34,273 nt of DNA, taken from a virus. Of this stretch, positions 1-34,273 are shown one piece after another. The stretch covers positions 17,707 to 51,979 of IMG/VR virus record IMGVR_UViG_3300029319_006393. One strand, given 5' to 3'. The number at the start of each line of letters is the position of its first letter. Position 1 is the first letter of the stretch. The notes below the pieces were generated by a model, which saw only the letters and a list, made by a program, of their open reading frames with translations, ran no database searches and was not told the origin of the DNA. The position numbers and the translations under genes were made by a program.

Positions 1-21
1 TTAATCGGGGTATCGATCAAA

Positions 22-291
22 TTAATTATAAATGTTAGGTGTATCCTTTCGGGTGCCTAACGAGTTGATTACCTTATCAGCAATCTGGTCTAAAGATACT
101 ATAAACTTAAGTATCTCGCAACGACCTTGACTATGTTGGTAGTTGTCCGTTATTTCCAACTGGTCCCGCTCCGCCTGGCGTAGGGACTCCATTTCTTGCA
201 TTAGGACCGACCACTCCGTCCCCATTTGGGACTTGATTAGCTTCACCGCCTTGCTGGCTGGCAAGGATAGCTTGTTGTAGTGCTTGCTCAT
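22..291 (-). CDS. Conserved small phage protein overlapping the portal gene end
   Basis: 89-aa protein of unknown function, with a charged helical middle (roughly residues 30-75, containing ERDQLEITDNYQHSQGRCEIL) that looks like a real soluble coiled protein rather than a chance reading frame. The start at 291 is chosen because AAGGAG (304-299) sits exactly 7 nt upstream of the ATG, which is ideal Shine-Dalgarno spacing. The first 161 nt therefore overlap the 3' end of the portal gene in another frame, where the portal tail is Gly/Pro/Asn-rich. It follows the portal in the late unit, where scaffold or head genes normally begin, so a head-assembly accessory role is possible but unproven. It ends 21 nt from the window edge. 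Confidence 0.75.
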   Translation of the reverse strand: MSKHYNKLSLPASKAVKLIKSQMGTEWSVLMQEMESLRQAERDQLEITDNYQHSQGRCEILKFIVSLDQIADKVINSLGTRKDTPNIYN

Positions 292-2134
292 CCATCATCT
301 CCTTTTGTGTTTTAATTACCTCGTCTGGATCAATATCTAAGGACTTAGCAATATCAGTCAATAGTTTTTCTCTATCAACCATTTGTGCATCCAATGGATT
401 ATTAATCAAGGACAAGAACTGTAGCAGTCTTTGAGACTGTACTTCTTTTTGTATCAGGGCTGTGGATCCTTTTGCAACAATACGCATATCAGATTTAACA
501 TTTTCATTTTCATTCCATGTCATATTCCAATCATAAAGTGAGCGTATCATTGGTTTTGTTAGAAAGTCATCAATATTTTTGATAACTGATTTGAGAACAA
601 TATTGGCATTACTCATTAAGATTGAGATACCAGTTGCTGTTCTATTTAGTGAACTTTGTGTTTGTCCGTGAGTATAAGAAGGCAACGCAGTCGTTTCATC
701 GGCAAATCTTCTAAATAATTCTATAACAGAAACAAGTGCTGGGGAGTTTGACTGAGGCTGATAGAAACGCACCATAGGCTGATTACCGTCTCCACCCTCT
801 CGCAAGAATACACGCCATGGATACAACTCAGTTGGATCTTCTCCAGATGCCATGATATCAGTATTCACCTCAACCATAGGACCAGAAGATAATGCAACAT
901 TATCGAGATAGATTCTTGTCGCAGCGTTCATGGTAGCTTGAGAATCACGCATCATCCTTGGAACACCTGTGCCCCAAAATGCGTGTGGGTTTTTCTCATA
1001 GGGGAATATGAAATATGGTATTACGCCACCAGGCAACGGGTTCAACTGAGCCTTAATTACCTTGCCAGATACCATCCATATATTTGCGTCATACTCCATA
1101 GAGAGGTCATCATCCTCACCAAACTCTACTCCAGCGTCTTTTAAATCGTGTCCATTAAGTGAACCCCAGAACTCTAATACTTCAAACTTTTCTGTATTAG
1201 TATTGCTGTCATTCACATTAGCTATGTTTCTTCTATCAACTTCATGTTGTGCTTCATCGTGATTACCCTCTGGGTTCATCTCAATGCACTCATTAATTAA
1301 GTCAACATTGAATCCTGGATAATCTTTTAAAGCATTAAACTCTGCTCTTGAAATAATGTGTCTTCTAAAAATATCACGCATATCATCAACTGATGTAGCA
1401 TGTGGGTCTGGGTAAAGATCAAAGATAGAAACAGCTTCCATTTCTGGCATAGCATTTTCTTCATAAATTAAATTAAAACCTTCATCGCCTTTTATCCACT
1501 TATGATCTTTTTCAATGCGTAGTGTGCCAGCCTTCATAGCACCTGTACCAAAAATAACCTGTTCCATAATGGCATCTTTCATTTTACCTTCTAAGTTATT
1601 TTCTAGAGCTTGGTCTAATATAGCTTCTTCCATATTCTTAACTCTCTGCTCAGTTTCAGCTTCAATCTCTTCAGTCAATTCACTAAGTCTTGCCATAACA
1701 AGTTCTTCAATACCTGCGGTGCCAACTTGTTCTGCTGCTTGTTGTATCTCTAGAGCAGCTTTTTCGGCAAGCTCTTGCTCGACTAAAGGTTGTTTAGATA
1801 GTGGTGTCTTCTCAATAGAAAAGAACTTTTGTCCTGGTTGAAATAAAAGATCGGTGATTCTTGAGTAGGCTGCTAATACTTTGGTTCTTGTAAGTCCTAC
1901 ATAGACTTGAGATCTATCGCCTTTAGATTGTATTTTAGATAACACATCAGGATCATACTGACCCATAAATGCTCTGAGGTCTTCAATCCAGTCATCCTCT
2001 ATGTCATCCCGAGCATCTTTATACTCAGTATATTTTGATTTAAGTATTGATCCCAGCGAGGCAAGTTCTTCAAGTTCTTCTTCTGAAGCGTCAGCTGCTG
2101 CGGATATTCCCTCTGGTCCTAGTTCTTTGTCCAT
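131..2134 (-). CDS. Portal protein
   Basis: 667-aa portal protein, the dodecameric ring at the head vertex through which DNA is packaged and ejected. Identification rests on size, on its position 3 bp after the large terminase, and on portal-like blocks: an acidic N terminus followed by DDWIEDLRAF, a segment with SRITDLLFQPGQKFFSI, a middle with FFRRH/IWMVSGKVIK-type strands, NPHAFWGTGVPRMMRDSQ near residue 390, and the helix-rich TALPSYTHGQTQSSLNRTATGIS region typical of T7/P22-like portals. The C-terminal ~60 residues are low-complexity Gly/Pro/Asn and double-coded with the downstream 89-aa gene. No clear Shine-Dalgarno precedes the ATG, so translation is probably coupled to the terminase stop. 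Confidence 0.88.
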   Translation of the reverse strand: MDKELGPEGISAAADASEEELEELASLGSILKSKYTEYKDARDDIEDDWIEDLRAFMGQYDPDVLSKIQSKGDRSQVYVGLTRTKVLAAYSRITDLLFQPGQKFFSIEKTPLSKQPLVEQELAEKAALEIQQAAEQVGTAGIEELVMARLSELTEEIEAETEQRVKNMEEAILDQALENNLEGKMKDAIMEQVIFGTGAMKAGTLRIEKDHKWIKGDEGFNLIYEENAMPEMEAVSIFDLYPDPHATSVDDMRDIFRRHIISRAEFNALKDYPGFNVDLINECIEMNPEGNHDEAQHEVDRRNIANVNDSNTNTEKFEVLEFWGSLNGHDLKDAGVEFGEDDDLSMEYDANIWMVSGKVIKAQLNPLPGGVIPYFIFPYEKNPHAFWGTGVPRMMRDSQATMNAATRIYLDNVALSSGPMVEVNTDIMASGEDPTELYPWRVFLREGGDGNQPMVRFYQPQSNSPALVSVIELFRRFADETTALPSYTHGQTQSSLNRTATGISILMSNANIVLKSVIKNIDDFLTKPMIRSLYDWNMTWNENENVKSDMRIVAKGSTALIQKEVQSQRLLQFLSLINNPLDAQMVDREKLLTDIAKSLDIDPDEVIKTQKEMMDEQALQQAILASQQGGEANQVPNGDGVVGPNARNGVPTPGGAGPVGNNGQLPT

Positions 2135-2137
2135 AGT

Positions 2138-3724
2138 CTAAAAAAATTGTTTCTTCACCCTCTTGAAGTTTTGCCTATGTTTTCTTGGCATACTATTTAA
2201 TCCAAATAGGGCAATAGCATATGCCATTATTCTATCATCAAAACAACCTGGTTGGGCGTTTGTTATGCCTCTAGCGTCTACGACATAAGTTCGTAGCTCA
2301 TCTATCAGCTCTTTGTCTACTATACCACTTTCTCCTTGGCGTAGTAAATGTACTAAGTTATCAATAATTAACGGCTTTGTCTTGGTTGTTGTTAAAAAAC
2401 CTGCACGCCTAGTTAATCTATCTACATACGCATCATCTACACTTTGTTCAACATAGAGGTTTGGATAGTTAAGTTCTTGTATTTTTCTAATAGTAGTTAG
2501 ACCGTGGTTGTTTCTTTCAATCAAGGTCCAAGCTTTTTTATAAAAGTGTCCAATCTTAGCTACAATCTCAGCGAGGTCAAACGGGTCAACATGACCTGAC
2601 CAAGTGGCGACTTGATTACCCATATGGTCTAGCACCTGGATGCACGAGTAATCGCCATGCTCTAAACCTTCCGCAACATCAACTCCAATACAATACCTCA
2701 GAGAATCCTTTGGATTCTCGAAAATTTTTAATAAGCCTCTTTCATGTTCTATAAACTCATGCTCACGCACATCGTATCTACCTACTGGGGTATAACACTC
2801 TATTGCTGCTTGATCTATAAACTTTGGTTCAACAAATAACCTACCTGTTGTTAGAAACGCCTCTTGCGGGGTAGAAGGATATTCCTGTCTAAACAAATCC
2901 TCACCGCCTAGTTCTTGAATCTTTAGTCTACGAAACATTATTTGTTCGTCATCAAGGTTAAACATATCCTTGAGGTCCTGCTCTTCGGGTTCTATCTCAT
3001 AGTAGGGATCTACCTTTCTACGATACTCAGGCATCATATACCAAGGAATAAAACAAATGTCCCACTCTCCTTCTCCCCGCAGTGCCCGCATGCAGGCTTC
3101 ATAAAACCAACCACCTGCTCCGTTGGCGGTAGACTCTAATAATATTTCTGATTCAGCTTCTGGCACGGTTTGAAGTAACCCAGGGATAATATCCGCATTG
3201 GGATAGAAAGCTACCTCAGAACCGTGTAAGTAGTTAGTAGTCCAACCACGACCAACCTCCCCTGTTCGGGCTGTAGCAATCCTCCATCGGGACCCGTGGG
3301 TAAATGCCATTGAGTTGCTGGTTGATTCTTTGAGGTCTGGGGTAACTAAAGGATGAGGTAAGTTCTCATAAAAATTACGCACCATACCAAAAATAGCTTT
3401 TGTGGATTCATTCAGGTGAGATACTACTACCGCATTTTGATTCTGTGCTGATACTGTTTTCCAAAAACCCCGTGCCTGGCAATAGGTTGATATTCCTGTT
3501 TGTCTAGATTTGAGTATAAGTATTCTAACTCTGCCGTGTTTTTTATACTGTTCGTTGATTTGTTTGTCTAACTGTTGCTGTGCAGCGTTTAAATTCAATG
3601 CAATCAGCTTACCTTGTTTATCTATGATCTTAAGACAGTGTTTAGCGTATTGTATGAGATCCGTTTTAAAGGTATTTATAATTTTTTGGATTTTATTTTT
3701 TTCAGTTTGGACTTCCAAAATCAC
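2138..3724 (-). CDS. terL: Terminase large subunit (ATPase/nuclease)
   Basis: 528-aa DNA-packaging motor. The N-terminal ATPase has a variant Walker A (KSRQTGIST, residues 72-80), a Walker-B-like strand ending in HGSE (167-170) and the coupling motif ESTANG (197-202). The C-terminal RNase-H-fold nuclease shows acidic residues D349 (GVDVAEG), E403 (LIERNNHG) and D496/D497 (FDDRIMA). Length matches phage large terminases. The start is GTG at 3724-3722; the AAGGGGGG just upstream serves as ribosome-binding site and is part of a 6-bp G:C hairpin described separately. It lies between the small terminase and the portal, the usual packaging order. Confidence 0.95.
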   Translation of the reverse strand: MILEVQTEKNKIQKIINTFKTDLIQYAKHCLKIIDKQGKLIALNLNAAQQQLDKQINEQYKKHGRVRILILKSRQTGISTYCQARGFWKTVSAQNQNAVVVSHLNESTKAIFGMVRNFYENLPHPLVTPDLKESTSNSMAFTHGSRWRIATARTGEVGRGWTTNYLHGSEVAFYPNADIIPGLLQTVPEAESEILLESTANGAGGWFYEACMRALRGEGEWDICFIPWYMMPEYRRKVDPYYEIEPEEQDLKDMFNLDDEQIMFRRLKIQELGGEDLFRQEYPSTPQEAFLTTGRLFVEPKFIDQAAIECYTPVGRYDVREHEFIEHERGLLKIFENPKDSLRYCIGVDVAEGLEHGDYSCIQVLDHMGNQVATWSGHVDPFDLAEIVAKIGHFYKKAWTLIERNNHGLTTIRKIQELNYPNLYVEQSVDDAYVDRLTRRAGFLTTTKTKPLIIDNLVHLLRQGESGIVDKELIDELRTYVVDARGITNAQPGCFDDRIMAYAIALFGLNSMPRKHRQNFKRVKKQFF

Positions 3725-3727
3725 ATA

Positions 3728-3749
3728 CCCCCCTTAAGGTCATGGGGGG
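3728..3749 (-). promoter_or_regulatory. Hairpin covering the terL ribosome-binding site
   Basis: In the minus-strand transcript six C (3749-3744), a 10-nt loop and six G (3733-3728) form a perfect G:C stem only 3 nt before the GTG start of the large terminase. The G-run is also the only Shine-Dalgarno-like sequence, so the fold would hide it. This could limit terL translation unless ribosomes or a protein open it. Pairing is read directly; the regulatory role is inference. Confidence 0.5.
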
Positions 3750-3852
3750 ATATAGGTATATATGTATATAGGGTACCCTGTCCAGCACCCCCCAGCCCTT
3801 TATTTATGCGGTTCTTGTTGATAGTGTGTCCTTACTATATAGAGAGGATCAC

Positions 3853-4263
3853 CTAGTTAAGGTTGTTCTCTTTCTTCTCTAAATCAATACTTTCGAACCA
3901 AGAATCTGCCATTGAAACCTCTAGCTTTTGGCTTTCATCTACCATACCGTAGAACTTCATGAGGAGCTCTAGAGCCTTTACACGGGAGCCTGATGTGTGT
4001 CCGTGCACTTTGCCTAGGGCTTCATCCTTGAGTTGCTCTATGATGCTATCATGGTCTTGTAGGTTGCGTTCTTTTGACTCCGCTAGCTCTTTTGTAAGCA
4101 ATTCCTGAACCTCATCATCGTTCATCAATCTGTGCCCTTGATTATAAGCAGATTTCTTTGAGTATCCGCATCGTATTGCAGACTCAGTAGCGTTCCTTGT
4201 TATCAAATAATGTTGCACAAATTCTTCTTTGCGTTGTCTTAAAGCCTTGTTCTTTATAGCCAT
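3853..4263 (-). CDS. terS: Terminase small subunit
   Basis: 136-aa DNA-recognition subunit of the packaging terminase, which binds the pac/cos region and loads the large subunit. It resembles the Terminase_2 family: an N-terminal helix-turn-helix region (about residues 8-55) with FVQHYLITRNATESAIRCGYS followed by KKSAYNQGHRLMNDDEV, then a helical oligomerisation part rich in Glu/Lys (60-110) and an acidic C terminus. It is the first gene of the minus unit, preceded by GAGG 8 nt before the ATG, and is separated from terL by 128 bp that contain the terL hairpin and no convincing gene. Confidence 0.88.
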   Translation of the reverse strand: MAIKNKALRQRKEEFVQHYLITRNATESAIRCGYSKKSAYNQGHRLMNDDEVQELLTKELAESKERNLQDHDSIIEQLKDEALGKVHGHTSGSRVKALELLMKFYGMVDESQKLEVSMADSWFESIDLEKKENNLN

Positions 4264-4498
4264 TTTAATACCTCACTATGTATATAGCTCTATTGTATAT
4301 ATATATGAGTATTTTTAGAAGTTTCTTTGCTTGTTGTGTTTCTTTTCTTTTCCCCCGAATGAGCCAGCTCAGAGCTAGAAAGTAATAAATGATGAACTAG
4401 TGATGAGAAAATAATAGGATTAAATACTTGACTTTTAGAATTTAGACCTTACCATGTAATACATGAATACATTAATTACACACAAAAAGGAGGGAATT
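4264..4498. promoter_or_regulatory. Divergent intergenic region between terS and the plus-strand small-gene unit
   Basis: About 235 bp with no convincing gene. It must hold the promoters for the packaging unit (minus) and the small-gene unit (plus). Near the minus side is an alternating TATATATATATA tract (about 4293-4306), which could supply a minus-strand -10 element, though no good -35 is seen. In the middle is a pyrimidine tract ending in CCCCCGA (4352-4358). A plus-strand promoter candidate lies at 4428-4455. Confidence 0.5.
4428..4455 (+). promoter_or_regulatory. Candidate sigma-70 promoter for the small-gene unit
   Basis: TTGACT (4428-4433) is five of six to the -35 consensus, followed after 16 nt by TACCAT (4450-4455), four of six to the -10 consensus. 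It sits about 45 bp before the first gene start. The -10 is weak, so the call is tentative. Confidence 0.4.
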
Positions 4499-4753
4499 AT
4501 GGATTCAATTAAAGAAAAAGCGTTTAGTTTTACAAGCGATTTTAATAGCGTAAACGGTAAGCGTTCTCATGCTATTTATTTCAGTTGTAAGATAAATGGC
4601 AAATCTAGACAGTTGACACTTCAAGGAGACAAGCAAGATTGTATTGCTAAGGCAAATGCTTGGCTTCAGTGGGAAGTATCACCATTTATAACAATTCAAG
4701 GTGAGTGGGAAGAGACTGACTACCTTACATTTAATTTCAGGGAGGCAAAATGA
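4499..4753 (+). CDS. Hypothetical small protein, first gene of the plus-strand unit
   Basis: 84-aa protein of unknown function. An in-frame ATG exists at 4463, but AAGGAGG directly before the ATG at 4499 makes the latter the real start. The sequence alternates strands and helices (SHAIYFSCKINGKSRQLTLQG, then a helix DCIAKANAWLQW, then strands), suggesting a compact alpha/beta fold. Its stop overlaps the next start by 4 nt (ATGA), so the genes are translationally coupled. As first gene after the promoter candidate it is probably expressed early. Confidence 0.75.
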   Translation: MDSIKEKAFSFTSDFNSVNGKRSHAIYFSCKINGKSRQLTLQGDKQDCIAKANAWLQWEVSPFITIQGEWEETDYLTFNFREAK

Positions 4754-5103
4754 TTACTGTATATCACGCTACTGAGTTCGGAAATAACGAAAAGCCTTAT
4801 AAAAAAGTTGCTGAAATTGATACAGTATCTTTCCAACACGCTTTCCGCAAAACTCAAAATATTGAAGAGGCTTGGTCAAAAGATAATTTAAGAAGCACAT
4901 CTGAAGGAGATGTGCTAATTCTTGATGAAGGTCTGAAGACTGAGGTCTGTTATTTTCTTGTGCCAATGGGTAATGGTCGCAAGGGCGACAAGTTTTATGA
5001 GGCTTGGGGTGAAACTGAAGAGATTGATAACTTCAATGCTAATGGTTTCATCTATCAAGGCGAAACTACAGATGTTTATAACACTACTGAGGAGCAACAC
5101 TGA
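4750..5103 (+). CDS. Hypothetical early protein
   Basis: 117-aa acidic protein of unknown function. It starts with MITVYHATEFG, then a basic-aromatic stretch (SFQHAFRKTQNIEEAW) and a strand-rich middle (GDVLILDEGLKTEVCYFLVPMG). GGGAGG lies 6 nt before the ATG and the gene overlaps its predecessor by 4 nt. The fold looks like a small soluble alpha/beta protein of the kind that accumulates in early regions. No family assigned. Confidence 0.72.
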   Translation: MITVYHATEFGNNEKPYKKVAEIDTVSFQHAFRKTQNIEEAWSKDNLRSTSEGDVLILDEGLKTEVCYFLVPMGNGRKGDKFYEAWGETEEIDNFNANGFIYQGETTDVYNTTEEQH

Positions 5104-5124
5104 AAGGTGGCGAAACTTTTCTTT

Positions 5125-5140
5125 CCCCGCAAAAGCGGGG
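5125..5140 (+). other. Strong intercistronic hairpin without a U-tract
   Basis: CCCCGC, AAAA tetraloop, GCGGGG: a perfect 6-bp G:C stem in the 92-bp gap between the 117-aa and 31-aa genes. Neither strand has a T-run after it, so it does not look like an intrinsic terminator. It may be an mRNA processing or stability element. Confidence 0.55.
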
Positions 5141-5195
5141 GCTGGAAAGTCTAGTGAGAGCAATAAAGCTCAAACAATATTTCTTAGGAGGGAAT

Positions 5196-5291
5196 ATGAA
5201 TATTAAAAAAAGACTAAACTTTTGGATCGGTTTCTATGGTTCGATTGTAATGCTTATGGCACTTGCCGTAGGCTTGGGGGTTTCATCATGA
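5196..5291 (+). CDS. 31-residue single-span membrane peptide
   Basis: Micro-gene encoding MNIKKRLNFW followed by a hydrophobic span (about residues 9-29, rich in Ile, Leu, Val, Ala and Gly) and ending VSS. A very good ribosome-binding site (AGGAGG, 5 nt spacing) and the 4-nt ATGA overlap with the next gene support it as real. The positive N terminus before one helix predicts an inner-membrane peptide with N-in orientation. Function unknown; early phage membrane peptides can inhibit host enzymes or block superinfection, but nothing here shows which. Confidence 0.65.
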   Translation: MNIKKRLNFWIGFYGSIVMLMALAVGLGVSS

Positions 5292-5848
5292 AAAAGATTG
5301 ATTTTAATTTAGACGGTATGCATAGAGATACTTACGGAGAAGGGAACAGAGCTTACCAGCTTCGTAAGGCTCACTGTGATGTATATAGTAAAGATGGCGT
5401 AGAGCTATACTTTTCTTATGAAACTCTAGTAGCTTTCAAGGTCCCAGGCTTTCAGCTTGTTTCAGTTGAAAACTGCTGGGGCACTACAACAGGCAAGCAC
5501 CTTAATTGGATAGGTGAGCCTAAGGATGCAAGGCTGACCAGCAATGAATTTTATAATGTTGCTAAAGTCTACCTAAAGCCTTATGGGGTTTTATTAGGAA
5601 CACATGAAAGCAGAGGAGGAAAATCCTCTGCTGGTGATCCATTAAAGACTGTGGGCATGGTGTCAGCTTTGTTTGATCTTATATGTGCAGATGATAAAGA
5701 AGCTTCTGTTAAGTATAGGAAGAACTTTTATAAGAATGTTGACGGTCTCTTTTTTCCCCCCGATTGGGATGAGCTGACTACTCAGGAAAAAGATGAAAGA
5801 CTGTCAAAAGTGGATAGCTTTGCTATCAAGGGGGACAACAATGGTTAA
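5288..5848 (+). CDS. Conserved hypothetical phage protein with SYETLVAF/TTGKHLNW motifs
   Basis: 186-aa protein. The start at 5288 is preferred over an upstream in-frame ATG (5222) because it overlaps the previous stop as ATGA and follows a G-rich ribosome-binding site. Residues ~40-100 contain SYETLVAFKVPG and WGTTTGKHLNWIGEPKDARL, a pattern I recall from uncharacterised phage early proteins across many hosts; the C-terminal half is helical and charged. No catalytic motif is recognisable. It is the largest protein of the plus-strand unit. Confidence 0.75.
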   Translation: MKKIDFNLDGMHRDTYGEGNRAYQLRKAHCDVYSKDGVELYFSYETLVAFKVPGFQLVSVENCWGTTTGKHLNWIGEPKDARLTSNEFYNVAKVYLKPYGVLLGTHESRGGKSSAGDPLKTVGMVSALFDLICADDKEASVKYRKNFYKNVDGLFFPPDWDELTTQEKDERLSKVDSFAIKGDNNG

Positions 5849-6104
5849 TGTATATGAAAAAGCTCTTGAGGTATTTAACTCAGGGCTATTCCTTCAAATG
5901 GAAGGAAGCTTCGGCAGATACTATGTTAATACTTATATTGATAGTGGGATTATAAAAACTACTAATGATAAGGGCAGATATATTACTGACGGCTATGGTC
6001 GTCAGTTTTATCTGAAGAAATTTTATATTGATTATGATCGCATTGATTATCTTAAAAATTGTGATCCTGATTTTATTGAAAGCCTAGAAAACGGAGGTGA
6101 ATGA
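5841..6104 (+). CDS. Hypothetical early protein
   Basis: 87-aa acidic, Tyr-rich protein (for example SFGRYYVNTYIDSG and YGRQFYLKKFYIDYDRIDYL). The start at 5841 follows AAGGGGG and overlaps the preceding stop by 8 nt; an upstream in-frame ATG at 5793 lies deep in the previous gene and lacks a site. The N-terminal MVNVYEKALEVFNSG helix followed by strands suggests a small mixed fold. No family recognised. Confidence 0.7.
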   Translation: MVNVYEKALEVFNSGLFLQMEGSFGRYYVNTYIDSGIIKTTNDKGRYITDGYGRQFYLKKFYIDYDRIDYLKNCDPDFIESLENGGE

Positions 6105-6334
6105 TGAGTAAACCAATAATTAAAGATGAGGATTGGGTATATTTGTATGGCGAGTTGGCTGATTACATTTTAGAGTATTCATCTCTTGATCCTATTTGGC
6201 AAACAGATGATGAGGGGAACGAAATAGCTATTAGAACAGAAGAAAAGCAAGATCAGTTTTTAGATATTGCTGATACTGTTGAGATAATCATGCGTAAAGT
6301 TTTAACCAAAGAAAGTGAGGTGAATAATGAGTAG
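6104..6334 (+). CDS. Hypothetical acidic early protein
   Basis: 76-aa, strongly acidic protein with two helix-like segments (VYLYGELADYILEYSSL and QDQFLDIADTVEIIMRKVL). GGAGG at 6093-6097 gives 6-nt spacing to the ATG at 6104 and only 3 nt to the ATG at 6101; the first is preferred. It overlaps the preceding stop by one base. Function unknown; strong acidity is common in DNA-mimic inhibitors, but composition alone does not establish that. Confidence 0.68.
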   Translation: MSKPIIKDEDWVYLYGELADYILEYSSLDPIWQTDDEGNEIAIRTEEKQDQFLDIADTVEIIMRKVLTKESEVNNE

Positions 6335-6482
6335 AGGATGTTGTAATAGATGTGGCTATAAAGCTGAATATATAACGGATAAAAACAATTATGAAGATAA
6401 AGGTTATAAAAATATTAACGAAGTTCCATTAATTCAAATGCTTTGTGGTGCTTGTTATGAGGATGTAAATGATGAAATTTAA
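6327..6482 (+). CDS. 51-residue zinc-ribbon-like protein
   Basis: Starts MSRGCCNRCGYKAEY and ends with QMLCGACYEDVNDEI, so it carries two Cys-x2-Cys knuckles (C6/C9 and C40/C43) separated by ~30 residues, the hallmark of a small zinc ribbon. Start supported by GAGGTG five bases upstream and overlap with the previous stop. Such ribbons bind nucleic acid or host polymerase; the partner here is unknown. It lies in the same coupled chain of tiny genes. Confidence 0.7.
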   Translation: MSRGCCNRCGYKAEYITDKNNYEDKGYKNINEVPLIQMLCGACYEDVNDEI

Positions 6483-6633
6483 AGCTGGTGATCGTTTGCA
6501 AGTTAAAGGCTTTGCTATCTTTGGAGACTGCTTAGGAGTCTTCAAGGATGGTAGGGTTCTTTTTAGTGATGATGAGACAGGTGAGATAAGAGACTACTCA
6601 CCTGATAAAGTGTTAAAATCTTATGACAAATAA
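6472..6633 (+). CDS. 53-residue hypothetical protein, small beta-barrel-like
   Basis: Short protein beginning MKFKAGDRLQVKGFAIFGDCLGVF, with alternating strands and Gly-Asp turns resembling small SH3/KOW-type barrels. GAGG lies 9 nt upstream and the ATG overlaps the preceding gene by 11 nt. Function unknown. Confidence 0.6.
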   Translation: MKFKAGDRLQVKGFAIFGDCLGVFKDGRVLFSDDETGEIRDYSPDKVLKSYDK

Positions 6634-6646
6634 TAGGGGAAATAAT

Positions 6647-6838
6647 ATGGCTAAAGTTCATGTTGAAAGATTAACTGATGACTGTATTCGTGTAAGGGTG
6701 GGGGATCTCACTGTTTATATAGATGACAGCACAGATGAGCAGATTATAAATGTTTGGGACTCTGAGGGCTCTAAGCTGAAATCTGAATGGTGGAAGACTG
6801 AAGGCGAGCTGGGTAGTCTAAGCGTTAAGAAAGCTTAA
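6647..6838 (+). CDS. 63-residue hypothetical protein, last gene of the plus-strand unit
   Basis: Encodes MAKVHVERLTDDCIRVRVGDL followed by TVYIDDSTDEQIINVWDSEG, a strand-rich small protein. The ATG at 6647 follows GGGGA; an earlier in-frame start at 6623 lies inside the previous gene. Its TAA shares the TTAA at 6835-6838 with the stop of the endolysin gene on the other strand, so the two units run directly into each other. Confidence 0.65.
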   Translation: MAKVHVERLTDDCIRVRVGDLTVYIDDSTDEQIINVWDSEGSKLKSEWWKTEGELGSLSVKKA

Positions 6839-7368
6839 ATATGATCCCAAGGCTTTGATTGAAAGAGTAGGGCTTCTGCGTTGCGTCTACGGACAAGACC
6901 ATCAAGCACTACTTTTTCGCCATTGACCGTAGCCTTATTCCATCTGCGTATTTGGTCTGGAGCCTCATCATATTTTTCAGCCAGCAAAACTTTCCTTAAA
7001 GTTGAGGTTGCAAGGTTGTTTCTACCAACATTAAAGGTAAAAGCTACTAAGGATGAAAATTGATCTTCATTTAGATCGACTGTAATAAGCTCTCTAACGG
7101 CTTGTTCAAATTCTTGGAGGTCTAGCTCAAGCATATGTTCAGCGTGCTCCTGAGACCAGCTCTGTCCCTCTACGACAGTTTTAGTGTGTCCGTAGCCCTG
7201 AGTGAGAACATTAGCACTACATCGATACGGCTCAAGCTTACAGCCTTCAAATTTTTTGATTAATTCTATTCCTTCTGGGGTGATGTTCACGCCAAAATTA
7301 CTTTTTTGATTTTTTTCTTCAACGATCACGCCATGGTTTTTAATTTGATCTTTTTTCTTGAAAAACAT
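6835..7368 (-). CDS. Endolysin, GH24 muramidase (T4-lysozyme type)
   Basis: 177-aa lysozyme cleaving the MurNAc-GlcNAc bond of peptidoglycan at lysis. Family signs: IELIKKFEGCKLEPYRC with catalytic Glu41, LTQGYGHT (Thr56), the QFSSLVAFTFNVG helix, and the C-terminal GLVRRRNAEALLF block. Cys50 stands where T4 lysozyme has Asp20, a natural variation known in the family and reported to keep activity in T4. The ATG at 7368 directly follows the previous stop; a TTG start at 7383 is possible. The N-terminal ~20 residues are basic with no signal peptide or SAR helix, so export through a holin is expected. It is the last gene of its operon. Confidence 0.93.
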   Translation of the reverse strand: MFFKKKDQIKNHGVIVEEKNQKSNFGVNITPEGIELIKKFEGCKLEPYRCSANVLTQGYGHTKTVVEGQSWSQEHAEHMLELDLQEFEQAVRELITVDLNEDQFSSLVAFTFNVGRNNLATSTLRKVLLAEKYDEAPDQIRRWNKATVNGEKVVLDGLVRRRNAEALLFQSKPWDHI

Positions 7369-7369
7369 T

Positions 7370-7576
7370 TTAGATATACTCAATTTCTTTTAAGGCATCT
7401 TCAAAATTATTGCCTAGTTTGTGCCATTCAAGATCACCAGCAAGCTTGTAAATCCAACCACTATTCTTGTTGCGTTTACCATATGGGTTCTTGGGTATCC
7501 ATTTCAGCACGACTCTATCATGTCCTTTTTGTTCAAACCTAGTCATAAGTTCTTGTTTCTTGCTTAACACTTCCAC
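7370..7576 (-). CDS. Hypothetical protein upstream of the endolysin
   Basis: 68 aa if the first GTG (7576) is used, 66 if the second GTG (7570); both lie just after AAGGAG inside the end of the preceding gene. Contains MTRFEQKGHDRVVLKWIPK and a C-terminal acidic helix (NNFEDALKEIEYI). Its stop sits one base before the endolysin start, so it is probably co-translated. No family recognised. Confidence 0.6.
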   Translation of the reverse strand: MEVLSKKQELMTRFEQKGHDRVVLKWIPKNPYGKRNKNSGWIYKLAGDLEWHKLGNNFEDALKEIEYI

Positions 7577-7860
7577 CTTCTCCTTGCTTGTCTTAATCTT
7601 GAGTTAGGGTTCTTTGCCGCCTTGGGAAACTTCTTCATCTGTCCTAGTGATCTAGCACAAAATGACTTACGCCTTTTTGCGGCTTTGCTTCCTTTTTTTA
7701 CTTTCCCCGTTACAGCCGTCTTGAGCTTAGATCCTGGATTTGCCCTACGATAAGCACGCACACCTTTAGCAGTCATGCCAGCACCAGACTTAGTGGGTCT
7801 GTAGTTAGCACCCTTGCCTTTAGTGGTTCTAGGTATAGATTTAGCTTTTTTTCTTGCCAC
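7564..7860 (-). CDS. Small highly basic protein (DUF6321-like)
   Basis: 98-aa Lys/Arg/Gly-rich protein with the conserved-looking core MTAKGVRAYRRANPGSKLKTAV followed by RRKSFCARSLGQMK, matching what I recall of the DUF6321 family in marine phages and other viruses. No enzyme motif. Its charge suggests binding to DNA, RNA or another polyanion, which is inference. It overlaps its upstream neighbour by 20 nt and contains the start of the next gene in its last codons. Confidence 0.75.
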   Translation of the reverse strand: MARKKAKSIPRTTKGKGANYRPTKSGAGMTAKGVRAYRRANPGSKLKTAVTGKVKKGSKAAKRRKSFCARSLGQMKKFPKAAKNPNSRLRQARRRWKC

Positions 7861-8146
7861 GGGTTTTCCTTTTCTTTCTAATTATAGTCCGAACATTTGT
7901 TGGTTTTCCACCTACACCTTGCTTAACGGCTCTCTTTCTTTTTACAGCAGAGCGTATTTGTGCTTTGGTCATAGAGTTTGCTTTGGATCTTGGGACACAT
8001 TTTGGATATCCTCTTTTGCTTTTAGATGCAGACTTTCTACCGCAAGGTTGCCATCTTCCCTTCTTTTTGGGTGCAGATATGTCTACCCAGTCTCCTTTTT
8101 TTCCTTTCCCGAACCAAGCGGTGAGACCTCCAGTGGGTTTAGCCAT
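7841..8146 (-). CDS. Small basic protein (DUF5872-like)
   Basis: 101-aa basic protein beginning MAKPTGGLTAWFGKGKKGDWVDI, then CGRKSASKSKRGYPKCVPRSKA and a Lys/Arg tail. The GLTAWF...WVDI opening and the Cys...YPKC core resemble the family I recall as DUF5872, frequent in marine viruses; function unknown. The paired Cys residues (near 37 and 52) could bind metal. It overlaps the 37-aa Trp-rich gene by 8 nt at its start and the next basic gene by 20 nt at its end. Confidence 0.75.
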   Translation of the reverse strand: MAKPTGGLTAWFGKGKKGDWVDISAPKKKGRWQPCGRKSASKSKRGYPKCVPRSKANSMTKAQIRSAVKRKRAVKQGVGGKPTNVRTIIRKKRKTRGKKKS

Positions 8147-8252
8147 CTTTCTTTAGTAGACCGACAAGCCAATGCCAAACAGCTACAAGCTTATGCCATA
8201 CCCATAAACAAGCTGATTTAATCCAGCCCCATAATGTGTGTAAGTATTTCAT
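8139..8252 (-). CDS. 37-residue Trp-repeat membrane peptide
   Basis: Micro-gene whose ATG overlaps the upstream stop as ATGA and whose TAA lies just inside the next gene, filling the only apparent gap in this operon. The peptide contains three consecutive 9-residue units (LWGWIKSAC, LWVWHKLVA, VWHWLVGLL) that put WxW at residues 8/10, 17/19 and 26/28. The first two units are also similar as DNA. It would form one hydrophobic, Trp-lined helix with Lys12, His20 and Lys21 inside and a KKDG tail. Membrane insertion is likely; a holin or pore role near the endolysin is inference. Confidence 0.6.
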   Translation of the reverse strand: MKYLHTLWGWIKSACLWVWHKLVAVWHWLVGLLKKDG

Positions 8253-8428
8253 CTGTATCTTCCCCCCCTTTTTTTGTATTCACGAACTAACCATGCGTTT
8301 GCGTAAGCAGATGGATAGACCTTAAATTTTCTTTTGGCAGCCGCTTTGACCCTAGAATATAGTGCCTTGTTGACTACATTACTGGGTATCTTTGACTTAG
8401 TAGATTTCTTTTTACTTTTTCTTGCCAC
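8249..8428 (-). CDS. Small basic phage protein with YPSAYANAW motif
   Basis: 59 aa. The GTG at 8428 is chosen over an upstream ATG because AGGAG lies 8 nt before it. The N terminus is a Lys/Ser tract; the C-terminal half KRKFKVYPSAYANAWLVREYKKRGG resembles a motif recurring in small marine-phage proteins. Function unknown. Its stop is coupled (ATGA) to the Trp-repeat peptide. Confidence 0.7.
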   Translation of the reverse strand: MARKSKKKSTKSKIPSNVVNKALYSRVKAAAKRKFKVYPSAYANAWLVREYKKRGGRYR

Positions 8429-8534
8429 GCTTTTGACTCCTAAGCTTTTTGAAATCAGCACCAGTAATTTTGTTAAAAGGCGGTGCCATTTTAGCTATGA
8501 ATCGTTGTTTTTTTGTAAGTTTATGACCTGGCAT
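8412..8534 (-). CDS. 40-residue basic protein (MPGHKLTKKQ family)
   Basis: Starts MPGHKLTKKQRFIAKMAPPF, then NKITGADFKKLRS and a GKKK end. The combination of MPGH and NKITGADFK looks like a conserved small family that I recall from marine phages, without known function. AGGAAG lies just upstream. It overlaps the next gene by 17 nt. Confidence 0.65.
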   Translation of the reverse strand: MPGHKLTKKQRFIAKMAPPFNKITGADFKKLRSQKRGKKK

Positions 8535-8535
8535 C

Positions 8536-8622
8536 TTACTTCCTCTTCATTTTACCTTTGCCTTTTTTTGACATAGGTTTTTTCTTTTTCTTTTTTTTGC
8601 CCATTCCGTATCCGTAAGCCAT
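8536..8622 (-). CDS. 28-residue polylysine micro-protein
   Basis: MAYGYGMG followed by seven Lys, then PMSKKGKGKMKRK. GGAGG lies 6 nt before the ATG, and the start shares TAATG with the preceding stop. More than half of the residues are Lys or Arg, so binding to nucleic acid or membrane is plausible. The coding evidence is the ribosome-binding site and packing, since composition alone could arise from an A-rich tract. Confidence 0.5.
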   Translation of the reverse strand: MAYGYGMGKKKKKKKPMSKKGKGKMKRK

Positions 8623-8804
8623 TATTTCCTCCAAGATTTTTTTGCTTTCATTTGTGCTTTTTTGGATAGATCACCAAAATGAAATAGCCTTACACTTGAT
8701 TTGGTATGTGTTTTACCAGAGTGTAGCTGACCGTTAGGCATTTTATGATATTTGCCTTTATGTATCGTTCCATCCTTTTTGTAATGGTTTACGCCCATTC
8801 CCAT
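8622..8804 (-). CDS. 60-residue basic hypothetical protein
   Basis: Begins MGMGVNHYKKDGTIHKGKYH and continues with KMPNGQLHSGKTHTKSSVRLFHF. The ATG at 8804 has GGAG with 6-nt spacing; an in-frame ATG 12 nt earlier has worse spacing. Repeated His and Lys and the HKG/HSGKTHT pattern resemble small phage proteins of unknown role. It overlaps the 111-aa gene upstream by 47 nt. Confidence 0.65.
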   Translation of the reverse strand: MGMGVNHYKKDGTIHKGKYHKMPNGQLHSGKTHTKSSVRLFHFGDLSKKAQMKAKKSWRK

Positions 8805-9093
8805 AACCTTCTCCAAAAAGTTTTACTACCCTATGATATACCATATTTTTCATGCCTTCCAATGTTTTGTTGTGGTCTGGTAGCTCTTGCCACGCCTTTT
8901 TTCTTTCCTCCCGAGTGGGCAGATCGGCAATAGTTTTAGCTAAACCCATTTGCATAGCGGTTAAATAGATAAGGTCATGCCACTTTGGATCTATGTCAGA
9001 CATATAATCCATGCGTTCTTTATGAGTTCTGAGTAGGCTTATGTTGTGTGAGTATCTAAGATTATCAATCTGTCCATTCTTCTTGTGTTTCAT
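8758..9093 (-). CDS. Hypothetical protein
   Basis: 111-aa soluble, helical protein; the most conserved-looking part is DIDPKWHDLIYLTAMQMGLA followed by KTIADLPTREERKKAW. The start at 9093 has only weak upstream purines; an internal ATG at 9012 would remove the less structured first 27 residues and also the 29-nt overlap with the DUF3310 gene. No family recognised. Confidence 0.65.
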   Translation of the reverse strand: MKHKKNGQIDNLRYSHNISLLRTHKERMDYMSDIDPKWHDLIYLTAMQMGLAKTIADLPTREERKKAWQELPDHNKTLEGMKNMVYHRVVKLFGEGYGNGRKPLQKGWNDT

Positions 9094-9478
9094 CTTCTAT
9101 CGTAAGCTTATATTTACCAACAAACATTGAAAATCTACCAGAAGAATTAAATGTTTCATCTTTTTTTAATTTATTTAACAGAATCCTAGCAACATACCAT
9201 AAGGTCTTTTGTATATCTCTAAAAGGGTTTTCTTTGTTATTGTATCTCCACAAATACTTTATTGCGTTCATCTGTGATGGTATTTCTTCTTTAACAGAAT
9301 TTAATGATGCTACTGTTTCTAATGCATCGATACACTCTATGTCTCCATCTTTATAGTATTCAGGGTTTACATTGTCTTTCCCTAACGATCTCTCTAAGCT
9401 TTCTGAGGAGCTCTTCTTCTGTTCCATATCTTCTGATGAACTCTGTTTTGAAAGGATGTCTCGAAACGAATCTTTCAT
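9065..9478 (-). CDS. DUF3310 / SaV-like protein
   Basis: 137 aa. The core VNPEYYKDGDIECIDALE, then NAIKYLWRYNNKENPFRDIQ and KTLWYVARIL, is the signature of DUF3310 (SaV-like; the family linked to T7 gp1.7 nucleotide kinase and to lactococcal phage SaV, which affects sensitivity to abortive infection AbiV). Function here is unproven. The start at 9478 has AAGGAG with near-ideal spacing, so the Ser/Glu-rich N-terminal ~39 residues are read through the 3' end of the Ref-like nuclease in another frame. Confidence 0.85.
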   Translation of the reverse strand: MKDSFRDILSKQSSSEDMEQKKSSSESLERSLGKDNVNPEYYKDGDIECIDALETVASLNSVKEEIPSQMNAIKYLWRYNNKENPFRDIQKTLWYVARILLNKLKKDETFNSSGRFSMFVGKYKLTIEDETQEEWTD

Positions 9479-9674
9479 TATTTTCTCCTTGTCGGTGGTG
9501 TGGAAAGCACAATCCTATTGTTTCTAGATGTGCATTTAATTTGGTTTTGCCGTTTAAATGGTGAATCTCGCATGGTGTGTAGCAGTCGTAATGTAGTCTA
9601 CAGACTATGCATCCCTCCTGGGATATTGAGTTCATCCAGTCTTGCTCTTGCTTGTTCGGTGTTCTGCCTTTCAT
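9360..9674 (-). CDS. Ref-like HNH nuclease (RecA-dependent nuclease family)
   Basis: 104 aa. CIVC, PCEIHHLNGKTK, LCFPHHRQG, SRHPFKTEFIRRYGTEEELL: this order of a CxxC knuckle, IHHL, LC..HH and F..RYG matches the family of phage P1 Ref, an HNH-type endonuclease that nicks DNA at RecA filaments. P1 Ref has an extra disordered N terminus; only the nuclease core is present here. Likely zinc/metal ligands are C22, C25, H38, H39, H59 and H60. It overlaps the preceding gene by 77 nt and the following gene by 119 nt. It may assist recombination with the ERF/YqaJ module. Confidence 0.82.
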   Translation of the reverse strand: MKGRTPNKQEQDWMNSISQEGCIVCRLHYDCYTPCEIHHLNGKTKLNAHLETIGLCFPHHRQGENNERFVSRHPFKTEFIRRYGTEEELLRKLREIVRERQCKP

Positions 9675-9819
9675 ATTCTTCGTGTAAGAAGTTTAGATTA
9701 CTAATTACATATTCATTATAAGGCTTGCCAACCTCTTTGTAATTGCTAAATTTTCTTACTTCAGATAAGTTTTCTTGATGCATATCTATGCAAAACGATT
9801 TAAAGTCTTTAAGCTCCAT
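9598..9819 (-). CDS. Hypothetical helical protein
   Basis: 73-aa protein starting MELKDFKSFCIDMHQENLSE, largely helical and charged, with a likely coiled segment EEYERQNTEQARARLDEL. AGGAG sits 7 nt before the ATG. Its last 77 nt are shared with the start of the Ref-like nuclease in another frame. No family recognised. Confidence 0.68.
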   Translation of the reverse strand: MELKDFKSFCIDMHQENLSEVRKFSNYKEVGKPYNEYVISNLNFLHEEYERQNTEQARARLDELNIPGGMHSL

Positions 9820-10144
9820 ACCTACTCCTCTCCATTCTTAAGTTTGCCATTTTCGTTCTCCACTCCTCAAACTGCATATCAATAGCAGCCTTCTCCGTGT
9901 TTAATGCATCAAGCCTAGCCTTTGCATTAGCAACCTGTAAAGATGCGTTAAAATAGCTCTCAGATGCTTCTGCTTTAGATTTTTGAGCATTATAGCTACG
10001 CTCTCCATCTTCTTTTGCTTTACACAGCTCAATCCAAAAAACTTTTTTTAAGTTCACTTCAAACTTTAGCACATTTATTCTAGCTTCTTTAATATCAGGA
10101 ATGATATCTCTTAGCTGTTGATGAAAGTTTTCAGATTTGTCCAT
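9809..10144 (-). CDS. Coiled-coil hypothetical protein following the helicase
   Basis: 111 aa using the ATG at 10144, which has GGAAG about 9 nt upstream; a longer frame starting at 10207 lies inside the helicase gene. Almost entirely helical, with Ala/Glu/Lys heptad-like stretches (for example NASLQVANAKARLDALNTEK), so it probably forms a dimeric coiled coil. It follows dnaB with a 14-nt overlap, suggesting a replication accessory role, but there is no motif to confirm it. Confidence 0.7.
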   Translation of the reverse strand: MDKSENFHQQLRDIIPDIKEARINVLKFEVNLKKVFWIELCKAKEDGERSYNAQKSKAEASESYFNASLQVANAKARLDALNTEKAAIDMQFEEWRTKMANLRMERSRYGA

Positions 10145-11438
10145 ATTGTTTTCTTCCCCCGAAAGCCTGCTCCTCTGGGTCCACAAACCTTGATCTGTGT
10201 CCCTCAAACCCTAGCTCAAACTCTCCTGTTTCACCTAATCTGTTCTTTCTAATTATAACCTCCGCAAGACCTGTGTCCAAGGAGTCATAATATTCTTGTC
10301 TATACAGCATGATTACCATATCAGCATCTTGCTCTATAGATCCTGAGTCTCTCAAATCTGAGAGGACTGGTCTTTTATCCGTTCTCGCCTCCACACCCCG
10401 ATTTAATTGAGATAACGAGATTAACGGACAAGAAATTTCTTTCGCCAGTCCTTTCAGAAGATTGGAGATGTAAGTCATTGATGCAGTTCTGCTATCAGAA
10501 TTACTTGGTGCTTTGTTTGTTGTCATCAAAAGCTGTAAGTAATCAACTACTATCAAGTCAACATCTGTGATTGATTGTATTGCTTTGGTTTTGTTTATTA
10601 AAGTCTCAATGGTGATGGGTGATTTGTCATAGATGTATAAGCCAGACCCAGATAGTTGTTGTTTTACTGTATGAAATGATGCCCATTCGCTTTTAGACAT
10701 ATTGCCAGCAATAAGAGAATCCATTTTAATGCCTGACTCAGAGCTTATTATTTTCTTAACAAGTTGTTCGTTTGTCATTTCAAGACTAAAAACTAAAACA
10801 TTTTTACCTTTCATAACATTGTTTGTTGCTATATTCAGTGCCCATGTGGTTTTACCCATGCCTGGTCTGCCAGCAACAACAATAAGATCACCAGACTTAA
10901 ACCCTTTTATTTTTTCATCTATGTTTTTGAAACCAGTTTTTATTAAATTCTTGCTTACTGCATTTGCATCTTTTAACTCTTGCTCAACAGTGTTTATGAC
11001 ATCTATAACATTTTTAGGTGCTCCAGAGTTTTTGGTTATCTTGTTGTTAATTAAAAGGTCATTAACTTTATCTATCATTTCCTCAATAGTTATATCTTCC
11101 GCAACAATAACTGGTATTTTTTTTGCAAGGTTCTTTAGTTTGTTTTTAGATGTTTTTAAATTCATCATCTTCATCCAAGAAGCAAATCCAGCAGACGAAA
11201 TACAGTATCCTGCTGCTTGCCTGACTTCCTCAACCATGCTTTTATTTTTCAGATTATGCATGACCGTAACCATGTCCGATCTTTGGTGTTCTAACATAAC
11301 CTCATAGGCTTTACCGTAAGCTTTGTTTTCAAAATGTTCTGGCAACAAACCTTCTTCTTGTGAAAGTAAAAACTTTTTATGATCTAAAATTATTGATCCT
11401 ATTAAGTTTGATTCTAAGTCTAATAATTCCTTATCCAT
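10131..11438 (-). CDS. dnaB: Replicative DNA helicase, DnaB-like
   Basis: 435-aa hexameric helicase unwinding DNA at the phage replication fork. The N-terminal helical domain (~1-110) is joined by a linker to a RecA-fold domain with Walker A GRPGMGKT (190-197), catalytic Glu220 (FSLEM), Walker B LIVVDYLQLL (295-304), SLSQLNR (341-347), the DLRDSGSIEQDAD block (361-373) and the arginine finger in RKNR (R400). Length is slightly below bacterial DnaB. AGAGGAG precedes the ATG, and the gene overlaps the upstream winged-helix gene by 8 nt. No phage DNA polymerase or primase is visible here. Confidence 0.95.
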   Translation of the reverse strand: MDKELLDLESNLIGSIILDHKKFLLSQEEGLLPEHFENKAYGKAYEVMLEHQRSDMVTVMHNLKNKSMVEEVRQAAGYCISSAGFASWMKMMNLKTSKNKLKNLAKKIPVIVAEDITIEEMIDKVNDLLINNKITKNSGAPKNVIDVINTVEQELKDANAVSKNLIKTGFKNIDEKIKGFKSGDLIVVAGRPGMGKTTWALNIATNNVMKGKNVLVFSLEMTNEQLVKKIISSESGIKMDSLIAGNMSKSEWASFHTVKQQLSGSGLYIYDKSPITIETLINKTKAIQSITDVDLIVVDYLQLLMTTNKAPSNSDSRTASMTYISNLLKGLAKEISCPLISLSQLNRGVEARTDKRPVLSDLRDSGSIEQDADMVIMLYRQEYYDSLDTGLAEVIIRKNRLGETGEFELGFEGHRSRFVDPEEQAFGGRKQYGQI

Positions 11439-12063
11439 ATCTCCTCTCTATAATTGCATCAAATTGATTCATACCTAACATTGTCATCAGTGTAGGTTTT
11501 TTGTCCCAGTAAGATCTAATCCATTTTTTATGACCATCACTATTTGCAATGCTGAAGTATGCTTCCCAAAACTCTTCCTTGGTAAGATCTATTTTGTTAT
11601 TTGTTTTTGGTGAGGTTATTCCTTTTCTCCCCAACTCCCTGAGCTCCTTCCATCTTGGCACAGCCTTGAATGTATTGACTGAGTGCTGATAAAAAACCTT
11701 GTCAGTTTTTTCTTTGAAAATATTATTTATTTTATCCAACTCTAGTATATATACCTTTTTAGTATTAACTTTAGTATTGTAGCCACCTGCCGACCCCCTA
11801 TAGCCGTCTGCCGACCCCACCTTAAGGCTATAAAGATTGCTTGTATTATTTCGTTTTTCCCAGTCAATATACCCAGCATCTTTTAACTTTTTTAAATTAT
11901 CTTTTACAGCTGTTAATGAAAGACCTGTAATTTCTGTTAGCTTTTCATGTGATGGATAGGATTGACCAAACTGATCTGAGTAATTAGCTAGTGCAAAAAG
12001 AATTAATTTTTGAGTCGGTGAGACTTCAATTCTAATAATTTTTGTAATGTATTCTACTGACAT
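11431..12063 (-). CDS. Winged-helix replication initiator-like protein
   Basis: 210 aa. Residues ~15-80 form a winged helix (HTH_36-like): SPTQKLILFALANYSDQFGQ, YPSHEKLTEITGLSLTAVKDNL, KKLKDAGYID. The middle contains two short repeats (GSADGYR/GSAGGYN), and the C-terminal part has WEAYF...GHKKWIRSYWDKKP, a helical region as in helicase-loader or DnaD/O-type proteins. Position directly before dnaB supports a role in origin binding and helicase loading. GC-rich direct repeats inside the gene are listed separately. Confidence 0.8.
   Translation of the reverse strand: MSVEYITKIIRIEVSPTQKLILFALANYSDQFGQSYPSHEKLTEITGLSLTAVKDNLKKLKDAGYIDWEKRNNTSNLYSLKVGSADGYRGSAGGYNTKVNTKKVYILELDKINNIFKEKTDKVFYQHSVNTFKAVPRWKELRELGRKGITSPKTNNKIDLTKEEFWEAYFSIANSDGHKKWIRSYWDKKPTLMTMLGMNQFDAIIERRYG
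11780..11818. repeat. Two 18-bp direct repeats inside the initiator gene
   Basis: TAGCCACCTGCCGACCCC (11780-11797) and TAGCCGTCTGCCGACCCC (11801-11818), 16 of 18 identical, period 21 bp, flanked by AT-rich DNA. They encode the linker GSADGYR/GSAGGYN. Phage lambda and relatives keep origin iterons inside their O gene, so these are candidate iterons; two copies are few, and the match could also reflect a duplicated peptide. Confidence 0.5.
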
Positions 12064-12170
12064 TTTGTTTCCTCATTTACATTTAACACCAAAAATAAAA
12101 TAAAGTAAATACATAAAATTAGTTGATTTATTAATTTACATCATTATACTTATTACAAACTGGAGGAAAT
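12064..12170. promoter_or_regulatory. Divergent promoter region between initiator and ERF genes
   Basis: 107 bp, very AT-rich, no gene. Plus strand: TTGATT (12123-12128), 16-nt spacer, TATACT (12145-12150), then TGGAGGA before the ERF start. Minus strand: a weaker TTTACT, 17 nt, TTAAAT. ATTTAC occurs at about 12074 and 12133 and inverted as GTAAAT near 12105, which could be regulator half-sites. Promoter calls are by consensus only. Confidence 0.5.
12123..12150 (+). promoter_or_regulatory. Candidate sigma-70 promoter for the recombination unit
   Basis: TTGATT at 12123-12128 and TATACT at 12145-12150 (five of six to the -10 consensus) with a 16-nt spacer, about 20 bp before the ERF start codon. 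Confidence 0.5.
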
Positions 12171-12773
12171 ATGAATAATCTTATCGATGCTTTATTGAAA
12201 GCACAAAACGAAATTGACCATGCTGTAAAAGATGGGACCACACACTTTGGTGGCTATCCAACCCTTGAAGCTGTCATTAATACAGTCAAACCAGCACTTA
12301 ATAGAAACGGTGTTTATTACCAACAAAAAACAGTGGCTAGTGAAAGAGGCGTTGTTGTAGAGACTGTCTTTTATGGACATGGTGCAGAATTAAATGCTGG
12401 TCAACTTATGGTTCCAGCAACAAAAAATAATGCTCAACAATTTGGTTCAGCACTTACATATGCAAGAAGATATGCTTTAGCTACTGCTTGTGGTATTGGT
12501 GCTAGAGATGATGACGGTCAAGAGTCAACTGCTGCATCTAACAATATAGTAGAAGATGATAAACCTGAAAACCATGTTGCTGATATGTTAAAAGATTTAG
12601 AAGATGAGCAACCAAAAAGCAAATCTGAATCAGATAAAATATACCAAAGACACTTAGAAACATTTCAAATCACAGACGATAAAGAAGTTCAGGCTGAACT
12701 CACATCTGCATATGCAAAATGGGTTGACGACAAAAGAGCAGCAAGAGCCAAAAAAGATGAGGATCTTTTATGA
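12171..12773 (+). CDS. erf: ERF-family single-strand annealing protein
   Basis: 200-aa recombinase of the P22 Erf superfamily, which anneals complementary single strands in phage recombination and genome circularisation. Core signature: YPTLEAVINTVKPALNRNGVYY (residues ~28-50), VVVETVFYGHGAEL, NNAQQFGSALTYARRYALAT and CGIGARDDDGQ (~90-120). The C-terminal third is acidic and unstructured, ending in Lys-rich residues. TGGAGG lies 6 nt before the ATG. It overlaps the YqaJ exonuclease by 4 nt; the two form the usual annealing protein plus 5'-3' exonuclease pair. Confidence 0.92.
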   Translation: MNNLIDALLKAQNEIDHAVKDGTTHFGGYPTLEAVINTVKPALNRNGVYYQQKTVASERGVVVETVFYGHGAELNAGQLMVPATKNNAQQFGSALTYARRYALATACGIGARDDDGQESTAASNNIVEDDKPENHVADMLKDLEDEQPKSKSESDKIYQRHLETFQITDDKEVQAELTSAYAKWVDDKRAARAKKDEDLL

Positions 12774-13720
12774 AAATAAAACAAGGCACGCCTGAATGGC
12801 ATGAACAAAGAAAAGGTATTATTACTGGAACTAGGTTTCAAAAAGCTGTTAAAGAGTGTATATGGACTAAAGGCGATCAGTGGGAAGCTTTAGGTAGAGA
12901 AATGTATCGTGGAGACCATAACCTTTCTCAAGATCCTTTTAATCAAAATGCTATCTATGCAATGAAATGGGGCACAGAAAATGAGCCTGTGGCTATACAA
13001 GCACTTAAAGAAATGGGCTTTCAAATAGTTCCAACATCTTTTGTAAAACACAAGGAACATGATTGGCTTGGTATGTCGCCAGATGGTTTGCTTAAAAAAG
13101 GCAGAGATAATAAAAGATCAGCTATAGAAATTAAATGTCCAATTAGTAAGCCAGTAGAAAATGTTAAAGAATCAAAAAGAAACTATTGGCATCAAATGCA
13201 GCTTGGTATGGAGTGTATGGATTTAGATGAAATGCTTTTTGTGCAGTGGACACCGAATGAAATCAAGACAGAGTGGGTTGAAAGAGACCCAACTTGGGCT
13301 GAAAGATATATACCAAAAGCAAAAGAATTTCTTGTTTGGTATAAAGAACAACTAGAAAACCCAGAAGTTATTACAAGATGGGCTCAAGATAAAGAAGAGC
13401 CTGGAGTGAACTATAAGCCTGTTGATGAAGATGATGATACATCTAAATTAGCAAGTATTATTGCCAAACTAAAGAAGCTAGACGAAGCTAAGAAACCGTT
13501 GGAAGCAGAGAAAAGAGAACTCGCTGACAAGCTGGTTGAAAAGCATAGTGGAGCCTTTAGCACGCCTACGGTTAAGTGTCATATGACACACGCCAAAGGG
13601 CGTATAAACTACACCAGAATGGTGAAGGACCTAGAGATACCTTACGATCAGGTAGAGGGCTACAGAGAAGAGGGTAAACCTAGGATCTATACTAAATTAG
13701 TGGAGAATAAAAATGAGTAA
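12770..13720 (+). CDS. YqaJ-family viral exonuclease
   Basis: 316-aa PD-(D/E)XK exonuclease that resects double-strand ends for the ERF protein. Motifs: GTPEWHEQRKGIITG (residues 6-20), WGTENEP (68-73), SPDGL with D105, catalytic AIEIKCP with E120 and K122, then YWHQMQLGM. After residue ~210 comes a charged coiled region (KLASIIAKLKKLDEAKKPLE) and a C-terminal domain RINYTRMVKDLEIP that resembles the extra tail seen in several phage YqaJ proteins. ATG overlaps the erf stop by 4 nt. Confidence 0.93.
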   Translation: MKIKQGTPEWHEQRKGIITGTRFQKAVKECIWTKGDQWEALGREMYRGDHNLSQDPFNQNAIYAMKWGTENEPVAIQALKEMGFQIVPTSFVKHKEHDWLGMSPDGLLKKGRDNKRSAIEIKCPISKPVENVKESKRNYWHQMQLGMECMDLDEMLFVQWTPNEIKTEWVERDPTWAERYIPKAKEFLVWYKEQLENPEVITRWAQDKEEPGVNYKPVDEDDDTSKLASIIAKLKKLDEAKKPLEAEKRELADKLVEKHSGAFSTPTVKCHMTHAKGRINYTRMVKDLEIPYDQVEGYREEGKPRIYTKLVENKNE

Positions 13721-13874
13721 AGTATCAATGACTACAAGGCTTCCTGAAGAGGTAAGTCATGTTATGGATAAATCCAGAAATGATAGAAACCATAGATTTT
13801 ATGACAGGTCTAATTCCTACATAATTAATAAGGTTATGTCTGACTGGGCAAAACGGGAGAAGAAAAATGGATAA
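13713..13874 (+). CDS. Arc-like ribbon-helix-helix regulator
   Basis: 53-aa protein. VSMTTRLPEEVSHVMDKS matches the beta-strand plus first helix of a ribbon-helix-helix domain, and RSNSYIINKVMSDWAKREKK matches the second helix; compare P22 Arc, which has a similar RSxNSEIxxRVM element. Members dimerise and insert the beta ribbon into the DNA major groove. GGAG lies 8 nt upstream, and the gene overlaps YqaJ by 8 nt and the next gene by 8 nt. Its target is unknown; the palindrome at 14928-14943 and the region 12064-12170 are candidates. Confidence 0.72.
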   Translation: MSKVSMTTRLPEEVSHVMDKSRNDRNHRFYDRSNSYIINKVMSDWAKREKKNG

Positions 13875-14118
13875 ACAGTATGACAATACTAATAAAGGAG
13901 CTATCTGGAAAAACACAGATAAGCAAAAAGATACACAGCCTGACTTCAAAGGATCTATCAATGTTGAAGGCGTGGAATATTTCTTAAATGCATGGAAAAG
14001 AAAAGAAGGAGCTTCTGAGAAGAGTCCTGCTTTAAATTTCAGTATAATGAAGAAAGAAGATAAACCTTTCCCTAAACAAGAGGAAAGCAACAATTCGCAG
14101 GATGATCTGCCATTTTAA
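13867..14118 (+). CDS. Small SSB-like single-strand DNA-binding protein
   Basis: 83 aa. NTNKGAIWKN, then QPDFKGSINVEGVEYFLNAW, then LNFSIMKKED gives the strand order of a small OB-fold protein seen in many phages, and it ends SQDDLPF, much like the acidic hydrophobic tip (DDDIPF) with which bacterial SSB recruits partners. Location between ERF/YqaJ and a nuclease fits a ssDNA-protecting role. Only about half the length of bacterial SSB. Identity is by pattern, not by search. Confidence 0.65.
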   Translation: MDKQYDNTNKGAIWKNTDKQKDTQPDFKGSINVEGVEYFLNAWKRKEGASEKSPALNFSIMKKEDKPFPKQEESNNSQDDLPF

Positions 14119-14130
14119 AAAGGAGTAAAA

Positions 14131-14451
14131 GTGGAGAAAGAAAAAACTAATAACGAAGGTGCACAACCTCAACCAGTAGATAATATTAATTTAAGTATTG
14201 GCGGAGAGATCAGAAACTATCAAGTTGAACATCTATCTGATGATGCTAAAAATAAACTTGCAAGAGTGAATCAGGATGAGGTTCAAGTGTTGCCTTTGAT
14301 ACAAAGAATATTTACTTTAGCAGCCTTGGGTGCAAGAGTTGAAGCTGAAGCTATGGAACAATCATTACCTAATAAGTATGAAGTTGTTAAACAACCAGAA
14401 GCTGAAGAAGAAGCTCCAGAGCAGCCAAACGGAAAAGCTGCTGATAAATAG
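14131..14451 (+). CDS. Hypothetical protein (DUF6447-like)
   Basis: 106 aa, starting at GTG with AGGAG 5 nt upstream. The middle LSIGGEIRNYQVEHLSDDAKNK and the following helix QRIFTLAALGARVEAEAME resemble small phage proteins I recall as DUF6447 (a short strand, LSDxAK, then a long helix). The N and C termini are low-complexity and acidic. Function unknown. Confidence 0.65.
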   Translation: MEKEKTNNEGAQPQPVDNINLSIGGEIRNYQVEHLSDDAKNKLARVNQDEVQVLPLIQRIFTLAALGARVEAEAMEQSLPNKYEVVKQPEAEEEAPEQPNGKAADK

Positions 14452-14463
14452 GATTGATAGCCC

Positions 14464-14898
14464 ATGGACTCGTCTCATGCGTTCCTTAGGGACTTTTCCG
14501 TGGGTCATCAATTTGAAGAGCTAGTCTTACAAAAGATACAAGAAAAGTATCCAACCGCTGTGTTGGTGCCAGGCAAGTTTAAGCCATACGATATCTTTAT
14601 ACCTGAGAAAGATTTAAAAGTAGAAGTTAAGGTTGATCTTAAAAGTCAACAAACTAAAAACATTCTTATTGAACTTAGAATGTTTGGTAAGAAAAGTGGA
14701 CTTTTGTCTACAAAGGCTGACTACTGGATTATCTATACAGGATCAGAATACTTGTGGACCAAACCACAAAAAATTATAGAGTGCATCATCCTCAATAACA
14801 TACCCTCACAAAAAGTTTTGGGTAAGGATGATGATGTCGAAAAGGATGCTTGCTTGATACCTATTCATATATTTAAGAAATATGTGCTTGACAAATAA
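14464..14898 (+). CDS. PD-(D/E)XK nuclease, resolvase-like
   Basis: 144 aa. VGHQFEELVLQKIQEKYP with an early Glu (E18/E19), KPYDIFIPEKD with Asp43, and LKVEVKVDLK with E54-x-K56 form the PD-(D/E)XK active-site pattern in the order found in small phage nucleases and Holliday-junction resolvase-like enzymes. The remaining strands and YWIIYTGSEYLW fit the conserved core. Start has AGGAT nearby. It closes the recombination set; its own stop overlaps the -35 of the next promoter. Confidence 0.75.
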   Translation: MDSSHAFLRDFSVGHQFEELVLQKIQEKYPTAVLVPGKFKPYDIFIPEKDLKVEVKVDLKSQQTKNILIELRMFGKKSGLLSTKADYWIIYTGSEYLWTKPQKIIECIILNNIPSQKVLGKDDDVEKDACLIPIHIFKKYVLDK

Positions 14899-14918
14899 AT
14901 GTAATTCATGTTTATAAT
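14888..14918 (+). promoter_or_regulatory. Strong sigma-70 promoter for the integrase unit
   Basis: TTGACA (14888-14893, perfect) and TATAAT (14913-14918, perfect) with a 19-nt spacer, a little longer than the optimal 17. It lies in the only real gap of this strand between 12171 and 16831, ahead of an AAAGGAGGG site and the 111-aa gene. It should transcribe the block through the integrase. A palindrome follows immediately. Confidence 0.7.
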
Positions 14919-14927
14919 GTTTACAAA

Positions 14928-14943
14928 TGTTCCACATGGAACA
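14928..14943. promoter_or_regulatory. Palindromic operator candidate
   Basis: TGTTCCACATGGAACA: perfect 7-bp arms around CA, beginning 10 bp after the -10 element, so it covers the expected start of transcription and early transcribed DNA. A repressor bound here would block the promoter. No second copy was noticed elsewhere. Which protein binds is unknown. Confidence 0.6.
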
Positions 14944-14966
14944 ATTATTAAGCCAAAGGAGGGCAT

Positions 14967-15302
14967 ATGAAAATCGGAGATAAAGAAATAAAAAACGCTA
15001 ACCACGCTGCTAGGGTCCTTATACTGCACGCACTAAAAGAAATTGCACAAGATGCACATTCTCATATATTTGGTGGTCTTGATATAAGATCTGAGATAGC
15101 AAGAAAAGTTATTAAAGACAGCGAAGGGATAGACATAGCTTCAGAGCTAGAAGCTGAACTCTTACTAAGAAACATAGAGTTTGAGTTTGCAAAGATACTG
15201 GGTAGCTTGGAAACCAAAACAGGAATACTAACTCATATGGTTGCACGAAATAGCTCAGGGTATGTAGACAAAAACGCTTACTTTAAAGGTGCTATTAAAT
15301 AG
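14967..15302 (+). CDS. Hypothetical helical protein, first gene of the integrase unit
   Basis: 111 aa, predicted mostly helical (NANHAARVLILHALKEIAQD, ASELEAELLLRNIEFEFAKIL), no membrane segment and no clear DNA-binding motif. Excellent ribosome-binding site AAAGGAGGG just before the ATG. Being directly behind the operator-like palindrome, it could be an autoregulator or lysogeny factor, but sequence alone does not show this. Confidence 0.7.
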   Translation: MKIGDKEIKNANHAARVLILHALKEIAQDAHSHIFGGLDIRSEIARKVIKDSEGIDIASELEAELLLRNIEFEFAKILGSLETKTGILTHMVARNSSGYVDKNAYFKGAIK

Positions 15303-15304
15303 AA

Positions 15305-15451
15305 ATGACAGACATACTAACTTGTATATTTATATTTATTATGTTGTTTGGTATGGGTTTTCTTTGCTACATGGCTGTGCATCTGGCGGAGGAGAAAAGA
15401 CAAGGGAAGCACATACCATTACCTTGGGAGAAAAAAAAGAAGGATGATTAG
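15305..15451 (+). CDS. 48-residue single-span membrane protein
   Basis: MTDILTCIFIFIMLFGMGFL continues to CYMAVHLAEE and a Lys-rich tail ending PWEKKKKDD. One N-terminal hydrophobic helix (residues 4-26) and a positively charged C terminus predict an inner-membrane protein with the tail in the cytoplasm. Starts 2 nt after the preceding stop without a clear ribosome-binding site, so it would depend on coupling. Function unknown; superinfection exclusion is one possibility for a prophage-expressed membrane peptide. Confidence 0.55.
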   Translation: MTDILTCIFIFIMLFGMGFLCYMAVHLAEEKRQGKHIPLPWEKKKKDD

Positions 15452-15710
15452 AAGTATTATAAAAGAAATAGAAGTAATAAGGCTTCATAAGGACATACAG
15501 TTTTTAACAAAACATTATTTCCACAACAATACAAGTATGGCAAAAGCTCTTGATGTCCTGCCCAAAGTTCTAAGAGATTTTACAAAAAAGGGAGTTATGC
15601 CACAGGATAAAAGATTTGAGAAGATGATAAAACAAGTTGAAGCTATAAAACTAGAAATTAAAGAAGCAAAAAAATATAAGCCAGAGGATTTTTTTATAGA
15701 AAATGATTGA
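15444..15710 (+). CDS. Hypothetical helical protein
   Basis: 88 aa using the ATG at 15444 (a longer frame from 15348 runs through the membrane-protein gene). Helical and basic: MIRSIIKEIEVIRLHKDIQF, then NTSMAKALDVLPKVLRDF and QVEAIKLEIKEAKKY. It overlaps both neighbours by 8 nt. The middle helices could be a small DNA-binding unit, but no HTH is convincing. Confidence 0.62.
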   Translation: MIRSIIKEIEVIRLHKDIQFLTKHYFHNNTSMAKALDVLPKVLRDFTKKGVMPQDKRFEKMIKQVEAIKLEIKEAKKYKPEDFFIEND

Positions 15711-15807
15711 TTGGTTTTGGAGCCTAATAGACAAATGCGTAGAGAGATCGCTACAGAAACAATCAAACAAATTATTTGAGAAACAATCAAACCAGGATGA
15801 AAAATGA
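15703..15807 (+). CDS. 34-residue micro-protein
   Basis: MIDWFWSLIDKCVERSLQKQ then SNKLFEKQSNQDEK: an amphipathic Trp-rich start and a polar tail with the repeated KQSN. Starts overlapping the previous stop (8 nt) and ends in an ATGA overlap with the next gene, which fills the space exactly. No clear ribosome-binding site. Possibly membrane-associated. Moderate to low confidence because of size. Confidence 0.42.
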   Translation: MIDWFWSLIDKCVERSLQKQSNKLFEKQSNQDEK

Positions 15808-16034
15808 AAGACAATAAAAAAGTCTTTGAAGTTGTCATTGAAAAAGATGTGCCAGTGCCATCAAAATATTGGAGTAAATGGGCAAAAATTGTAGATCACA
15901 TGGAAATTAATGATTCTATAGTTTTACCTAATAGAACAACAGCAGACAGGTTTTGTCAGCATGGCAATAGAAGAGGTATGAAATTTACAGTTAGACAAAA
16001 TGATAAGGGTTTAAGAGTATGGAGGATAAAATGA
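15804..16034 (+). CDS. Small conserved protein next to the integrase (DUF7303-like)
   Basis: 76 aa: KDVPVPSKYWSKWAKIVDHM, EINDSIVLPNRTTADRFCQH, GMKFTVRQNDKGLRVWRIK. The order of a proline-containing opening, a 'GDS-like' strand, and a final strand-turn-strand ending WRI resembles a phage family often called DUF7303, seen beside recombination or integration genes. AGGA lies 7 nt before the ATG. It could be an excision or recombination-directionality factor by position, which is only inference. Confidence 0.65.
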   Translation: MKDNKKVFEVVIEKDVPVPSKYWSKWAKIVDHMEINDSIVLPNRTTADRFCQHGNRRGMKFTVRQNDKGLRVWRIK

Positions 16035-16831
16035 ACACATGGAAGAAAGCAGTTAAAGAGTATTACAGGTTTCATAAGATGGGTAGAAATGATTTTACCT
16101 ACAGAAAATATTTTGATCCTATCCTAGAAGACAAAGATATAAACACTATATCCAAACAAGATATAGCAAAAATTAAGTCTGGCATTAAAGGTAAGCCAAG
16201 CACAGTCAATAGATACTTAAGTTATTTTAGAGCAATACTTATGTATGCTTACGAAGAATTAGGATGGTTGGACTCCAAGCCTATAATCAAAAGAGTAAAA
16301 GAACAGCCTATGAAGACTAAGTATTTTACTCTGGAACAAATCAAGAGGCTCTACAAGGTTTTACCCGACCACTTGAAAGATCCTTTTGAGTTTTCCCTCC
16401 TAACTGGGGTGAGGATGTCCAACTGTCTTAATCTTAAATGGACCCATATACACAAAAATCAGATCGCCATAGATGCAACAGAAACTAAAAATGGTAGACC
16501 TTTATGCGTGCCTTTGAACAAAAGGTGCTTAGAGCTCCTACAATCAATTAATAATACTAGCCCTTATGTTTTTACCTATGCGGGCAGAAAGATCAACAGA
16601 GCGTCTAACACGGGCTGGTATAACGCATTAGATAAAGCTGGACTGAAAGGATATCGCTGGCATGATATAAGACATACCTGGGCTACCCACCATGTGATGA
16701 ATGGAACCCCCTTACATACACTTCAGCATTTGGGCGGGTGGTCCGACTTTAATATAGTTAATAGGTATGCTCACCTATCAGAAGATTATTTGAGTGAGGC
16801 TTGTGAGAATAGCAATACTTTGATATCTTAG
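16031..16831 (+). CDS. int: Tyrosine recombinase / integrase
   Basis: 266-aa phage integrase catalysing site-specific recombination between attP and attB. Start at 16031 has GGAGG with 5-nt spacing; an ATG 12 nt earlier overlaps that site. N-terminal SAM-like core-binding domain (~residues 1-92), then the catalytic domain with R128 (TGVRMSN), K153 (TKNGRPL), H211-x-x-R214 (HDIRHTWAT), LGGWS with W237 in the His/Trp position, and nucleophile Y246 (NRYAHL). All catalytic residues present, so it should be active. No N-terminal arm-type domain is evident. It is the last gene of its strand, next to the non-coding region expected to hold attP. Confidence 0.95.
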   Translation: MNTWKKAVKEYYRFHKMGRNDFTYRKYFDPILEDKDINTISKQDIAKIKSGIKGKPSTVNRYLSYFRAILMYAYEELGWLDSKPIIKRVKEQPMKTKYFTLEQIKRLYKVLPDHLKDPFEFSLLTGVRMSNCLNLKWTHIHKNQIAIDATETKNGRPLCVPLNKRCLELLQSINNTSPYVFTYAGRKINRASNTGWYNALDKAGLKGYRWHDIRHTWATHHVMNGTPLHTLQHLGGWSDFNIVNRYAHLSEDYLSEACENSNTLIS

Positions 16832-16833
16832 GC

Positions 16834-16849
16834 TTGATATTCATATCAA
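16834..16849. repeat. Palindrome downstream of int, possible core attP site
   Basis: TTGATATTCATATCAA: 7-bp inverted arms around TC, with a further TTGATAT at 16820-16826 inside the end of int. Inverted half-sites spaced by a few bases next to int resemble a tyrosine-recombinase core. No tRNA-like sequence was recognised, so this remains a candidate. Confidence 0.4.
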
Positions 16850-16856
16850 TCCTTTT

Positions 16857-16910
16857 GCGGGGCTTTGATTGCAGTTTCCTCAAAAATAGTTTTTATAAGT
16901 CCCGCTTTTT
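16857..16910 (+). terminator. Intrinsic terminator after the integrase
   Basis: GCGGGGCTT (16857-16865) pairs with AAGTCCCGC (16897-16905) through nine positions including one G:U, followed by TTTTT (16906-16910). The 31-nt loop itself contains AAAAA-TAG-TTTTT that can pair. The U-tract is on the plus strand, so it ends the int transcript; on the minus strand it would have none. Confidence 0.6.
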
Positions 16911-19900
16911 AATTATTGTCTTCTTTTTTCTTTTCTTTCCCCTTACGCAGAGCTTTGTTGTATTCCTTGTTGAATTTTAAATATACAAGCTGAACTTCTT
17001 GATCGTACTTAAGCATTAATTCTTCATATCTATCTGGGTCTTTAATTTGATATAAGTTTTGTGCAGTTTTTATTTTATCTCTTATTTCTTTTAAGTCTTT
17101 TTCAGCTTTTAAAAGCTTTGGCATACTTGCATCTCTTACTGCTTTAGATCGCTTGTTAAAAATTCTTTTTTCCTCTGGAGTCCTAATGTCGCCCAGTTTC
17201 ACAATTCCCATGTTTTCATTTTTTCTAAACTCAGCCTTTTGTTTAAAATCAAGATTTTTATACTCATGTGCTAAAGCTTCTATCTCATCTTTTCGCTTGT
17301 AGTATCTAGACCCATTAATAAAATCTTGCGGTTCAGCAATGGCTGATCGAAATATTGGATAATCTTCAAAAGAATCAATTCCTAGTTCTCTTTTTCTAGG
17401 CAAGTCAGTAACCCTTCCAATAGTCCTTCCTAATCCACCCGCATGATAATCTATAAAGTATTTAAATTGATTTGGGTCTAAATCTGCCCAACCAGATCTG
17501 TAATCATTACCTCCAGTCATATCGTTTAAGGCTTTGGTAAAATCAACATAACCTTTGTTGGTGCTTCTAAATGCTTTTTTAAATTTTGGTTCTGGCACAG
17601 AATATGGAAAATCCTCTTTTGTTATTGGTCCACCAAAATAAGTCTCGTTTGCTGCTATATCTAAAAAAGGTCTCACAATAGGAGACGGAGCAAACGCTCT
17701 AGTTCTTGCAAGCAAACCATCCAATCCAGTAGCTTCTGTGGTTATTGGTGATATTGGTGAAAAAGAGGTTATAAAGCTATCTGCTAATTCATAACCCGCT
17801 TCCTCTATTGTTGTAACTGGAATTTTGAATTTTTCAGGAAATATTTTATCTGCCTGTGTTTCAACAAAAAGCCTTCCAACATTAAAATGTACATTGTATC
17901 CATATGCTAATGGAATAGATAATGCAAAAGGTTTTTCTCCAGTAGGATCCATATATTTTTTTATTTCACCAAACTTTTTAACTTGTAAACCTTCACCAGG
18001 TTTAATTTTTATTTCATCAGGTAAAACCAGAAGCATGTTTCTGTTTCTTTCATACTCTGGTATTTTTTTATATACAAGCTCACCATCTTCATCCTCATCA
18101 CTCATTAATATGTTATACATACCATAAAGCATACCTGCGGTTGCTGCACCGAGACTTAAACCTATTTTGGCAGGCTGTAGCCTTCTTCTTCCTCTTTTTG
18201 TAAAAATATTTTGTCCACGCATAAACTGCACAGATCCTTGAACAGCTGGATTAAAAAACATTAACAGGGCACCTATCTCTTGACCCCACTCACCCCTTCT
18301 ATCAAAATTAACTGAAGCATTTTTTGCCTGCACTGCTGCTCTTCTTTTATTCTCCATTGAAACATTATCAACACCACCTCTTTGTCTTATAAATGCTTTG
18401 AATTGCGACAATCGCCAACCGTTTTCGAACATATTATTTAAATCTCCGATAAAGTCTAGAGTATTTCTTTTTAAATCTTCCGCACTAATTTTTCCTGCTC
18501 TATATTTTGCAAGTGCAGTAAAGTTTTTAGTCAGCTTATCAGTATCTAAAAACTCAAAGTAAGATGTTTTAGAGCCCAGAGCATGATACATTTCTACTAA
18601 CTTTCTTTTTTCTGGATCTTTAATACCCTCAGGTCCTTTTCTGTAATATACAAAAAGTTCGCCCAAACTTGGTAAAATACCTTTAATTGAGTCAAATATA
18701 ATGCTTGATCCATAAATCCTGCCACCTGGAGTTGACTGCTCTCCTAATGCACTTGCAGTTGCAGCATAACCATCTCTTGAGAAATTCATGAACATAAAAT
18801 CTGGATTGTATCCAGTATTCATTATTGACATAAACCTTGTCATCATGGCTACATATTGAAAAGCTTTATGCATACCCTGAGTATCTAGGTGTTGTAATGC
18901 TCTTGCTAATCTTTCATCTCTAATTATTACAGCTTTTTGTTTGCCATCTTCTTTGAAAAATACATATCCAGATCCTCTAATTGGATCCCACTCTGGTCTT
19001 AGTTTTGCTTCACGGGGAACTTTCTCTAAAGTTTCATATACCTTGGGGTTTTTAAATGTTCTTGCCTGATTTGCAAGAGTTGTTGCAACTTCATTTTTTT
19101 CTGCACGAACAATAGCATTTTCCCTTTGCTTGTACATTTGTATTATTGGGTCTCCTGCAAGGGATGTCCTACCTTTGGCTTTTGGTACTTCTAGCCCATA
19201 TACAGACAAACCCTTGCCCTGTCTGTTTGGTAACCCATCTGCATTGGTATCAGCTGCGAAGCCAGACAAGGGAATATAATATTTATATCTAGCCACCCAA
19301 TCATCAACATTTTCTTTTGAAACTAATCCGTTAGCTGTATAAACATCTCTAGTGCCTTGTATAAATTTTTGAGCAAGCTTACTAAGTGCTATATACTTTT
19401 TACCTTTTTCATTTATTGCCTTAATGGTATCGTTTGTTTTGTTATATTCAATACCGTACTTGTTAGCCAATGCAAAGATAGCATCATCAGTTTTAATACC
19501 TGATCCATTATCAGAAAAAGGCTCGGCAAGATTTTTAAGTTTTGTTATCTGTGCTTTTTGTGCTGGACTTAGCTGATCTCCATATTTTTCCATAGCAGCA
19601 TCAACCTTAGCCATTCTAGTTTCAAAAATATATTTGTTCCTTTCTGGTGCGTGAAGGTTGTAAAGAAAGTCTGTTATTTTGCCATAATCGTTATCAGCAA
19701 ACTCAAACATTTTATCAAGCATATTCCTTATCTCATCAGAGACTTTTAACATTTTGTCGCCAACTATAGACTTCATTAAGTCCGTTCTGTCAACCACAGA
19801 CAAATCTAAATCTTTGAGGATACCCATGCCTAACTGGTCCTCAATGACCTCTTCTAGAACTACCTGTCTTTCATATTGATTTTGAAACTTTGTTAAAATA

Positions 19901-22900
19901 TATTGAAGCATGAGACCTGAATTAAGCTCATCTCCAGATGACCATTCATAATTCTCAGATGGGGGCTTGCCTGGCGGTGCTGGTTTTTGTGTTATTTCAA
20001 AAGAAGGATCAACTTCAGGTTCGGGGTCAACCTTTCTTTCTATTTCTTGACTACTTCGATTCCTTGTTTCTTCAAATAGCTTACTAAGTTGTTGTATATT
20101 TGATCTCTGCTCATCCCTGGCTTGACTGTTAAGCCTTCCAGCTTCTTCGAGCTCTTGGATTCCTTGTTCTGTTCTTGTTTCATTAAATTCACCTAAATCA
20201 AAAATAGCTTCTTGTTGAGCTGCCTCTGCAACATATAATGCATCTTCCATTGTATCAAAAACAACTGTGGCATCAAGGTAATATTTTTTGTTGTCTTTAT
20301 TTAACCATCCTCCAGCATAAACATCACGGTTCATTCTGTCTGATAATTCTTTTATGTTGTCTACATAAGATTGAAGTATGTTATCATTTATTTGGTTTTG
20401 GTCGACAATAATCTCTAAGGCTTTTACAGGAGCAACTGCAAAGCCACTGCTAGGAGATTCTAGTGTTATTGGATCTACAGTAAACCCTTCTGGGTTTTGT
20501 TTTATAAAATCTAGTAGGGAGGTGGAGTTTAGTCTTGGTACTGAAAGTCGAATGTCGTTCCTGTCGGGCTCTCTTTCCTGTCCCTCCACTCTGGTATCGG
20601 CTGTTTGGTCCTGAGTGCCTTGTCTATCTGCTTGGTTATCTGCTCCTCTGTCTGGTACCGCAAAACTTCGCTGGGCAAGGGGTGATTGAAAAGCAGTGTA
20701 TAGTCCCTGAGCTTTCTTTGAAAATCCGTCAACTGATAACGCATCATTAATTCTCTCTATTAATTTAGTTGTTTCTGGAGCACTTTCCCTAAAGAGCTCT
20801 CTATTATTATTATATAAGACAAACATTTGTGCAAATGTTTCAGATTTATACCAGTTACCATCCATTTGAATTTGGTCAGCATTTGTAACAAAACTACCCA
20901 ATGGATATGAAAGCATATGACCACCATAATAATCTTCTGGAGTCTTTAAGGTCTTTTTGAATATTTCCAACGCCTCTTTCATTACAACTCCGCCTTGCTC
21001 TGTTTTAATATCCATGACTCCATCTTTGAATGTGGCTGGAGGCAAGTCAAACAATGGAGATTGTGCAGTTACTGGTCTATAAATAGATCTATCTTTTATC
21101 GATAGGTCCTTTCCAATTGTGAAGTCAATGTGATGACCAAGCTCATGCATGAACACATCTCGTAAAAACATTTTTGCTCCAAGCGGATTTTCAAAGTCTA
21201 AGTTTGATAAACCTGATATTGGAGATAATGTAATTCCTTGCAGTTCAGGCATATAGGTTCCATATGCAGGACTAAAATTTTTAAATCTTTCATCTTTAAC
21301 ATGTGCACCAATAAAGCTTAAATCAGAAAAAACATCTATTGGCACCATATCTTTAATGTCAATAAATGCCTTACTAACATTTATAATTTCATCAGCAGAT
21401 AAGTCTCTAACCCTATAAAGGTTTGTATCAGAAAATCTTACAGGCAAATCTTGGAAAATATTTTTATCGAATTTCCTTGGTTCAACAATGTGTTGTTTAA
21501 CAAGACTCAACTCGTTTGCATCATATGAGTCATTTTTAATTCTTTCAACATTCAACAAAGATGTTTCTGGCAGAGATAACACTAAATTATTTTGTGTTTT
21601 TGTAACTTGTTCTTTTATGTTTGGACCTGACTCAAAGTCAATTTCACTTGTAAGTTCTCCAGCTTCTTTTTTGGGTAGAGCAAGAATTTGCTCTGTTTGC
21701 CCGTATTGATAATCAACTTTCTCATCAAAGCTTTTCTGAAACTTTGTTTGCACTTCTTCAGCAAAAGACATATTTTCTGTTGTTAGGGCTTCAGTCTGCC
21801 CTACAAAATCTATGTTAAGCAACTCTTCAGCTATAATGTTCATAGGGTCAACACTATTATTGTCTACCATTTCTGGGCTGTTTAATTTTATTGCTGCTTT
21901 ATCAAGAGCAATTTTTACCATATCCTTATTAGCAACTAAGTTTGATAGTTCGTTGAGTATTTCTTGCCCCTCTTGTTCCCCTTTAGATTTTATTGCAGAC
22001 TTGATTTGTGGCGACAGTTGCACTGCTGTATTAATTCCAGTTATGGTTCCTCCAGCTATAAATGACCCCAAGGCAGTATGAGCAAGATTATCACCAATGA
22101 TTTCTGGTACAGATCTACCCTCATAAAAAGGATTATTGTAATTGTCATAAGCAATTCTTAGTTCATCTTGATTATCAAAATAAGCATTACTATGTGTTTG
22201 TACTAGCGTGTTAATTTGCTCTCCCACCTGGTCAGCAATGAAAGCGTCAGCACCATTTTCTAGAATTTCTTTAACATACTGCTCTCCAGGTCCTTTTTTA
22301 AAAATGTTGATGCCCTTCGCTATTCTGGCAGCTGGCAAGAGTTCAGTAACTACTTCAGATGTAGCTTGTATTTTTGCGTTGGCGGTTGCATCCTTAATAG
22401 ACATACCTCTAGCCACAGAATCTTCAAATACTTCTCCATAAGTAATAGTTCCAAAAATAGGTAAGCTGCTTAAGGCAAAAGAAGTAGAAGCAGCAGGATT
22501 TTTTGTAACATAACTTGCGATAAGAGAGGGTGCAACTAAGCCAATACTAGTTACGGCTCCTGTAATTGTTTGGTCTGTTCTATCTGTAAATCCAGCTTGT
22601 TTGTATCTTTTTTCTCGTTGTGCTCTTTTTTTTGAAGTTTCTTTGTCCCAAGACTCTCTCCATTCAGAAAAGTCTTGTTGCGTTTTTTCTCTAATTTCTT
22701 CTAACTCTTCTTTTGGTTTTCTAGTTAAAGCTATATCGCCTGAGCCAAAAAAACTTTTTTTCAGACCAACATCTTTTTCAATCTCAGATCTGATATAACC
22801 GTAGCCTACCACTCTGTCTCTTGTTAACTGATTCGCTATACTGCTTGTATCTTCATCAGAATCTAACTGTGCATTAAGGTCTTCTAGCAAATCATCAAAT

Positions 22901-23166
22901 GCTTGTGCTTTTATGCTCTTGAAAATTTGCTCTGGCATATCAGCATAGGTTTCAAGAAGATCAATGCCTCCTTGCTTAAAATACTGTGGTGTTTTTTGGA
23001 GTCTTGACTTGCTTTCTTTTGTTAAGGGATCTTCTTCTCTGGATTCAAGCTTTTGACCGAATTGATATTCTTGTTGGTTTTGTTGTTCTTTTCTCTGTTC
23101 TAACTCTTCAAGAGTTTCTTCTTCAGGCTCCTTCTCTAGTAGTTGACCAAATTTATATTCTGCCAC
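16909..23166 (-). CDS. Giant multidomain internal virion/ejection protein with zincin motif
   Basis: 2085 aa, last gene of the structural unit, starting at GTG behind AAGGGG. By size, position after a group of Ala/Gln-rich internal proteins and lack of a tail tape-measure context, it resembles the largest podovirus ejection protein (T7 gp16 role). The N terminus repeats EYKFGQLLE/EYQFGQKLE (residues 3-11, 33-41). Residues ~205-290 and ~365-385 contain hydrophobic/Ala-Gly stretches. HELGHH at 674-679 is an HExxH zinc-protease motif; E776 in KSETFAQMF is a possible third ligand. A region near residues 1400-1520 (YNPDFMFMNFSRDG) looks like a large polyvalent protein-associated domain (LPD38-type). 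Another hydrophobic span is near 1670. The Lys-rich C terminus could bind DNA. Confidence 0.85.
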   Translation of the reverse strand: MAEYKFGQLLEKEPEEETLEELEQRKEQQNQQEYQFGQKLESREEDPLTKESKSRLQKTPQYFKQGGIDLLETYADMPEQIFKSIKAQAFDDLLEDLNAQLDSDEDTSSIANQLTRDRVVGYGYIRSEIEKDVGLKKSFFGSGDIALTRKPKEELEEIREKTQQDFSEWRESWDKETSKKRAQREKRYKQAGFTDRTDQTITGAVTSIGLVAPSLIASYVTKNPAASTSFALSSLPIFGTITYGEVFEDSVARGMSIKDATANAKIQATSEVVTELLPAARIAKGINIFKKGPGEQYVKEILENGADAFIADQVGEQINTLVQTHSNAYFDNQDELRIAYDNYNNPFYEGRSVPEIIGDNLAHTALGSFIAGGTITGINTAVQLSPQIKSAIKSKGEQEGQEILNELSNLVANKDMVKIALDKAAIKLNSPEMVDNNSVDPMNIIAEELLNIDFVGQTEALTTENMSFAEEVQTKFQKSFDEKVDYQYGQTEQILALPKKEAGELTSEIDFESGPNIKEQVTKTQNNLVLSLPETSLLNVERIKNDSYDANELSLVKQHIVEPRKFDKNIFQDLPVRFSDTNLYRVRDLSADEIINVSKAFIDIKDMVPIDVFSDLSFIGAHVKDERFKNFSPAYGTYMPELQGITLSPISGLSNLDFENPLGAKMFLRDVFMHELGHHIDFTIGKDLSIKDRSIYRPVTAQSPLFDLPPATFKDGVMDIKTEQGGVVMKEALEIFKKTLKTPEDYYGGHMLSYPLGSFVTNADQIQMDGNWYKSETFAQMFVLYNNNRELFRESAPETTKLIERINDALSVDGFSKKAQGLYTAFQSPLAQRSFAVPDRGADNQADRQGTQDQTADTRVEGQEREPDRNDIRLSVPRLNSTSLLDFIKQNPEGFTVDPITLESPSSGFAVAPVKALEIIVDQNQINDNILQSYVDNIKELSDRMNRDVYAGGWLNKDNKKYYLDATVVFDTMEDALYVAEAAQQEAIFDLGEFNETRTEQGIQELEEAGRLNSQARDEQRSNIQQLSKLFEETRNRSSQEIERKVDPEPEVDPSFEITQKPAPPGKPPSENYEWSSGDELNSGLMLQYILTKFQNQYERQVVLEEVIEDQLGMGILKDLDLSVVDRTDLMKSIVGDKMLKVSDEIRNMLDKMFEFADNDYGKITDFLYNLHAPERNKYIFETRMAKVDAAMEKYGDQLSPAQKAQITKLKNLAEPFSDNGSGIKTDDAIFALANKYGIEYNKTNDTIKAINEKGKKYIALSKLAQKFIQGTRDVYTANGLVSKENVDDWVARYKYYIPLSGFAADTNADGLPNRQGKGLSVYGLEVPKAKGRTSLAGDPIIQMYKQRENAIVRAEKNEVATTLANQARTFKNPKVYETLEKVPREAKLRPEWDPIRGSGYVFFKEDGKQKAVIIRDERLARALQHLDTQGMHKAFQYVAMMTRFMSIMNTGYNPDFMFMNFSRDGYAATASALGEQSTPGGRIYGSSIIFDSIKGILPSLGELFVYYRKGPEGIKDPEKRKLVEMYHALGSKTSYFEFLDTDKLTKNFTALAKYRAGKISAEDLKRNTLDFIGDLNNMFENGWRLSQFKAFIRQRGGVDNVSMENKRRAAVQAKNASVNFDRRGEWGQEIGALLMFFNPAVQGSVQFMRGQNIFTKRGRRRLQPAKIGLSLGAATAGMLYGMYNILMSDEDEDGELVYKKIPEYERNRNMLLVLPDEIKIKPGEGLQVKKFGEIKKYMDPTGEKPFALSIPLAYGYNVHFNVGRLFVETQADKIFPEKFKIPVTTIEEAGYELADSFITSFSPISPITTEATGLDGLLARTRAFAPSPIVRPFLDIAANETYFGGPITKEDFPYSVPEPKFKKAFRSTNKGYVDFTKALNDMTGGNDYRSGWADLDPNQFKYFIDYHAGGLGRTIGRVTDLPRKRELGIDSFEDYPIFRSAIAEPQDFINGSRYYKRKDEIEALAHEYKNLDFKQKAEFRKNENMGIVKLGDIRTPEEKRIFNKRSKAVRDASMPKLLKAEKDLKEIRDKIKTAQNLYQIKDPDRYEELMLKYDQEVQLVYLKFNKEYNKALRKGKEKKKEDNN

Positions 23167-23178
23167 ACCATTATCCCC

Positions 23179-24660
23179 TTATTGCTCTACAAGCTGCATG
23201 TATAAGTAATCTAGCAACTCCTCATCATTTAGCTCAAAGGGAGCACCATCAATAAGAGCATCAATATCATCTATACCATAGAGATCAGCTAGTGATTCTT
23301 TATATTCTTTTCTTGGGGTGTTATGTGCTATTGCTAAATTACCAAATGTATATATTGCCCTTTGACCATCTTTAAGGTTGTTGTCAGCAAATTGTAGTTT
23401 TGCAACCTCTTCAGAGAACTGTGCAAGTCTTGGTTGAACTGATGCAAAGTACTTACCTAGATTGCCTCCGTATTCCTCAGGTATTATAAAAAGATCTGTT
23501 TCTTTGCTTTTCTCTGTTTTTAAGGTAGGCATATAAAAAGCAAATGTTTGTATTGCTGCACTGACCTCTTCTTCTTGTCCAACCAAAGTGCCTTTAAGAT
23601 CTAAATCAGTTACAGACAATGCTTTTGCATCAAAAAAATTATCCATTGCTTTGTTGTAAGTATCTCTTACTGTTACCATGTCAAGTTTCTGTGGTGTTTC
23701 TCCTTTTTCTTTTTTACCCTGTGAAAGAAGTTCTTCTTGATATTGAATTTTAAATTTGCCAAGCTCTTCAGCTGCTTTAATAAGATTTGGATTTTGTGAG
23801 AATTGTGCGGCTACAGTCCTAAGTGCACTCATTGTGTCAGTCGCATCACGAATAGATACAGCCTTCGCATCAACTCCTTCTAAGTCTTGTTGAACACTTG
23901 AACCACTTAAGTCGGGTAAAAATCCTTCAAATTCTTTTTGTTCGCCATCGACATCAACCGTAAATGTAGCACCTATTACCGCATTTAAACCATTTTCTTT
24001 TCCAACTATATCCCCGTTTAGTCTTATATCTACTATAGAGCCTTCTTCACCATCATTGCTAATAAATTGTTTTCCCTTGAAAAGATTTATGTCTGACCTA
24101 TAAATCGTTGTAAGATCGTCTGCAAAAGAAGGACCTATTTTTGTAAAATCACCAGATTCTAAAACAGGTTGTAGATTTAGGTAGGCATCCAATACTTTTG
24201 GGGTGGCTATTTCAAGAAAGTCAAATCCTTCAGCTTTAAGTCGCTCATATGTTGCTTCACCAAAATACATGTGCTCTTCTAATGCCTGTGGATCTGTAGG
24301 TAAATTACTAAAATGATCGATCAAGCTATTAGCCTCCATCCAACCAGCTTTACCTCTTTGGTAGTCTAGTAGAATTTTATTTGCAGCATTTTCAGTCAAA
24401 ACACCTTGTGTTTGTGCTTCTTTGAGAGTAGTCCCAGCATTATAGCTTTGGACCATAGCCTCATTCTTTCTTGTCTCTGACTTTTTCTTCTCTGCATCAA
24501 TATCAAAAGAAGCTAGATCAGTTTTCATTTTTTGTTCGGCTGCTTTAATCTGAACATCAGTGAGCTCAAGCTGTTTTTTTTGTCTTTCTTCGTCTAATTT
24601 TTGTTGATTGAATTTTAATGCTAAATTAAAACCTGACTCAAATCCGCTTGCTAAACTCAT
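23179..24660 (-). CDS. Internal virion / ejection protein candidate
   Basis: 493 aa. N-terminal ~120 residues are a long charged coiled coil (NQQKLDEERQKKQLELTDVQ, then KAAEQKMKTDL), followed by a mixed domain with strands (RSDINLFKGKQFISNDGEEG) and helical C-terminal part. No enzyme motif seen. It lies directly before the giant ejection protein and after Ala/Gly-rich small proteins, the arrangement of podovirus internal core genes (T7 gp14-gp15-gp16 order), so it may be the gp15 counterpart. Assignment is by context. Confidence 0.65.
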   Translation of the reverse strand: MSLASGFESGFNLALKFNQQKLDEERQKKQLELTDVQIKAAEQKMKTDLASFDIDAEKKKSETRKNEAMVQSYNAGTTLKEAQTQGVLTENAANKILLDYQRGKAGWMEANSLIDHFSNLPTDPQALEEHMYFGEATYERLKAEGFDFLEIATPKVLDAYLNLQPVLESGDFTKIGPSFADDLTTIYRSDINLFKGKQFISNDGEEGSIVDIRLNGDIVGKENGLNAVIGATFTVDVDGEQKEFEGFLPDLSGSSVQQDLEGVDAKAVSIRDATDTMSALRTVAAQFSQNPNLIKAAEELGKFKIQYQEELLSQGKKEKGETPQKLDMVTVRDTYNKAMDNFFDAKALSVTDLDLKGTLVGQEEEVSAAIQTFAFYMPTLKTEKSKETDLFIIPEEYGGNLGKYFASVQPRLAQFSEEVAKLQFADNNLKDGQRAIYTFGNLAIAHNTPRKEYKESLADLYGIDDIDALIDGAPFELNDEELLDYLYMQLVEQ

Positions 24661-24662
24661 GA

Positions 24663-24998
24663 TTAATCAAATAATTTGTTAAGTAATGCTGCTGCCGCAA
24701 CTCCTAGCAACACTGGTCCTGCCAATGCACCAAGAGCTGCTCCACCTTGTGCAAGCAAATTTCCTCCTGCTGCCTTTGATGCTGCTGCCTTTGCTATTGC
24801 TGCGTCTGCTGCTAAATATGCACCTACTCCAGCACCCATACCCATAAGGCTTTGCTCTGCTGCCTCTTTCTGCATACTAAGATTTCTTTCTGCAATGTCT
24901 TTTTGTGCTTCAAGCCTAGCTGCACCAAGCAACCCAGCTGTTGCTTGCTTTTTTGTTTCTTGCCCTGTTGCCAATAGTCCGCCTAATCCTCTAGCCAC
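24663..24998 (-). CDS. Ala/Gly-rich internal protein with membrane-like segments
   Basis: 111 aa from a GTG with AGGAGG 5 nt upstream. Starts MARGLGGLLATGQETKKQAT, then helical region with ARLEAQKDIAERNLSMQKEA, then two hydrophobic Ala/Gly stretches (~53-75 and ~84-107) ending LLNKLFD. Such sequences are typical of podovirus ejection proteins that enter the host envelope (T7 gp14 type). It overlaps the preceding gene by 8 nt. Confidence 0.65.
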   Translation of the reverse strand: MARGLGGLLATGQETKKQATAGLLGAARLEAQKDIAERNLSMQKEAAEQSLMGMGAGVGAYLAADAAIAKAAASKAAGGNLLAQGGAALGALAGPVLLGVAAAALLNKLFD

Positions 24999-25521
24999 TT
25001 AGTCCTCCTTGTGTTAAAGATCTATCAGTAATGCCGCTTCCTAGCCCACCAGATAAAATTTGCATCCTTCTCTCTTCTGATCTCATCCTTGCAAAGTTTC
25101 TTGCTGCTACCAACGAAGAAGCTTCTGTTCTTTGAAAGTCAGCTTGCGTTTCTGGTCTTAAAGATACACCAAAACCAGCCTGTCGTCTCATTTCTTGTCC
25201 TCTTGTATTAGCAAACTGTCTAGCTACAGCACCTTGAGCCCTATTAATTTCTTCTTGCTGTAACTCACCAAAACCTGTAGTCATTTGTCTGATTAGGTCT
25301 TGCTCTACTGGAAAGAATCTATTTAGGTAATCTTGGAACTCAGCTTCATATAGATCAGCCAAAGTATCTTGAGCAGACTGATCGCCTTGTCTAAATGGGT
25401 TGACATAAAGATTGCCCCCAGATTGCCCATAGTTGCCAGCCATGCCACCACCATAGTTACCGTAACCACCGCTCATATCTTGAGGTCCAAAAAGAGGCAA
25501 TCCTCCAGTATAAAATGCCAT
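24991..25521 (-). CDS. Gly-rich virion-associated protein
   Basis: 176 aa starting at ATG 25521, which shares TAATG with the preceding stop and has AGGAG 11 nt upstream. The N-terminal 50 residues are Gly/Tyr/Asn-rich (MSGGYGNYGGGMAGNYGQSG); the rest is helical, with EEINRAQGAVARQFANTRGQ and AARNFARMRSEERRMQILSG. This Ala/Arg/Gln-helical pattern is characteristic of internal virion proteins in marine podophages. Function by context only. Confidence 0.65.
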   Translation of the reverse strand: MAFYTGGLPLFGPQDMSGGYGNYGGGMAGNYGQSGGNLYVNPFRQGDQSAQDTLADLYEAEFQDYLNRFFPVEQDLIRQMTTGFGELQQEEINRAQGAVARQFANTRGQEMRRQAGFGVSLRPETQADFQRTEASSLVAARNFARMRSEERRMQILSGGLGSGITDRSLTQGGLSG

Positions 25522-25694
25522 TACAATAATGCTCCTATAACTTGTGAGCCAATGATAAGAACATATAGTCCCCAAATCATGGACTCTAATCTAACAAATC
25601 TTTTTGAGCCAGAATCTAAACGATCTTCAATGTTTTTATAACGCAGGGCACATATCTCTTCGTGTTGATCTATTCTTGTTCTAGCTGTTTCCAC
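25521..25694 (-). CDS. Holin-like protein with coiled coil and C-terminal TM helix
   Basis: 57 aa. GTG at 25694 with AGGAGG 5 nt upstream, inside the end of the preceding gene; stop shared with the next start. METARTRIDQHEEICALRYK continues with KNIEDRLDSGSKRFVRLES, a helical heptad region, then a single C-terminal membrane helix (about residues 39-57) ending GALL. This layout resembles XhlA-type holin accessory proteins and other small phage membrane proteins. Location in the ejection cluster instead of beside the endolysin is odd, so a virion role is also possible. Confidence 0.62.
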   Translation of the reverse strand: METARTRIDQHEEICALRYKNIEDRLDSGSKRFVRLESMIWGLYVLIIGSQVIGALL

Positions 25695-26256
25695 TACCAC
25701 CTCCTAAAAACAGACCTGTTCCAAAACCTAAACCTGTTCCTATTACTGATTGTCCTGCTTGACCTTTTTGAAAAGCCTGTTGTGCTTCAGCAATACCCCT
25801 TCTTGAGGCGAGCTCTCCAACATCACCAAGTCCACTAATAGCACCTCCAGCCTGTCCCTGACCCATAGCGACTATATTTTGCATACCTTGATAATATCTA
25901 TCTAACTGACCAGACAATCCCTCAGTTTGACCAAGTGCCATGCCTCTTGCCTGTGCTTGATTCATGGCTGATGTAGCTGCTTGGTATTGTCCGCTTGTAG
26001 GGTCAACTCCTTGAGCAAAAGCCTGTCTTTCCATATTTGCTCTGGCTGCTTGAAACTGTGGTTGTTGAACAGCACTCACATATCCTTCTACAGTTTTAAA
26101 TGACGACTCATCTTTCATGGCTGCTACATTAGCTATAAATTCATTTTCTAAAGGAACATAATATTGTTGGTAAAGATTAAATCTTTGTGCAGCTATTGAA
26201 GCTAAAGCTTTTTGTGCTGCTGTGTCTTTTATTTTGGTTGATCCGCCACCGCCCAT
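25681..26256 (-). CDS. Internal virion protein candidate (Gly/Ala/Gln-rich)
   Basis: 191 aa: opens MGGGGSTKIKDTAAQKALAS, then a helical Gln/Ala-rich body (QQPQFQAARANMERQAFAQG, ATSAMNQAQARGMALGQ) and a Gly-rich hydrophobic end (VIGTGLGFGTGLFLGGGSG) that could insert into membrane. The MGGGG start plus Ala/Gln helices is typical of T7 gp14-like internal core proteins. Shares TAATG with the upstream gene. No catalytic motif. Confidence 0.68.
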   Translation of the reverse strand: MGGGGSTKIKDTAAQKALASIAAQRFNLYQQYYVPLENEFIANVAAMKDESSFKTVEGYVSAVQQPQFQAARANMERQAFAQGVDPTSGQYQAATSAMNQAQARGMALGQTEGLSGQLDRYYQGMQNIVAMGQGQAGGAISGLGDVGELASRRGIAEAQQAFQKGQAGQSVIGTGLGFGTGLFLGGGSGNS

Positions 26257-26660
26257 TATAGTTCTTTCTCCGATAAATAAAGTTTTATTTGATAACCTCT
26301 ATGAGATAAAGCATCTGCTAATCCTTTCCAAGCTGTCCAAAATTCTATTTTATTACAACCTCTTTCTCTTGCCATGTCTTCTATATAATCCATGTATTTA
26401 TCAGCTGCCTCGCCTCGTTTATCATATGCCACCCAGATTAATAAGGACTTAGTTGGCTGAAACACGCTGGGCTTTTCTTGTAGAATGATAAAGCTTTCAC
26501 ATGGTTCTTGCTCTATATCTACATAAAGCTCTGCAATGTTATTTACCAAAGCTCCGTAAATGTCTTCTGGTCGCCACTCTGGATTTGCTTCTTCTTTTAT
26601 TTCCCGCAAACCAGGGGCTATGAAATCCCAGTAAACTCTTACATCAACCTGAGCTAACAT
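26256..26660 (-). CDS. GNAT-like fold phage structural-module protein
   Basis: 134 aa: WDFIAPGLREIKEEANPEWR, IYGALVNNIAELYVDIEQ, SLLIWVAYDKRGEAADKYMD, ARERGCNKIEFWTAWKGLAD, ALSHRGYQIKLYLSEKEL. The final pattern (a helix, strand with IEF, helix ending in a GY, then a strand) resembles acetyltransferase-like (GNAT or DUF2824-type) proteins that podoviruses carry beside their internal virion genes. The acetyl-CoA-binding R/Q-x-x-G-x-G/A loop is not clear, so enzymatic activity is doubtful. Confidence 0.5.
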   Translation of the reverse strand: MLAQVDVRVYWDFIAPGLREIKEEANPEWRPEDIYGALVNNIAELYVDIEQEPCESFIILQEKPSVFQPTKSLLIWVAYDKRGEAADKYMDYIEDMARERGCNKIEFWTAWKGLADALSHRGYQIKLYLSEKEL

Positions 26661-26719
26661 TTTTCTTGTAAGATATCACTTTTTATTATATCTATCAAAG
26701 CAAATCCGCCTAATTATCC

Positions 26720-27085
26720 TTATCCATAAGGGTTGTTTAAATCAATATCATCTAAAGATGTTGGCATATAACCAGTATCTTCAAATGTTAATAAGCTATT
26801 TAATTCAAGCTCCTTGTCATTAAAGTGTTCTGTAAGCCATTGTGTTACCACGCTATCATTAACATCATCTATTTCTACAAAGCTTGAACTAGAAGTATCT
26901 TTGCCAAAATAATTGAAAGTTATGTATTGATTTGTAACAGTTACGGTGTTTGATGAATTGGCTGTTTCGTATGCATTAATAGTGTATTCAACCTCTGTAA
27001 CAACATCTTTACCACCCTGAACAATCTTTTTTGATGTTATGGTGTTTGGTGTAAAACTAACTGTGTATCTTTTTAAAACTGCCAT
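26720..27085 (-). CDS. Hypothetical protein downstream of the tail fibre
   Basis: 121-aa, strand-rich protein: MAVLKRYTVSFTPNTITSKK, repeated Thr/Val strands (NTVTVTNQYITFNYFG), then VNDSVVTQWLTEHFNDKELE and LNSLLTFEDTG. It starts 2 nt after the fibre gene stop. The pattern of strands followed by 'VTQWL...' helix recurs in phage genes after fibres and could be a chaperone or fibre-associated protein; this is inference. A 59-bp gap separates it from the next gene. Confidence 0.62.
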   Translation of the reverse strand: MAVLKRYTVSFTPNTITSKKIVQGGKDVVTEVEYTINAYETANSSNTVTVTNQYITFNYFGKDTSSSSFVEIDDVNDSVVTQWLTEHFNDKELELNSLLTFEDTGYMPTSLDDIDLNNPYG

Positions 27086-27087
27086 AA

Positions 27088-30000
27088 TTAACTTGCACTA
27101 AATTTAACAAACCTTGCATCAACTGAGCCGATCTGTCTGCTGTTTCCGTTTCCTTGTCCATACACAAATAAGTTTACAGTACCTGTTCCAGTATATCTAA
27201 ATGCAAAAGGTATATTTGCCGTATCTGAGCTAGATGTTAACCTACTTTCTGATATTAGTCCTGGTAGCTTTTCTAGGTCTGGTGTTACATATCTAAAAGG
27301 TCCAGAATCACTATCTGTAAGTTTTGTGGTGTCTGTCCCTCCCGAAGTAACCTGTGTATTTATTTGAAAGCCAGACCCAGTACCAAAAGTACCATCTGAG
27401 AATAAAAGACTAATTGTTTTTACCTGTCCATTACCTCCTTTAAGTCTTACATATCCTTGATAAAAACCAGAACCAGAGCCAACAGAAACAACGAAAGCAT
27501 ATCTTTTGCTGTTATTGTTAAAATTACCAAGACTTGACCCTGATACTAAACCACCGTTTGTAGGTAATACTAAGTCAGTAGCATCAATCTTATTAGCTGT
27601 AATCGTGTTTGCTGATATTCTGCCACCATCTATAACAGTTGTCCCAGATGACCCTAGATCAGATGCTTCAAGCGGTGTTATTGTTAACTTGTTAGCAGAT
27701 ATTGTTCCTGTTTGTAAGTTACCACCATGTATTGATGTAGATCCATTTGTTGATAAATCTGATCCAATTATCAAACCACCTGCTGTAATTAAACCAGTTA
27801 CATCTATTTGTGCTGCATCAAGTTGTCCAGTAACAATAGAGTCTGCATCTATATCAACAGCATTTACTAAATCAGCAGTAAGAGATCCTATCTTGGCTGC
27901 CTCTATCGATCCATTTTTAATGTTTGCTGTATCAATAAATACAGTCCCACCATCAACGATAAATGGAGTTACTGAGCCAGTTCCAGATGAAGGAACTATA
28001 GCAAACCTATCTGCCTGGAATACTACATTACTTGTTTGCTGACCATCAGGGGTTGTACTGCTTTGTACCACGAAACCAGCTATATGACCGTTACTGTTTA
28101 CTTGCATCACATAAGATGCTTCTGATTGACCTAAAGTATTTGTAGTAGTTTCTGCAAGCTGTAGCACGCCAGCATTTGTCCCAATAGTACAAGCACCACT
28201 AAATATGCTAGATGTTGTAGATGATGTGGCAGCACTGCCTACAACCTTGACTCGCAACTTTGTAGATGTAATTCTTGATACAACTTTGAATGTCCTGTTG
28301 AGTTGTTCTACTGTTAAGCCGCCAACGGATGAAACACCTTTAAGGGACAAGAACACGCCAGATGTTACATCTGCATCTGTAATGTTGTGAGCAACAGCAG
28401 AGCCTGAAGCAAATGTCTGTATATTGATGTTTTTGTTGCTTAGTGTTTGTACTTTAGCGTCAAAAGTTACGCCTATTTCTGAGGAAATAGCATTAATAGA
28501 GTTTGCATTTGCTGTAATTAAACCATCTCTTAAAGGTTGCCAAGCAGAACCATCCCATCTCTTTATTTCATTATTGTTGCTTGTATCAATCCATAAATCA
28601 CCTACAGCATTTGCTGTTGGGGCAGAACCACCTACAAAGGTTTGATTAGAGGTTGGTGATAAGGCTACCCAAGTGCTTCCGTTCCATCTATATATTTTAT
28701 TGTTATTGTCTGTTTCTATCCACAGATCACCTGTACGCAAGTCATTGTCTGTATTATTGGCTGGTTGTTCTGTGCCAACAAAAGATTTATTTTTAGTATC
28801 TACTTTTGTTGTAAGTGCACTTATCGCATCTGCACTTGCTGTAACTCCACTATTTGAATCATTAACAGTAGACTCCAAAGCATCAATTCTTGATGCACTT
28901 GCAGATCCAGAACCAAATACTTCTGTTTCCAGTGTAGAAACAGCATTAGCGTTTGCAGCAACACCCGTCTGACTATCATTAACAGTATTTTGTAAAGCTT
29001 GAATCGCTTGTGAGCTTGAGGTTATAACTGAGTCTCTTACAGATTCCCAAGCACTACCAGTATATCTGTAAAGCTGATTATCGTCAGTATCGATCCATAA
29101 GTCTCCTGCCGTTAATGTTCCGCTAGGTTCATTTGCTTGTTTAAAGTTTACAGGAATACTTGTTACTGTGTTGGTAAGAGAATTTAGATTGCTAGCTGTT
29201 GCAGCTACACCAGTTGCTCCATCATTTACTGTATTTTCAAGGTTTGTAATTTTCTGACCCTGTGATGTAACCGTACCATTAGTTGTGCTTAAGTTTGTTG
29301 TTAGAGTTTCAACAGCGGTTGCATTTGCAGATATCCTAGCATCTTCAATCGCCACAAAGGCTGAACCATTATATCGGTATTGTTTGTTTGTAAGATTGCC
29401 ACTAGCATCAGCATGGTTGGTATCAAACCAAATATCGCCTTCCTGTAAGGCAGAACCGTCAGGTCGTGCTGTGGGCTCATCATCCTGTGCAAAAACATGA
29501 AGACCGCTTGTATCTCCTACAGGAACCCAGTTTGAATTTGTCGTTGCTGTAGCACGATAAAGCTTGTTGTTGTCATTAGAGTCAATCCACAAGTCTCCTA
29601 TAGCAGTAGCTGTTGGTGCATTATCCTGAACAAATGTCCTTGCTTTAGTATTAACAGTTCCAGTTAGCTGTGTAATAGAACTATTCACATTAGTTATATC
29701 ACCATCATTGTCTGTAATTTGTGTTTGTAAACCATTAATTGCTGAAGCTACTGTGCTTGAGGAGCTAAATCCAGTAATAGATCCTTGCAGTTCTGTAACA
29801 TTTGTTGATAATGTGCTTATAGAGTTTCCTTGGTTTGTTACGGTTCCAGACAATGTGCTTATAGCATTCGCATTTGCCTGTAAGCCAGTGGTAGAATTTG
29901 TTATAGAAGCATTAAGAGATGTTATGTTCACAGATGTTGATATGTCGGCATTATCGCTGACACCAGCTACCAACAATATGTCAGACGCATTTTGCGTTAT

Positions 30001-30951
30001 AGCATTACCATTTGATGTAATTTGAGTTTGTAAGGTTGTATCAGAAGAAGATGTAGATCCTGCTGTGGTAGCTGCAAAAGAACTTCCTGTATAAACAAAC
30101 AACTCATTTATGTTTGGGCTTGAGTCTGTATCTATCCATATGTCCCCTGTTTGTAAGGATGTACCATCAGATCTTTGTGATGGTTCACTGTTTGATCTAA
30201 TAACCCTTGGTGTGTTTGTAGTAAGGTTTGAAACATTTGTTGAGGCTGTTGCAGCGAGTGTATTTATTGTTTCTAAGGTAGCTTGCAAAGTCCTTTGGGT
30301 GCCACTAATAGTTATACTCATATCAGTGTTCAATGTGCTAAAACCAGGCAATAGTTTTATCTCTTCTGATAGCTGTGTCATTACTGCACCCACATCTACG
30401 GCTGTGCTTGCAGATGTGCCAGTCTCACTGTTGAATGGTCCTGCTTCATCATTTTTATTTACATGACGAACCCAATAATATTTAGTTGCTGCGTTACCAA
30501 CTTGATGGCTAAATACTGATGCAGTAGTTTGTGCTAGAAATGTTCTTGAGGCAAAAGAATTAGAATTGCTGACAAATATTTCTGTATGAGAATGTCCAGC
30601 ATAGGAAGGAAAGTCCCAAGATAATAGTATGTTTTGGAAAGCACCTGAAGCCGAGAATCCAGTTGGTGCCGTGGGATTAGCTACGCCATCCTGTCTATCA
30701 TCATCGTCAATAACAAAATCAGAACCACCGCCTGTAAGGTTGAAGTTTTGTTTAGCAATGCCTGCATCTATGAGATCCTGAAAGGTTACTGCTTTGTCTA
30801 ATATGCTGCCCTTTTCACCTCTAAGCTGTTGTAAAGAGTCTAGAACAGACTGTGCAAATCTTTTGCCTTCAATACTAAAATCTCTTGGGACAGGGAAACT
30901 CCCACGGGCTTTGACATTCTTTTTTTTATTTTTTAAAAACTCATTTGCCAC
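27088..30951 (-). CDS. Modular tail fibre / tip protein with FN3 domain and six internal repeats
   Basis: 1287 aa from a GTG behind AGGAG (8-nt spacing), overlapping the previous stop by one base. N terminus basic, then a fibronectin-III-like domain (~residues 90-185, ANPTAPTGFSASGAFQNILL...). Next come six copies of a ~40-residue unit around GDLWIDTxxNNxxYRxxGSxW, separated by coiled-coil heptad-like segments (ANANAISTLSGTVTNQG). The C-terminal part (FADRFAI...VTPFIVDGGTVFIDTANIK, IDATDLVL) resembles the lambda J-type tail-tip C-terminal region, ending in a ~120-residue beta domain that may be the receptor-binding tip. Likely the host-range determinant. Confidence 0.85.
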   Translation of the reverse strand: MANEFLKNKKKNVKARGSFPVPRDFSIEGKRFAQSVLDSLQQLRGEKGSILDKAVTFQDLIDAGIAKQNFNLTGGGSDFVIDDDDRQDGVANPTAPTGFSASGAFQNILLSWDFPSYAGHSHTEIFVSNSNSFASRTFLAQTTASVFSHQVGNAATKYYWVRHVNKNDEAGPFNSETGTSASTAVDVGAVMTQLSEEIKLLPGFSTLNTDMSITISGTQRTLQATLETINTLAATASTNVSNLTTNTPRVIRSNSEPSQRSDGTSLQTGDIWIDTDSSPNINELFVYTGSSFAATTAGSTSSSDTTLQTQITSNGNAITQNASDILLVAGVSDNADISTSVNITSLNASITNSTTGLQANANAISTLSGTVTNQGNSISTLSTNVTELQGSITGFSSSSTVASAINGLQTQITDNDGDITNVNSSITQLTGTVNTKARTFVQDNAPTATAIGDLWIDSNDNNKLYRATATTNSNWVPVGDTSGLHVFAQDDEPTARPDGSALQEGDIWFDTNHADASGNLTNKQYRYNGSAFVAIEDARISANATAVETLTTNLSTTNGTVTSQGQKITNLENTVNDGATGVAATASNLNSLTNTVTSIPVNFKQANEPSGTLTAGDLWIDTDDNQLYRYTGSAWESVRDSVITSSSQAIQALQNTVNDSQTGVAANANAVSTLETEVFGSGSASASRIDALESTVNDSNSGVTASADAISALTTKVDTKNKSFVGTEQPANNTDNDLRTGDLWIETDNNNKIYRWNGSTWVALSPTSNQTFVGGSAPTANAVGDLWIDTSNNNEIKRWDGSAWQPLRDGLITANANSINAISSEIGVTFDAKVQTLSNKNINIQTFASGSAVAHNITDADVTSGVFLSLKGVSSVGGLTVEQLNRTFKVVSRITSTKLRVKVVGSAATSSTTSSIFSGACTIGTNAGVLQLAETTTNTLGQSEASYVMQVNSNGHIAGFVVQSSTTPDGQQTSNVVFQADRFAIVPSSGTGSVTPFIVDGGTVFIDTANIKNGSIEAAKIGSLTADLVNAVDIDADSIVTGQLDAAQIDVTGLITAGGLIIGSDLSTNGSTSIHGGNLQTGTISANKLTITPLEASDLGSSGTTVIDGGRISANTITANKIDATDLVLPTNGGLVSGSSLGNFNNNSKRYAFVVSVGSGSGFYQGYVRLKGGNGQVKTISLLFSDGTFGTGSGFQINTQVTSGGTDTTKLTDSDSGPFRYVTPDLEKLPGLISESRLTSSSDTANIPFAFRYTGTGTVNLFVYGQGNGNSRQIGSVDARFVKFSAS
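28530..30190 (-). repeat. Six protein-level repeats within the fibre gene
   Basis: GDLWIDT/GDIWFDT-type units are coded at approximately 28530-28640, 28660-28790, 29035-29140, 29335-29480, 29510-29640 and 30080-30190. Each has a short P-x-A lead, the GD(L/I)W(I/F)(D/E) strand, and a YR/W-x-G-S-x-W end. Spacing is irregular because coiled-coil stretches of different length intervene. Boundaries are approximate. Confidence 0.7.
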
Positions 30952-32627
30952 TAAGCTATCTCCTGTGGACTTTCATAAACGCAAACTTCGTTAATGATAT
31001 CTGTTCCCTCCAGCTGTATTTCAAAAACTTTACCTCTATAACCACCTGGCAACCTAAAAGGGTCTGAGTTAGCTACAGTCTGCGTGTGTTTTAGAGAACC
31101 ATCTGCGAAGAGTTTAAATGTAAGGGCGTTGTATGCTTCAGCATCAACTTTGGCAATGCCTGGAGATAAAGGTCTGTTGCTAAAAAATTCTTTCGACTTC
31201 CATAGGTATGATCTTTTAGTTGTGCCTCTAGCAAACTTTTTAAGAGTGCCATCAATAACTAAATATAACTCATCGTTTTCTCTGTCATTGAACCCTGCTG
31301 TTGCATAAAAATTAAGATTTACAAAAGCATTTTTGCCACCTCTAGGATCAAAGATAAAACCTTTTTTAGTTGAGTTGTCTGAGCCGTCATAAGTGAAAGC
31401 TATATACTTACCCTCATATTCATATGCTTCTACATTGCTTGGATAATACTCTGTTTGCCATTGATCCCTTGTGAGTATTTGTTCTGTAATAAGCTGTATG
31501 CCTGAGTTTGATGCTAAAACTAAACCATCAGGTGAAGAGTAAATAGCATACTCACCCATATCAACCAGGGATCTTTTATTAACGCATGGTAAGTTCGCAT
31601 CTATTTCTACCATAGCCATAGCACTAGGATCGGTGCCAGATGCCATCAAAGGCTTGCCTTTTGTTGTTACTAGCAAACCAGAGGCTATAGATGCTATAGC
31701 AACTATGTCCTCTTGCGTTGTTAATTGGTTAGCAAGTGGATAAGAGTGAGGCAGAAAAGACTCGCTAAAAAGCAAAGTATTACCTGAGAAACCTGCCGTA
31801 ATACCATTTGGCATGGTCGTAATACCAAGCATCGGTCCGTCTGGGTGATCTGAAGTAGTATCATCTGGTGGTGCTAGGTTGTCCGATGATTCTATTTCTT
31901 CCCCGAGAAGGTCGTCTGTAACTGCCTCTGTTGTTGTGCCAGCTGATGTACCAGTTACATCTTTGACAAATCTAAATACACCATTGATATCAGTTCTATA
32001 GATTCTTCTTTTGGCTATTGAATAATTACCTGATGTTGCTGCTGGTAAAGTTAATGTAACTGTAGCTCCATTTTCTGCATCTACAATGTCTGCTGATGTT
32101 ACTGCTGAGGGTGGTCCTTCTTCACCAAAAGTTGTTATTTCTGTGTATAAATAAGCTCTAGAGCTAAGGGCTGCACCGTCTGCTGCTGAAGTATTGTCTA
32201 CGCTTGGTGCTGCTGTAAAGGCTGCTGGGGTTGGTAATCCAAGCCTAAATGACGCTGTTGGGTATGGTCCTGAACCAGATACGCCAGATGATAGAGATGT
32301 ATATTTAGGAAAGTTGCCAGAACCTGTAAAGTAAAACCTACCGTGTGTATCTTCTTTAATAGGGCTTTTGATAACATCTACATCATCTGTAAAGGTAAAC
32401 CACGAAGATGAGGTAGCTTTGAATATAGTCCTTGTGGTGGCTGATATGTGTGATGCTGGGTGAGTGTTACCTGACTCAGAGGGATCATTCACATCTGTTG
32501 GTATGCCTTCTATTCTGCCTGAATCTAAAAAAACATTTTGTGCGTTTTGTGCCATATCCTCTGGCAACAAGCGAGGAGATACTTTTTTACTAAGTCCCGT
32601 AAATGTTGTAAGTTTAAATCCAGCCAC
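30951..32627 (-). CDS. Tail hub / nozzle-like structural protein
   Basis: 558 aa from GTG with GAGGG upstream. MAGFKLTTFTGLSKKVSPRL followed by LPEDMAQNAQNVFLDSGRIE is a common opening of podovirus tail proteins whose first residues bind the portal/adaptor, continuing as many beta-strand repeats (YLYTEITTFGEEGPPS, SIAKRRIYRTDINGVFRFV), suggestive of a beta-propeller-like nozzle (T7 gp12 role). Pro/Gly/Thr content and the location immediately before the fibre support a tail role. Exact family not recognised. Confidence 0.72.
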   Translation of the reverse strand: MAGFKLTTFTGLSKKVSPRLLPEDMAQNAQNVFLDSGRIEGIPTDVNDPSESGNTHPASHISATTRTIFKATSSSWFTFTDDVDVIKSPIKEDTHGRFYFTGSGNFPKYTSLSSGVSGSGPYPTASFRLGLPTPAAFTAAPSVDNTSAADGAALSSRAYLYTEITTFGEEGPPSAVTSADIVDAENGATVTLTLPAATSGNYSIAKRRIYRTDINGVFRFVKDVTGTSAGTTTEAVTDDLLGEEIESSDNLAPPDDTTSDHPDGPMLGITTMPNGITAGFSGNTLLFSESFLPHSYPLANQLTTQEDIVAIASIASGLLVTTKGKPLMASGTDPSAMAMVEIDANLPCVNKRSLVDMGEYAIYSSPDGLVLASNSGIQLITEQILTRDQWQTEYYPSNVEAYEYEGKYIAFTYDGSDNSTKKGFIFDPRGGKNAFVNLNFYATAGFNDRENDELYLVIDGTLKKFARGTTKRSYLWKSKEFFSNRPLSPGIAKVDAEAYNALTFKLFADGSLKHTQTVANSDPFRLPGGYRGKVFEIQLEGTDIINEVCVYESPQEIA

Positions 32628-32628
32628 T

Positions 32629-33051
32629 CTAACCCTCTGTTGGTGTGAATATACCTGCCTCTATAAGTTTCTCCCTATTGAGCATATGTGCTGCTTCTAT
32701 ATCATCTTTTGATTGACCACTGTAAGCTACAGCAAGGTTTTGGTTTATCATCTCTTGGTTGAGATCTAAGTCATCTGCAACAATAACCCCTAACACTCTG
32801 CCAAACTTACCTTTTTTATCTAACTTAGTTTGTACTTTTACAAAGTCAGCCTGCTCAATTTTTTCAGACAAAAACGCTGAAGCTAGCTTGCCTCTAGCTT
32901 TTTCATCTAAATCTCTGGTTCTAGATTCAGGAGTATCCACTCCAAAAAGTCTAATTCTAGACTTGAATACAATGTCGAAACCTAAATCTATTTCAGCATC
33001 TACTGTATCTCCGTCAACAACTCTGGTAACGGTGCATCTATATTCATACAT
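32629..33051 (-). CDS. Staphylococcal-nuclease-like (TNase) protein
   Basis: 140 aa. CTVTRVVDGDTVDAEIDLGF, RIRLFGVDTPESR and KFGRVLGVIV carry all counterparts of SNase active-site residues: D15, R34, D39, E42 and R85. Length is that of the minimal nuclease domain, and there is no signal peptide. A Ca2+-dependent nuclease in the late structural unit could degrade host DNA or act in the virion; neither is shown. Starts 3 nt after a 50-aa gene. Confidence 0.88.
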   Translation of the reverse strand: MYEYRCTVTRVVDGDTVDAEIDLGFDIVFKSRIRLFGVDTPESRTRDLDEKARGKLASAFLSEKIEQADFVKVQTKLDKKGKFGRVLGVIVADDLDLNQEMINQNLAVAYSGQSKDDIEAAHMLNREKLIEAGIFTPTEG

Positions 33052-33054
33052 TAT

Positions 33055-33207
33055 TTATTTCTTTTTTCTTTTTTTAACAGTTTTGTAAGCTTCATTCTTA
33101 GCAGTTGTAGGATCGTCAGCAATGTATCTGCCTTTCTTATCCCTTGTTCTAACCACTTCAGATTCAACCAAGCCTATTTTTGCTAACATATTACCAAACC
33201 AGCTCAT
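33055..33207 (-). CDS. 50-residue conserved-looking small protein
   Basis: MSWFGNMLAKIGLVESEVVR continues with TRDKKGRYIADDPTTAKNEA and a KKRKKK end. AAGGAGG precedes the ATG, which overlaps the holin stop by 4 nt (ATGA). The amphipathic MSWF start and the GRYIADDPTT-NEA core look like a small family that I recall from marine phages; function unknown. Confidence 0.7.
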   Translation of the reverse strand: MSWFGNMLAKIGLVESEVVRTRDKKGRYIADDPTTAKNEAYKTVKKRKKK

Positions 33208-33686
33208 TTGTCCTCCTTAGATTGAGAAGCTCCAAAATAAAAAGATATCACAGCACTAGCCAATCCACCTAAATATCCTAGAACTAAATTAATTAAAGCT
33301 TCACTATTTTGTTCTGGTGGCTGCAAGGTTACTAAAAATATGTAACCAAGAAAGCCTCCTAGTGTAGCTATGCCCATAATTCTTGTTGTCCAATCTTTTG
33401 AAAAATGTTTTCTTGCATCTTGTTTCTCTTGTGCCTCTAGCTTGTAAACATCAACATCAAGCTCTTTCATTTGTTTTTCAAAATCTTGTTCTGCTTTTTT
33501 AAGTTGTAACATTTGTTCTGGTGTTGCTTCAGCAATAGCTTTTTCTATAGACTTAGGGTTGTTTGGTACGCCAAGTGTTTCAGCTATTAGATTTGCTGCC
33601 ATGCCACCCATAGGTCCACCGATTGCTGTGCCTAGTGTTGGAGCTACTGCACCAACTACATTTTTAAGTAAATTCTTTAATGCCAT
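33204..33686 (-). CDS. Holin, three-TM type (GTA-holin-like)
   Basis: 160 aa resembling the Holin_3TM family (gene-transfer-agent release holin). Gly/Ala-rich opening VVGAVAPTLGTAIGGPMGGM continues AANLIAETLGVP, a soluble charged helix (AIAEATPEQMLQLKKAEQDF) follows, then the two C-terminal membrane helices (about residues 103-121 and 130-151) ending FYFGASQSKEDK. It would form the membrane lesion that lets the cytoplasmic GH24 endolysin reach the wall. It lies between the cyclase and structural genes, far from the endolysin. Confidence 0.82.
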   Translation of the reverse strand: MALKNLLKNVVGAVAPTLGTAIGGPMGGMAANLIAETLGVPNNPKSIEKAIAEATPEQMLQLKKAEQDFEKQMKELDVDVYKLEAQEKQDARKHFSKDWTTRIMGIATLGGFLGYIFLVTLQPPEQNSEALINLVLGYLGGLASAVISFYFGASQSKEDK

Positions 33687-33694
33687 AATTATCC

Positions 33695-34273
33695 TTATAT
33701 TGTATAAATAGCTAAAGGTTTGCTTTTACCCTTAACTTTTATGGGTTTAAGTAATTTTAAACTAAAATCAACACTTTTTGCAGTCTCATGCCCTATCAGT
33801 ATGTCTTCACCAACTTCTTTAGTTGCAGACTCTAATCTTGCTGCAACATTAATTGCATCACCTATACCAGAAAAATCAAACCTAGTATCTGATCCCATGT
33901 TGCCAATAACAGCCTCACCAGAGTTCACGCCTATACCTATAGCTATTGGCTCTGGTAACTCTTTTTGTAATTGTTTGATAGCGGTACGCATATCCTGGGC
34001 ACAGGCTACAGCTCTTTCTTCATGGTTGTCTAAATCTAGCGGTGCGTTAAATATTGCCATACAAGCATCACCTATAAACTTATCTACCATACCTCCATGT
34101 GCTTGTATGCAAGTTACTTGAGCTGTTAGAACTTTATTCATTATCTCTGTTACTTGTTCTGGTTCTAGTTTTTCAGATAGATTTGTAAATCCTCTGACAT
34201 CTGTAAATAAAAATGTGCAATATTTTTTCTCTCCCCCGAGTCTCAGCAGGTCAGGATTGTCTTGTAGTTGTTT
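33695..34273 (-). CDS. Class III nucleotidyl cyclase, catalytic domain (5' end cut by window)
   Basis: At least 192 aa; no start codon occurs before the catalytic motif, so the gene continues beyond the window. Visible: NPDLLRLGGEKKYCTFLFTD (leads into the domain), FTDVRGFTNLSE with metal Asp25, VDKFIGDACMAIFNAP with Lys65 (base selection) and metal Asp69, IGVNSGEAVIGNMG, and FDFSGIGDAINVAARLE with Ser135 where adenylyl cyclases usually have Asp/Thr, and the transition-state pair Asn142/Arg146. All catalytic residues are therefore present; cAMP is the likeliest product. The LGGE lead-in is typical of CHASE2- or HAMP-linked cyclases, so a sensor may precede it. It sits in the late unit before the holin. 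Numbering counts from the cut edge. Confidence 0.9.
   Translation of the reverse strand, partial: KQLQDNPDLLRLGGEKKYCTFLFTDVRGFTNLSEKLEPEQVTEIMNKVLTAQVTCIQAHGGMVDKFIGDACMAIFNAPLDLDNHEERAVACAQDMRTAIKQLQKELPEPIAIGIGVNSGEAVIGNMGSDTRFDFSGIGDAINVAARLESATKEVGEDILIGHETAKSVDFSLKLLKPIKVKGKSKPLAIYTI

Follow-up and report, generated by a model that had tools for sequence, protein, structure and literature searches.

Micropeptides encoded by phages usually escape annotation, and a frame of 37 codons at positions 8139-8252 raises two questions: whether it is a genuine gene, and what a product with three evenly spaced pairs of tryptophan (Trp) would do. The window, a stretch of 34,273 nucleotides analyzed as a whole, is part of a 51,979-base IMG/VR record from a marine virus of bacteria, which belongs to a marine temperate phage group. 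Our preferred reading, to which we assign a probability of about 0.5, is that the frame is a clade-specific, coupled gene for an amphipathic helix lying in the plane of the membrane, most likely as an accessory to lysis.

The micropeptide gene and its neighbors

Translation of the minus strand gave MKYLHTLWGWIKSACLWVWHKLVAVWHWLVGLLKKDG, with Trp at residues 8/10, 17/19, and 26/28, exactly as described in the first-pass annotation of this DNA. The plus strand over 8139-8252 contains many stops, and the micropeptide frame is that of the minus strand. It belongs to the last part of a minus-strand run in which replication genes come first (about 12,063) and the endolysin gene (6835-7383) comes last. 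The features of this part of the run are:

8259-8269, minus strand: SD-like sequence AGGGGGGGAAG, 6 nt 5' of the micropeptide ATG, within the C-terminal codons of the DUF5872 gene; similar form in all carriers
8249-8461, minus strand: upstream gene, DUF5872 (PF19197, E = 1.6e-8), ATGA-coupled to the micropeptide gene
8139-8252, minus strand: micropeptide gene, 37 aa, ATG at 8252-8250 and TAA at 8141-8139; open in all eight haplotypes
7841-8146, minus strand: downstream gene, 101 aa, Lys-rich (phrog_23735); adjoins the DUF5872 gene directly in 65 loci of relatives
7564-7860, minus strand: DUF6321 gene (PF19846); in some carriers an unrelated 83-aa gene takes its place
7370-7576, minus strand: 68-aa gene; in carriers always ahead of the endolysin gene and behind the DUF6321 slot
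6835-7383, minus strand: endolysin, phage lysozyme (PF00959, E = 4e-41), without an N-terminal hydrophobic segment; two alternative types among carriers

The micropeptide ATG shares the tetranucleotide ATGA with the TGA of the DUF5872 gene, and at the other end the TAA and the start of the downstream gene overlap by 8 nt (ATGGCTAA). With the frame open in the window's own genome and in seven further IMG/VR contigs, and with the SD-like sequence ahead of the overlapping ATG, the 37-aa gene and its ATGA coupling were both borne out. The open reading frame is a genuine gene, with translation inferred from sequence.

An endolysin had also been placed in the same operon. This is correct, but three genes, about 0.75 kb, lie between it and the micropeptide. 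The endolysin gene was found downstream of the micropeptide in every carrier with enough sequence. Two endolysin types alternate behind the same 68-aa gene, one in carrier loci L368, L087, L367, and L369 and the other in L366 and L370, and the DUF6321 gene and the unrelated 83-aa gene are swapped between the same two sets of loci. In another locus, L240, the slot before the downstream gene is filled by another small peptide, which carries a DxNxDGxVD motif like that of an EF hand (MIDYIKNKFIQLWNIISGKDKNWDGSVDIKD...); a similar peptide also occurs in L235.

Because the two ends of the record have a direct repeat of 221 nt (97.7% identity) in common, the record suggests a near-complete genome, circularly permuted or circular with slight assembly variation. 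Gene content includes terminase, head-tail adaptor, internal virion protein, tail fiber, DnaB helicase, Erf and RecE-like recombination proteins, and an integrase, and the phage is apparently temperate. The cultured-phage relatives closest to the neighbor at 7841-8146 include Pelagibacter phages. A class III nucleotide cyclase domain (PF00211, E = 8e-14) is encoded at 33695-34273 on the minus strand and runs on across the repeated record ends into L242 (1-900, minus strand); this phage-encoded cyclase apparently has hydrophobic segments ahead of the domain, i.e., it is predicted to be membrane-bound.

Distribution and conservation

Homologues of the micropeptide were detected in seven IMG/VR contigs, 86-100% identical and all in the same slot. 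Together with the window's own copy, these carriers comprise eight nucleotide haplotypes and six protein variants. In all eight known genomes, which form one clade, the frame, the start, the ATGA, and the 8-nt overlap are intact, without stops or indels. Only residues 6, 9, 11, 33, and 34 vary, with largely conservative changes (I/V/L), while residues 12-32 are invariant and show synonymous changes at positions 20, 24, and 30. Pairwise dN/dS values were mostly about 0.2-0.4, with four pairs at dS = 0 and a few near 0.9, the pairs with zero or tiny dS being uninformative. By a rough count, about 8 of 15 inferred changes were nonsynonymous compared with 77% expected (P about 0.04). Conservation is shallow, all carriers being one clade, and some of the Trp conservation is to be expected at the divergence of the carriers, because no synonymous codon for Trp exists. 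RNA structure was rejected as the cause of the conservation (z = 0.36).

To compare the flanks, we collected 91 loci in which the downstream protein was at least 70% identical and the upstream sequence was present. The micropeptide was present in 11 of them, representing the window's own copy and the seven contigs, some of which were counted twice. In 65 of the 80 more distant loci it was absent, and the DUF5872 stop abuts the downstream start as TAATG, at 43 distinct junctions; the other 15 of the 91 loci have other arrangements of the flanking genes. With the flanking genes of these 65 loci adjoining one another without it, a gain of the micropeptide gene in one lineage is the simplest account; coupling to both neighbors was preserved, and sequence comparison shows a gene specific to that lineage, inserted into an operon of coupled genes. 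The first-pass annotation had named relatives lacking the frame but keeping the flanks as evidence against the gene; such relatives are found outside the clade, as these 65 loci, whereas every clade member has an unbroken frame.

Searches beyond the clade gave no relative. Three degenerate DNA scans of IMG/VR with the Trp/His core and one of GTDB genomes returned nothing outside the same clade. The other triple-WxW matches, among those listed, were low-complexity TGG repeats, and loci L557 and L558 are unrelated. Pfam, PHROGs (E ≤ 1), and NCBIfam searches gave no family match, the PDB sequence search gave no match, cultured-phage proteins gave only two chance matches (E = 9), and no description of the micropeptide was found in a literature search. 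The micropeptide is an orphan, by distribution an ordinary phage accessory gene and by design an uncommon one.

Trp order, predicted helix, and proposed membrane placement

The design is unusually regular. Three equally spaced WxW pairs arose in only 6 per 100,000 composition-preserving shuffles (P = 6e-5), and the order of the Trp residues is non-random. Similarity between the first two repeats at the DNA level had also been taken as a sign of duplication. This did not hold: identities between the 27-nt units were 15/27, 12/27, and 9/27, and random synonymous recoding of the micropeptide gave a mean of 14.2 identities for the first pair (P = 0.42; second pair, P = 0.24). Duplication of a 27-nt unit was rejected, as there is no DNA identity beyond that imposed by the amino acids.

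The period of 9 residues equals 2.5 helical turns, so successive pairs alternate sides, and the Trp residues fall into two rows, 8/19/26 and 10/17/28. Each row would be straight over 18 residues because its spacings, 11 + 7 and 7 + 11, add up to five turns. An AlphaFold (AF2) model gave a single helix over residues 2-36 with a mean pLDDT of 87, from a shallow alignment of six near-identical sequences; short Leu/Trp-rich peptides are readily predicted as helical. The hydrophobic moment of the non-Trp residues 2-33 at 100 degrees per residue was significant (P = 0.0008 on the Kyte-Doolittle scale to 0.018 on the Eisenberg scale) and exceeded the moment at all other angles in the tested range of 80 to 180 degrees. 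L4, L7, I11, A14, V18, L22, V25, L29, and L32 form the hydrophobic face and K2, H5, T6, S13, H20, H27, and K34 the polar face, with K21 off the polar face. Relative to the hydrophobic direction, the Trp residues are offset by +53 to +79 and by -101 to -127 degrees, a placement at the borders with P = 0.01. The earlier proposal, a single helix rich in Trp with Lys/His inside it that is probably membrane-active, is supported by the model and by this amphipathicity.

Insertion scales disagree because of the Trp residues. Wimley-White energies were -9 to -12 kcal/mol at the interface and -11.8 kcal/mol in octanol, whereas the biological hydrophobicity scale gave +4.8 kcal/mol for the best 19-mer. 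We infer that an in-plane interfacial helix best reconciles these values, and in the model, with Trp edging both sides of the hydrophobic face, a helix at the membrane surface is a better fit than one spanning it. Antimicrobial and model interfacial Trp-rich peptides also place Trp where the polar and non-polar sides of the helix meet. In mode of action alone, the micropeptide would resemble such amphipathic helical peptides; it differs from them in being encoded in a phage operon, longer, more regular, and of low net charge.

Possible roles of the micropeptide

The suggestion that the micropeptide is a minimal pore or holin was not specifically supported. As a holin or pinholin, its helices would oligomerize across the membrane, and the His/Lys/Ser face would line a pore freeing the endolysin. 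The endolysin in the same operon in all carriers speaks for this, as do the polar stripe of the amphipathic helix and the octanol value, which would permit insertion; holins need not match a particular endolysin, so the exchange of endolysin types would be tolerable. However, holins need at least one transmembrane (TM) segment (PMC7182436), and any such span would enclose K12, K21, H20, and H27 and would face the unfavorable biological-scale energy. A class III holin has one TM helix and a large periplasmic domain (PMC9636201), whereas the micropeptide has 37 aa in total, nearly all of them in the predicted helix, and it matched no holin family in the Pfam, PHROGs, and NCBIfam searches. A pinholin would need a SAR endolysin as partner, but the N-terminus of this endolysin, MSISKMFFKKKDQIKNHG..., has no hydrophobic segment. 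With phage holins such as pinholin S21 and the GTA_holin_3TM family, which includes the ICP1 holin TeaA (PMC7182436), the micropeptide has in common that it is short, predicted to be helical and membrane-directed, and encoded in an endolysin operon; it lacks a confident TM span, a second or third TM segment, a large periplasmic domain, and sequence similarity. The distance of three genes from the endolysin may also count against the holin reading, and a better candidate in the same genome argues against it:

33207-33686, minus strand: 160-aa protein, likely the true holin (phrog_1544), with two C-terminal hydrophobic segments and supporting synteny

The case for this protein is argued from synteny, as its score against GTA_holin_3TM (PF11351; 15.5 bits) is below the gathering score of 24.8; 4 of 20 relatives match PF11351 weakly (best E = 0.022), and its AF2 model is poor (pLDDT 52). 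In 42 of 80 related endolysin loci a homologue lies upstream of the homologous endolysin gene on the same strand, mostly with gaps of -7 to +30 nt and otherwise of 289-506 nt. Homologues occur in 133 cultured phage records, of which a few are annotated as holin and some lie directly beside a DD-peptidase (M15 peptidase). The 160-aa protein is a much better holin candidate than the micropeptide, for which we consider a holin role unlikely. In the window's genome the 160-aa protein and the endolysin are encoded about 26 kb apart; as homologues of the former adjoin endolysins elsewhere, candidate holin and endolysin appear to be split here, which draws attention to this arrangement in marine phages. 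A SNase-like nuclease gene (32629-33051) lies behind the holin candidate.

In our preferred reading, a small gene was acquired between two normally coupled genes, with translational coupling kept on both sides, and the locus would illustrate the insertion of a tiny membrane gene into a coupled operon. Its product would be a single unbroken amphipathic alpha-helix oriented in-plane at the inner membrane of the host, its hydrophobic face edged on either side by three Trp in a row. It may perturb the membrane, depolarizing or thinning it while the endolysin of the same operon accumulates, and the 160-aa protein encoded elsewhere in the genome would act as the main holin; the perturbation step is the weaker part. 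The lysis role is proposed because of operon membership alone, and that the micropeptide is constant while the endolysin type and the DUF6321 gene change neither requires nor excludes it. Of the single roles, that of an accessory to lysis is the likeliest, by a moderate margin only, with an exclusion effector as the alternative. A bolder form, in which one phage clade, with its endolysin in the replication operon and away from the usual holin, acquired a lone helix of 37 residues, striped with Trp in two straight lines, that depolarizes or breaches the inner membrane by itself, seems to us improbable.

A membrane-surface effector apart from lysis, carried as cargo in a replication-lysis operon and serving, for example, to exclude superinfecting phages or to inhibit a membrane protein of the host, is a lesser but real prospect. 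The gain of the gene in one lineage, at a site where accessory genes vary, the integrase, the replication genes upstream in the operon, and the independence from endolysin type are all in its favor, but no similarity to known exclusion proteins was found, and none to a family in Pfam, PHROGs, or NCBIfam. It is hardly probable that the frame is a mere translational bridge, coupling its two neighbors but yielding no product under selection. The start and stop overlaps would suit a bridge, and the sequences are few and their Trp codons have no silent alternatives; yet the neighbors are coupled without the micropeptide in the 65 loci, and dN/dS below 1, the unbroken frame with its I/V/L changes, the significant amphipathic order, and the failure of RNA structure to account for the conservation all argue against it.

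Least probable is descent from a family of peptides of about 40 aa, previously undescribed, in which W10, W17, and KDY are invariant and the C-terminus has a TM helix (L104, L138, L213, L372-L471, and others). Like the micropeptide, these are small predicted membrane peptides of marine phages with an MK/ME start; a gapless match spans M1-W17, including both Trp residues, and among 19,651 short open reading frames the micropeptide ranks just after the true members. The profile match is nevertheless not significant (E = 7-37), the gene neighborhood differs, and the micropeptide lacks both KDY and the clear C-terminal TM helix that follows the N-terminal interfacial part of these peptides, and such descent was rejected. 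In the loci inspected (L104 and L210), the W10/W17/KDY peptide is encoded just upstream of an apparent terminase small subunit gene.

Follow-up and report, generated by a model that had tools for sequence, protein, structure and literature searches.

A CHASE2-type class III nucleotidyl cyclase encoded beside a curli secretion cassette in the late operon of a podophage lineage

The last gene of a curli secretion cassette lying within the late structural operon of a phage was found to encode a protein of 583 amino acids (aa) composed of a CHASE2 sensor, membrane helices and a class III nucleotidyl cyclase domain. The gene is divided between the two ends of a 51,979-b virus record (IMGVR_UViG_3300029319_006393), whose right part, bases 17707-51979, constitutes the window analysed here (34,273 nucleotides). 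We consider it rather likely that this enzyme is an inner-membrane cyclase that reports, by way of cAMP, on the exported apparatus of FecR-domain and curlin proteins encoded by the same cassette.

Within the window the cyclase appears as a minus-strand frame (positions 33695-34273) that stays open over 192 aa and continues past the edge. These are the C-terminal 192 codons of the gene, and the N-terminal part lies at the left end of the record (L003:3-1394, minus strand). The last 221 bp of the window (34053-34273) overlap that left end imperfectly, with 5 mismatches that are all silent, and the 73 aa encoded within the overlap are identical in both copies. Joining the two ends of the record yields a single gene of 583 codons and a stop codon, whose ATG start is supplied by the left end. 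A separate contig (L004) carries the cyclase gene uninterrupted, encodes a protein that is 98.6% identical, and spans the join colinearly with 93.9% DNA identity across 6.6 kb. Because the ends join in one gene, with a terminal overlap, and a separate contig spans the join, the record is effectively complete, and neither host origin nor a chimeric join explains its edge; both reservations attached to the original prediction, a frameshifted or startless gene and a foreign edge, can therefore be set aside. In all probability the two ends derive from population variants that differ slightly.

The full-length cyclase matches the Pfam families CHASE2 (PF05226, E=7.8e-24) in its N-terminal part and PF00211 (E=1.8e-22) in its C-terminal part, the CHASE2 domain being flanked by transmembrane (TM) helices. 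The adjoining sequence thus supplied the N-terminal domain that had been sought, and the protein has the architecture of a receptor cyclase, not that of a cytosolic catalytic domain alone. An AlphaFold model (mean pLDDT 89.7) shows, in this order, an N-terminal helix (residues 2-17), the CHASE2 body, three further long helices (295-316, 319-342 and 350-382) and the cyclase fold, and the best solved structures retrieved with Foldseek include the class III cyclases CyaB of P. aeruginosa, CyaC of Spirulina and Cya2. Two metal-binding aspartates (D416 and D460), the base-selecting pair (K456 and S526) and the transition-state pair (N533 and R537; full-length numbering throughout) are all present, in agreement with the earlier description of a catalytically complete class III enzyme. 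Five of these residues (D416, K456, D460, N533 and R537) do not vary in any of the 81 viral relatives compared, and position 526 is occupied by Ser in 54 of them and by Thr in the other 27.

The combination of Lys with Ser or Thr at the base-selecting positions is the class IIIb adenylate-type signature. There is a small chance that the product is some other cyclic nucleotide (cGMP, cUMP or cCMP), given that sequence cannot prove base selectivity and that Cya2, one of the neighbours in the PDB, is described as a guanylyl cyclase; against this stands the adenylate-type pair in every one of the 81 relatives. The pairwise dN/dS of the cyclase gene has a median of 0.12, with values of 0.04-0.05 against the nearest relatives, and this low ratio indicates that the gene is under purifying selection. 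The original prediction expected the enzyme to be active; judging from the intact gene and the invariant catalytic residues, it is intact and probably active.

An interference with a cyclic-nucleotide defence such as Pycsar had also been suggested, and a further reading is that the cyclase is itself such a defence. The PADLOC models for PycC, the cyclase of Pycsar, do match the phage protein (best E=4e-28), but only in the class III catalytic region, the fold that both enzymes have in common. In contrast to PycC, the phage cyclase has no effector partner, carries a membrane CHASE2 sensor and stands in another gene context, with curli and FecR genes as neighbours, and a search of the phage record for the cNMP-binding domain (PF00027) expected of a Pycsar effector returned none. 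We therefore regard a Pycsar role as hardly credible.

The cyclase is directly preceded, on its own strand, by the other genes of the type VIII secretion (curli) cassette, which lie at the record's left end. The genes of the cassette follow one another in the order TM116 (116 aa, a single TM segment, coiled-coil-like; L003:4323-4673), CsgF (L003:3902-4375; PF10614, 1.1e-16), CsgG (L003:3076-3951; PF03783, 2.5e-43), a curlin-repeat protein (L003:2424-3143; 20.8 bits against a cut-off of 20.7), a FecR-domain protein (L003:1394-2539; PF04773, 1.4e-9) and finally the cyclase. The stop codon of the FecR gene overlaps the start codon of the cyclase gene (TAATG), and the FecR domain (residues 73-160), preceded by a hydrophobic signal-like N-terminus, is the only domain found in the FecR protein. 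A canonical FecR anti-sigma regulator would have a cytoplasmic anti-sigma region at its N-terminus and FecI as a partner.

The late block to which these genes belong is encoded on one strand, starting at the large terminase subunit (2138-3724, minus strand; phrog_2, E=2.1e-33) and running via the left part of the record to the cyclase; the portal protein is encoded at 131-2134 (minus strand; PF23899, E=1.1e-19). Capsid and tail genes precede the cassette. After the cyclase come, all on the minus strand, a 160-aa protein with two predicted TM segments (TM160; 33204-33686; phrog_1544, of unknown function), a small ORF of 50 aa that is retained downstream in close relatives (33055-33207), an SNase-like endonuclease (32629-33051; PF00565, E=1.6e-12; phrog_452) and an internal virion protein (30951-32627; phrog_511, E=1.7e-138). 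Since capsid and tail genes stand before it and internal virion proteins after it, the cyclase lies within a late structural operon, as had been supposed.

The cyclase had further been placed just before a holin, which is unproven: a comparison of the 160-aa protein with the families of Pfam, PHROGs and NCBIfam gave no holin match. This bears on the possibility that cAMP, or the pore together with the cyclase, times lysis, according to the pinholin/secretin-type idea of PMC9004378, in which a lysis role was proposed for CsgGF. Such a role would be in keeping with the small TM proteins on both flanks of the cassette (TM116 upstream and TM160 downstream), but neither of them has a convincing holin-family match, that of TM116 reaching only E=0.006 to phrog_4898, and the gene order after the cyclase varies between phage groups. 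We consider a function in lysis timing quite unlikely.

Contrary to what was first believed, phage cyclases of this kind are not rare, because at least 594 relatives were found in IMG/VR, the isolates HTVC008M (a pelagimyophage) and Melnitz (a methylophage) carry the cyclase, and a curli cassette including it was described in 2022 for HTVC023P-type podophages and pelagimyophages (PMC9599517). The pore genes had been reported earlier (PMC7029224) and are also present in Melnitz (PMC9004378). The best 80 of the IMG/VR relatives were fetched for locus comparison, and among the loci with room upstream FecR was present in 72 of 72, CsgG in 40 of 40 and TM116 in 30 of 30, TM116 being doubled in six viral loci. 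When the loci were anchored on CsgG, the cyclase followed FecR in 38 out of 40; as to the remaining two, L177 ends inside FecR, and L202 is so short that it probably stops just past this gene.

The present cassette shares with that of the HTVC023P-type pelagipodophages (PMC9599517) the order small membrane protein(s), CsgF, CsgG, curlin, FecR and cyclase, whereas its carrier belongs to another lineage, bears an integrase and has one curlin gene, and here the cyclase is present wherever the contig clearly reaches far enough. A further difference concerns the preceding gene or genes ("sometimes two"), called histidine kinase in that study: at this place we found TM116, which has no HisKA or HATPase match in Pfam or NCBIfam. 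On the basis of position and duplication, not of accessions, we take TM116 to be the gene annotated there as a histidine kinase, and it is a constant small membrane component of the cassette. The cassettes of HTVC008M and Melnitz likewise follow the order CsgF, CsgG, curlin, FecR-type protein and cyclase, with cyclases 35% and 30% identical to the present one, respectively; these T4-like myophages differ in that a second, curlin-like gene separates FecR from the cyclase.

The cassette is new in an integrase-bearing podophage lineage without a close cultured relative. The nearest cultured relatives of its portal protein, those of HMO-2011-type phages, are 29-33% identical, and 7.3 kb of the phage compared with isolates gave only trivial DNA matches and none to HTVC023P. 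Another cassette carrier (L027) does match HTVC023P, and the structural and packaging similarity that defines the HTVC023P type was not found for the present phage. A tyrosine integrase is encoded at 16019-16831 (plus strand; PF00589, E=8.3e-24) and was detected in six of the six longer records of the lineage. None was detected in the ten other records tested, including HTVC023P-type contigs, the two myophages and also L004 and L018, which are shorter fragments of the same lineage. Given the integrase, the cassette occurs in a lineage that is probably temperate. A tRNA search of the window found none, and neither did a search for a tRNA T-loop-like motif that could mark an attachment site. The window also encodes a DnaB-type helicase, an HTH protein, an ERF recombinase and a YqaJ nuclease (10131-13720), as well as a 2085-aa protein with an LPD38 polyvalent-protein domain (16909-23166).

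FecR-domain proteins and CHASE2 cyclases form a pair of their own, apart from curli. In a set of 80 bacterial cyclase loci taken from contigs of GTDB genomes, 35 have a FecR-domain gene no more than 400 bp from the cyclase, a count obtained with an iterated FecR profile trained partly on the same 80 loci, and only 8 FecR matches occur farther out in the flanks. With a FecR profile built from viral sequences only, 22 bacterial loci had a match, located within 400 bp in 17 of them. About half of the 80 loci have no FecR gene detected nearby, some of them owing to short contigs, and neither CsgG nor CsgF was found in any. Pfam recognized PF04773 in all nine bacterial FecR partners checked and in the giant phage FecR protein.

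Clusters of CHASE2 cyclase and FecR genes have been reported in Campylobacterota (PMC9239204), and CyaD1 of S. meliloti makes cAMP constitutively when deprived of CHASE2 (PMC5498481). These bacterial enzymes resemble the phage protein in their CHASE2-TM-cyclase organization and in the FecR gene that is often close, but they have no CsgG or CsgF nearby, and all the viral cyclases are set apart from them in the tree as a single group (SH-aLRT 98), next to cyclases that are mainly alphaproteobacterial.

In a second viral clade, the cyclase and TM116-type proteins are accompanied by parts of a type I secretion system, namely an OEP (TolC-type) protein, HlyD and an ABC membrane part of ~255 aa without an ATPase domain, together with a FecR-domain protein of 1000-1700 aa. 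HlyD was found in 29 of the 37 second-clade loci with 700 b of room, four more showing curli genes, and the FecR-domain protein in all eight loci with 7 kb of room. This cassette, which recurs in marine phages and usually includes TM93/TM116, is seen at L204:5210-14827 and in L250, L252, L212, L224, L231, L234 and L247. Two contigs, L208 and L271, appear to combine the two arrangements, one cyclase being linked to type I secretion parts and another belonging to a curli cassette. The phage-like contig L086 comes from a MAG named Rickettsiales, and at least 302 relatives of its cyclase were found in IMG/VR. L086 and L204 correspond to contigs C19 and C12 of that MAG (genome G001) and are 99% identical over 12 kb; the presence of such phage-like contigs in a Rickettsiales MAG is a probable case of misbinning. 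Phage proteins on two large type I secretion contigs, including a baseplate connector and phrog_22485, support a phage origin. No phrog_2 terminase match was obtained in the type I secretion contigs, nor any match to the T4 capsid protein Gp23, although the Gp23 control matched nowhere either. In the part of the literature that we searched, there was no earlier description of phage CHASE2 cyclases or of a phage type I secretion set.

These loci bear on the suggestion made in PMC9599517, by analogy with enterobacterial cAMP/CsgD control, that a rise in cAMP brought about by the cyclase induces or adjusts the expression of the curli genes or of biofilm-like functions of the host. The co-location of the cyclase with curli genes speaks for it. 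However, the cassette belongs to a late structural operon and shows no regulator of the CsgD kind, and the cyclase occurs also with type I secretion parts without curli and, in bacteria, with FecR but no curli; we hold a regulation of curli or biofilm-like functions to be rather unlikely.

According to the reporting role that we favour, the FecR-domain protein would be exported via the neighbouring outer-membrane channel, a route suggested by the adjacent genes, which encode such channels, and would meet the CHASE2 sensor outside the cytoplasm, as its partner or ligand. The cyclase may then turn the condition of the exported FecR/curlin apparatus into a change of cAMP in the infected cell; a rise of cAMP during infection, as first proposed, may thus take place. 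The reader of this signal would be a host receptor, given that the search of the phage record gave no cNMP-binding domain.

The set of FecR, cyclase and TM116 looks like a portable sensing module that marine phages have put on different outer-membrane channels for export, either the curli pore or type I secretion. More tentatively, and somewhat short of what we would call probable, the three may constitute one module that is placed on interchangeable CsgG/CsgF or TolC/HlyD channels and reports export by cAMP. A module of this kind would signal envelope or surface export while streamlined marine bacteria are being infected.

Why phages that infect bacteria without curli should carry curli pores has been puzzling since 2020, and cAMP signalling by phages is, to our knowledge, almost untested. 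The cassette itself was known; what is added here is a new phage lineage, the FecR-cyclase pairing across bacteria, the type I secretion variant and the observation that the "histidine kinase" position of the published cassette holds a protein without a kinase domain. Since the FecR-cyclase pair is separable from curli and has a type I variant, the vague notion of "curli regulation" becomes a testable question of sensing, namely whether the CHASE2 cyclase senses the exported FecR protein.
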